In this document: positions 1 to 64,000 of the stretch, piece by piece
How positions within the stretch are numbered: position 1 is the first letter of the stretch
Layout: each line of letters begins with the position of its first letter
DNA from: Manduca sexta
Lineage: Eukaryota; Arthropoda; Insecta; Lepidoptera; Sphingidae
Assembly (NCBI RefSeq): GCF_014839805.1
Contig: NC_051117.1
Span: forward strand, 7,812,001 to 7,876,000
Direction of reading: 5' to 3'
Length of the DNA stretch: 64,000 nt
Program-made: the position numbers and the translations under genes
The notes under the pieces: generated by a model
Told to the model about the DNA's origin: nothing
Database searches by the model: none
What the model saw: only the letters and a program-made list of their open reading frames with translations

Positions 1-2439
1 AATTTATGTAATACTACATTTACAACAATTTGTGTCTTATAAAGACCTAACTCACTATATCAAATTATTTATTTATTTACATAGTCTTCACTTAGATTAA
101 CAATTAGTACTTAAAATATTGGTAACCTAGTTAAATTATAAACCACAGTAAACACAAAATCATATATTTATACACATTATTTTAATACCTCTTCTGACAA
201 TGAATGCTGAAAAGATGCACCTATAAAATCCATAATCTACATGACTTCATAAACTACATCACATCACATTATCGATAACCAACATCAAAAACATCGACAT
301 CCACACATCCCTAAACTAACCAACTGCCGAAAACCGGTCAGGTCAGTTCGCAATGCACAATACCCGACCCATTGGATACTTAAATAGGTCCAAATATTAT
401 AATGTAATGCAATATTATTACCGGCCCCGCCGTGACCAACCCTTTGCTGTCTTTGTTATGAGCAGACAACCGGTAAGACGAGTTACGTATTCAGTTGATA
501 CCTGGCCATCATACATTCGTGTTGTTAATTAGTGTTGCTGTAAATTAAAAATAAAAGTGAGGTTATTAATGCGCCATTTTGAAAACATATATAACCTTAT
601 TTTAAAGGTTAGAAAGGAGGTTGTATGTTTGAGAACGATCTCTAATTTCAAATATAGAAGACTAGTTCAAAGACGGTGAGTGATTTTTTTTAAGTTTTTA
701 ATTTGTATTACGCTATAGTTAAGGATTGAATATTTAGTATAAGGCTAAAGAGTGAATCAACGGTTTGACATAAGTGAATTTAAATTTCAACCTAATGACA
801 AAAACAATAAGGTTGGTAATACTTTTAATTGCTCAAACTGTACAAATATTCCAGAATATTTTTAATCATATAATGACCATTATTTCTCGTTGTCGATGAT
901 TAGCAATTTAAATTAAAAATTATCATTCATCCTATAATGTTCTTATAAGTAAAAAAACGGTCAAAGATAATAAAAAAATTCAAACATAGAACATTTTTAA
1001 AATAATGCCGTTATCACTATTTTTGCCTCCCTCCACCCTTTGGTTATCGATTGTATTTTTTCCCCATCGAAGCCCCTCATTGGTAGACATTTTTGTTCGA
1101 AATTCAAAAGCTTTTTCTGTTGTAGGCGTCTTTGGGGGCGGAATGGCGTAGGGTGGCGCAAAAATGGCGAACCGCGGCCTTTCTTAAAAATAATGTCGGA
1201 TTACTTTTATTACAAAGGTCTTTCGCTCCGAGTAAAATTTTATTTTTAATAACCAAATGCGGAATTTTGGTTATATAGAATGTATTTTAATTATTAACCT
1301 CAACCTATAGAATAGTTTCATTTTATAAATTTCGTCTTATTTTACGTTTGAAATAGAGTTTACAAAAAAAATCAAACTTCAATAATCTCTAACATCTACT
1401 GAACTACATAATATTAGTACTATTCATAAGCTAAATCTGTTTTCATTTTGTATGAATTGACCATAAACAATCTTAAAATGTTTTTCGAAACGAACGAAAC
1501 CCTTTAACGTAATCGCGAAGTCCATCAAAACTCCGTGATGATCACAAATAATATAATTATGCGAAGTCTTGAGATAGGGCGGGTAAAAAACTTGGAGGCA
1601 TCGTGAAAAGGGTGCCGCGATTGATTTTATTTGCAAGAAGACACGATTTTTTAATTAAAATTTTACGAATGTTTTAATGATCTTCCTGCTACGACAGAAC
1701 GGTTAAGTTAAAAAAAAATGTATGTACACTTACATTATGTAATACATTTACTTGCATGTTATTTTTCTTTATTTTAAGGAATTATTTTTCATGTCGTAAT
1801 ATGATGCATTCATGATTGTAACCTGTTTTGTGTTTAATAAACAAATAAAATAGAAAAAAAAATTTATCAAATATAAAATAATACATTATATAGTAACAAA
1901 GATGATGGTAATTTACCTATAACTAATAAACATATAAATTCGTGTTTAAATCTATTTAAATCGAAATTAAAATATTTACATACCTCCTAAAAAAATATGT
2001 AAAAAATATAACTCAACTTCTGATCGACGTGGGTTCGTTATTTTATACGTAAATAATGAGATAAACGCTTGATTTCTTTTACAAATCTCACTTAACACGC
2101 TGCGCCGAGAAACTTCCAAATTAATAATTAGCGAGGCTAAATTTTGAAACCGTTTTGGCGGACATTTTTCAAAGTGTCACTTCGATAGGTCGCCGAGAAA
2201 ACTTTCCGATCCAATTTACTGTTTAATGGCTCCCATTTGTTCGAAAAACATCGACGCTGGGAGTTGAGCTGCCGGCTATGTGCAGACATATTGAAAATGA
2301 TCATGCACGCGATCTCTTTTTATAACTATATGAATCAAAATAGACAATTAGAAAATATATAGGTAAATATGATCTAAAAATATGAAAGAAATATGTATAC
2401 CATAATAAAGTATTAAAGTCATACCATAATACCGTCAAA
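1..2439. other. Non-coding AT-rich DNA with GC-richer islands
   Basis: No gene is supported. About 420-676 is less AT-rich, contains 'gcgccattttgaaaac' and ends in a strong donor-like 'aagacg|gtgagtg'; it could be an untranslated first exon, but nothing proves it. Another island lies at about 2095-2290. Confidence 0.4.
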
Positions 2440-2790
2440 GTGACGATAGCCTAGTTGGGTGAGTAACGGACTGCCAAGACGAATGTCCACAGGTTCAAAT
2501 CCCAAGGGGGCACACACCTATGACTTTTCTAAAATCATGTGTGTATTCTTTGTGAATTTATCGTTCGCTTTAACGGTGAAGGAAAACATCGTGAGGGTTT
2601 CCTCACATCTGAGAATATCACTGCACATCTCAGAAGTTCTCTATAGGAATTTCGAAGGTGTGTGAAGTCTACCAATCCGCACTAGGCTAGCGTGGTGGAC
2701 TAAGGCCTAATCCCTCTCAGTAGTAGAGCTCTCTTGCTCAGCAGTGGGCAAGTATATAATACAGGGCTGATATTATTATTTATTATTAAT
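2440..2790 (+). repeat. tRNA-derived SINE, near full length (SINE-E)
   Basis: The head 'tagcctagttgg' (A-box-like, 2447) and 'ggttcaaatcc' (B-box-like, 2492) show a tRNA origin. The body has 'gtgaaggaaaacatcgtgag' and 'gcagtgggcaagtatataat', also found at 25208-25295, 36885-37083 and, inverted, 58320-58600. The tail is a run of 'att' repeats. Confidence 0.8.
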
Positions 2791-2891
2791 GAAGTATTTA
2801 TTGATAATATCTATATTATAAGTGGGGATATCGGATTTTTAGTTAGTTATATAGTACGACCCACGGAATCGAACTGTTATTTGTAGACGTA

Positions 2892-3161
2892 TCCTGCTAA
2901 TATTATAAATGCAAGTTTGTAAGAATGGATGTATAGATGTATGTATGTTTGTTCCTCTTTCACGAAAAATCTACTGAACGGATTTGGGTGAAACTTTACA
3001 GTAACATTAGTTATACATAAGACTAACACATAGGCTACAATTTATAATGATTTTGTCTACTTTGATCATAATATAACGATACATATCATATATAAATCAT
3101 AGAATAAATTGTTATTCCAGAAACCTCATTCACGCGGGTGAAGCAGCGAGTAAAAGTTAGT
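2892..3161 (+). mobile_element. Non-autonomous Helitron-like element
   Basis: Starts 'tcctgctaatattataaatg' and ends 'cgcgggtgaagcagcgagt' then 'aaaagttagt', fitting a degenerate form of the common lepidopteran TC...CTAGT termini. Transposition mechanism is inferred from the ends only. Confidence 0.5.
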
Positions 3162-6100
3162 AATAATATAATTTAATGATGATTGATAGACTTGTTGTGG
3201 ACATGAAACCAGTAAATGGAAAAAATCATTTTCCTTACTTGAATGAAATTAAACAAAACATATATTAACCCTAAAGCTAGAGACACCTACGATATGGTAT
3301 GTGTTTTACCCTAATAAATCCTGTGAGACGATTAACATAATATAGTCTTATATGTTTTAAATAAAATTCTAAACATAACAAACTGACGATAAATTGGAAA
3401 GTAAAAATATATATCGATAGAAATTAATGAATAACTCAGAATCTAAGTTATTTATTAAACGCCATAAAAATTACAAAGATCCTCCCCGGGAATGGTATCC
3501 GTGGCTCCTGCTGTTTCAAATCACCCGCTCTCCGCACCGTTAAAGTTGATGCACCTTATAAGCACCTGTAATATAAATAAATAATTTAGGAAAATATCTG
3601 AACCCGTTTATAGATACATTTTTTTATTTTTTGTCAATTATTATTAGACCTTCAGTTTTCGTACGAAATATAGTTATCCCACGTCAATCTACACAATTAT
3701 CCAGAACATTCCTTGTTTTAAAACACATGTATACAAATAATTTATAAGAAACGTTATGTTTTTAATAAGCACTCTTCCCATTTCAACCGATTATTTTTAC
3801 GTTAAACATAAACCTAAACAAAGAAGAACAGAAAACAAATCAAAACAATTCTTCGCTACGCTCGCTTTCTCCCTTAAAATATTATTATATCTAAAATTGC
3901 TGATAACAAGAAACGAACGGCGGTAAAAATATTAATTCCAAGCGGGGGAAGACGGCACCCTCTCTGCTGACTTTTTTGACGCCCACTAGCCCTTTTTTCG
4001 AGGGGGGTGTTTTGCAATTTAAATTTTATCTTTTGGTAATGAGACGGTGGATTTCACTAGCTCTAAATGCGAGTGGATTATGCCGTCTTTAATTGTATTT
4101 TTTCTATCGATTGGTGCGAGTTTAGGGGACTTCTGCGCATTTGTGCTTATTTTGAAACGTTTAGAGTGTCTATTTAATGGTAAATGCGATATGGATATGT
4201 TTTTAAATATATATGCTGACTTATTCCAATAAGAATTGTATTATCGGTGTAGTCCAATTTAAACTCCTCTGACCAATACAATCAAGTTTTATCCTCAATT
4301 TTGCAAAAGGTTATAAAAAAATGTAAAGTAAACACTACGCCAGTCAACTAACTGATGTATTCTAGTTGAACAGGAGACCTATTTAGTGCTTAACTATAAT
4401 CCCAATTCTTTCTAAAACTCGGTCAAGTTATAAACGTCAATTATATTATAAGAAACTCGACAACCCTATCTACGTACGTATACCGTTCCGTTTCAACCCA
4501 TTTCTTGTAAATTGTTCTTGATTATTTTCAAATACGAAAAACAAAATTCTTCCTTGATTTCTCTTGGTAACATAGATAATTATATTCGAAATTCATTAAG
4601 CCCGATTCAGCGTAACAAGGGGGCACCATTACTGGATTTTATTTTATTATTTCTGAGTATTTTCCTTGTATTCCTTTGTATCGTTTTACATAGATTGTGA
4701 TTGACTTTATGTATCAGACATTTATTTAATGATTTATATAGAAATGATTCCTTATATTAATTAGAAATATTGTCTTTACCATACATAATATTATATAGTC
4801 TATAGCCTTTTTCGATGAATAGGCAATCCAACACTATTTTTTCAATTCGTACCAGTAGTTCCTGAGATTAGCGCGATCAAACAAATTCTTCAGCTTTATA
4901 TAATAGTATAGATCGATATAAATTTACTTTTTTGAAATAGACTCAAACCATTGTCTATAACATTTATTTTTTTATTATCATTTAGAATACAAATCGAATA
5001 AAGGCTGAACAACTCGCACGACACCGCGCCGCGAAAATTAAAAAGTTAAAACGTTTAAACCCCAAAATGGCGGTGAATAGTTCGACCGCGGATCGCGAGC
5101 GAAAGTTACTTGAAACTTTTACATTTGGCGAGCGGCTGAGCGCGGAATTTTTCACCGGCCAAGTTCACCAAGTGCGGAACTGTTTAATAGTCTAACTTTG
5201 TGAGTTTTAACTCGTTCGCCACTAAAAAGTGGTAAAAAAACTTTATTTGACTGTGATTGATGATATTTAACTCAGTCCGCGTAGTAGCGTTCAGTTTGCA
5301 AAAAGATTTCTCGTCAAGTTTAGTTAATGATGTAGAGCTCTGGTATATCTGAGATAGCAGAGTACTATCTGTACGTAATTAGGGCTCTATGTATACTATT
5401 GTAAAAAATATTTTTTAAAAAAATACAATTAAAATTACTTATTAGCAATGCCAGTAGTTAAATACCAAATAATATAATATTACAAACATTTCAAAAACCT
5501 TTCCATTAAGGACTAAACTTCCAAAGGGGTATTTTGCTAGCTCTATCTCATTCTTGACATCCATATTTACATTCGTACTCTTTACTACATTTGACATACC
5601 GTTTTTTTTTGTTGTCGCGGCAAAGGTCCCTTAATACTACTGCCAGGCTTTCTTTTATATAACATTTGACCTATCCCAGCTTCGTAAGAATAGCACTGAA
5701 CTATAGCCAAATGACTGATGGTCCAATCACTAACCAACTTAACACGATCACCCGCTGGGGTAAAGTAAATTATACCTAAATTTCATTAGTCACTTCCGAC
5801 AAATCCACAACGAACATATGTTCACACATCCATTCATAGGTTATGCTTTTCATTTTTTTTATTACCTTTCTTTTAGATATCAAAAACGTTCCATTCCACA
5901 ATAACTTAATTTTCGAATTCATTCAAATAATATTTCCATGGTCGATTTAATCCGGCTGGCATTTTATAAAAAAAATGAGCTGTCTTGGACATTTGACGCT
6001 ATTTGAAAATATTTAATTGTTGCTAATCCTAATATTTTTCGTTAATCACCTACACATTTTTGGACAAAATCAAACTACAGTGAAAACTGGATATGGACGT

Positions 6101-8551
6101 TATACAAGATAGTCGTTATAAACGAGACTCTTTTTCTATACTTGAATTTGTCGGACGTTCCATTTAGTTGTTAAAACCGATAGTCGTTGTAACCGAATTC
6201 GCTATAACCGTTTTCCACTGAAGATACATACATTACCATACCAGTTCCAAGGTATACAAAACCTCCGTGTGCACAGACAGGTTAAAAATTACCTTAGTTC
6301 TAAACTCGTCGCTCTTGGCCCGGCCGGAAGTGACGTAATAGCTGTGTTCCGGCGAAGCAGGATGTACCGGCGGATGTTGTAGTCACAATAAACGAACCAT
6401 ATTATAAGTTAACGAAGTTATAGTGACCGTGAAGGCTAGAACGCGATATGCCTTAATGTAATAATTTATCAGCACCGTGTGATCGGTTAATGACATTTTG
6501 TACCGGGGTCTAGAAGTCTACTCGGTGACCATCCATGCCCAATTAAATTACCTAACTAAACAGCTAATATGAACGAAAACCTTTTTGATCATAATGGCAC
6601 ATGCAAATAAAAAAAAACGATTTATGTAACGAATTCTTATTTTGAATTTGATCTTCAAATTACGCTACCTTATCTAACAATGCAACGAATGTACGTTAAA
6701 CCTCTTTGCTCAGACTGGCCACATAACACAGGCGTCAAAAAAATTTTTTTTTTAATATTTAGAATGATTTTGCCTCTGCATTTTTTAAACCGTAAATTTG
6801 AAACTAAACGTGTTGTTATTTTTAATTATTGTGAAAATGAATGTTTCGGTAAGTAATAATTCAATAATAAAATTACTTTGCTTACATATTTCATCGTAAA
6901 TGCAATAGATACCCAAAATGGTCTAAAAAATTAACGTGTAATGGTAATGCTTAAGTTTCCTAACTATAGAGAAACGAAGCATCAAATACAATATTTTATC
7001 TTCAAATAATGTTAGAAAACCGATTTCAACGGAGCATAAATCCAATAAATTAGTCCATAAATGAACTTTAACTTAAAATACATCTAGAGAATTCAACATT
7101 TTTCACTCCGCCGTTCCTACGCAATGCAAAAACGACTCTATCCCTACATATTTGAGTTGAAACTCGCCCACAAAATAATGTTCAATAATACAGAACTTTC
7201 TTAAGTTGGTCTCCAGCAATTATTCTTGAAAATGGCGCCAGAAAAAGTAGGGGATTTCAAAGGATTGGGCCAATTTAGATTTATTTTTCTCCCTTTTAGG
7301 GGGTTCGCAGACGGAAAGTTTTGTTGCCACCAGATAGGGAGGTTCGGTGCGGTATAGCTACGAGTAAGTATTAATAATATTATAATAACAACACCCAAAT
7401 CAAAATATGTGATTTCTAGTTCTTTGGCTAGATAATGTATGTTTAATTTGAGCTTATGACTATCTGTAATAGGGATATTGATAGAGTCTTAAAAATATCT
7501 TAAAAGCTTAAATGCGCATTTGAATATATATTTTGAAAGTCAATACTCAAATAATTATTCTTTATAAATCGTACTTCTGTCAATAAAATCTCTTCCTTCT
7601 CCACAATCTGATTCCAATAAGACTTAATTCTAACAAGAACTTCAAGAATCGAATGTGCTGTTATTAGAATTAAATCGAAAATAATATATTCTTCGAAATA
7701 TAACATACTTATATCTTATATATTATGACGTGGGTTATTTCTAACCAAACTTCGATTAAAAATAAATGTGTTATTTTTTTGAGTTTTCTGTGACGTATAT
7801 ATTTTTTTAATATATTCACATGTCATTTTTTATCATAATATTTTACTTATGCCAACAAACACCTATTAATATAACAAAATTACAAGTAACTTTCTCCCCG
7901 CCATACCAATAATAATTTAGTGCAGATAAAAAATAAAATAGGGTGCTTACCCCGTGTAAAAACTCCTTCGACTTCACAATATCATCCCTTAGGTAACGCC
8001 ACCCTTACCTATGTATACAATCATGTACGACAATGGTACACGATGGGGGATTTTTTATCTGTTCTTAAAATGTTCAAAAAAGTTTTGATTGGTGTTTAAT
8101 TTTTTTTTCTCTCTATAACGTGTGTGGCCAGTATTAATAAAAAAAAAATATAAGATTTAAATTTCAATAGAATAACATTTTTAATACTATTAGAGTCTAT
8201 AAGTAATATAATATTAAGACACGCTCTCTATCAAATACAAAGAGTTCTAAGGTATTTAGAGCAGACATTGGGAAGATTATCATACAAAAATTTTGCGCTT
8301 ATGTGATGGTTACTTAATCTACCGTGAAAGCAAAACATCAATATAAAATACTTCATATTTTTTCCATATCATGATTTGCACATTTTTAATGCGAATATTA
8401 GCATATTTTCTGTTAATATATTATTTTTGTATTAATATCTAAGGACGTTGAGACATTTCAAATAAGACAGCGACGTATCACCAATTGCTAATAACTTTTA
8501 TAACAAAAATTTGGCCCTGATATCCGGTTTATAACTAATTATATCGTTTAA
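3162..8551. other. Gene-free stretch with possible regulatory islands
   Basis: Mostly AT-rich. Islands at about 3930-4150, 5010-5230 (with 'aaaatggcggtgaatag' and 'gatcgcgagcgaaag') and 7090-7350 differ from the background and from the repeats. A Helitron-like scrap ('cctgagattagcgcg') is at about 4860-4915. Confidence 0.35.
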
Positions 8552-8820
8552 AGTTATAGCTTAAGGTCCATTTTCATACATTTTGTTTCACCTTTAATCT
8601 GGGTAACTAAACAAGTATTGAAAAGTAAAGAATTTAATATGACGAAATTTTAAAGGCCGAAATATCCATGCATATTAATTATTTTTACGTTTTTCTTTCA
8701 ACTGCGAGAACTAATCACTAACTAGACGTGAATTTAAATTCTTTACTTGCCAATACTTGTTTAGTTACCCAGATTAAAGGTGAAACAAAATGTATGAAAA
8801 ATGGACCTTAAGCTATAACC
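8552..8820. mobile_element. Foldback MITE with about 85-nt inverted arms
   Basis: Left arm 'gttatagcttaaggtccatt' ... 'aactaaacaagtattg'; right arm 'caatacttgtttagtt' ... 'atggaccttaagctataac'. The arms are nearly perfect, suggesting a recent insertion. Confidence 0.85.
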
Positions 8821-10224
8821 TTAATGTCTTTAGTCGAATATAAGTTTTTTCACAGTCCCTGTGCCAATACCTAATGTATCCCTTTGCGGAAGAAATTTCA
8901 GGTGTTCTCTACAGTCGCTCGCTCTAACGTAACTTAGGCAAATAATTAAATTCCGTACATCCATCCTACATTATCTCTTTAAAACACTGACAAGCCTTAA
9001 TTATTTAGTAAATGATTCTTTAAGAAAATAGATAACTAAATATGATTGTTAAACGTGCCATAAACAAAAAAAAACAAAAGAGGGTAGGAACATATTTCTG
9101 GGGGTTAGCGGAAACGGATGGAGACAGCAGACAGACCGTCTTCTGGACCACAGCCAACGCACGAGCTCGTAAACAATCCAGGGGATTCTTTTTATTTTCC
9201 CCTGTTTAGAATAAAATAAGAATTATTTGTTAAGATTTTACGGTTGTTCGAATTATTTGTATTTTTTTTTTTATGATATTTCCAGTTGTTCATCTCGTGT
9301 AAATAAAAATCCTAAGTCAGGTAGGATTGCGTATTTCTAGAAATACATAATATATTATATTATTATATTTATATTCTCTGACGAGTATGCAATAGAACTA
9401 AAGACATTTTGTTCCTCGATATTAAAAACGAAAAAGTAATCGGAAATGAAGAATTCTTAAATATGAAGGTTCACTTACGAATTTTCCTTTTATCTTTAAA
9501 ACGACTTGCCTAGACAATTATTTTTTGCATCCTTGAAAAAACGGAGGTGCTTGTCCTAGTACCGAATCCGAGACAACCAACTCAACAACCCGTTCCATTC
9601 CACCATACTATTACCACTCCAATTCCATATAAAACCTAATAATTGTACAAAAAAAGACCCAAACGGAAGTCCCCACAATTAAACGTACTAACACGTAAAC
9701 ATTTAAACATAATAAAATGGCAATAAAAACTTAATACAAAACGCAATTAAAGCTAATTTTAAACATCCAAAGCGTTGTACCTGTCTCGTGGAACATTATT
9801 TTTCTTGTAACAAGGCGTCCTCTCGTTCCCTCCTTAAATTAAAAACAATTATGAGCGGGGAGGCGCGGGCCGGGGCGGAGGCGGGAGGGAGCTCCGCGGG
9901 GACGGCCGGCGAAATGAAAAATTAAGACAATTTCCAGTTTTCACAGCAGCGCTTCGCCAGATATAGTTTCAGTGGACACACTTATATTTATAATTTAGCT
10001 GTTAAATCGAATTATGTTACATCTGCGTAGTCTGTTTTAGAAGTAAATCGTAACTGTCTATGATAAATACTCAATAATCCTTGTTTTCGATTGTACGAGA
10101 AATATATTAAATATCAATGAGGTTAAAATTTCGTTTTTTAAAGATGGTAAAAAGGCAATTAACCTTAATCAACTATAGTGTTTCGAATCAAACTTTTGAG
10201 AATGTCTCGGCATGTATATTACTG

Positions 10225-10545
10225 TGAATTTACTGGTGGTAGATCTCCAGTATGTGAGAGTCCGCCTGGGGTAGGTACCACCGCAATATTTATTTCAGCC
10301 GCCAAGCAATAGTGTGTAATCACTGTTGTGTTCCGGTTTAAAGGACGTTGTAGCCTGTGTAACTACTGGATATAATAACACTTAACATCTCATGTCTCAG
10401 GATGGCGAGCGCAGTGAAGTACCAAACAATACTTTATAATTCAAGGTGTTAGATGGTGTATCTATTGTTTATAGGCGTTAGTATCGCTTACCATCAGGCG
10501 AACGGCAAGCTGGTCTCGTCATTCAAAGTAATAAAAAAACATAGG
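10225..10545 (+). repeat. Retroposon family B copy
   Basis: Contains 'gtgagagtccgcctgg', 'aacatctcatgtctcagga' and 'caggcgaacggcaagctgg', ending in 'cattcaaagtaataaaaaaa'. Related copies are at 16432-16535, 22993-23277, 35462-35640 and 57781-58078. The A-rich 3' end and 5'-truncated copies indicate retroposition. Confidence 0.75.
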
Positions 10546-11029
10546 ACATAGAGTAACAATTGCAAGCTTTAATTGCATTCAGCACCTAATACTGAATTGT
10601 ATGTAGATTTATTCCGCCTCATATATTATTAGCAAGTAATTTAGTTTTGACTGAGTAGTTGTGTAGGTGGCTAGTTACGAATACTAAGTCAAATCGTGTG
10701 TGCAACATGCGTAGCGTTGTGCCGACGTCACATTGGAGTGAAATAAATATAGATGGAACGAAACAAGTACGACAAAATAGTAAAGACACCATAGTAGGTA
10801 TTCCATAGTGTAGTGTGTAGTGTATAATGAACTATGTGTTCTAGATACGTCTAATATTGTGGATGTTGATGGTGGTAGGATGTCTTTTATATCCGCGTGG
10901 ATAGCAATCACTGTAAAAGGTGTTAAACCCGCCATAGTGGCCCACGTAAGTGTGTCGCATTCCGGGACTAGCCTGTATATCCCTGGTTTTAAACAGACCG
11001 GCAAGAGAGAATCTTCCTATCTTTGATTT

Positions 11030-11335
11030 TGTACACTACCCTTTATGTAATAGCAAATAGTACGAAAAAGAAACCTACCTATCGAAACTGCATTTTTTTT
11101 AATAAAAGTGGCATTAATTTATATTCCAAATTTAACAAAGTGCAGGAGTGAGCACGTAGAATGAATATTGCTCCATCATTTCCTTTCTCACGCATGGTAA
11201 CCATCGATGACGTCACTTGAGTGTATTGCGTGACTTTTTTGTTTCTTGACACTTCCCTTTCTACAGAAACTCAATGCCTTATAACTTATTGAATTTTTAC
11301 CGGATTTTAATTAATCTTTCTATGTTATAATGTAT
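11030..11335. mobile_element. Old MITE family C copy
   Basis: Diverged match to the 49601 copy: 'tacgaaaaagaaacctacc', 'gatgacgtcac' and 'cttataacttattgaattttt'. Confidence 0.55.
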
Positions 11336-12887
11336 ATGGAGTAAATATCCGATATCCCTAAAGAATAGAAATTACTCAAATACCCTATTAAAGATAAACA
11401 TCTCTCATCAGTCAAGACTCTATCTACACTCTACACCACTTACCACGAGATGAATAGGGGACATTTTGCCGTGGTGTTAAAAAACTGTGTTTGTCCCTTA
11501 TATTAAACATTTTTGACCTACGGAACAAACTAACACAGTTCTAAAAAGCACCTAACAATTAATCAAACTTACAAATCAAACATAAAGAAATGACTTATTA
11601 ACTCAACAGAAATGTTCTTTATTCTTCGACCTAGATAAGGAAAAATATCAGATAAACAGACGGATCGCCTCCAGTTAAAGAAACAAATTAACGCGAACCC
11701 CAGACACCCTGCCACCCCGTTTGCGAAACAAAAAAACCAATAGAAAGAAATAGAAAACAACCCCCGCAAGTAAGAGTAAGACGAAGTATCGCCCCGCGAA
11801 AAATTAAGATTCAAATAGTAAGAAAATTAAAATTCGACGAGCGGTCAGCTGGACGTCCTTTTCTGTTTTTAGTTTGCTGTATATCGCCATCTCTGTCGCA
11901 CGCGTAAAAAAAGGGGCCGATTCGAGTTTCATTACTGGGGAGCTGTTAGGGTGATGACACGCGCCGAGGTTTTTAGCGATGAAAAAAACGCTAACGCTAT
12001 TTAGTATTATAAAGTTTTACGACAGCAAAAAATATAGAAGGTAGTTGATTGTACTTAGATATATTATTATATTTAACTTAATGTTTCATTCAAATAATTA
12101 ATACACAGTTGCAGTTTACCGAAATTCTCTTCCCCTTTAATATAAACTCTTTGTCTATTTTAACCAAATATAATATTTTTGCGTTATAGACTATGGTTTC
12201 CATACTTTACTTAGCAAAGCGGTAGCTTTATAAATATTCTAAGAGTTACTTTAATTACCAAAAATACAATTTTGCTGCCAATGGTCCATAATCTAACTGC
12301 TGAAAATCTTAATTAAGAGTATGATTGTCAAGCCGCTCAGGTTCTCGGCGTTAAACCGCCGCGTGTATTTGTGCCCTAAGTAAAAACTAACCTTATCGGA
12401 ATGGTAATGACAACGTTTGACGACAGAATGCTGTGTCTCGCGCAAAATTAAAATTACTGACTTACGCTTGTTCACAAAATTTTATTGTTTTCGAAAAAAG
12501 ATAATATAATATTTCATACATTTTATCAGATCAGATAATGTGGAAATGCTGCAAAGGCCTAAGTGCCTAAGTATAATGATTTCTTATGTTTTCGCGAATG
12601 TTAGACATTGAAATAAAACTATTTATGAATTTCATCAAGGTTATTTACTTTTTTATTTATCGGTCGAAAATAATAATATACATAACCGCGACAAAATCCG
12701 TAAATATTTTTATTTCAAGGCCTAATTAGGTTTTGTTTTTCTTTTAATTTCAAATTCAAAGTACCTGATGGTAAGCGCGATGCCGTCCAGATAAAGTGTG
12801 GAATGGCGACAGATGACTATCTCTTGCCATTCGACACGTACTAAGATGCTTCTTCACGCTACGGAGGAAGGAATCAGGATTATAGTA

Positions 12888-13183
12888 ATGCCGGCGCTAC
12901 ACACAGACAAATATTTGAACAAAGACTTTGCCACACATTTGAACACAATTACAGACACTGGCCAAATTTAAATTTTTATGGCTTTTACTTATAGGTATCC
13001 ATATAATCGGTTCTCCTTCAAGCAACTCGATAACTTTGGACGTTTTGATGAGTGGTGGAAAAACCGATAGCGAATGGCAAATACGCAAACATTTAAATAA
13101 ACTTTGTACAAATACGCAAATAGCCGTGCTACACATGAGTTCAAACAAGTCTTCAAATATTTTGCTATGTGTGGCGCCGGCAT
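12888..13183. mobile_element. MITE with 'atgccggcgc' terminal inverted repeats
   Basis: Ends 'atgccggcgctacacacag' and 'tatgtgtggcgccggcat', with inverted similarity reaching about 50 bases inward ('aaatatttga' on both sides). Open frames here are by-products. Confidence 0.7.
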
Positions 13184-15204
13184 AAGGAAGCAACACGCGC
13201 CCAGGCAAGCTATTCCAAAGCCTGATAGTGCGGCAAAGAAAAGAGTTGGCAAACGTATGAGTTCGGGCCGTGATGGTTTTAACTATAAAACTGTGGTTTG
13301 CCTACACGCGTGGATCTGCTGAGGAAAGGAGAAAGATTATATTATATATTACATAATCTATTTAAACTATTGAAGTGCTAGAGTAGTTTAACAATCACAA
13401 TATGTTTATATCATTGTATATTTTATTATTATTATGAAATTTACTTTGTATTTGTTCTTTTCAGAGCGAGGTGTAAAGGCAACAAATGCACGAAGCAAAG
13501 ACAAAAGGAACATATCTTAATTGCCTTTTTCAAGAAACGGTACATTTTAATTTATATTACAAGTGATAACATCCCATCGTAGCAGGAGACCCGTGGCTAG
13601 AGGGATGTTATATATTACAGGGTTGGTCATTAAATATTTAGTTTAAAGTTTTGTCTATTATTTCAATAAATGAAAAAAAGCATCGATAGTAAAATTAATA
13701 GTAGTCAAATAAATTTGAATTCAAATTTAAATTCGATTTAGAAGAGGCCCGTGCCCAGCAGTAGGACAGTACAACGGTTGATATTATATATAAACATATT
13801 CTGCTGCTCCAAGTAACAACAAAAAGACATAATATTCACATTGTGGTACTCATGAGTGTTAAACAGAAACCACCACCGTTTCTAACTTGTTAGTTTTGGG
13901 CAAAGTTCAAGAAACTCGGAAGTAAAGGTATCCTTGAAGGCGCACCTAATTTTAAAATCTTGATAAAATCGTTTCATAAAGAAATGTAAAAAAAACATTT
14001 CACTAAATCCAATATATCACTATTATACCTAATACTATTAAATTTTCAAAATAAAATTGAACAAAAAATGTATAATTTCCACAGAACCAGGCTTTATTTA
14101 GTCACACAACCTTATAGGTTATTAATTTATTAATTAAAATTTGTAGGAATAACCTACAATAATTATTACCGAAGTAAGTTAAATATTGCAAAAGAAAAAA
14201 TATATAATCGAGCCATACGAACGAAGCTACATCTGCTATAAATAGAGAAAAAAATGTGCAACAGACGAATAAAAATAAAACCCCAAATTTAGGGGGCCTC
14301 AAAACAATTTTCCAAGAAACCACGGGCACATACACATGAACTATGTTGGTTAGTGGTTACAAACAGAATATGAAGAGTCGTAAACCTACACGGGGATGGT
14401 TTGAAATATTGAGTCAAGACAAAGACGAGTAAGCAGTGGGCAGAACACATAGTCGCTTAGGCACCGTCAAAACCTCATAAAGGATTTTCCTCTATCGAGT
14501 AAAATGAAATTCAATACAAAAGAGCCAATTTTCAAGTTTAAATCTAAGAAAAAGGTATCAGTTTTTATTCAGATAATTAAACGCGACGACGTCAAAATGT
14601 TGCTTGATCAAAGAGGGTCCGACGGTAAAAATGTCCCCCCGTAGGGGGTGGGGGGTCCCGGGAGCCGGGGGGTCGTTTCTTTGTCCTGCGTTATCTATAC
14701 AATTATTTGAAGAACGGAAAGAGTCGCGAAAAGATAGCTAGGCTTGTCGCCCCTGCGGACTTTCTGCACTCCATAAAAATGTTTTGTCACACTATCTGCA
14801 AATGTTTGTGAATATATTTGGATGTTTGTTAGAAGTAAATGCAGAAAGTACTGAACGGAATTGCACGGAATTTGGCACATAAATGGGATGAGTTATCCCA
14901 AAATATACTAACTACTTTTAAACAACATTGGTGGATTGTTGTTTGTTACAGCAGAATTTTTCTATTTATAAAAAAGTGTGGCTTGGTTCACAACTTTTTG
15001 TATCAGATATAAATAAATCGGCTTGTTTTGCTGAACAGTGAATTATTACATATGTTGGGTTAATTACATGTAAAATATTAATAATTCATTTTTGGATTAT
15101 TTGTACGTTAGTATATTTTGGTATAACTGAGTCCAAAAAGAATATGTCCCGGACTAGCATAGTGTTTCACTGATTTTGTAACACACTTTTGCAAAAACAG
15201 ACGT

Positions 15205-15495
15205 TAAATGAAAATAGAACTGCCTAGATTTCGTAGTTGTAAAGCGTGCACAGTAAAATACCGCTCTAAGATTCCGGGTTTTAATCCCGAAGTAGTAGCC
15301 AGAGGTTCAACTAGTGCACCCTCTTTCCGTCGAATATGTTCCGTCCATACCTACCACCATATCGGGCACAAATTTCAGATACCGGGCTGATACTGAGTAG
15401 AACCCAAAAACCTAATAGTACCGCCCGACCGAGGAATCGAACCCGAGTCACCTGCAGTCATACTCTTATACAACTACATCACCGAGATAATCTAA
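15205..15495. repeat. tRNA-related SINE-like segment
   Basis: Contains 'catatcgggcacaaatttc', 'gggctgatactgagtag' and 'gaggaatcgaacccgagtc', the last resembling an inverted tRNA T-arm/B box. A related piece is at 28290-28435. Limits are approximate. Confidence 0.5.
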
Positions 15496-15764
15496 AAACT
15501 CTTTCTCTCCTTTTTTTAATTATGGCGGCCTTAATCTCACTTCGAAACACCTTTTCTATAACAGTGTCTTGCAACAAAAATCAATACTCATAAGTACTTC
15601 GCAAACGAATGTTCCTTTATCCAACTTTTATTATGCCAATGCTAATATTTCACCAGTCGACTCCATATTGGTTTTCTTTTGGTTTGTAAATCCGTCTCAT
15701 ATATGGGGTACGGTGAGGTAATGTAGGTATTTATAGATATTTTTATATTTATTTATACAGGATC

Positions 15765-16110
15765 ATTTTGACATTGCGTTAATAAATGAAACCACAACGA
15801 ATAGTTAAAACTAGAAATTTCTAGTTTGTTTCCTGTCTTTTTTATCATTTTGGAGATTAATACGAATGTAGTGTGTGCGTTAGTGTATTTCTGACTGAAA
15901 GTTATTTTGCTGTTGCGACGAATTTTCTTAGAGTAGTAGTGCCTTTAAGGCGTGTGCAACAAATTACTTTTTATTAATATTTTTTTTTGTTAGATATTTC
16001 GATTTTTTATTTTATATCTACGGTTAGAGTAAATGGAGTGTTATTTTCAAGAAGATAAGTACGTGGTTCTATTTAGTAACCCAAAGTCAAAATAGCCCTA
16101 TATAGGAATG
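15765..16110. mobile_element. MITE family D copy
   Basis: Inverted ends 'ttgacattgcgttaataaat' and 'tagtaacccaaagtcaaaat'. The interior has 'tgttgcgacgaattttctta', shared with copies at 25175-25690 and 48663-50013; the copy at 58612-59015 shares the inverted ends. Confidence 0.65.
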
Positions 16111-16431
16111 TATACCTACATATGTTGAAGAACCTTCACCATAGAAACAGTTACAATAAGATACCATTTTGGGTCGGTACACTCCATTAAAAACTTTGGA
16201 TAGTAAAATTCCTTATCCCTTGTAGTAGAAAGGATTCGGCTTTTTACTATCAGCCGAATGTCTGACGATAGAGGTAACTAGTCTTAAAAAAAAATAAGGT
16301 TACAAGATCTAGGAATCGTATCCAGGACGCTTGATCCACAGCTATAAAAACTGCCTCTAAATAATGTAGGTAGTGAAGAATTGATCTCCTGATAACGAAA
16401 TTATATTTATTATCGTATATATAATTTGTAA

Positions 16432-16535
16432 TTCAAGGTATTGGATGGTGTTTCTGCTGTTTATGGGAGGTCGTGTCGTTTACCACCAGGCGAACGGCAA
16501 GCTCGTCTCGTCATTCAAAGCAACAAAAAACAATT
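16432..16535 (+). repeat. Retroposon family B, 5'-truncated copy
   Basis: Holds only the 3' part, with 'caggcgaacggcaagctcg' and an A-rich end. Confidence 0.7.
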
Positions 16536-18964
16536 TAAAAAAATCAGTTACGTATAGTGACTGGCAATTTTTTCCAAATACTCTCAAAATTCACCTACAA
16601 ACGATATGGATACGTAGAGCCTTTGAAACTAACATAATATGTTCAAATGTTCTCAAAGAGCGGATTAAATGCGAGACCGAGAAGTAGTAAAACCATGGAA
16701 TAATAAAAAACTAATATCTTACAGAAAGATGTGAAAAAACGGATTATCTAGCTTGGCTGTTGCGTTCCACGCGGTTACTAAAATTGCCAACCCATACCAA
16801 CAAGTTGAATTTTAACTTTTGTTTTTATTCATTTGCATTAATTTAAAAAAAATTCAACCTGCAGTGTGAAATCAGTACACACATTTTCTAGCATTTTTAA
16901 TAATGGATTTTGCTTAGTTTATGCGATATCGCCTGCCATAAATCTGGGGGTTGCAGAGCCGGATATCGTGTTAGAAAAACTCGGAAAGAATTTTTACCTA
17001 ACTGGGAATCAAACCCAAGACTTGCCCGTTCAAAACCCAACCGCTACCACTAGACAAAAGGCAAGAGTTCGCGTATAAAAGCATAACTTTCATATTATAA
17101 CTATATATTATTTTTACCAGTAAATTTAATCATCGCCATGTATTTACCGTATAGACAAAACAGATCCAAACACGTCACAACTAATACGTAATGAGAAGAA
17201 TATCGATGAGTATTCAAAGCTGTTGAAGCTCATTCGCGCCATAAGAAGGCTGGTCACGAGCGAGCGCTCGGCGCCAGGCCCTGGCAATTTCCTATCTGAC
17301 TGACAATTTCCTTGGCTCGCCCGATTTTAATATAAAACGAGAAAAAACATCGCTCCCGACTTCTGTGGACGTTGGGATGTTGTGGATACGCTTGTTATTT
17401 CAAAATTTTAAGGCTATTTTTTTAATAATCCGAAGATATTAGTAAGCCCAGCCTTGAAGAGAGAAAAGATAATGATATTTAAAAAAACTGTATGCACGTC
17501 ACGTTGGGCACACGTGTTTATTAATTCTGCTAAATATTGGTGTGTAAGTATTGTTTTTTAAGATAGAACAGACACTACTCATATTTCCTAATTTCATATT
17601 TTATTATTAAGACTGAAGTTGTTTATTTATCTTCAAAATCATGAACACAACTTTACGCGTTTTTGCCAATAAATTATTTTCTCAGCTGGTCTGACGCGCT
17701 ATCTGCAGTCTACTACTAAGACTACATAAAAAAAAAGATAAAGTCCAAATGTAAACAAATGGTAAATTCCACTGATTAATATAGCTGCCGCTTTATATTT
17801 AGATAATCTACTTAATACATTAGTATTAAGTAGAATAAGTGTGGAAATGTGGGGTCCTGGGTTAGATTTTAATAAATCTTCGAGCAAGCGTTTTAATTTT
17901 GATACAATTGCGTCGTAATGTCTTGCAATGTTTCACAAGTATTTAAAAATGTGACTACTCCTCTTCCATAATATAAAAATACTGATAAAAATATTAAAAT
18001 CCTCAATTAATTATCTAGTCGTACAAAGTAAATTTTTTATAAAATTAAATTATGTAAAAATGTGCTAACAAGGTATGTCCACAATGACCTATAGTTTCTT
18101 TCAGAATGGCTTTGGCGAGAGAAAGAAAAGTGGTTCGCGATGGCCGCCGTCGCCCCGTCCCCCCGCGCCGCCCGCGCCCCCTCGCCCTCTCTACGCTCTA
18201 CCCACTATATTATTTTATAAGAAGTTACTTTATTTTGACTCGCCATTGTATTTTTGTTCGTGTTCTTTACACGAAACAATGTTGGTAGTTTTAATTAAAA
18301 CTACGCCATTATTAAAAAACACAAAGAGTTTGCGAAGTTTAAAGAAGTTTATTTAGCTACCCCCTTTTACGAAGATTATGATAATTCAACTGAAACTTCA
18401 TCAAATCGGGATAAACTGCATCTTATTTTAATAGTAATTGTGCTAGTTTTATTTTAGCAGTTTTGATAGTGTCTTCAAGTATAGTATTAGTCACTGGCGT
18501 TCAAAATTCACGCTCTCATTTCTCATAGAAAAGACAATCGATAAAACAAGATAGAATATTTATTTCAATCGATAAATGTACGTTATAATATCATTAATTG
18601 TATATATTAAAACAAATTAAAAGCTTTAAAGACTTGATCCTGGGCTTACTAGAAACCAGAAAGTTGTATATTTTAACTTATTAAAAATATATTATAAATA
18701 CAAAGACATCGGCATGACAATAAATATTTATACCATAGTTTTTACAAGACTTTCGTGGGCACGGTGCACGTTTTAGCGGACATTTATACGTCACGCTTCG
18801 ACAACGTACTGTCTTGGCTCCCTATATTGAAAAAAATCTTAGAGTATGCTCCAATGCTGATCCTAACTTGCTTTTAGGATACACCATACATTCCATCGGT
18901 CAGTTTCTTCATTAATGGTGATAGTCTAAATTTATTCTTATTTTTGTTTTTAAAGTGATATTTG

Positions 18965-19130
18965 GGTTTTTCTGCCCAGTATCAGCCCAGTGTCTGGAAT
19001 ATGTGCTCGATTTGGCGATAGGCTCGCCCCCTATCACATCATGGGACGGAAGACACTTGGCGAAAAGTGTGCGCCCTGGTTGCGCCTCTGCTTACCGCTT
19101 CGGGGATAAATGGTGATATGTGTGTGCATT
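18965..19130 (-). repeat. Retroposon family A copy
   Basis: Contains 'ctgcccagtatcagcccag', 'ggcgataggctcgcc', 'catcatgggacggaag' and 'cttcggggataaa'. Forms of the same family occur at 32950-33090 and, in the opposite sense, 44045-44190 (with 'gccatatcgggcacaaattc'). Confidence 0.6.
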
Positions 19131-20910
19131 CTTATTATTACTAAAATAATTACTTTCGTGTTGTGGCAATTCTTTGGCTATTACTCTTGAGACGTTTTTG
19201 TTTTAGCAATTCTAATGATTGTTACTTTAGTTATTACTTTTGTATTTCGTGAAGAGCTTGTATTAAATCTGTGACTGATTTCGCGAGTCGTTTTACATTG
19301 GAAGTAATTTATGCCAGTTAGTCACTACATAGTTCCTAAAGCTACTAAATAGTCTATCGATTATGCTAAAAATGTGCACTTATATAATTTTTTAGGTCAC
19401 ATTATTAGTGTCGCGAAAGCGTATCCTCAAGCATATGCGAATAAGATGGCAGCAGCATTAATAAAACTTACATTTGCATAAAATTCTCTAACAACATCTA
19501 TTTTTAAACTAGTGGTCGTCTAATGGGTCACCTTTAAGTGTCTAAATTAATATATTTGTAACACATATTATACTATTTTTTGTGAGCTTCTTCTCTATAA
19601 TATGAACTTTAATTATGCTAAAAGTCTTGATATCTTGATATATATATAAAAATATATATGTATTAAAAGCTTAAAGAAGGCATTTTCTTAGAGTTTATTA
19701 AACTCCTCAAATATTCATATGAGTTTCTCAAAATCCCCCTTATTAATTTAATATTTATTTATAGTGTTATATCTAAATTAACTGTTTCTTAGTAGTCTGT
19801 CTAGATGTTGAAAAACAACCTTTTTTCTGAAAGCAGAATTCTCTTACACAGAAAAACATTTCTAAGAAAGTCGATATCAATAGCTAAATTCGTAGACAGT
19901 TGCGTAGGATAACCGTAGCCAATTGTGTAGCAGACCGTGTAGCTGACTTCTACGAAAAAGCTACGAGTTATATCAAAGTAGCATTTTATGTTGATTTTGA
20001 TATATGGACTATCGTACTATGATCAGCTGGTATACACTCTGAATAAACTCTAAATTTATGGGGCCTTATCAGACTTTCTATTTTTGTATCAGCGTGGAGA
20101 GAGGAGTGCTCTGCTAAGCAATACTTTAATATATATGTTCTGGAAGGTACTGCTACTGTATTTATTTCTTAATACGTGGTGTTTACTATTAGGGAAAGAG
20201 TTACTCATATTTTTATTAAGTTTTTTTAAACCATTCTTTTAACATTCCGTTTTTAATTTCAAATGTACTCCGTTATTTTTTTTAGGTTTAATTAAAGAAT
20301 TAGAGATAGCTTCATTCTTCATTACTGTTATGAATTTGTAATATTCACAAGCTAGCTTTAACACTTCAAGCCTTATAAGTAGACCGATCGAAATATTTAT
20401 ATTTATGTGACATAGTGAAAATAAAATCTTAAAGTTTACTTTTGCTGGTGGTAAGATATATTTTATATCCGCCCGGATAGCAATCAGTGGCCCACGTAGG
20501 TGTGTTATTCCGGGATCAGACTATGTACATCCGGTTCCTACAGGCCGGCATAATTGCGTCGACTGTCAAGGGGTAATTATCTCTTGTCATTCGACATTCT
20601 ATTAGACCCCACTCCACTTACCATCAGATGGATTCGAGTCAATTTGACGTATCCGTAAAAAAACTTAACATGTATGTCCTCTGCATATTTTTCCCTCTCT
20701 ATTTACTTAGAATAAATTGGGGTTCAAACTAAGTTTAAAATCAGTCAATTTAAGTAAAAGTTAAGTTAACTTTTAAAAGGTATCTCTCGTCAGATGACAA
20801 TAGTTTGACTCTGAACTTTGCTTTCCAATCTTTAAGAAGCTTATTTTTACTTTGTCACTTTTTCAGACCAATTACGAGTTACAACACAAAAACTACTGAT
20901 TTAATAAATC

Positions 20911-21151
20911 GCACTCTTAATAAAATAATGACCCATTCCAAAATTGCCAATTTGTGGGAAACAAACAGTTTCTGTTTGCGACCTTTTAGTATTTTCCCTT
21001 TTTTTTCATGCTATACGTTTAAATTTTTACCTATCTTTAATAAGCTTAATTTTATAGCAACTTCAAAAAAAGGTAGCAAACAAAAATTAGTTTTCCGAGG
21101 ACTGCCACAAATTAACAATTTTGAAATATTTCATTATTTTATTAAGAGTGC
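20911..21151. mobile_element. Foldback MITE
   Basis: Left arm 'gcactcttaataaaataatg' and 'aaaattgccaatttgtgg'; right arm 'ccacaaattaacaatttt' and 'cattattttattaagagtgc'. A 122-codon open frame crosses it and is rejected as a gene. Confidence 0.7.
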
Positions 21152-22992
21152 GCAATTATGTATTTATCTATGAAATACTCATAGCTAGCAGTGGCGAAGC
21201 TTCCATACAATCTCATTCCTACCGGCTTCCTTTTTAGGTTTATTTACGTTTATCTTAGTTTTTGTTTTCTGTTAAATCGGCCCCGATATGTTAACTAAGG
21301 CAATTTTATAGGCGCGGGTTACCTTTTGAAAAATTCACCCCTCGTTACTGATAGTTAGTTTTAATTCTTTTTCAAATAGATGTGCTTGCTTAATTGCATT
21401 TTTGGTATGATTTTTAAGAAGGTTGTAATAAATTACTCTAAATGTAATGATCTTGTAATACAAAATTTGGAAAACAACTCCATCAAGGGCATTACGCATA
21501 GTTATAGAAAAACAACCATATAATTCGACAAGAGAAAGTCATAGCCGGTCTATTGAACCACCAAACCCATTAAAAACTTCCTAATACTTTACACCGAAGC
21601 CAATCAGTCTCAATGGCTAACCAAACAAAAGTATTGAGGTAAACACACTTTTCAGAATCGAGTACAATTTCGGCAAAATTTCATTTCAAACCTTTTTGGC
21701 TGCGATTGATTTGTATTCTGAAAGATAAGTAATTACGCGCCCACTTCGGCCCAGATCCATAAATCCGTGGGGCCCGGAGGGGGGAGGGCAACTCTCCCTT
21801 GAAAAAAGGGGGTGTTCTTCTTATATTTAAATATCGAACCCCTTCCGGGTAGGTGCCACGGTTTTTCCAGTAAAAGGGGTAAGTGACAGAGGCAGAGAAC
21901 ATGGAAAGCTAAAGAGCTGTTACCTAAATAGATTTTTGTTCGTTTTCATTTTGCATATTCGGATTTTATTATGCATTATTATTATCGTTTTAAAATTAGA
22001 TCGAACCGTATTTTAAAATGATGAAACTCGCCTAACCAATTCTCACTTAAAGATTAAGTAAGAAGTGTCCCAAGTTCATAATAACCGGCAAAACGTTTCG
22101 AGAGTAACAAATATTTTGCCACATATTTGAGCCACTCACAATTTTAAAACACTTATTACTTAAATATTAAGTTAAGATATTGATAATTTCAGTGTACCTC
22201 TACATAAAAACTACGTGTTTTTGAATACAAATTATGACTTATTTCCTATATTTTAACAGGTATTTGCTTTTACCGGCCCCATCAAAAATCGCCAACAAAA
22301 CTATAGATGAAAATTATAGGAGCTGAAACTTTTATAAAATTTTCGTAACGAATAGCTACTCCAGCCATCCGCCAGTGCTGTCTCAAGATGGACTTAAGAA
22401 GCAAAAAGGAAAGAGTCCGAGGGGCGGCGCCACCCCCACCCGACCCATTGGAATACAGAATAATAATCGCCAAAAGAAACGAGAGGGAGGAAAAATATAA
22501 ATAGCTCTATCTACCCGGGCCGGGATATTAAAATTTGTACAAGAAAATACCCGACGCCGGTTTGAATTTTGTTAAAATAAAATTATATCCATCCAGACGA
22601 ATGGCCGGACCTTTCTGCTTTTGTTGCTTGAAATGCTTTGATATGCGTGCCTTTGTGCTTACTTTAAGATGTTTTTATGCATTATTATCATATTTCTGTT
22701 CGTGTTTAACTCTGGACTCAAGGCATATTTCCTTAAATATAGTTTACGTTCTTATTTGGGTCTACTCGCGATTATATAAGACTATAGGGATTCAAGATGT
22801 GAATTGATATTTTTATTTATGTCCATGTAGGTATCACTGAAAAAATCAAAACTTGCATATTTGTTGCTTACGCACATGCATTAGGGTACGTTTTTACTTG
22901 AATTGTTTAATAAATAAAACTCAGCTGTCCAAATCCGTTATATGCTGTTACTTAATATTTCATTTAATATGTCTTTGATAAATGTTTTTAAA

Positions 22993-23277
22993 CAGCTTCA
23001 CTGGGAGTAGGTCTATCATATGTGAGAAACCGCCTCGGTGGGTACCAACGCAATCTATATTTCTACCGCCAAACAGCAGTGTGTAGTCACTGTTATGTTC
23101 TGATTTGAAGGACATTGTAGTCAGTGTAACTTCTGGATATAATAAGACTTAACATCTCATGTCTCAGGATCGCGAGCGCAGTTGAATACCAAACAATACT
23201 TTGTAATTGGTATTGGATGGTGTTTCTACTGTTTATGGGCGGTCGTATCGCTTACAATCAGGCGAACGGCATCTATC
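22993..23277 (+). repeat. Retroposon family B copy
   Basis: Matches the copy at 10225 from 'actgggagtaggtct' to 'caggcgaacggc', with the last A-rich part missing. Confidence 0.7.
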
Positions 23278-24456
23278 ACACTTCAGAGCGATACTGAGTA
23301 GTATCTATTAACATGGCCCTTAGGTTTCCACGTTGATTTTCGTGAGTAATATAGTATTAAGTTGACTTGCCATGAATGGCACCCTTACAGATAAGTCATT
23401 GTAACTCAGTGATATTAGGAGGACTTCATACGTCCCATACAAATAATTGAATGAAATTAGGAGATTTGTGGATTCATTAAGACCTCGACTCGGCAAACGT
23501 AGTGTAGGATAGCCTCCAGCTAGTTGGAGCAACGATCTGCAAAAGGTCGCCGGCAAGAAATTGATGCGACAAAGATATAGGGTGATATGATGATAATGTT
23601 GTTTTTCATCCCGTTTGTTCCTCGAAATCGCAATATCATATTTGATCGTAGTCTAATCTAGAACCTAATGAATATTTAGTAAACTAATATGTCAATAGTA
23701 GTACTCTTTGTTCACAATATAAAAGCAACGTCAAACAACGTAATTGTCCTAAATGTAGTTTAAAACTAATAACGCGGGTAAACTCAGCCCGTCGCGATTT
23801 TTAACAAGTAATTTTGGACATTAAAAAGTGTTGGAACAATGTGAAAGTGAAGTGCGACGGTCGCTGGGTGTAAGTGAAAATCGGCGAAGTTACCACTCTG
23901 AACAACTTAAATCGCGTTAACTTAAAGTTTGAGAGACGCCGCAAGTACCGTCGGCATGCAAGCGTGTGTGGGATAAGTATTTTGTTATATTTTGATGTAA
24001 CACTAATTTTAAAATATTAAATTATATTTCTTTTGAATTTGCTTTCGCACCGATATAACATTGATTTTAATGTATACAATATTTGTATTTTTGCGTAGCT
24101 GATTTTATTTAGGTAATGATTTCTTATGTTTGCGCGAATGTTAGACATTAAAATATTTTTCGGATTTTATCGCGGTTTTATATATTGTACTTTTCTCCCG
24201 AAGTTTCGAAGACTTTGTAGCCATCGTGGTCACGGGGCGGACTGAGGTGTTGGTCATCCGCAAAGTATAAGTGGTACGACTGCAGTGCTGAGGTCACGGG
24301 TTTGATGCCCGAGTAATCCGTGTCGTTTTATCAGGATTAGTTGAAAGATTAACACGTTACTGACGCATTGGTCTCTCGACCAATCACAAACGTCAATATT
24401 AAATGACATCGACTTACGAATCGTGATTACTTGATACATGCTACGCGAACATACAG

Positions 24457-24633
24457 GGGCCTTATTCTCTATCCCGCACGTTATTTTGACAGTGCGTAAC
24501 AAGCACGTAACACAACGCGTCATGTTTAGGATTATAGAAATTTGGCTTACAGAATACCATTCCACGCACATTTCTCGAAGATAACATGACACGGCCGCGT
24601 TACGCGTTTACACTATCATACAGAATAAGGGCC
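24457..24633. mobile_element. Short MITE
   Basis: Ends 'gggccttattctctatcc' and 'ctatcatacagaataagggcc' are inverted. About 177 bp long. Confidence 0.6.
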
Positions 24634-25174
24634 CAGTTGTAATATAATGTTATTACAGAATATGGATATTTCACCAGCTTGTCAGTTGGGTTATACTGTC
24701 TACACGCCATGGTTATGAACGATATGGTCAAATTACATTATGATGCTTTTGTTGTAAGGCGCAATATGTGATATTTATCAAAATATGAGTAAAATCAATG
24801 TGTACGTGTAACGTGTTCTTTCAAAGGGTTCCAAAATGTTATATTCGTAAGTTTGTTTTGTATTGGAACGTACAATAAATGTCTGTAACATACAGTTTTT
24901 TGTTATACTCGTTTAATTTGTCACGGGCCTTTTCGGCGTCGATTAATTTTAGTCAAAATCATCTAATAATATAAAATGTTTTGCTGACGCTACTTACACT
25001 CAAACCCGGCCACCTGTTGACGATGCGTGCCCTTACTCCAATAACTGCGGGATATTTCCAAAACTTCTACTTTAAAAACATACTTACGAACTAGGTTTTG
25101 TATGCTGCTTTATTCGTGTATTATTAGGAACGATTTTATAGCTATAAGATTTTACTATTTGTTTTTCTTTAAAC

Positions 25175-25690
25175 AGGGTCATTTTGACACTGCGTTACTA
25201 AATGATAAATAATCCCTCTCAGTAGTAGAGGAGGCCCGTGCTCAGCAGTGGGCAAGTATATAATATAGGGCTGATATTATAATAATTATTATTACTAAAT
25301 GAAACCACAAACCCCTGGTCACCTTTGCTGACATTGTACCAAAAATCATCCATTAATACCTAACGAATATTTTCACCGAACATTCTGGTTTTAGTTTTTA
25401 CGATTATTTAATCATTTTGCAGTATAGTGTGTATATGGCGTGTGCGAGAGTGCAGTTCTGACTGAAGGTGTAATATTACTGCTGCGACGAATTCTCTGAG
25501 TAATCAAACGGTCAATAGGGCGCCTAAAATTAAAATTACTTTTTACTAATATTTATTTTATTCGAAACTTATACTTTTTTATTCTACATGTACGGCCCAA
25601 GTCCCTTATTGTAAAGTATTATATCCAAATAGATAAGTACGCGGTTTCATTTAGTAGCGCAATGTCAAAATGACCCTGTATATACATGCA
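25175..25690. mobile_element. MITE family D copy carrying a SINE-E fragment
   Basis: Ends 'attttgacactgcgttact' and 'agtagcgcaatgtcaaaatg'. A SINE-E 3' piece (25208-25295) is inserted, with 'actaaatga' repeated on both sides as a likely target duplication. Confidence 0.7.
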
Positions 25691-28489
25691 AATTGACCCC
25701 ACCGCACCTGAAGTTAAGCGGAGCGGGATCCAATGTCGACTGACGAGAGATGAGAACTCGATAGTCAACACAATTATGCCGGCCTGTTGGAGCCGGTTAT
25801 GCACAGACTAATCCCAAAACGCGACACACGTAGGACACTATGACGGGTTTTAGCACCTTGTTTACGGTGGTCGCTATCAGAGCGGATATTAAATATATCC
25901 TATCAGCAGCAAAAATTATAATTAGTATGTTGGTACTTAATTTATCTTGAACTTTATGCTGCAGTTTACCTCAATAAAGGTAATAAAATTGAAACACTAT
26001 GATTTTCAATACTTACGTTAATAAAAGAAAACAATAATTTAATTAATTAGGGGCGCATATATACTAAATGTACTTTATTGTCCTGGAATCATAAAATGAT
26101 TGCACTAGATGGCAAATATAATTTAAATAAAACGTTCCACCTCTCAATGGTCGCTTTTATTAAGATACGTGCCTTTTTAGTTCATAAGACTAACTAATAT
26201 GTCAAGCAAAATAGCATTTTTCACTATGCATTTACTTAGTCAGACACTGGTACCGGATGTCGAAGATTTTAAATTTACCACTACAACTTCAACAACTAAG
26301 GAGGAATTCTTCGATATAAGAGAGACATCATCAAGGTAGCCATTGAAACTATACCTGCCAAAACCGATTGCTATTGGAAGTTATTGTGATAAACTATCAC
26401 TATAAAGCTTATACTATAGAAACTAAGTACTCTAAAAGTATAGCATATACTAATGTTTTACGAATAAACATAGGTTTAAGATTTGTTCAGATATACGCGA
26501 CAGTCCCCATCGCACTAGCAGCAACACATAGCAGCAAATATATTAGCTTATATTTCTCGCCAACTACATTTTACTTAAATATTTACTCAGCATTCAGCCT
26601 TTCACTCAAAGAAAATGTCTACAATGACGCGTACTAAAATGAAAAAGTAAATTCCCAAGAAATATAAAACATCAAACGAGGCGACCCTTTTAAAAACCTC
26701 CAAATGACACGGTTAGGGAGCGAGTGAGACGCAAAACGAGGGGGTCATTTTTGCCAATACTTAAACGAAGATAGATAGGCGTCCACCCACCGGGGGGTTT
26801 AAGAAAATTTTAACTTTTCTTTATTCAGAGCTATTGCCCGGCGGTGAGGGAGGCGGGCCCCCCTCCCTCGTCGGCGGGAGGCACCATTTTTCTCCTATTC
26901 TCTTTGGCCACTCTCAAAGAGAAATAACAGTGCTCCCACTTTAAGCATTTATTAAATCCAGCATTCAAAATGAATTGCTAGGAAAATGTTTCTGTTTAAA
27001 CGTGAAAATTTTCTTATAATTATATATTTCACAATTCAAATAAGTACGTTTCTACTGGAGAGATGTAGTTTTTTTAGTCTACGGGTTAATTAATTTGTAA
27101 AATGAGTAATCTATTTTATATTACATACTACATACTTAATTTGATATGAGTTTTATATATCTTCACCCCATTGTTGAAGCTGCGTTACACGTCGCGTCTT
27201 CATAGTGACTTATAAACGCACTTTATGTTTTTCCGGGATAAAAAATAGCCTAAGGTACTAAGTACTAATATAGTATTCTATTAGTGAAAATTCAAAATTA
27301 CTTACTAGTTCCCGATATTAGCGCGTTCAAACAAGCTCTTCAGTTTTCTTTATTAGTATAGATAACTTAGTAGGTGTTGCTCGCGACTTCGCCCGCATGA
27401 AGAGCCTTCCCTACTACAAGTCATTGAAACACTGTAGCGATTCATACCACCACTTGGACAACAACAGCGCTATTTATTGAAGACATCTGAATTAAAGATC
27501 CCATTTCCCATGGGAGCATATTAACGGAATAAGAGTACCCTATGTGTAATCCAGGACATGATCTATCGGAGGTACAAATTGTATTCAAATCGGTTTAGGT
27601 ATTATCCTACATTAACACCTAACACATAGAAACGTTATCACAAAAAAATCGTATTTATAATATTAATTGCATTATTTATTTCAAAATATACAACTATTTT
27701 TTCTCACCTCAAATCGTATGGGATATCCATGAAAAAAATTACGTTTAGGTCGCAAATATACATTTATTATGTAGGTACATTGTCAAGTTTATACTTTCTA
27801 TAAGATTAAGGCACTCTAGGTATGTAAAAACATGCTTTTTACTTTTAACAGGGTGATGACCTGAAAAATATCCCGCATTTAATTTGCAGAAAGTTGGTCC
27901 TATTTACTGCGCCCCTATATAATATGCTACCAACAAGGCCTCGGCCTAAGCCGTCCTTAATCACGGCTTATTAGGTCTATTGACTAATTTGGCATTAAGT
28001 AATATTGCTTTTTAATATAGCAAGATAGCGTTGGGCATCCACCAACAAGGTAAACAGACAACTTGATAAATGTCGCAGGAACAAGCTGGAGGCGGGCTGC
28101 TTTTGTCCGGTCCGTCTGGAAATCTTTAGAGACTATGTTCAGCAGTGGATTGTAGCTGAAGATAATGATTATAGTAAGTACCCTATAGAACCGAAATAAT
28201 AATGTTCGAACAAAGAAAAACTTTTACTTTGTAGATGTTCATAAGCGCAACTAGAACATCAAATTGTTACCACGTATATTCGGCAGTATGATGTGATCCG
28301 ATCGCCATATCGGACACTTATGACAAGATCCGAGCAGATATAGAACAAAAAAAACAATATTTTGTTCAACCAGGGATCAAACCCGAGACTTCGCAAAGTC
28401 GTACCTCAAAACCAGTACGCCACCGAGATAATTATCGTTACTCTATGACATACCGTAAAGATAAAGAGCATAGAGTCGATGCCATAAAT

Positions 28490-28665
28490 GCTAAAGTTTG
28501 TATGTTTGCTACACCAGAACGGCTGAATGGGTCAGGGTTAAATTTATAGAGATAGATTATAGTCTGGAATATTACGTAGGCTGTTTTTTATCCCGGGATA
28601 ATATAGCGGGACTTTTATCAAGGAAATACTTATTACGCGGGCCGAATCGCGTGCAAAAGCTAGTA
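28490..28665 (+). mobile_element. Short Helitron-like fragment
   Basis: From 'aaatgctaaagtttgtatg' to 'gggccgaatcgcgtgcaaa' and 'agctagta', the same end style as the larger copies. The 91-codon open frame here is not considered a gene. Confidence 0.5.
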
Positions 28666-30463
28666 AGATTAAAGATTATTCTAACAGCCATTCTATTGTA
28701 TATACTTTTGGCGCACTTGTTCAAGAGCGATATAGTCTGCAAAATGTTTATTTCATTTTGCGACATCTATTGAGTAGCTTTTAAATTACTTGTACGTTTT
28801 CAACCGTAATAAATGGTTTGAGTAAAAATCTTTACGGATTTTTGGCGTAATTAATTACACAAATTTGTTAAAAAATCTAATTTCAAAATGCCCAATAATT
28901 TTGGTATGGTAACTAATGTAGTCTTACTGTAGTGTGTTCAGAAAGAAAACCGTCGTGGGATTTGAGGTCGCCACTGTCTTTAATTACCTTTTGTTGTTAA
29001 GTTTCGACATGTTTCTATACAAATATCACTAAAAACAACACGCAAAATCATTGAATAACAATGCAATACTGCTGTTCTCAACGCAAAATCGGTATGTCAG
29101 GGAAACCTTATTTCGAGATAGTCGAAATTTTGTAAATATAGTTTTATAGTTTTGTATGTAAAACTGAGATAGACAAACTCTTTTAAGTTTTTTTTAACAA
29201 ATTCTAGATACCGTTACTTAGGTAAGTTCATTAGATGGGTATTTCTAAGCTATCTGACGACATAAACACCAAGATTATGTTTTTTTTTTTTGAGACCGCT
29301 TTTGAGCTTAGCACGGCAGAATACGACATGAGAAATAAGTTTGACATTTACCAGATAGCGGAGAAGGGTTGCCATGTAAAATTGTAAAGTTAATTCACTT
29401 TTTGGCCACGACGGTTTTCTTTTTGAACAGACTATATAAAGGCAGAAAGTAGGCGCATATAAAATTTACATTTCTGAAATTCACATATCTGAAATTCGAC
29501 TACACTTTGTACACAAAGGTATAAAATTAAACACATAACTGATTATCTACTGATATATTTTCGGAAAACATAGAGAATTATAAATTATTTACAAATTAAC
29601 ATACATAATGCATTAAATTTATTTTTACATATACGTGTTTGCCGTTAATTCTCTTTGAAAAATATCTTTCCCAACCTTAGTTCCTCCCTCCCCAAGTTTA
29701 GATCCTAAGTCCATATTTACTGCTCTCTACGCTCTGGCCAGCGAAGATCTCTCCTACAACAATTTTCACCCTTTACTCAACAAGAACTAATCCCAGCTGC
29801 GTATCAAGTCATCTCATTTATATCCCGTAGTCACTCCGGCGCAGCGTCATGGCCGCTGTGAAAAAAAATACTATTAAATGTCGTAAGCGAGGCGATGCCA
29901 ATGATAGATAGGTAAAAGTTTAAGTAGATTATATTTACAAAATAAACTAGATACGACTAGTAGAGTGGCTGGCATTAAAGGAGCCTATAAAAAAATTGAT
30001 AGGGTGCAAGAGCACAGCATCTATACAAGATTCTCTGGTAGTCTGACCTTATATACATCGGGATCACTAAAGGTCAAGGGCCCTGTATCATTGATAAGGC
30101 TGATTCGGCAGTATCATTTATTTATATATTTATTTAAGAACCTCCAACGAAGGATACACGGCATATAATAAATACAATGTCGTAGCTTTTATACAATTAG
30201 CAATGTGACGTGCCTCTTCAATTAAAGGAGACCACAGCATGCAAATTTATAATTTAGTACAGCGGCAAAAATAATAATAATATTTGGTATTAATATTATT
30301 TAGATATAGAAGTGGAAACTTAAAACAAGAGAAAAAAGGATAAAACATAATAAGAAGTGACAAAATATAACAACATCTTATTTCATACCCCTGAGTATGA
30401 AATAACCTAACATAGGGTTGGCCATAGGACTTCCATTAAGAACGAAGTTCCTCGCGCATTCAT

Positions 30464-32093
30464 TATAGTCCATTGAAATGTTACATTTTTTAGGCCTTAC
30501 CTTGCGTTTTTTAGAGGACGCAATTTTATTTTTTTGAAGTGTAGGGGGGGTCAGTGTAAAGCTAAAACCAAGTTTGTGGGGTCGCCACCCTTGTCCCACG
30601 GCCGCCATCTTGAAAATAGGGGTTGAAATGGTTTTTACGATGTATCTCTTAAACTATTTATCTGACAAAAAAAATGTATAAACATTTTTGTTGCAAATTA
30701 AATTCTCAACAACTTTGGTCCAGTAACTTTTTGTCGTAGAACTATAAATAAAAAAGTTATAAGCGAAAATGTTAAGAAATTCAATGTTAAGCAATGTCCA
30801 TTGCAACGTCATCAGAACGTGTGTTTATAAGGGTCATAATACTTTTTTTTTGTACTCTCATTAATACCCAAATACCCAAGGGACCATTAGGGAACAAAAG
30901 AACATCTGCCTGCTATTATTATTACTATTTCTTATTGTAAGAATAGCTGATAATATTGTATTGAAGTTGTTCAACTTATATCTTTTAGTTGTGGTACATA
31001 TTTCTATACGTGCGGATGTATTTTATTCTGTTTTTAATTGTGAAGACGATTTCGAATGATTTTAGACACAATTTTAACTTTAGTGAAAACTACTTGTTTC
31101 TTACTGTACATATTGCGTATTATTGTTATTACGTGAACAATCGAACCGATAATGTTGTTCCTCGTCGCAGCAGCAGCTCCAGTAGTTTATCGTCAGTTTC
31201 AAAAGCTCCAGAGCCAGACTTTGATTTTGTGAACAATAGGGTACCGGACTCATTTTTGTTCTTTACTATTATCAAATATTTACATAATATTAATTATAAC
31301 ACAGAAGGAATTATTAAAATCCGGTAAAAAATCAACAAGTTATAAGTCTTTGAATTTCGTTGGAAGGGGTAATTAACAAGAAACAGAAAAGAGACGAAAT
31401 ATCCACATGTGACGTCATCGGGAATTACGACGCGTGCGAAAAAAAGAGATGAAGCGATATCCCCACATCGCGCCTACTTCTGCACATTACAATATTTTAA
31501 ATGTGAATTACTCGCTCATTTTTTAACCAATTGTTATGCAGTTTTCGCAGGAGTGCTTCTTTTTCGTATTATTAACCATTACATATAGAATAATGTACAA
31601 AATCAAGCATAGGCCGGTCCCCTATTGCTTCATTTGTGCCAAAGCGATTCAGGATCCAAGTAATTCGCGTACAAGCCGACAAACGCGGGTTTGTGTTGTA
31701 TGTAATGAGAGTACAAAAAAAAGTATTATGAACCTTATAAACACACGTTCTGATGACGTTGCAATGGGCATTGCTTAACATTGAATTTCTTAACATTTTT
31801 GCTTATAACTTTTTTATTTATAGTTCTACGACAAAAAGTTATTGGACCAAAGTTGTAGAGAATTTAATTTGCAACAAAAAATGTTTATATATTTTTTTTG
31901 TCAGATAAATAGTTTAAGAGATACATCGTAAAAACCATTTCAACCTCTATTTTCAAGATGGCGGCCGTGGGACAAGGGTGGCGACCCCACAAACTTGGTT
32001 TTAGCTTTATACTGACCCCCCCTACACTTCAAAAATATAAAATTGCGTCCTCTAAAAAACGCAACCCCAAATGTAACTTTTCAATGGACTATT
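30464..32093. mobile_element. Large foldback element with 0.4-kb inverted arms
   Basis: Arms at 30464-30864 and 31702-32093 are inverted copies: for example 'cttattttcaagatggcgg' style sequence, 'gtggggtcgccacccttgtc' against 'gacaagggtggcgacccca', and the ends 'tagtccattgaaa' against 'tttcaatggacta'-like. The spacer has a Ser-rich frame (RRSSSSSSLSSVSKAPEPDF) interrupted by a MITE, then CFICAKAIQDPSN...CVVCNES with two C-x2-C pairs. It may be remains of an element-encoded gene. Confidence 0.7.
31234..31627. mobile_element. MITE family C copy nested in the foldback element
   Basis: Terminal inverted repeats 'caatagggtaccgg' and 'ccggtcccctattg' with 'tccacatgtgacgtcatcgg' inside. Nearly identical to the copy at 50697-51085. 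Confidence 0.8.
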
Positions 32094-32637
32094 AACTTTG
32101 AATGTAATTCGAAATTAAAACTTTATAGTTTGTGTATTTTTTATTCAGTATTACATTTTCAATGTGAAATAATAGATCAAATCAAAAAGTTTCTTTAATT
32201 ACAAAATATCCATTTACTTAATTGAAAAGGTACCATATTTTAGGTCTTATATATTCTAACGTAGTAATTATCGGCTTATGATAACTATAATAAGAACATA
32301 TTTAAAATTCTATTTTATACAAGTTTCTAGAAAAAGTATCAATTAAATACAATGGAATGATGAGATTATTGAAGAACCGACACAGATTATGTTTGAAGAT
32401 GTAAAGTAATACAATTTCTTATGAAAGATTAAATAGGCAATTACATTCGTCAGCAATGTTTGTTTCATAAACCAACAACATTTGGCATTGTAAAATCAGT
32501 CACATAAATAGCTGAACAAACTCAAATTTCAAATCGCCTTTACACTTTTGTGGCCTTGTCAACAATTTTTTCTCCACTAAAAGAAACTTTAGTTTTCTTT
32601 ATTTACGAGATAGAAAACAATTCAATCGATGTTAATG

Positions 32638-32880
32638 TAAATGAGCCTGTCTGTCCGGCGGATGACGAAACAACCAGGTCATCCTGGAATGCGAAATAGC
32701 TTCACAACAGGCTGAAATGCTCGGTACACCGGGGTCACTCCGAAGAGCCCGTGGAACAACCAGGAAGACCCTGCGCATCTGGAAGGAGTAGGGCTGGCTA
32801 GACCCAGAGCCGGCATCCCTCGCACAACGGCCCGACCTGCTACGGGCTAAAAAAGTGACCCTTAACATAGAACATAGAAT
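32638..32880 (+). pseudogene. Remnant of a non-LTR retrotransposon reverse transcriptase C-terminus
   Basis: The plus strand reads CPADDETT, then in a shifted frame VILECEIASQQAEMLGTPG and RKTLRIWKE, a TAG, and GWLDPEPASLAQRPDLL. The C...D..T...C arrangement and the following W/L pattern resemble the end of LINE pol proteins. A stop and at least one frameshift show it is dead. Confidence 0.5.
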
Positions 32881-32949
32881 GAAAATGAGCGTTTTAATCT
32901 GTAATTTGTTCAGCTTTTGTGCCTGACTGTTAATGCATAATCGTTCTCG

Positions 32950-33090
32950 TGTGGAGTCTGGAATTTATGTCCGATATAGAGTTAGCATCTATACCTATCA
33001 CATCATGTAATGGAATACACACGGTGGAAAGTGGATGCACCTGTTACGCTTCTGCCTACCCCATCGAGGATAAAAGTGGTATTTATTGTT
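32950..33090 (-). repeat. Retroposon family A copy
   Basis: Diverged copy with 'ctatcacatcatgtaatgga' and 'gaggataaaagtggtat'. Confidence 0.5.
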
Positions 33091-33138
33091 TTTTCTAATT
33101 CTTCCTTACTACATTGGTGCGGTTGATAATCAAACTCC

Positions 33139-33780
33139 TTACGATGATTTTAAAGATTCAAGTTCAGCACGTTCTCTTTTCGATTTTAATTTATCTCTGT
33201 ATATTTTGATGCGTTCAGCATTCGTTTTTCTTCTGAAAAATATAAAACTAAAATTATTTACATTTTTTTATACGATTTAAGTTGATAAAATAGAAAATCT
33301 AGTATAATTGTTCTCATGCAAAAGATAAATCATACCTGGCAAGAATCGCCTCCAACGTTTCGTTCTGTTGCTTCTTTTTTTTATTGTCTCTGTATCTTTT
33401 AGCGCGTTCAGCAATGGCTTTTTTTCTGAAAAACACGAAATGAAATTATTATGATTTTTATATTGTTTTAAATTTAAAAAACGAATACAACTACCCTAGT
33501 TTCCTATGTTTGGTTTGGATGAGATTTTAGGTGAAATACATTTTTGATAAATGTATTTAAAAAAAAGTAGTCAGCTACACTAATATAGCACGTTGTATGA
33601 CAAAAGATTATACCTGGCAAGGCAGGAATCAGATGTTTCATTGCGCAATTTATTTTTTTGATTCTCTCTAAACTTCTGTTGGTACTGAGCGTTTGTTTTT
33701 CGTATTTTTATTTCAATTTGATTTTCTATTTTTTTTCTCTGACGGTACTCTTTTTGACGGTGAGCTTTTGATTTCACCAT
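33139..33780 (-). CDS. Small three-exon gene for a basic, charged protein with exon-by-exon motif repeats
   Basis: Exons 33780-33614, 33425-33336 and 33232-33139 join in phase (2/1 both times) to give 116 residues. Exon 1 begins MVKSKAHRQKEYRQRKK; exon 2 contains AIAERAKRYRDNKKKKQQNE; exon 3 contains TNAERIKIYRDKLKSKRERA and ends SLKSS-TAA. Each exon carries an [AH]xRxKxYR[DQ] motif followed by Lys/Arg/Glu-rich helix, so the exons look duplicated from one another. I do not recognise the family; a basic coiled coil or nucleic-acid-binding helix is possible. It lies 0.4 kb downstream of the nuclease gene on the same strand. Possible transposon origin cannot be excluded. Confidence 0.55.
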
Positions 33781-34188
33781 TGTCTCTCTATAAAAACCGC
33801 AAACACTCGAATCACATGTCCGATAAAAACATATGAACACTTTAAGCAACTGCTTCAAATTATGAAATATTATTCAGTTACTTTTTTAAATCATTTGCAT
33901 TCTTTCTCGAATTTCCATTTCTCAAAACTTTAAATAATGGTATAATATAACTCTCGCATAATTTAAAACAAATAGGTTTCACGATTTTTTCATTCAATTT
34001 TTTTTTATCACCTATTAATAGTCAAGTCTGCTATTCAAGTCAATGCTCAGACGAACGAGAAGGAAGGAACGTGCGGTGTGTATACATACCTGCTCATAGA
34101 AAGAGAAAGACATATCGACGAGGTATCTTACGTGACGTAACATTTCCTCCCAAACCATGACCGAGCGTTAATGAAATTCCAAAAATAC

Positions 34189-35941
34189 TCACGAAAAATA
34201 TTTACGAATGATCGCATTCCTTCTACCGTCATCTCCAGGCTTGTCATAGACATCGACAATACTCCCATGCTCTATGTGGGCTTCCAACACTGCATTCTTT
34301 ATGTCAGGCGGGGGGACATCTTCGCCATTCTCCACGCATATGTTATGGAGGATGCAACAGGCGGTGATCATATCGACTGCTGTCTGTAAATTAATCCGTA
34401 ACCCTACTGCGAGAGCTGGGAACCTCTTCTTTAACATGCTATATAGTGTCTCTACTACTTTTCTGGTCTCGCTGTGGCTTTTATTGTAGCGTTTCCGCAC
34501 TTCTGTGGTTGGTTCTAGGTACGGTGTGAGCAAATATTTCTGAAATTTATAAACAGTAACGACCTTAAGTTTGATTTTTCTAATTTATTCGTAAAATTAA
34601 GTACAACACTAACGATTTAAAATGATAGTAGTATGTATAAAGTTTTCAATTTATCTCACTTTTATTTATTTTGTATAGATTGAAAAAAATGGCTTTATCA
34701 ATAAACGCAGCATACGTATGTAATATATTATTATAGTTAGCATGCAGTATTCGTCTATGCCTGCTCTCACAAAGAGAACAGTGTATGGAGGGCATATAAC
34801 ACAAAAATCTTATGTGACGTTACATTTTCTCACGAACCACACAAACCGCAAGTTGCGTTGACGAAGTTCGTCACTTTCTATTTTGCGTACAAAGCATAGC
34901 AAGCAACGGAAACGAGACAAAATAGTGTATAACTAGACAGATGTTTATAATTGTATAGTGTTCATTAGGGCCCATAGTTATATTTTGCTATTTAATAAAT
35001 CTAGTATTAATAAGTAAATTATAATTTGTTTCCAAACTATTTTTATATGCGAATAACTTGATGGAGTGTGCAATACCTTGTATACTTTGTAATTGTATAT
35101 TCTAGGTGTCATTTTTTCTAGTGAATATACTTTTCAGTTATCTAACTTTATAAACCAAAGTAGATAGAAAATTATATCCGTACCTTCAAGGGATACGCGC
35201 TGTCACCAAGCAGACACGCTTTACCATATTCTCCTGCCTCAAACTCCTGGCTCAACACGCTGTCCTCAAACACTCTAGCATCGCTAGTGGAGCCCGGTGA
35301 ATGAGCGACCACGTGCCTTATCCTCAATTTTGAGTCTACCACCGTTTGTACATTCAATGAGAAATAGGCTCTTTTGTTTTTGTACGCGTCACAATTGTTA
35401 CCTGTAAATGTTTAATAACCTCACTAATATTATCAATGCGAAAGCTTATGAAAATGTAGCCAATGTAACTACTAGACATAATAAGACTTGAGATCATGTC
35501 TTAAGATGGCGAGCGCAGTGGAATACCAAACAATACTTTGTAATTCAAGGTCTTGGATGGTGTTTCTACTGTTTATGAGCAGTCGTATCGCGTACCATCA
35601 GGCGAACGGCAAGCTCGTCTATTCATTCAAAAAAGAAAACACAACTAAAATCCAAACCTGGCGAAGTAATCCTCACATGCGTGCAATCTATACACCCTAT
35701 GATGGTAGGAAAATTCGCTACACTACAAAACTCCTTCTGACACATCTCTATATCTTCGGCAGTCGGCATGTGTATATATTTGTCCTTCAGCTTGACTATC
35801 GCGCTTGATACTCTCTTGACGATCCTGCTTGCTGTAGATATGCTCACTCGATGACCTGAAGCTATCTTCTGTAGATGAGTGCCGGTGGCGTAGTACCTGA
35901 GGGCTATGAGTAGCTGTTCGAATGATGCCACTCTTTCACTC
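34189..35941 (-). CDS. Exons 10-12 of the fusion gene: HARBI1-like DDE nuclease
   Basis: Exon 35941-35658 has the HARBI1 helix-turn-helix region (LLIALRYYATGTHLQKIASG, then STASRIVKRV) and the first catalytic Asp in IIGCIDCTHVRI. Exon 35401-35184 has YFSLNVQTVVDSKLRI, the second Asp in SPGSTSDARVF, and LLGDSAYPLK. Exon 34539-34189 has KYLLTPYLEP, the third acid in ETRKVVETLYSMLKKRF, then ACCILHNICVENG, and ends KYFS-TGA. These are the diagnostic motifs of DDE_Tnp_4/HARBI1. No stop or frameshift interrupts them. A retroposon copy sits in the 35657-35402 intron without touching the exons. Confidence 0.9.
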
Positions 35942-38900
35942 CTGGAAATTTATAAATAAAGTTTTATATCCTAACTAGGTAAATAAAAAGCCTAGCTATG
36001 TTTTAGTAAGTAAAGAACTAATTTATTGTTTTACAACGTTAATTTTAAAACGAAAAATAAAAGAGACGCCTTTAATGCAGGTTTTTTATTTTCAAGGCTG
36101 TATGAAATATTAGTGTAATATACCTCTATGCTCAAATACCTCTTCAAGGTATACAGGGTGGTTTTTACTTAAATAGCACGTGAGACACGCGTTCATAGCC
36201 CCTAACTACAATGCCAAAACCGCATAACCTACTATCATCTACAGAAGTCCTCTGCACAACAAAGGTCTTCTTTAAAGACTTATTTTTAATATAAAAAAAA
36301 CATTGTTGAATTATGTCGCAATATTCAATACTTGATAGCTATGACACCAAAAAAAACCTCGACCCTAGTGGTAGTATCTAGGGTCTGTACCGGCTTTAGA
36401 AAGATAAAGCCAAAGAAAATATTTAAATAAAAAAAAAATATCGCTCGAAAATCGTGAGCCAAAAATCCTTTTCGTTCTTCTTCGTTCGTTCGTTCTTTTC
36501 TGGTCCTACCCAGGAACTCCTAAGAACGTCACCAGTCGATGGCCCAGGGGGGCAAGTTGATATGGAGAATGAGAAAAGTATGTATTGTAAGTAAAGTCCA
36601 GAGTACATGTTTCTCCTCTAACGCCTCTCCCGCTTTAACATAGAGCAAAGCGTAATTGAGCGTACCGAATATTAGGAATGGAAATGGTGAATTCGTTGGA
36701 GTTTTAGAACCTCTATGGAGGGGGCAGCTGCCCATCACTGCCCCCCCTTGGTGACGCCCTTGAGGACTCCTAATTGACCATATTAAACCCTACATGCATG
36801 ATGCAACACATCAGTGGCAAAGAGTCCATATAACCCGATTCCTGCCGGCTTCTCTTTCGTAATTTATATAAAATCTAATTATTAACGGTGAAGGAAAACA
36901 TCGTGAGGAAACCTGCATACTTGAGAAGTTCTCTGTAGGAATTTCTAAGGTGTGGGAAGTCTACCAATCCGCACTAGGCCAGCGTGGTGGACTAAGGCCT
37001 AATCCCTCTCAGTAGTAGAGGAGGCCCGTGCTCAGCAGTGGGCAAGTATATAATACTGGGCTGATATTATAATAATTATTACAAAGATTTACAGACCGCA
37101 TTAACGCATATTAGTACCTACATTATTGTGTTGTATCGGGTTTTCTTTCGAAAAATTTCACCCTTCGCTGCAACACATCTATGATCCTACTATTTAGATG
37201 GTGAGACAGCGACCACGGGTCAAATGACCCACTAACTAATTCACTGAGTACTGATTTGTTAAAAATTGACACTTACCTATTACTGAATTCCAAGTCTTTA
37301 TCGATTTCCTTTCTATCAATCCTTTTACTATTTAGATGTTTATGGGACAGTGACCATTGCTCAAATGACCCACTTACTAACTCACTGAGTACTGACCTGT
37401 TAAAAATTGACACTTACCTGAATTCCAAGTCTTTATCGATTTGATTACATATCTCGATAGCTGTTCTCTTTGACATTCTGTAAGTTTGCATAAATTGAAC
37501 GTCATCAATATCTATGATATCGATTTTTGATTTGATTGATCTTGACTTTTTTGACGGCGTGTGATCTGTACTATTGTCGGCGATCTCTGGAAATGAGCGA
37601 AATAAAGTATATTGTTAATTGGTAATTATTTGTCCTTTACCCTAGGCTTGCAATTCACGCAACATTTTTGGAACAACCTGTATATGACGTCATTGAATCT
37701 GTTAATTAATAATTCCACTTTGTTTTTCGATCTATCTCTATTTATAAACAACATAAAAACACAGGAAGAAATTAATTATAATATTATAAATGCCAAAGCT
37801 TGATATTTTTTTTGTTTCGATGATTTTATGAAAAAAGAACATCTGATTATTTAAAAAGAGTGGCACTAGCGTCGTACAGATGGCGCTGTGGATCGATACA
37901 GTAATTTAGGATCTTTTGTAGTAGGACAAGCTTTTAAATGAATCCGCCAGCAACACCTAGCAATTTAGGAAAACAAAATCAATTCTATTCGTGAAACTAT
38001 AACTGACCGTACAGTAAACACATTAGTTTTACCTGACTCTTCTTGATTTATATCTTCCCTTGGCCCGCTCTCCATTATTATTAATTCCTCATGTCCAGAA
38101 CTGACTGACGTAAAGCATGTTTCTTTAGCTAAAAATCAGATTTATTCTGTTACTTATCTATTTTCATTTACAATTAGAGAAGATTGAGAAATATCATTGT
38201 TTGGAACAGAGGTAAAGTAACAAAAATGCAGTGTATTATTATGAAACTATTTTTCGGATATTATCCGCGATGAAATCCGAAAATAGAAAAATACTTTCAT
38301 TTTAATATCTAACATTCACATTAACAAAAATCATAATGCAGTGTATATTATCATAAGTTCAAAATGGGGGTAGTTACTAAAAATCGAACAGAAATTAAAT
38401 AGAATAAAATATAATACCTGATGTGGTATCATCTAGCATCTCAGTATGACTAGACATGGGAACAGCATTAGTTGTACCACCATCCGTACCAACATCTCTT
38501 CTCCCTTTGCCCACCATCGCATTTGTACCATCACTACTGTCACATTCGTCTGCGCTCGAGAAGTGCACACTGTCACCCTCGTTAACTGACTCCAACTTTA
38601 TTCCTATATTTGTGAAGCAGTGTCTATGTTCCTGAATACAGACGGCTTGTTGGTGATTAGGGCTTAAAATATGCCTTAGGGACCAATATTTTCCGATCTC
38701 AAACTATTTTTGGTAGTTACTACGTCTTATTCATACATTTAAAAAATAATTAATTCTTCCAACATCTAGGGGATAAGGAATTTTCTAAATCCACGCCATA
38801 ATAAATAATAGGAGTTGCAATCAAATGACAGTAACAATAAACTGTGACGTCACAGCATATAACGCGGCGTGCGTGAAAAAGAGATAGCACTACACCACAA

Positions 38901-41900
38901 CAACTGCACCACACCCGAAATTTTGCTCACAATAATATTTCTAATATGAATAACTGCGCACATTTCACAGAAGAATTATTTTTCCGTAAAGTAAAGATAG
39001 TTTTGTGGATTTTATTGCGGTTTTAAAATTTTCTCCCAACGTTTTAAATGGCCGCGGTCACATAATATAGAAATACGCGATAAAATCTAAAAAAAAAATA
39101 ATTAATTCAATGTCTAACATTCGCGTAAACATATAAGGAAGTACCCTATTGTAATGTGAATCCATAGTGTAATATGTTATTGTATACAGGGCGTCCTATA
39201 AATAATAGATAAAACGTGAGGCTCCAGCATATTTTTAGACACATCTCACTGTCTAGAAATTTGCTAAAGTTTTATCCTATTATGTCTATGATAAGCAGAT
39301 CCAGTTTTATTAGTCGACGACGTGCGCACGTGAGCTCCAAAGAATCTTGTGAAAAGTTTATTTAATGCAGTTAATATATCGTTATTAATTTTGGTAAGTT
39401 CAGCCGGCTTGTCATCGTATGTCGATATTACATTATTAATTTTATAAATTTATAACATCAATAACGTAATATCGACAAATCGCACCTGTAATCCAATACT
39501 ATCACGATACAAAAAATAATTTACATCACTATAAAATCAATCTAAATCATCTAATCGTACAAAGACTGTAATAAAAGTATCATAAAAATTATCTACACGC
39601 AGTGGTCTAATGTATAAATAAAAAAAAATCGAATAATGAAATATCCATTCCATAAGATTCCTCGGAGCTTGCGCGTGGACCTTACCTGATGTTCGCACGC
39701 GGCCCACAACACTGTGTTCTCCGACACGTGCGCCACCGTCGGAGTCATCTCTTCATCGTCCTCACACTCGGACTTTATTTCAGACTTGATGCTGAGAAAC
39801 AGACGAATAAAGATCGAGATATTTGTGTTACGTATAGCGAATACTAGATGTAGACTGATAACGCTTTGCAAGTGTTCGTTCTGGATTCGAATCCCTGGTG
39901 GGAGAACACTTCGGTGGAATTTTATTAAAAAGGTTAACCCGGTCCGGATTTTTAGTCAGAAATTACGTCCGGCGACCAATTGTAAAAACTTTGCCAAATC
40001 GTGGTATGAAGATTATTAGTAATAAAACTTATGGATGTATAATTTTCATAAAATATTATAGACATACAACAATTAAATTAACCTGACATTAACTGGCCCT
40101 AATCCTTACATATTATAAAAAGGAATCCCTCGCCGCATCGCATCGCGTCTGGTAACATGAAGGCAATAAAATCAAAACTATATCTATACGTAGAACGGAT
40201 GAACATTGACAAATGGACATTGTTTGACTCTAGGAAGGACAGTCTACTTTTATCGCGGGTAAACATAAAAAGGGCTTTTTATCCCCGAAAACCTCAATAA
40301 CACAGGCGAAGTCACTCTAGTATAATGTATAGCTAAAAAAAATGTATAATAAGTGCCCTTAAAACTATCAATTAAAAACTTTGAATTCAAAATGATAAGA
40401 CTTTCTACTATACATCATTATTAAGAAATCAACATTAATTTACTGACTATATATCACAGTTGCGAAGGGTTCAATTTTTTAAAAGCAAGCAAGTAACCCA
40501 AGCAAAAAAAAATGCCTTAGTTAACATATAGCAGCCAATTTTACAGAAAAGAAAACTAAGACAAACGTAAATAAACCTAAAAGGGAAGCCGGTAGGAATC
40601 GGATTGTGTGAACGCTTCGACACTGATATATCATTCAGATAACAAACCTTAATGGACCATCCCAATCAGGTTCAGACACAGTTTTAGGATCCAGAGTCGG
40701 CAGATATCGTCTTAATGTAGCTAGCACGAATTTGACTTCAGCCTGTAACAATGGTACCGAGATACAGTTGTAAACTCCACCTTGGTTCACCTGTTCACCT
40801 TGTGATGGTTCAATCAGCTCAAGTACTCACTGCAGGTCTATCAGCTGGTATTCGCAGCACATAGTGTTGGTGGTGTGCTCTGTCGGCCTCGCACGCGCCG
40901 CACAGGTCCAAGTCGCTACACTGCACACATGTATAGCGGAACCTGCACACAGACAAATCAACACCAAGTGAACCCGCTGCGCAAATTATAAAAAAAAAAT
41001 CTAGACCTCAGGGAGTTGCTGACCTTGTGAAGTGTCATTAAAAAAACCTATTGTCAAAACAAGTTTACAACAGTTGCAGGTGGAATAGTCTTGTCCGACA
41101 CATAAATTATTATCTGCTGCTTAATTATGGAGTAATACTTACTCTGTTATTAACCGAGCGCACGAAATGCATTGGACCGAATCGTTTATATTTACATCCT
41201 CTGAAAATAATTAAATTGGCAAATTGTATCAAAATCGCCTTACTTATATTAATAACTAAAATATTCATTAACATATTTTCTTACTATCGGTAAATACACG
41301 TCATTCGCTATGTATGTCATTCAAATATGATACCAGGTTTTTACAACACCCTATACTTAAACATGACATGTGAAGCTACAGAAACCAAACTTATATCAAA
41401 TCCCCAACTATTAATAATATTATACTATTAATAACTAATTTATTTATCTGCATATTTTACTATTATGGGTAAAAAAATATATATTATCAATACCATATTA
41501 TATGTGGTTCAATGATTATCCCTTGTTTGTACATCACCCTATATACATAACAAATATAAGGTTAGGGGCCAACCAGTGGTATCATGCGGCGGGCTAGGCT
41601 CCTGTCTTTGCTCTTGTTTTTTTTTTATATATAGAAACAATTTAGATTAAAATAAAGACTAAAGATACATAGGTGAAAAGGCAAAGACGCAATAAACATC
41701 ATAATATAGATTGTTAAACAAAAAGGATAGCATTTAGAATAGAAAAAAATATATAATAGCTACTTTAACAAATTATGGATATTACATTAACTTTCTCATA
41801 TGAGTGGTGCTTAGAAAGACAATATTATTATGTTTTAACAACATAAAGTAGGCCAACACTGGGTTGGTACAATAATTAAATATTGGAAATAATTTTAGTT

Positions 41901-42932
41901 ATTTTGTTATTTTTTTTAATTTCATTGCTATCTAATTGTTAAATTTAGAGTTAGATTATATTGTTAGATGTAAGTGTTTTGACCAAGTGCTGTAAACCTT
42001 CATTATATTTATAAATAAATATGTAGAAAGAGGTCCGGGTTGACTATGTCCACCCCAGAAGTTGCTTCATACTGACATACAGCATTTTGAGTCAGCTTAC
42101 TATGACTATAAATGTTTAACACAACTTATTTCAGTCTAGAACACAGCACCACCAAGAAAATGACTTTAGTTAGATATTATTTAATACATACTACAATAGA
42201 CATAAGCATGGACTAAACAATACCCTCTTAAAATAGACCACAGAAGAAAGAGACAAAGTGATTCTGCAGCCAATACCTGTCTCTTTTCTGTGCGTCTGTG
42301 GTTCAATCTGCACAGCCTCTCCTGTTGTATGTCCTGTACGGACACTACTTTCTATAAACGGTTCTGGATGTTTTATTTCATCAACCAAGTCAATGATTTG
42401 TTCCTGTTTGTCATTCGTCAAATGTAGTGTTGGTATGCTTCCGTCCTTCAATATTCTTCTTCCATTGACTAATCCGTATCGAAAACAGTCTTCATCAAAA
42501 TGTATAGAGCACAGTGATGTCCGTACTCCAATAGATACGTTGCTCTTTCCCATTATATCTAACCATTTCTGCCTCATTTCTGCATTGGAAGGAAATCTGT
42601 AACAATTATGGAGTAAAAATAATCATATTTTTTACCCCGGATATTAATTAATTCCTTGATTGTTTCTTACAGGTCTAACTCTGAATATTCCCTAGAATAA
42701 AGTCCATGCAGTTTTTCAAGGTAAATATAATTAAAAAAAATATTATATTCATTTTAGTGTTGGGGTAAGTATCTGTTTGCTAAACATCCAATAAGCCGTT
42801 TCAGTGTCTACTTTTCACAAACATAAGATAGAATGGACAGTAATTAAGTAAATATTTGCTAACTTACTTGTGATAGGATCTTCGGGGAAATTTATCACCC
42901 CTCCATTTACATAAAAAACATGTATAAACCAT
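34189..42932 (-). CDS. THAP - ZZ zinc finger - HARBI1-like DDE nuclease fusion gene (12 exons)
   Basis: Exons, in transcript order: 42932-42868, 42596-42277, 41200-41143, 40942-40831, 40742-40648, 39791-39686, 38631-38418, 38128-38033, 37586-37418, 35941-35658, 35401-35184, 34539-34189. Every intron has GT/AG ends and every junction keeps phase; total 2088 nt, 695 residues plus TGA. Domains: THAP (residues 1-80), ZZ (about 137-180), acidic/Ser-rich linker (about 186-350), HARBI1-type N-terminal region (about 385-412) and DDE nuclease (about 413-690) with D497, D547 and E609. THAP domains bind DNA, ZZ domains usually bind peptides, and HARBI1 is a domesticated PIF/Harbinger transposase; a targeted nuclear nuclease or DNA-binding factor is an inference. 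The many introns and host-type domains favour a domesticated gene over a mobile copy. The main uncertainty is whether the linker exons really join the ZZ half to the nuclease half; a separate nuclease gene starting in the 38128 exon (internal ATG) is the alternative. Confidence 0.72.
35462..35640 (+). repeat. Retroposon family B copy in an intron of the nuclease region
   Basis: Lies between the exons at 35941-35658 and 35401-35184, opposite in sense to the gene, ending with 'cattcaaaaaag' only 18 bases from the exon end. Confidence 0.75.
36810..37172. mobile_element. TIR element family I, split by SINE-E
   Basis: 'cagtggcaaagagtcc' and 'attcctgccggcttctc' on one side, 'ttcacccttcgctg' on the other. 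Related pieces at 21187-21260, 40540-40625 and 46063-46663. Confidence 0.5.
36885..37083 (+). repeat. SINE-E copy, 5' truncated, inside an older TIR element
   Basis: Begins at 'acggtgaaggaaaacatcg' and ends with the 'gctgatattataataatt' tail. It interrupts the TIR element at 36810-37172 in an intron of the fusion gene. Confidence 0.75.
37187..37441 (-). repeat. Tandem duplication spanning the splice donor of fusion-gene exon 9
   Basis: Two imperfect copies (about 37187-37309 and 37322-37441) share 'caaatgacccac', 'ctgagtactga' and 'gttaaaaattgacacttacc'. The second copy holds the used donor at 37418. The first copy duplicates the last part of the exon and its donor, with six extra bases (see the candidate microexon at 37277-37312). 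Confidence 0.75.
37277..37312 (-). CDS. Candidate 36-nt cassette microexon in the fusion gene
   Basis: Within the first copy of the tandem duplication, 'ttgatag|' and '|gtaagtg' bracket 36 nt reading KEIDKDLEFSN. It begins after phase 2 and ends in phase 2, so inclusion would add 12 residues and keep the frame. It may be unused; only transcript data can tell. Confidence 0.3.
37418..40742 (-). CDS. Exons 5-9 of the fusion gene: linker between ZZ and nuclease
   Basis: Five exons (40742-40648, 39791-39686, 38631-38418, 38128-38033, 37586-37418) are open and phase-compatible. The first (AEVKFVLATLRRYLPTLDP) matches in position and style the exon after the ZZ in the rightward paralogue (AEIYAVLSSIRRQLMTLEP). 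The second contains SEIKSE, again echoed in the paralogue. Then follow acidic, Ser/Thr-rich low-complexity stretches and finally the region with YRMSKRTAIEICNQIDKDL, which resembles the N-terminal part of HARBI1 proteins. Exact limits rest on splice consensus only. Confidence 0.65.
40831..41200 (-). CDS. Exons 3-4 of the fusion gene: ZZ-type zinc finger
   Basis: Exon 41200-41143 (58 nt) carries C-x2-C (VQCISCARLIT) and exon 40942-40831 (112 nt) carries FRYTCVQCSDLDLCGACEAD followed by H-x2-H and YVLRIP. Together they hold all ligands of a ZZ finger in the usual order. The second half resembles the ZZ of p62/Ref(2)P proteins, but no PB1 domain precedes it, so I do not call it a p62 gene. Exon lengths and phases match exactly those of the ZZ exons of the neighbouring rightward gene. 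Confidence 0.85.
42277..42596 (-). CDS. Exon 2 of the fusion gene: rest of the THAP domain and linker
   Basis: The exon continues the THAP finger with the conserved W33, the C51/H54 pair in SLCSIHFDEDCF, and SIPTL at about residue 75, equivalent to the family's AVPTIF end. A polar linker follows (about residues 80-128). It ends at 'gacag|gtattgg' in phase 1 and joins in frame to the first ZZ exon at 41200, making a glutamate across the junction. The intron between is about 1.1 kb; an additional in-phase exon there cannot be excluded. Confidence 0.78.
42868..42932 (-). CDS. Exon 1 of the fusion gene: start of the THAP domain
   Basis: This short exon reads MVYTCFLCKWRGDKFP and then RRSYH before a 'gtaagt' donor. 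It supplies the first two zinc ligands of the THAP C2CH finger (C5, C8). It ends in phase 2, which matches the next exon (starting FPSNAEMRQKW), so the junction gives the usual THAP H-x-FP segment. The ATG is the only start in frame here and lies where THAP proteins normally begin. Confidence 0.72.
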
Positions 42933-43837
42933 GTTTGATTAAACAAATACTTTTTTGTCACGTCTTAATGAAGTTAACACAATATTTTACACATAGAACA
43001 GGGTGTGTAAACTAGAAGTTACCGTCCCTACAAGCCTGTAATGCACTTATTGGAATCCTCAGAGCTGTTGACCGCACGATCGTTTTATCTCGTTCACTTT
43101 TTTTTTAAATAGTACTATTCATTACAAGGAATCTTTTCCCACACTCGCAAGTAATATATTCGTCTTAAATCCAATCGCCCCTTTCGGTAAAATATCTAAA
43201 ACTTCTATATCACTGCCGGCACTCCACATCATTTAGATAATTCTCTTTGAGTTAGATTTAAAAATTAAAATTAAATCCAATTCCAATCTTCAGTGATCAG
43301 AGTTTGTGATTACTTGTAAATAAAAAAACAAGTAGATTGTTTGTTTCCTTTTCTCTTCGTTTTTAAAAAGAGAAGGCAAAGCCTTTCAGCCATGCAGCCT
43401 AAATCATATTTTCTTATATTCATAGGATTGTCTTTTCAGTATCGCTTTTCGGAATATTATTATAAGCTGGATTAAATATTGCTTCCGATCGGTATACAAT
43501 CATAATAAAATTTGAAAGTATGTCTGTTTTGATAATATCTTTTCAATTTTAGGAATTATAAATCAATATGTACACATGTAGATGTATTGTACATACTATA
43601 AAATTTTATAATATTGCACAAAAAGATAGATTTATTGATACGAAGATAAAATATCGTTTTTGGAAGGCCGAAGTGTGAAATATCAGCTGTCAATACGCGA
43701 TTCAAATGTCGTTTGCCGCTCATTTTTAATCGTGCTGTTTGTTTACAATATACATAAAGTATTCATTGTTAGACTTAAAATTTTCCCGCAATTAAAAATT
43801 TTTGTATACTGTGAATAATCGGTAATTCAATGTGACT
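42933..43837. promoter_or_regulatory. Shared intergenic region between two divergent THAP-ZZ genes
   Basis: About 0.9 kb separates the ATG of the leftward gene (42932) from the tentative start of the rightward one (43838). I see no repeat family in it and no clear TATA box. A bidirectional promoter is inferred from the head-to-head layout alone. Confidence 0.4.
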
Positions 43838-43880
43838 ATGCCACCTGTATAGCGATGTGTATTCGGATGTCCCACAGATG
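43838..43880 (+). CDS. Tentative first exon of the rightward gene, with an in-frame TAG
   Basis: The stretch 43853-43880 reads R-CVFGCPTD in the phase needed by the THAP exon at 44420 and would supply the missing C-x3-C ligands, ending at 'gatg|gtgaat'. The nearest in-frame ATG (43838) is separated from it by a TAG at 43850-43852. Either the first codons come from another exon spliced to the AG at 43851-43852, or this allele carries a nonsense change, or my exon choice is wrong. Confidence 0.4.
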
Positions 43881-46800
43881 GTGAATGTCCATATATTATA
43901 ATAAATGTATTCACTCTACGACCCTTTTAGCCCATTCCAAACTATAACTATAACATAAGGGAAGACAAATAAAATTTAATGATCTAACCATTTTCAAATT
44001 ATAACTATTGTATAATTTTCCAGAACAAAAAAAGACACACATCACTCATTTATCCCCGAAGGTGTATGCAGAAGCGTAACCAGGGCATCCACTTTTGGCC
44101 AAGCGTGTACCGTCCCATGGTATAATAGACGGCGAGCCTATCGCCATATCGGGCACAAATTCCATACGCTGGGCTGATACTGAGCAAAAAAAAACAAATA
44201 TCATTTTGCCCGCCCCAGGATTTTTTCAGAAAACTTATTATAATGATTTTAAAGTATCAGAAGATGCTATTAGATTTGTTTCTCTATGTAATTATTTTAT
44301 GCATTTATATTCCTTATTTTAAATTTATTATGTAGGCTCTAAATAACTTAACTAAAAAATATATAATTTTAATAAAAATATAATAACTAAAAAAATTATA
44401 ATAATAATATATTCCACAGGCATTAGTCTTCATAATTTTCCAAATCCCCGGAGATTTCCTGACCAATTCCATAAGTGGAATGAACTGGTCAGTGAGCCAG
44501 TGGAGGATTTGATGCCTGATGAAATATTTGGCGAGAAGAAGGTGTGCGACCTGCATTTTACAATAGATGATAGAAACAGGAATAACAGACTGAATGCCAT
44601 GGCTACACCAGTGCCATTTCCTTACCAGAAACGTAATATTTTTTTTCCTAAATATGATTGCTGATAAAAATATAAATAAATCTCTAAAGGCCTCTTAAGG
44701 TTGGCAATACTTTGACAATATCTTAAGATTTGTGATATTGTATTGACTTTTGATTGAAATAATTGCAAATGGAACTTTATCTATACTATTATATAAAGCT
44801 GAAGAGTTTGTTTGTTTGTTTGTTTGAACGCGCTAATCTCAGGAACTACCGGTCCAAACTGAAAAATTATTTTTGCGTTGGATAGCCCTTTGTTCGTGGA
44901 GTGCTATAGGCTATATATCATCACGCTATACCCAATAGGAGCGGAGCAGTAATGTCTTATCTCAGGAACTACCGGTTCGAACTGAAAAATTCTTTTTGTG
45001 TTGGATAGCCCTTTGTTTGTGGAGTGCCATAAGCTATATATCATCACGCTATACCCAATAGGAGCGGAGCAGTATTGTCTTATCTCAGGAACTACCAGTT
45101 CGAACTGAAAAATTCTTTTTGTGTTGGATAGCCCTTTGTTCCTGGAGTGCTATAGGCTATATATCATCACGCTATGACCAATAGGAGCGGAACAGTAATG
45201 AAACATGTTGCAAATCAAGGAAAAAATATTAGTTTTGAGAGCTTCCGTTGCGTGCGCTGCGTAAACGGTTAAAGTTATGCAACAATGATGTATGACGGGA
45301 TTGTTCCTCTTAAAAAGTTCTAAAAAATATATTATAAAACAAAGTCCCCCGCTGCATCTGTCTGTCTGAACGTGTTAAACTCAAAAACTACCCAACGTAT
45401 TAAGAACATAGGCTCCCGGGAAACTACTACTTTTATAACGGAAAACTTTAGCCTGAAAAACTTTATAACGCGGGCGGAGCCGCGGGCAAAAGCTAGTCTT
45501 TCAATATTCATGATACTTTTTTAAAAACAAAACTATTTATTATTTATGAATAATTCAATAACAATAAAATAAGAGATTTTTTGCACTGACTGAAAATGGT
45601 AATCAGTATATGGGTAATGTTAAACATTTTTTTATATTGCATGGATTTGAAGGCAGTATATTTTTTTTTGATAGTTTTTTATTATTGATTTTGTTTTAAC
45701 ATAGATTTCCTTTTATGATTTAACAATATTTATTATTTGAAATTTAGAGGCTTTAGTTTGAGCATTTTTATAATTTCATGCAGTAAGTAATTTCTTCAAC
45801 TAGATAGTGTTTTTGGGTGTGTGACCAAATGTAAAGGACTTTGAGACTATACTTATTCAATATTATTTAAATCCACATTATGATTTCCATTAACTCTGTT
45901 ATGGTACAAGTTTTAATGATTGTGACGTCAACCTGTCACAGGGGTAAATAAACAAAACCACTTTTGGTTCCCAACTAGCCGTGGCCGCACGTCCTCTCAT
46001 TCCGACTGCCGCATGGCAACTACCCTCCACCCCCGGCCGTGCGCCCGCGTCTATATTTTATTTATGTAAAATCTAATTATCACTAGAACTATTTGCAGAC
46101 CGTTAGTATGTTAGTGCCTCTATGTTGCGTCGAGTCCCCTCTCAAAAGATTTCGCCCTACGTCACTAACGTATGTTATGGCTATATTGCCAGATTGCCAG
46201 ATTGCCGCTATTATATGAGACTTAACATGGCTGGCGAAATATGAGTAGAATAGCACCTTCCTCTCACTCTTTAATAGAAAAATAGCTTTATATAATATAT
46301 GTTTTGGCAAATAGCACCAAGGCTGATAAAAATCCCACAGGAGTCGTGCATTTGTCACCTTCTAGGGGTGTGCGGTTAATGGGTTCTATTCCTAGATCGG
46401 GCAACACTATATTTTTCAGCCGGCGAATGGATCTCTCAGTGGGATTTTACAACTAACCCAAAGAGTTGCCGCTGCTTGCTTGAAAAGGTGTATAGCTCCC
46501 AGTGGCGAAAGGTGACATTTTACGAAAGTAAACCCGACACAACATAAATGTACTAACATGCATAAATGCGGTCTGTAAATCTTTCTAATGATAATTAGTT
46601 TCTACATAAACTTACAAAGAGAAGCCGTTAGGAATCTGTTGTATACGCGCTTCGCCACTGTGAGCGCCGACCCTACAATGTAATGGAATATGGGCATGAG
46701 GAAAGTATTAGGCCGTGCATTTTTCTGCAATAAACAGTATCATCCCGCTCTCGGCCTATAAAATCTTCCGAGGAACGGTCGGTCGATAAATATGGAATTA

Positions 46801-49800
46801 TGTGTTAAAGACAAATCATTTTTTGTTCCAAATATAAGACATTACAGAATTGTAGAATCAATAAATACATCAAGTATGCAACTATGCAGTGAGTTTATTA
46901 AACCTTCAATACAAACAATATTATTATTAATTATTACGATAACTGCACACTATATATTAAAAAAGACTGTCTCAGTGGCGTGGTATTGTATTGTCCTATA
47001 GCATTGCGTGCACGATACGACTATCGCGCTGAGGTTCGCGTTCAAATCCCGGGTCAGTAGTGATATTGGATTTTTCTGAATATCAGTTCGTTTGAAGTTA
47101 TGTCCAATAAGTGAAATCTGGGCGTGTTACACCTCTGTACCCTAAAAAAGGCGTAAAATATTATGCATTATTTATGAATATTGTTCAACAGATTGGTGTA
47201 TTAATTACGCGATTGCCTCTCGGACTAATGAACGCGCGCAGGTAATAAATTACTCGTCAATAAAATCGAGTTGCGCGTAAATCACGGACCCTTGATTTTA
47301 AGTCGTAGAAAACTGTAAAGTTCCTGTTTAAAGTAATCTAACGAATATTGTTGCAATCCTTTAAGTAAAACCTGTAATTATATGCTACTATTAAAAAATA
47401 TAAAGCCATCCTCATCTATTTCGATAATGATTGGTTGCAATCGGTAATTTTCCACCAGAGGTCGTAACGTACGGAAGGTCTGACTGAACTGGTGGGTCAG
47501 CTCAAAGCTTAGCGCTTGCGCTATTGACCCTAAGTGCTGGGTGGAGTTCGCATTGCACAGGCAACCTAGACGCGACACCGTTTAGTGCTTAAATCATGCT
47601 GCGTAATAAAAAATTTACTTGGACGGTTAAAAAGCGTGTTAAGAAGATTTATCCTTCAGTAACCGAACTAATGATGGATCAGACGACCACCATGCTATCT
47701 GGAGAATCCACCGACAGCGGGTTCCTGGCTAAGGCGGCTCCTATCCTGAGTAAGATTACTTATTTATTAATCTTTTTTTATTTAAATATAATTGAGGCAT
47801 AATTAATTTCATACCTATGTAATTTAAACGATGCCAATGATTTTGTTCAACTTATATTTAAATTTTATGAAAAAGAAAAAATATTTCAATACTATATTGT
47901 TATGTACCGTAATTATGAAATATTTTGACTTATGCTCGTGACTCCGCCCACGTTAAGATTTTCCTAATTGAAGGGATTTTCACGAAAAAAAGTGACAAAA
48001 AAACAGGAAATCACCTGTTTAAGTAAATCAAATGTAGATTAAATTACAGTAGGTCAATAATGAATTTGAATTTAAAATTGTTTCGACTAATCTAAACGCG
48101 TTTTGACTATGTACCTAAAATGTTAAATGTTAATGCCTTAGCCGAACGGCCGCCATTTTGTCGACGCGACAAAAAGGTTGCGCAATGGGAACGTCCGCCA
48201 TTTTGTTTTATCTTAGCTGCCAAAATCAATAAATTGGACGAAGTGAACAAAGCAGATACCTACTTGATATGAGATTTGACTCAGAGCGGAATGCTTAGCT
48301 GATATGAAATATCGAAAATATTTTTTATTAAATTTGAATTTTAAGTTGTTTCGACTAATCTAAACGCGTTTTGACTATGTACCTAAATGTAAAATGTTAA
48401 TGCTTTAGCCGAACGGCCGCCATTTTGTCGACTCGACAAAAAGGTTGCGCAATGTGAACGTCCGCCATTTTGTTTTGTCTTAGCTGCCAAAATCAATAAA
48501 TTGGACGGAGTGAACAAAGCAGATACTTGATATGAGATTTGACTCAGCGCGGAATGCTTAGCTGATTTGAAATATCGAAATTATTTTTTACTTAATGGAT
48601 GGAAGACTGGTTTATTAAAAGAAATATTAGACATACTTAATAAAAAAATATTCATGTGCATTGGGATATTTTAACATTGCGTTGATAAATTAATCCACAT
48701 GCTCGTATTCATCTATGCTATCATTGTGCCAAAAATAATCCATGAATATCGAATACTTACACCAAATATCCTAATTTGACTTATAAACAGACTTCAAAAA
48801 AGGAAGTTTTTAATTCGACGTGTATTTTTTATGTTTGATAGATACCTCAGCGCTTCGTCATTTATTAACCAATTTGGAAAAATATTTATTTATTCCAAAT
48901 AATAATGTAGTTTCGGATTGGTCTCATAGAATTTTTATCAAATGTTCAGTAGTTTGATTTTTAACCAAAAATAACTGGAGTAAATATGCTGTTCAAGTAA
49001 AAAAAACTCTTTACTCATTTTTGCTTCCCTGTAACTTTTCATATAGTGTTTTTGCGTGGTGTTTTGTTAGGTATATTTGTTACGATAATACATACATACA
49101 TAGCATCAGGCCTTTTCCCTTTTCAGGCATAGGTAGGGGTGTAAAACCTCACCGCGATATACGTACTGCGTGCGCAATACAACTACGCCGTAGAGGCAGA
49201 CGATTTCCTACTAACATAATCAATTTTAGCTGAATAAGAAAAATATATAAACAATTATACGAAAACAATGTTCGGTTTTAATTAGGTTCCGACTTCAAAT
49301 GTACTAAAATAGTATACAATATACATAAATATATACCTATGTATATTTTTTTTTTTTTTGGTTTTTAAAGGCGATTCAACATTTCGTTAAAAGTTTTGAT
49401 CATTTTGTAGTTTAGTGCGAACTGCGAATATAGCGTATTGTTTACTGATGTATGATATTGCCGCTACGACGAATTCTCTTATAGTAGTAATGGCATTAGG
49501 ACGTGTAAAATAAGTAATAACTTACTTTTTATTGGTATTCATTTTGTTTGAAACTTACACAATATAAAGTGTTCATTTTAAGAGATAAGTATATGGTTTC
49601 AATAGGGGACCGTCCTGTGTTTTATTTTGTACATTATTCTATACGTAATGCTTAATAATACGAAAAAGAAACCCTCCTGCGAAAACTGCGTTAAAATTGC
49701 TTAAAAAATGAGCCAGTAATTTATATTTCAAATATTACTATGTGCCGAAGAGGGCGCGAAGTGGGAATATCGCTACATCCCTTTCTTTCGCACGCGTCGT

Positions 49801-52800
49801 AATGCCCGATGACGTCACACGTGGGTATTGCGCCTCTTTTCTGTTTCTCGTTACTTACCCCTTCTACCGAAATTGAAAGACTTATAACTTGTTGATTTTT
49901 TACCGGATTTAAATAATTCTTTCTGTTTTATAATTTATATAACGTAAATATTTGATAATAATAAAGAACAAAAATGAGTCCGGTCCCCTATTGTTAACGC
50001 AATGTCAAAAGCAAAATATATTGCACACATAGCGCAGAGGGATACTAAGGAAGAAGGATTTTTGTAAATTCAACTCTCATGACGTTAAATATTAAAAGTG
50101 GTTGATAATTATATTTAGTTGTATAATGGTCCTCGTTGAAGTTAGAAACTTGGATTTTGTCAATAAATAAACGTTATTTATATCACCGTTGTTTTATTCC
50201 CTAAGTAATAAAATATAGGATTAATGTCCGTATGAGTTCGTTTTTTAATTTTAACATTTTGAACTCCTTTATAGCAGTTAACAAGTCTGACTTTGTTATA
50301 GTGGCTGATCCGGAACAAGCTAACGTCGCGGGATTCGCAGGCGCAGCGTCACCGAAAGAGGAAGCGCGTAAGTTTTGGTGATTTTAACCCAAGATAAGTC
50401 TCTTCTGTGCTAGAGTCCTTCTGGTGAGTTAACAGATTTTTATTCAACACTACATTCGAGTGCCATAAATGCAAGTAAAAGGATAGCACTTAATGCAATA
50501 TAATTCCGCGTTATTTAGCTCTCTCTAGCATATATAATACTAAAATGTGATAAATATGATTGCAGACTTTATCGCCATCCCGTTCGCAAAGAATTACTCG
50601 TGGCAGAAACCAAGCGAAGTGATCAGTGAAGGTAATTCGTTAATATGGTATTTTTAAATTTTTTTTGGAGCTTTAGCTCTGCGGCTATGTTTAACAAATA
50701 GGGTACCGGACTCATTTTTGTTCTTTACTATTATCAAATATTTACATATTAATTATAACACCGAAGGAATTATTAAAATCCGGTAAAAAATCAACAAGTT
50801 ATAAGTCTTTGAATTTCGGTGGAAGGGGTAATTAACAAGAATCAAAAAAGAGACGAAATATCCACATGTGACGTCATCGGGAATTACGACGCGTGCGACA
50901 AAAAGAGATGAAGCGATATCCCCACGTCGCGCCCACTTCTGCACGTTACAATATTTTAAATATGAATTACTCGCTCATTTTTTAACCAATTGTTATGCAG
51001 TTTTCGCAGGAGTGCTTCTTTTTCGTATTATTAACCATTACATATAGAATAATGTACAAAATCAAGCATAGGCCGGTCCCCTATTAACAGGTATTGTGTT
51101 CATTGACTATAAGTCAACGGTAGTGAAGTAAATATTGGTGGACAATATGTAGCCGCCTAGCCTTGTCGGTATTAGGAGTAGTCCGCCGTTTTCTACAACT
51201 TAAATTATATTTCCATAGTTATAATAAAACATTAACAATTGGTTTGGAAAACTTACTTTTTGATTTTTATTTTCTATAGTTTTAAAAGGCGAAAGTTAAG
51301 GCAACCGTCACCCTGGTGGTAAGTGATAAAGACGTCTCATAATTAGCTACCTTTCATCATTTTCATGCATATCTGCATGCATATTTCGGGCTTTTTATGT
51401 CCCATAATATAATCCGGTCTAACTATATTCTCTCACTACCAATATTATTTACTCATTACTTTGAATTTCGAGATCAAAATGTGCGCGATATTTTTGTTCA
51501 AGCCATTAAAAATATGTTCGTAAAACGCCCGACTGTAAACTACCATCAATAAAGACCATGTAAAGCGTCTTTGAGTCGGGGATATATATCTAAAGAAAGA
51601 ATGAAAAAATACTCTTCCAATTAATGTTCACACGCACATCGATGATAATTAATCCAAATTAAAAAAATATAATACACGATGACTAGTGCACTGTCAGTCC
51701 TGAGCATGCGCACTGGCACACGGTATAAACCGACTTTTAGGCGCACGCGACGAGCCGCCAGTACTTACTCACGCATACACCCGCACATGTATTCCACCTA
51801 TCAAAGAGAAAATGTATAAAGCTTTAACTCTATTTCTTTTATTTACTCATTTGGTTAATACAGCAACACTAAAATCATCCCAATTGCTTTCAAAGTTTCA
51901 ACGAATCGTTTAAAATAACCAATGAGAATACAGTTGTTTGACATACTTTTAGATGAATTATATCGATTGGTTTCTCGATCGATCCGTAGATAGCGATTGA
52001 GATCGATTATTTATTTCGACTGTAAAACCAATACCACATGACACGTTTTAGATGGCGTTTGAAAACTCAATAAAAATTATACATATCAAAGGTTGAAAGG
52101 CTAATTGACTTAAGCGACATTTTTTGGCGACACTAAGTTTCATACATATTTAAAATCAGCACTTTATCTAAATAATCACTTTTATCTAACTTAGGGGCCG
52201 TTCAAATATTACGTAACGCAATTTGGGGGGAGGGGAGGTCTTGTAAAATGTTACGACGCGTTACAGGGTCTCGTACAAAGAGTTATGTAACATTGTTTTT
52301 TTATTTTAAAACAATAACAAAGGTATTTTAGCGACTTTCCGGCATTTTGCGTAAAATAATTGTGAATATTAAAAAAAATGTCACTTTAGAGTTACATAAC
52401 TTTTGGAGGGGGAGCGGGGGCGTACAGGAAAATGTTACGGCGCGTTACATGGGAGGGTGGGGGGATCAAAAATAAAAACAAAAGGCGTTACGTAATACTT
52501 GAACGGCCCCTATGTTAACATTTTGGTAAAAAATATCGCTTAAGTCAATTAGTGTTTCAACTGTATATGTTAGTTTATTCTAATGAATCAGATGAGAAAG
52601 AGAGGGTTTTCTGAAATTGTTCCATGTCGGCTAACACAATACCCAGCGGCACCATACCACTGCTGCACTGAATTATACACTTCTGATAAATACTTTTTTT
52701 ACTGCTGCTATACTATGTCGTATCAGACTCGTTTACAAGAAACAAAAGGATTTTGAGATGAACGTTTATCACGTTTTTAATTGAATTTTTTTTTAGACCA

Positions 52801-55800
52801 TGACATACCGGATGCCATGTCAATTTACAACGACGAGGAGGCGACTGGCGCTCTGCAAGTCACAACCAAACGCAAAGGTACAGCTGCACTTATATATATA
52901 GAATGTTGAACTTAAAAACCTTTTTTATTAAATTTATTTTAAGGATTTTTTACGAATTTTGTTTCACTAATTTCGACGTTTCAAAAAGGGATATTTATTT
53001 CAATAAAACTTATTTGGCAGGTATTATCACAATTTTTGTATTACTCCTGACGTTTCGAAGACTTTCAGCCTTCATGGTCACAAAGCGGACGGATATACGA
53101 GATAACGCGAAAAATTTGTTGTATTTCAGTATAACATTGGCTTTAGCTTCAGAAACCAAAATGAATTTAAAAAAGGGGGATAATTTATATTTTAATGGCA
53201 CATAGATAAAGGTTAATTACGAGTCAAATATTCAAGAGTTCTCAATATGAATTTATTTTCAGCTGACGTGGCTAAACACCTGGGATTCACATGCAATGTG
53301 TGCCGCAATGCTATATCTGGGTAAGTGTATTGCAACCATATTAGTCCAGTGCTAAAGCGGAATCAGTAAAATCACAAATTTATTTATTCGTCGGAATCAA
53401 AAAAATCACTAATTTATTCGTCATTCGTCATTAGAAATCAGTTTTAATAAGAGTTCTTTCGTATATTAAATCACAGTGTGTGTAATTAATTGATGTGGGA
53501 TCAAGTAAAATGGCTATATTACTAACCGCCATTTTCAATAAACGATCCCAATAATTTTTTCGATCTATCTTAAAAATGCACCAATCAGAAAGTGTTTTTT
53601 GACATGCTTACAAATGAGTTGTTTTGATTGGCTAATTCTTGGAATCAGATTGGAATCTATTATCGAACAGCCCTAAATCCTTTGCTTAAAAAGTTTATTT
53701 AGTGTAAATAGTATCGAGTGAGCTATGAACGCGTTTGGATGTCTTGGTATGTAGGTTCCGCTACACATGCGTCCAGTGCAGCGACATGGACCTGTGCGGC
53801 GCGTGCGAGGCTGACAAGGCTCACGGTGATCATTACATGCTGCGTATCCCCATACCGAAGCCTGCAGTAAGTACACATAGTTAGTAAGATTGGTGATGAT
53901 TTGAAGCAAAAGTAAAGATAAGTTTGAGAAGGTTAAAATATCAATGAGAAGACCTTTAAAAATTTCTGAAAAACTTTTCCAAAATGGACATCACAAAATG
54001 ACGTCATTTTGTAAACATAATTGAGCAGCCAATGAGTTAGATCTTAGGGTTTAGTATTAATTGAGAGGCACGGGATTTTCCCCTAATTATAACTTATTCT
54101 AACAAACCTTAATGCTTCGTACGGGAACCGCGTTGTCATAAGAATGAGAAATGAATTTAATATGTAGTACCTGATTTTGGGTCACCTTACTTTTTTTTTA
54201 ATTTTGTTACTTCCACACTATGGGAATAAGTAATCATCATAAACAGTTATGTCGCGGCTAATCAGCTTTGCTATGGCCGTCTGTAAAGTAAAAACTTTGT
54301 GTACGTTCTCTTATAGGCAGAGATCTACGCCGTTCTATCTTCTATACGGCGTCAACTAATGACACTCGAGCCTCAGATCGAATCCAACAAGAGCGTGGAG
54401 AGTGATAATATTATGAGGTTCGTTATTATTATTGTCCTATACTTTGTAAATATAATATCCACATATAACTATAATTAATATATTTTGTACAGGGTGTTTG
54501 CAAATAATGGAATTAAGATTTATAAGTCCGGTGACTGAAAATTACTTTATTGTGAACTTATAATAATATTGCTAACCGTGTAGTTCAAATTTTATACCTG
54601 ATTTATAGCAATTATTGGCTCCATTACAGCACAAAATTATGTGACGTTGTGTGGCAAGGCGAGCGTGGGACGGCACTTGTATAAATCTTAAATATGAAAC
54701 TTTGAAACGAAAAACTTCAAAGGATGGAGTGGGGCTCCGAAAATCATGAATATCGTGTACTTAATTTATGGTCCTTACAAGTTATTTCCGTAATTTATAG
54801 TGCCTAAGAGGTATAATGTAAGGGCAATTTTAATAATAAATTGGCAACATCCTGATCAAATAGCAATAGGTTATTTTTCTATAGCCTTTCTTTTGTTCCA
54901 TTCAGATTCATGTCTGAAATAAAGTCCAGTTTTGGTGGTGTCGAGGGAATGACAGCTATTGACAAGGAGGCAGATAAAATCGGCAAGGAGGCAGATGTAT
55001 TCGGCAAGAAAGCAAATGTGATCGACAAGGAAGCTGATGTATTCGGGAAGAAGGCAGATTTAGTCGGCAAGGAAGTCGATGAATTCGGGAAGGAGGGCAT
55101 GGAAGCAGATGTATTCGGCAAGGAGGCAGATTTAGTCGCAAAGGAGGCAGATGTACTCGGCAAGGGGACAGATATATTCGACAAGGAGACAGATGAAGTC
55201 GGAATGGAGGCAGATTTAGTCGGCAAGAAGGCAGAAGTAATTCTCACGAAGTCAGATGTAATTGTCAAGGAAGCAGATGTAGTCGGCAAGAAGGCAGATG
55301 TAGTCGACAAGGAGGTAGTTGTAGTCGACAAGAAGGCAGATGTAGTCGACAAGGAGGTAGTTGTAGTCGACAAGAAGGCAGATGTAGTCGACAAGGAGGT
55401 AGTTGTAGTCGACAAGAAGGCAGATGTAGTCGACAAGGAGGTAGTTGTAGTCGACAAGAAGGCAGATGTAGTCGACAAGGAGGAAGTTGTAGTCGACAAG
55501 AAGGCAGATGTAGTCGACAAGGAGGTAGTTGTAGTCGACAAGAAGGCAGATGTAGTCGACAAGGAGGTAATTGTAGTCGACAAGAAGGCAGATGTAGTCG
55601 ACAAGAAGGCAGATGTACTCCGCAAGAAGGCATATCTACTCCGCAAGAAGGCAGATGTAGTCGACAAGGATGTAGTTGTAGTCAGCAAGAAGGCAGATGT
55701 AGTCGACAAGGATGCGAATGTAGTCGCCAAGATGCTAGATGCAGTCGGCAAGAAAGCAGATATACTCCGCAAGAAGGCAAATGTAGTCCGCAAGAAGGCA

Positions 55801-58800
55801 GATGTAGACGACAAAGAGGCAGATGTAGTCGGCAAGAAGGCAAATATAATCCGCAAGAAGGCAAAAGCGGTCCGCAAAAAGGCAGATGTAGTTGGCAAGA
55901 AGGCAGATGTTGTCGGCAAGGAGGCAGATGCAGTCAGCAAGAAGGCAGATGTTGTTGGCAAGGAGGCAGATGCAGTCAGCAAGAAGGCAGATGTTGTTGG
56001 CAAGGAGGCAGATGCAGTCGGCAAGAAGGCAGATGCAGTCGGCAAGGGGACAGATATAGTTGACATGGAGGCAGATGTAGCCGGTATAGAGGCAGATTTA
56101 CCGGCCCCGGACCAACAACAACAGCAGGTGTGTGGCAATTTCAAATATTCTTACATATTATTATAAATTATATATTATGAAATTTAGAAGTTGTCAAAAC
56201 CCAAGCAAAGCATAAAAATAATCGAATATAATATACTTTGTTTATATGTTGGAAAAATGATATAAGCATTTTTGACTAAATAAAATTTTATTTTAAGGAT
56301 AAGACAGTCTCCGCTAAACCGGAGGCAAAAGCCACCGACCTGCAGGGTTTGGATCCATTGGCTGCAAAGAAACGTCGTGTAAGTGTCGCGTTTAGGTGTC
56401 TAAATGATTTATTTGAAATAAGAGATTTAGGTTTGTTTTTACAACTTGCTTGATATAAATTTGGCTTCTTTAGCTCATTTTTTTATTTTACATTGGCTTT
56501 AAGAATCGTGCCATGCAAAGACGATCCAACCCATAACTGGTCAAAAGTGTTGATTCCAAAATATCGAAATGACTTAATCGACTTAACCGACATTTCTTTT
56601 CGAAATTTTTAATTAAGTTAAAAAAACATAGAAAAATGTGCCGATTCTAAATATGTATGAAACTTAGTGTCGTATAAAAAATGTCGCTTAAGTTAATTAG
56701 CCTTTCAACCGCCGACGTGTATTATTTTTGTACAACGAACTAATTATGTATTTATACGTTTTTAAGGTGAAGGATGTGGGCGCCCCCAAGGCAAAGAGAG
56801 CTAAACATTCTGATAAGTCAGATGATGCGGTCCCGTCGACTTCGCACGAACCGATTTACGTACGTAGAAACTTCGATCAATAGAAACTAAGTTCCGTATT
56901 AATACAAGGCATTTTCGCTCTTAAGGACGTTATCAGCAGAGACTGACAAATTAAAGCCAGCATCTTAAAGTCATCGCTATTTAATAAACTGTTATAAACA
57001 ACATCTCAGCATATGAAGAAATTTGAAAGCTAAGTTTTGTTTATTAAACAGCTGAGAACAGGCTCTTAAATGACAACTTAAGCTTTGTTTATTAAATAGT
57101 TTGATACGTTAAATGTCTACTTGAGATCCTACTCAAAGATGAGATTTATTTATTAATACGATCCTAAATGTATTTCATAACTCCTTACATGTCCGTCAAT
57201 GTATGAGCCAATGTTGGTGGCCAATACATGTGATGAAAATGTGGAATAAGGATTTGAGGTCACTTCTCACACACGTTAGTGTGAGATCTTTTTGGTATCA
57301 GTTTTTCCACACATAATATATCGACGCTTGAACAGTTTGTAATTCTAAGCGACAATCAATAAACTTTTAAGTTAATATATTTAAAGTTTTAATTTTAATA
57401 AAACAAATCATAAGAATTAAACTATTTACTTTTATTAAAGTCTAATAATATAAAAATTGTCGTACAGATAAAAAAAAAACATAGAACAATCAGTCTGGCA
57501 ATTACAAAGATGTACATAACAATTTTTTTGTATATTTGCATTTTATGCATCTAAATTGATTCACATATTGCTATCAAATTGTAAAGATATCAGTAGGTGT
57601 AGGCACTGTAAACATAATTTCCGCTTGCCTCACTCTACATAATCCAAAAACAAACGCAAATATATATTTATTTGAATACTGTGGTCTTTATAATAATCTT
57701 TTAAATCTTTATCAAGATCCTCCGCTTTGTAGTTCATTTGATTATTGCTAAGTCTATATTAGTATTATTATTTTTTTATTGCTTTTAATGACCAGACGAA
57801 CTCACCGTTCGCCTGATGATAAGCGATACGACCGACCATAAACAGTACAAACGCCATCCAACACCTTGAAATACAAAGTATTGTTTGGTATTCCACTGCA
57901 CTTGCCATCCTGAGACGTGATATGTTGAGTCTCATTATGTCCAGTAGTTACACTGGCTACAATGTCCTTCAAACCGAAACACAACAGTGACTATACACTG
58001 CTGCTTGATGGCAGAAAGAGACATTGCGATGGTAGCTACCCGGCGAACTCTCACATATGAGAGGCCTATCAACAGTAAATTAATTCTTTTTTTGTCATTG
58101 GCATGTAACATTTTAATTCCAGGGTAACAATGGGCGCGAACGGAAGTCACGACCGAATAATAAATCGGATGACAAAGAACTAAAAATGATGACACTGGAG
58201 GCGCAGATGGAGTTTCCGGACGAGCGCTGGCGCTGGGGATCCGAAGAGTTCGTCATCCATGATCGCCGGATGGCCGTCGAGAATAATCCCTATGGTTATT
58301 TTCGTCTGTATATATAATAATAATCAGCCCTGTATTATATACTTGCCCACTGCTGAGCACGGGCCTCCTCTACTACTGAGAGGGATTAGGCCTTAGTCCA
58401 CCACGCTGACCTAGTGCTGATTGGTAAACTTCACACATCCTCGAAAATTCCTTATAAGGAATTTCTCAGGGATGCAGTTTTCCTCGCGATGTTTTCCTTC
58501 ACCGTTAAGGCAAGCGATAATTCACAAAAAATACACACATAATTTTTTAGAAATGTCTAAGGTGTGTGCCCTTGGGATTTGAATCGTCGGCCTTAACGTT
58601 TTGTATGAAAGTTATTATGGGTCTTTTTGATATTGCGTTACTAAATGACTCCACATAGTTTTCTTCTTGAAAAGAATACTTTACAATAAGTTACCGAAAC
58701 TGTGGATTTAAAATAAAAAAGCTTAGTTTTAAATGAAATAAAAACTTGCAAAACCTTATTTTAATTTTACATATGGGCGCGTCCTAATGCCACTACTATT

Positions 58801-60211
58801 CAAAGAGAATTGGTCGTAATGGCAACATCACACTTTGAGTTAAAAATACACTCACGTACACGTCATATTCATATTATACAACAAATTGACAAACAAATCA
58901 GAAATGTAAAACCGAGATTCTTTGTATGAAAGAAAATATTCGGATGATTTTTGTTAACAATGGTAAATATGAGTAGGGTTTAATTTATTAAAGCAATGTC
59001 AAAATGAGCTGTATATTGTATTTGCTTCAGTGAACCAAGTGTGTTTCCGCGCGGTGGCGCGCCCGCTGCGCCGCGCCGCGCCGCCCCGCTCCGCGCACCG
59101 CTCCGGCAGCCGCTCCGCGAGCCGCTCCGCGAGCCGCACCGCCCGCCGCACCGCCCGCCGCTCCTCTAGCCATTTCTCGTACCACTCCGCTCACCGTCCC
59201 GCTCACCGCTCCGGCCGCCGCACCGCCAACCCCCCCACCCAAACCACCTCCTACACCAACACCTCCGGCCCCAACACCTACTCCTCCTCCGTCACCACCG
59301 CGGGCCGCAACACCGTCGCCAGCGCTGCCATCAGCAGCAACATGGGCCGCCTGCGATTCGTGCTGCGTCTGCCATCCTCGGTCCTCAAGCGGCGACCCAA
59401 CCTCCTGGGTACGGCACTTTACCATTATTATTTACTAGCGACCCGCTCCGGTTTCGCACGGGTGCAATATTTCTCCATTATTTAATGGATGTTATTATAC
59501 ATATAAACCTTCCTCTTGAATCACTCTATCTATTAAAAAAAACCGCATCAAAATCCGTTGCGTAGTTTTAAAGATTTAAGCATACATAGATAGGGACAGA
59601 GAAAGCGACTTTGTGTTATATTATGTAGTGATATAAACATGGAAAGTTAGTGTTGACGGACTGCCTCGGAGACAACAGATTTTCGCAACACAGGGACATG
59701 TTTATCGTAGACTATAAACGATCACACACACTGGGTGCGGCGCGCATCCTACTCATACTTGTTTGTTCACATGGCTATGCTTACATGTGGCTTACGTCGA
59801 ATTGGGGAAAATGAAGACCACACATTACCAATCAAAAATATTTCCTGCCTCACTCTCTAGAAACGAATTTTCTCTTTCTAATTGAGTGCTTACCTAAAGT
59901 TATTTGAGTTTAGATTTCAAATTTTCGTCTCCGTAAAAGTTAATTGCAGACTCCACTTGTAATTTAATTTCTTGCATTTTGCTAATCTGTAGCCAGTGGG
60001 GTTCATATCACAAATGTATAGTCGAATTGTATCAATTCGTTATTCTGATTCAAATATCGTATTCAGTATTGATTACTGGCTATTGAAATATCGATAACTT
60101 CTCAGTATCGATACTATCGCTCGAATACTAATTCCCAGTACTTATGTCCATATAACATATTTTATTCTTACATTAAAGATGTATTTATTCTAAAATTTTC
60201 TTTCAGTTTAA
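43838..60211 (+). CDS. THAP - ZZ zinc finger - heptad-repeat - Arg/Ser-rich protein gene (about 15 exons)
   Basis: Exons: 43838-43880 (tentative), 44420-44632, 47660-47749, 50278-50367, 50566-50631, 52797-52877, 53263-53320, 53755-53866, 54317-54417, 54906-56127, 56298-56378, 56767-56859, 58123-58294, 59031-59408, 60207-60211. All have GT/AG borders and compatible phases, summing to 935 codons with the stop. The THAP domain is at the N-terminus, the ZZ finger at about residues 203-248, the heptad array at about 285-690, a basic patch (AAKKRR/VKDVGAPKAKRAK) across the next two exons, then an Arg/Ser-rich tail. It is the divergent neighbour and evident paralogue of the leftward fusion gene but lacks a nuclease. 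A nuclear DNA-binding or scaffolding role is inferred from the domains. Concerns: an in-frame TAG in the tentative first exon, and a last exon contributing only one residue and the stop; exon 58123 could instead read through to a TAA at 58315. Confidence 0.62.
44045..44190 (+). repeat. Retroposon family A copy in the first intron of the rightward gene
   Basis: Runs from 'tttatccccgaaggtgtat' to 'gggctgatactgagc' followed by an A-rich tract. Confidence 0.6.
44420..44632 (+). CDS. THAP-domain exon of the rightward gene
   Basis: Preceded by 'attccacag', the exon reads ISLHNFPNPRRFPDQFHKW, then GEKKVCDLHF and MATPVPFPYQ. These match the THAP pattern FP...W...C-x2-H-F...P. It starts in phase 1, which fits the upstream CVFGCPTD piece ending at 43880, and ends 'cagaaac|gtaata' in phase 1, which fits the exon at 47660. 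The first two zinc cysteines must come from an upstream exon. Confidence 0.75.
44779..45497 (+). mobile_element. Helitron-like element with internal 123-nt tandem repeats
   Basis: Begins 'tctatactattatataaagc' with 'gtttgtttgtttg' and ends 'gcggagccgcgggcaaaag' then 'ctagt' with a GC-rich hairpin before the CTAG. Three copies of a 123-nt unit ('ctcaggaactaccgg' at 44838, 44961 and 45084) lie inside. It sits in an intron of the rightward gene. Confidence 0.6.
46498..46663. mobile_element. TIR element family I, short copy
   Basis: Ends 'cccagtggcgaaaggtg' and 'cgcgcttcgccactg' are inverted; the interior has 'gcggtctgtaaatctttc'. Confidence 0.6.
46975..47140 (+). repeat. tRNA-derived SINE-like segment
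   Basis: Reads 'tctcagtggcgtggtattgt' with a 'gcgttcaaatcccgggtc' B box at about 47040. It lacks a foldable intact tRNA and is continued by SINE-like body sequence, so it is called a SINE. Confidence 0.55.
47660..52877 (+). CDS. Linker exons of the rightward gene between THAP and ZZ
   Basis: Four short exons, all phase 1 to phase 1: 47660-47749 (LTELMMDQTTTMLSGESTDS), 50278-50367 (NKSDFVIVADPEQANVAGFA), 50566-50631 (FIAIPFAKNYSWQKPSEV) and 52797-52877 (DHDIPDAMSIYNDEEATGAL). I recognise no domain; the content is polar and acidic with Ser/Thr. The equivalent linker of the leftward gene lies within its THAP exon, so these exons are lineage-specific or were lost there. The first exon could alternatively start at an ATG at 47596 if this half is transcribed separately from the THAP exons. 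Confidence 0.6.
48062..48595. repeat. Direct tandem duplication of about 265 bp
   Basis: Two copies (from about 48062 and 48327) of a segment with 'ttgtttcgactaatctaaac', 'gccgaacggccgccattttg' and 'cgtccgccattttgtttt'. In the 47749-50278 intron of the rightward gene. Confidence 0.85.
48663..50013. mobile_element. MITE family D copy enlarged by nested insertions
   Basis: Starts 'ttaacattgcgttgataaat' and ends 'gttaacgcaatgtcaaaa'. Holds the family C element at 49601-49992 and other unidentified repeat sequence (about 48780-49380). Confidence 0.55.
49601..49992. mobile_element. MITE family C copy nested in MITE family D
   Basis: Runs 'aataggggaccgtcc' to 'gagtccggtcccctatt', opposite orientation to the copies at 31234 and 50697. 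Flanks 'gtatatggtttc' and 'gttaacgcaatgtcaaa' belong to one family D terminus, so it inserted there. Confidence 0.8.
50275..50277 (+). other. NAGNAG tandem splice acceptor
   Basis: The acceptor before the exon at 50278 is 'atag|cag|tta'. Both AGs keep the frame and differ by one codon (I versus T-V at the junction), so two isoforms differing by one residue are possible. Confidence 0.4.
50697..51085. mobile_element. MITE family C copy in an intron of the rightward gene
   Basis: Ends 'aatagggtaccggactc' and 'ggccggtcccctatt', with 'aaca' on both sides as a possible target duplication. Located between exons at 50566-50631 and 52797. Confidence 0.8.
52091..52562. mobile_element. TIR element (family G) with a nested MITE
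   Basis: Inverted ends 'ggttgaaaggctaattgact' and 'agtcaattagtgtttcaac'. The interior is occupied by a second MITE at 52193-52512. A relative is at 56541-56710 ('aattagcctttcaacc'). Confidence 0.7.
52193..52512. mobile_element. MITE with 'ggggccgttcaa' terminal inverted repeats
   Basis: Starts 'aggggccgttcaaatattac' and ends 'gtaatacttgaacggcccct'. Subterminal 'aaaatgttacgacgcgttac' is also present in inverted form. Confidence 0.85.
53263..53866 (+). CDS. ZZ zinc-finger exons of the rightward gene
   Basis: Exon 53263-53320 (58 nt) reads ADVAKHLGFTCNVCRNAISG and exon 53755-53866 (112 nt) reads FRYTCVQCSDMDLCGACEAD followed by KAHGDHYMLRIPIPKPA. Ligands are C205, C208, C219, C222, C228, C231, H237 and H240, a complete ZZ set. 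Length, phase and much of the sequence match the ZZ exons of the leftward gene (40831-41200), showing common descent. ZZ fingers commonly bind protein N-termini or peptides. Confidence 0.88.
54317..54417 (+). CDS. Helical exon following the ZZ in the rightward gene
   Basis: Reads AEIYAVLSSIRRQLMTLEP and ends 'atgag|gttcg' in phase 2. The leftward gene has at the same place AEVKFVLATLRRYLPTLDP, also ending in phase 2. The conserved A-E-x-x-x-V-L-x-x-[IL]-R-R pattern suggests a short amphipathic helix shared by both paralogues. Confidence 0.75.
54906..56127 (+). CDS. Giant heptad-repeat exon of the rightward gene
   Basis: A 1222-nt exon encoding about 407 residues. After MSEIKSSFGG it is an array of roughly 50 seven-residue units of the type KKADVVD / KEADVVG, from a 21-nt minisatellite. 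The central part (about 55290-55620) is homogenised into a 42-nt double unit alternating KKADVVD and KEVVVVD. Ala and Val fall at positions compatible with a coiled coil, giving a long charged helix or LEA-like rod. The exon joins in phase on both sides (AG|A at the start, QQQQQ|D at the end). The 1.2-kb antisense open frame on the minus strand is a by-product of a stop-free 21-nt unit. Array length is expected to vary between alleles. Confidence 0.8.
56298..58294 (+). CDS. Basic/acidic C-terminal exons of the rightward gene with NLS-like patch
   Basis: Exons 56298-56378 (ending DPLAAKKRR), 56767-56859 (VKDVGAPKAKRAKHSDKSDD, ending EPIY) and 58123-58294 (GNNGRERKSRPNNKSDDKEL, then EFPDERWRWGSEEFVIHDRR). 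The first two are phase 0 and together make a bipartite nuclear-localisation-like cluster. The third ends at 'cctatg|gttatt'; reading on without splicing would end the protein at the TAA at 58315 after NNPYGYFRLYI. A nuclear protein is inferred. Confidence 0.7.
56541..56710. mobile_element. TIR element family G copy
   Basis: Has 'cgacttaaccgacatttctt' on one side and 'aaaaatgtcgcttaagttaa' on the other. In the intron between exons ending 56378 and starting 56767. Confidence 0.55.
57781..58078 (-). repeat. Retroposon family B copy in an intron of the rightward gene
   Basis: Inverted copy with 'gttcgcctgatgataagcg' and 'ctcacatatgagaggcct', ending about 45 bases before the exon at 58123. Confidence 0.75.
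58320..58600 (-). repeat. SINE-E copy in an intron of the rightward gene
   Basis: Inverted copy running from 'atcagccctgtattatatac' to the B-box side 'gggatttgaatc'. It begins 26 bases after the donor at 58294. Confidence 0.75.
58612..59015. mobile_element. MITE family D copy next to a coding exon
   Basis: Ends 'tttgatattgcgttactaaa' and 'ttaaagcaatgtcaaaatga'. It stops about 15 bases before the exon at 59031, so its end lies within the presumed branch-point and acceptor region. Confidence 0.65.
59031..59408 (+). CDS. GC-rich Arg/Ser-rich exon of the rightward gene
   Basis: The exon follows 'gcttcag' and ends 'cctcctgg|gtacgg'. The in-phase frame reads VNQVCFRAVARPLRRAA, then RSGSRSASRSASRTARRTAR, then a Ser/Thr/Asn-rich part and MGRLRFVLRLPSSVLKRRPN. 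Codons in this frame end overwhelmingly in C or G, in strong contrast to the AT-rich surroundings, which supports it as the coding frame. Splicing to 60207 gives a valine and an immediate TAA at 60209-60211. RS-like repeats are typical of nuclear and RNA-associated proteins; no specific function is claimed. Confidence 0.62.
59447..59635 (+). mobile_element. 3' end of a non-LTR retroelement
   Basis: Has 'agcgacccgctccggtttcg', 'caaaatccgttgcgtagttt' and 'gagaaagcgactttgtg', a tail type I recognise from lepidopteran LINE/RTE-like copies. It starts about 40 bases after the exon ending at 59408. Confidence 0.45.
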
Positions 60212-60954
60212 ACGCCAGGATCCTGAAGGCGAACGTCTGATGAATAGTCGACTTAGAATAAGTTATATTACATAAATATTTCCATATAATCTATAACCGT
60301 TTTAATTCTGAATGTTGTCGCATAAATTAACTTATATTAATTTAATTATAATTATTGTTAAGTCATAAATGATGCGACCTCGCTGTGTTGTAATTCTGAA
60401 AAATGGTAAACCTAATATAACTTATAATTGTAGTCAGACTAGTTTGTAATTTTAAATATAAGTAGTTAAGCCTAACCACTGTTTTATTTCTCAATATTTC
60501 CCTTTCAATTATCAAATAACACCTATTCATCAAATCCTACTTCCTAAGTTATTATATCTCAAGAACAGCTGAACGAATTTTAAAAATCACGAATAGGAAG
60601 CATTACTCTTGAGTATCATACTATATGGGGGCATTCCACGTGAAGCGCACGCAAAAAAATCGATGTCTCAGATTTTCGTAATATTTGATTATGTTATACC
60701 TGTATATGTCCTCAATCCAAATACAAAATATTTTTAAAGTATAAAGTCTGGTTAGCGAGTTCAAATGCGTCATACTCGTGAACGGGTGCTGCTTATGTGG
60801 ACTGTTCTGCCCATTTCGCTTACAATTTCTAATTGCTAGAGGTGCTGGGAGGAAATAATTATAAGGATAATAGAGAAATTTCATGATTCCTGAGAGGGTT
60901 GTGCAGTCATGTAAAAATTTAAATTAATTTATTCCTTATTTCACGAGCCTATAA
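60212..60954. other. Probable 3' flank of the rightward gene
   Basis: AT-rich sequence after the stop at 60211. I see no clear single polyadenylation site and no further exon. Confidence 0.3.
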
Positions 60955-61167
60955 ATGAACTGCTCTAAACTTTTTTTTTTTTCTCTTCTCACTTTATCAT
61001 GTACTGTAGTCTTTACCCTAAACTGATTGAAAAGAGCAACACCAGAGTTTTTTGCCCGTTCTTCTCTGGTGAAAACTGCATTCCGAACTGGTGGTAGAGT
61101 TAATATTGACGGAATCTAAATAATGTATAACATTTTACAGATTCAAATAAATCATTTCATTTCATAA
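60955..61167 (+). mobile_element. 3' end of a LINE-like retroelement
   Basis: Contains 'tttgcccgttcttctctgg', 'ttccgaactggtggtagag' and ends 'caaataaatcatttcatttc', a short-repeat tail typical of a LINE 3' end. No coding part remains. Confidence 0.5.
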
Positions 61168-61869
61168 AGGACTTTCCAAGTTTTGACTGGCCCGCTGGTA
61201 TACGCCACTTCGAATCCAATTATCAATTTTTTAAATGTTACAAGAAAATAAATAAAGCAATGAGTAAATACTTCATTAAAAATAGTTAATACAATCTCCC
61301 ATATACCTACCACAAATAGTAAAACCAGTAGTTCCTGAAATTAGCGCGTTCAAACAAACAAACAAACAAACCCTTCATCTTTATATAATACTGTAAGCTG
61401 TAGATGAAAATTGTATGGATAAAATAATTTAACACGTGCAATCAGACTTGTTATTTGTCCATCAGCTACTAAGCAGCCCTTTGAAAACAGATTGAATGGG
61501 CATGAAATAAAGTCTATTTGTTAGTTCTTTTTATGACGGCCCAATAATACATGAGAGGAAGTTTTTCATCAATAAATACTACAGATATTATCCTACCAGT
61601 GACGAATAACTCAAATATAAGGAGAGCATAGCTGTATTATGATTTATAAGCTTGGGGATTTCGATAATTTTAAAGATATCACAAAGCCGATACTTGGCAA
61701 CACTGGCGCGGTTATACTTGACGTGTTTGTCAATACTTTTTGTTTGTCAAAAATGAAAAATATGTATGGCAAAATACAACTTGGTTCAATGTTTGTCAAA
61801 CTAAGCGTATTTCTTGGCCTAATAATGTGTATTGTCTTAGTAACATACTGAATTAATTGTGCTTTTACA

Positions 61870-62751
61870 ATGGTTGGGTGTAGCATTTATGGGTGTAAAA
61901 GCCGTAGCGAAAAACAAGATAGTATCACATTTCACGCGTAAGTGTATTAACTGTTTTTATTACCAATTTTCTGTATTACAAAGTATATTTACATATTAGA
62001 TCTGAAAAGAATGTTCATCAAACCGTAATCTTGTGTTTATTCATAAAAATATATTTATATAAATATTATAAATTACGCATATGAATCCAGTGCAGTTTTT
62101 TTGTCAAACTTTTATCAAAAAAATTAGTACTAAAACTGATTAAAATTTGGTACATGTAACTTTATTTTGAAATCAAAGTTATTATTAAAATGTTGTTTTC
62201 TGATTGTAAATTCAACACGCTCAAGTTTCGCCAAAGTACTTAATTTTTTTGACAAAACTAAACCAACCAACATAGAACATCAAACTGAAACTGAGTTGGA
62301 TCTTTTAATATTACTCAGAGAGACCTAGATGTCATAAAGTCCAGCAATTACAGAGACCAACCTTATGACATTTTGGAACCAAAAAAATTATTCTTATAAA
62401 TCTATTTCTTTCTTTCTTTACGCTCATAGCATTTGCAAAATAGTGTATAATGCTTGTACAATAAAATTTGGGAAATTTGCTTAATGAATTGATTGGAAAT
62501 AACAGAATGAAATTACCATTTATGTTGTATTATAATAATATGCAGTGGACCCTTAAAGAAGTATATCTTGTAATTTTTGCAGGTTTCCTAAAAATGCATT
62601 TTCTAAAATCCTTTGGATCCAAGCTACGGGTCGTTCTAATTGGACACCAACAATATTTTCCAAGATATGTTCAAAGCATTTTGAAGAAAATGCTATTGTC
62701 CGCAGAAAGAAAATATCTAGAATTCTTCCAACAGCAATTCCAACCAAAAAT
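61870..62751 (+). CDS. Third THAP-domain gene, 5' part (continues beyond the window)
   Basis: Exon 61870-61937 reads MVGCSIYGCKSRSEKQDSIT then FHA, ending 'cacgc|gtaagt'. Exon 62583-62751 reads FPKNAFSKILWIQATGRSNW, then IFSKICSKHFEENAIV and SRILPTAIPTKN, ending 'aaaaat|gtaagt'. Junction phase 2/1 is correct. The THAP signature is complete: C-x4-C, FP, W, C-x2-H-F and an AVPTIF-like AIPT. Seventy-nine codons are present and the open 3' donor shows that more exons follow, none of which I could place before the window ends. The family binds DNA through this finger; the downstream part decides its function. Confidence 0.85.
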
Positions 62752-63674
62752 GTAAGTTTGTATTATGATAAATAATAAAGAATATTGTATAGTTTTTTAA
62801 TCAAAAGATCAAAAAAAATATTTTAATCTAATGGCAAATTTTAAGAATTTAGTTGCAACAAAATAATATCATTTATCAAAATACATCACGAAAAACCTTA
62901 TACTTTTTAAAAAAAAAATACATTTAATTGTCCAAATCGAAAATTCTCATAAAATTCAGAAAAATATTCATAAGTCGAAAAGAACTAAAACAAAGAAAGA
63001 ACGAAGAAAACTAAAGAAAATCGCGGAACATACATGGGTGTGATTCGGATACCCTAAGGGTGCTCTATCTCTGGACATCTGCTTGACACTATTTTCTGGG
63101 ACAGCCTGTATAATTGTTTATATTTCCAAAAAATGTGGAAACTCACAGCCAGTGAATAAAAATGATAAATAAATAAATATTAAAATATAAAAATTAAAGC
63201 TAAGTAAATAATTCACTTTAACAGTGATGCCCACACTAGGCTGTGCCTGTATTGCAGACATCCTTTTCAATTTCACATTATAGTATGTGTGTGTGCAACT
63301 GATTGTATATTATGAAACTAACAAATTAATAATAATCAAATATTAATGTATTTTTAAGAATTTCTCTATGTTCATAGTTGACATTCATTAGCAGACTTGA
63401 TTTTGTTGAATTGATTGAACTTTATAAGTAATCATGTGGTACATGCTCTATAGCTATACCATATAAACACATTGAAAACTTATCTATATTTTTTTCACGG
63501 GCCAAATTGTATATAATTTATAACAGATATCATTTTCATTCTACAAATAAAGCTAATAAGTATATTTATCGTTTTAATAGGGTATTTTAGTGTATGTGAG
63601 AAAAAATCCAAAAATATATAAATAAGATAGTTTAGTCAAAAAGCAATCGGAAAATAGTCTAGTCTAGTTTCAGT
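62752..63674. other. Intron of the third THAP gene
   Basis: AT-rich, with no identifiable exon or repeat beyond low-complexity A/T runs. Confidence 0.35.
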
Positions 63675-63914
63675 TCATAAAATTATAAAATAATTTTTTA
63701 AGGTCAGTTCAAAGTTTTGACGTTTTTTTATCTGTTTTACAAATATGCGTAATGACTGCCGCCATGGCATGACGTCATCAAGGCAGTAAACTACTTGAAG
63801 TGGCAATGGCAATATTTCTATCTTATCGAAATAGACAACTTTTTCGGACAATAAATTCGGATCTCTTCTCGCAAGATGTAACCAAGTTTTCCTCATAGTT
63901 ATATCAGTTGACAC
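63675..63914 (-). pseudogene. Decayed THAP-like fragment of a probable transposon-derived gene
   Basis: The minus strand reads ITMRKTWLHLARRDPNLLSE, which resembles the tryptophan-containing middle of a THAP-like finger seen in multicopy insect proteins. Just upstream, a run of eight adenines separates a possible CKN start from the rest in a different frame, and the C-x2-H-F part expected after LLSEKVVYF is missing. It looks like a frameshifted remnant. Confidence 0.4.
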
Positions 63915-64000
63915 GTGAATCCCCTTTTTTTTGGCGTTTTTACATTACTATTCTTACATTCAGGAACAATACACCAATGATAAGGATAAGAGCTCATTTT

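Follow-up and report, generated by a model that had tools for sequence, protein, structure and literature searches.

The window analysed here, 64,000 nucleotides of Manduca sexta contig NC_051117.1, carries on its minus strand a gene model in which a THAP finger, a ZZ finger and a HARBI1-type DDE nuclease follow one another. Rebuilding the exon chain from 42932 to 34189 gave 12 exons and 11 GT/AG introns with a single open frame of 695 residues, exactly as a sequence-only reading of this DNA had proposed. A protein search returned LOC115450068 isoform X3 of Manduca sexta (767 aa; P0001, from a database cluster of 7 sequences), which is 100% identical across the entire 695-residue query, and this match to a public model rules out a chance exon chain. 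The coding part of P0001 spans 15 exons from 42932 to 29831, and all of its 767 residues are reproduced letter for letter by splicing the window. The proposed single gene is therefore real as an exon chain, but 34189 is not its coding end in isoform X3, where three more exons follow. Exon 12 stops in P0001 at 34193 and is spliced at a donor, GTGAGT, that begins at 34192, so that the TCG-TGA stop (TGA at 34191-34189) is not reached in this isoform.

The additional exons give the protein a basic C-terminus. According to the splicing of P0001, exon 13 (33425-33336) encodes the basic repeat AERAKRYRDNKKKK and exon 14 (33247-33143) the basic repeat TNAERIKIYRDKLKSKRE, with an alternative acceptor possible before 33232, while exon 15 (29855-29831) supplies the final residues GHDAAPE and the stop codon. 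A possible cassette exon of 174 nt (33787-33614, minus strand), which holds two basic repeats, is absent from X3 and fits in frame. The lengths of exons 13 and 14 and of this cassette are each divisible by three, and their repeats are of the NAERxxxYRxxxK kind. A search of the 64-kb window against Rfam gave no match at the gathering threshold.

The N-terminal half is spread over six exons of the rebuilt chain. Exon 1 (42868..42932), exact in P0001, holds the start codon and the first two THAP cysteines, and exon 2 (42277..42596) the remainder of the finger and an acidic linker. The ZZ finger starts (CISC) in exon 3 (41143..41200) and has its core in exon 4 (40831..40942, 112 nt). Comparison with paralogs shows that the post-ZZ stretch EVKFVLATLRRYL of exon 5 (40648..40742) is common to them, and exon 6 (39686..39791) combines an acidic stretch with the motif IKSEIKSE, which we take to be a SUMO-type consensus. 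In the 695-residue query, Pfam places THAP at residues 17-80 (41 bits against a cut-off of 23.9) and ZZ at residues 135-174 (30 bits against 21.4). Both fingers retain a full set of zinc ligands: C5-x2-C8-x42-C51-x2-H54 for THAP, within the pattern C-x2-4-C-x35-50-C-x2-H that we used together with a Pfam match to define such a finger, and C139, C142, C153, C156, C162, C165, H171 and H174 for ZZ. The two fingers recognised from sequence are thus confirmed. In the structure model both appear unfolded, with pLDDT mostly below 50, probably because DDE relatives prevailed in the underlying alignment.

THAP fingers are DNA-binding modules, and the ligands of ZZ fingers are peptides or histone tails. 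The THAP finger of P0001 (exons 1-2) is 73-75% identical to those of Leptidea and Brenthis; related THAP fingers at 62-75% identity occur in Brenthis, Leptidea and Spodoptera (Lepidoptera) and in the sawfly Neodiprion, and the listed Pfam domains of these relatives include neither ZZ nor DDE. A Phthorimaea protein has the ZZ core and no Pfam THAP. Among solved structures, the closest ZZ finger is that of p62/sequestosome-1, whose binding of N-degrons uses Asp129 and Asn132, according to PMC6098011. The equivalents of p62 Asp147 and Asp149 are retained in P0001 as D158 and D160, whereas Asp129 and Asn132 are replaced by I140 and A143. With two of the four key residues lost, N-degron reading is unlikely, and we rejected a p62-like reader; the ZZ finger, we think, would contact chromatin or a partner protein instead.

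Two linker exons lead from the fingers to the nuclease, exon 7 (38418..38631), which matches no Pfam family, and exon 8 (38033..38128), whose 96 nt and phase 1 at each end mean that skipping it keeps the frame. The N-terminal helical part of a HARBI1-type transposase is encoded by exon 9 (37418..37586), recognised with our own HARBI1 profile at E 2.7e-12, a profile that includes the Manduca protein itself. By profile and alignment, exon 10 (35658..35941) encodes a helical region and the first catalytic aspartate, D497, and exon 11 (35184..35401) encodes D547 and the second, D573; the catalytic glutamate, E609, lies in exon 12, which spans 34193..34539 in P0001. Pfam DDE_Tnp_4 covers residues 496-645 with 117 bits against a cut-off of 24.8, and Plant_tran and DDE_Tnp_1 were also matched. 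All four acids are present in the alignment with relatives, so the nuclease assignment holds. Judged by profile and alignment, the nuclease half of P0001 is a full PIF/Harbinger HARBI1-type DDE domain with its catalytic acids.

These features could point to a working targeted nuclease, in which the THAP finger guides a competent DDE domain to defined sites and DNA is cut, in genome defence or rearrangement. The predicted structure is compatible with such activity, since it contains a confident DDE fold with D497 on the first strand, D573 after the fourth strand and E609 on a long helix, and the top structural matches of the predicted domain are transposases; a Foldseek search by itself found nothing at E 0.001 or below. 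However, the nuclease half departs from its relatives at 7 of 56 strongly conserved positions. P0001 has Lys at position 516 (Arg in 115/118 relatives), Arg at 517 (Lys in 118/118), Ser at 541 (Trp in 99/118), Ser at 546 (His in 114/119) and Ser at 613 (Gly in 107/114). The closest relative outside Manduca, a stand-alone Pararge protein with 57% identity among the best 120 of 238 matches, likewise deviates at 541, 546 and 613; the next reach at most 52%. As the neighbourhood of the active-site motifs differs at several otherwise nearly invariant positions, catalysis by this domain is possible but probably reduced, and we regard the cutting enzyme as improbable. A further alignment comprised 79 of 119 DDE matches plus the query, and another contained 66 proteins picked by hand from 145. 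Constraint was detected on the Manduca branch of the nuclease half in an analysis that used 183 of 329 sites, but it may predate the fusion and stem from the time as a transposon, so it is no proof of selection on the fusion.

Because THAP and DDE within one protein are normal for ISL2EU elements (PMC4482050), the locus might also be a mobile ISL2EU-type transposon (THAP, HTH and DDE) or a Harbinger copy that carries a ZZ finger by chance. The Phlebotomus papatasi protein P0012 (1023 aa) joins THAP, DDE_Tnp_4 and further domains, so that this pair is not unique. P0001 nevertheless differs from ISL2EU in having a ZZ finger and in the separate relatives of its halves: its THAP is 73-75% identical to THAP proteins listed without DDE, and the named DDE relatives among the best 120 of 238 matches are HARBI1-type. 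HTH_Tnp_4, which ISL2EU transposases have between THAP and DDE, stays below threshold (18.4 bits against a cut-off of 27), and Pfam found no MADF in the 695 residues; a MADF/Myb-like domain typifies the second gene of mobile PIF/Harbinger elements, which also have TIRs and a 3-bp TSD. A scan for TIR and TSD over 3 kb on either side gave nothing above shuffled sequence, none of the 25 longest of 119 inverted-repeat pairs is a clear transposon end, and the 64-kb window holds a single DDE copy. Flanking inverted repeats were rejected as transposon ends on these grounds, and a common origin of THAP and DDE in one ISL2EU transposon was rejected on the separate relatives and the weak HTH match. A mobile element is hence very improbable here.

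A more serious question is whether the three domains belong to one gene, as had been read from the exon phases. P0001 joins all three, which bears out that claim at the annotation level. The alternative is that a THAP-ZZ gene lies next to a separate domesticated HARBI1 gene downstream and that read-through or the annotation pipeline has joined the two, with the fusion protein rare or absent in the animal. Consistent with this, an in-frame Met in exon 8 would leave the nuclease with an N-terminal part roughly as long as is usual for HARBI1, no relatives of exons 7-8 were recognised, and 0 of the 119 other DDE relatives listed (best 120 of 238) carry THAP or ZZ in precomputed Pfam annotation. 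The sequence-only reading had proposed other moths as a test for the same join of THAP, ZZ and DDE_Tnp_4; none turned up there, nor in any other species outside Manduca, among the matches listed for the whole query and both halves. Against two genes, splice phases are unbroken across exons 6-9 and the public model agrees at each junction. A separate model of either half was also sought under a length rule of 0.55-1.75. The THAP-ZZ search (candidates of about 247-787 aa, 18 matches) and the nuclease search (about 244-775 aa, best 120 of 238 matches) listed only the joined P0001 for this locus, which is the sole match named Manduca in the latter set, where many entries lack a name. Clustering probably concealed no clearly shorter isoforms, since two isoforms of one paralogous locus that coincide in their 421 C-terminal residues, P0015 (436 aa) and P0017 (531 aa), are kept as separate entries. 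The absence of half-models speaks against two transcripts at the annotation level only, and we consider two genes conceivable but unlikely.

The fingers of P0001 have close kin in Manduca. A divergent neighbour, gene B, has a ZZ core exon on the plus strand (53755..53866) that is 112 nt long, shares its borders with exon 4 of P0001 and is 73% identical to P0001 across 41 residues. A THAP-like exon upstream (44420..44632, plus strand), a weak match with E 0.011 among 2401 ORFs, is presumably joined to this ZZ exon. Between the two ZZ exons, pN/pS is 0.22 over 37 codons, which speaks for selection on the ZZ finger only. Further along the plus strand, THAP exons at 61870..62754 match the sequence of LOC115450069 (P0008), a THAP-ZZ protein whose ZZ part was not found within the window.

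The ZZ core is present in 11 Manduca proteins among the matches (P0001, P0008, P0010, P0014-P0018, P0020, P0025 and P0026), and a contig of 10,035,631 bases is recorded for all of them but P0026. THAP exceeds the cut-off in six of the 11 (P0001, P0008, P0010, P0014, P0016 and P0017; P0026 lay outside the Pfam scan), although in P0014 by only 0.1 bit and with no THAP in the precomputed domain listing; DDE occurs in P0001 only among those scanned. The ZZ finger between THAP and transposase had been read as a new architecture. The join of the three domains stands, but THAP-ZZ in five other Manduca proteins makes THAP followed by ZZ, on these domain matches, a gene-family layout, with the nuclease as the part special to P0001.

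The pairwise values within this family are discordant. P0010 and P0016 agree at 96% in ZZ and at 26% in THAP, and P0014 and P0017 at 97% and 26%; the THAP fingers of P0010 and P0014 share 49% and those of P0016 and P0017 56%, with ZZ at 79-80% in these pairs. Each of the 15 pairs that the six THAP-ZZ proteins form is more similar in ZZ than in THAP. The THAP and ZZ halves of the paralogs, whose loci include the series LOC115449208 to LOC115449217, apparently have separate histories, and the pattern suggests interchangeable THAP heads on a common ZZ core; a part may also be played by gene conversion of ZZ or by a higher rate of change in THAP. It recalls mod(mdg4) and lola of Drosophila, where a shared core is combined with many zinc-finger ends, with the difference that in Manduca it is the N-terminal THAP finger that varies and ZZ that serves as the common core. 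One could accordingly picture a clustered family in which THAP heads are swapped onto the shared ZZ core through exon shuffling or the use of alternative first exons, and in which one unit also gained a captured HARBI1 transposase together with basic-repeat cassette exons. Its members would be modular, fast-evolving DNA-binding regulators and may hold transposons in check, the role that KRAB zinc-finger proteins have in vertebrates. We hold this picture to be rather doubtful.

Cosby et al. 2021 reportedly described host-transposase fusion genes that arose when hosts captured transposases. P0001 resembles them in that, at the gene-model level, host regulatory and transposase domains lie in one spliced coding gene with no transposon ends. 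It differs in being from an insect rather than a vertebrate, in its HARBI1-type DDE and THAP-ZZ host part, in retaining the full catalytic domain and in a join that recurs in no listed match outside Manduca. The DDE half aligns almost end to end with stand-alone HARBI1 and has the same motifs, whereas P0001 has about 350 extra N-terminal residues and the basic C-terminus. Domesticated PIF transposases are known from Lepidoptera as LPLG1 and LPLG2, which PMC9710019 describes as stand-alone proteins of 385-428 and 356-402 aa with strong conservation across 21 and 18 genera, respectively. They share with P0001 an origin from the same superfamily in moths without TIR or TSD, and are set apart from it because P0001 is fused and has its best listed non-Manduca relative, at 57%, in one butterfly. 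With no well-conserved orthologs among the matches listed, the DDE of P0001 behaves like neither. Some THAP genes of Hydra carry DDE_Tnp_4 and some of Crassostrea carry Harbinger-derived sequence, as PMC10027918 states. Together with the Phlebotomus protein, these cases show that a combination of THAP and Harbinger-type sequence has precedents. The architecture proposed as new is so in its layout with ZZ, and no paper on the THAP, ZZ and HARBI1 combination or on the THAP-ZZ family was found in the literature searched, which included few subscription journals.

Taken together, it seems to us reasonably probable that a Manduca sexta host gene of the THAP-ZZ family took up a complete HARBI1-type (PIF/Harbinger) transposase, introns included, as its downstream exons, and that the fusion protein is most likely a transcription or chromatin regulator. 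The protein would be nuclear; its THAP finger would bind a DNA sequence, and the ZZ finger, together with the acidic tail, would engage partner proteins or chromatin. Transposases captured by host genes usually bring the ability to bind DNA and to multimerise. The transposase half of P0001 may likewise offer a second surface for either purpose and may guide the protein towards sites that are related to the former transposon. Regulation of transcription or chromatin would be its likeliest work. The suggestion of a host regulator or genome-defence factor thus survives in its first part, and nothing observed favours genome defence in particular.

The hawkmoth gene appears to be an example of how host genes reuse parts of jumping genes. 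If expressed, it would be an insect case of a host regulatory gene that captured a whole PIF/Harbinger transposase. Since the transposase half is possibly young and confined to this lineage, comparison among hawkmoths could date the steps of its capture. The pattern of interchangeable THAP heads on a common ZZ core may prove a more general finding than the fusion itself.

In the gene of P0001, the Manduca protein that joins THAP, ZZ and HARBI1-type DDE domains, basic AER-type repeats are encoded by three phase-2 exons that follow one another on the minus strand of the window (33787-33143). Similar repeats are present at the C-terminus of the Leptidea isoforms P0006 and P0007, which also have the THAP head in common with P0001.

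On the plus strand, the divergent neighbor, gene B (43850-56170), appears to combine THAP-like and ZZ exons with a long heptad-repeat exon, in which a 42-base unit, repeated about 26 times, encodes (KKADVVD/G)n heptads. By our reading, an exon near 43.85 kb that may be its first THAP exon carries an in-frame stop not far from a possible start. A 123-base tandem repeat (44836-45200; three copies, 92% matches) separates the THAP-like exon from the exons that come later in this gene. No close match to gene B was found among the retrieved proteins.

The Manduca paralogs outside the window display a crosswise pairing of halves: among P0010, P0014, P0015, P0016 and P0017, near-identical ZZ cores follow unrelated THAP heads, and the reverse is observed as well. 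Two isoforms of the paralog LOC115449214 have 421 residues in common behind differing N-termini.

In the transposase half, the stretch missing from P0039, isoform X2 of Bombyx mandarina HARBI1, starts, as judged by eye, at about the position of Manduca intron 10 (window 35657-35402). This coincidence hints that the transposon already contained introns at the time of its capture.

The THAP domain of P0024, from the sawfly Neodiprion fabricii, is 60-62% identical to those of Manduca (P0001 exons 1-2), Brenthis and Leptidea, about as close to them as the THAP of Spodoptera (58-65%). The P0001 THAP therefore either represents an ancient insect gene that has stayed conserved or was passed from one lineage to another.
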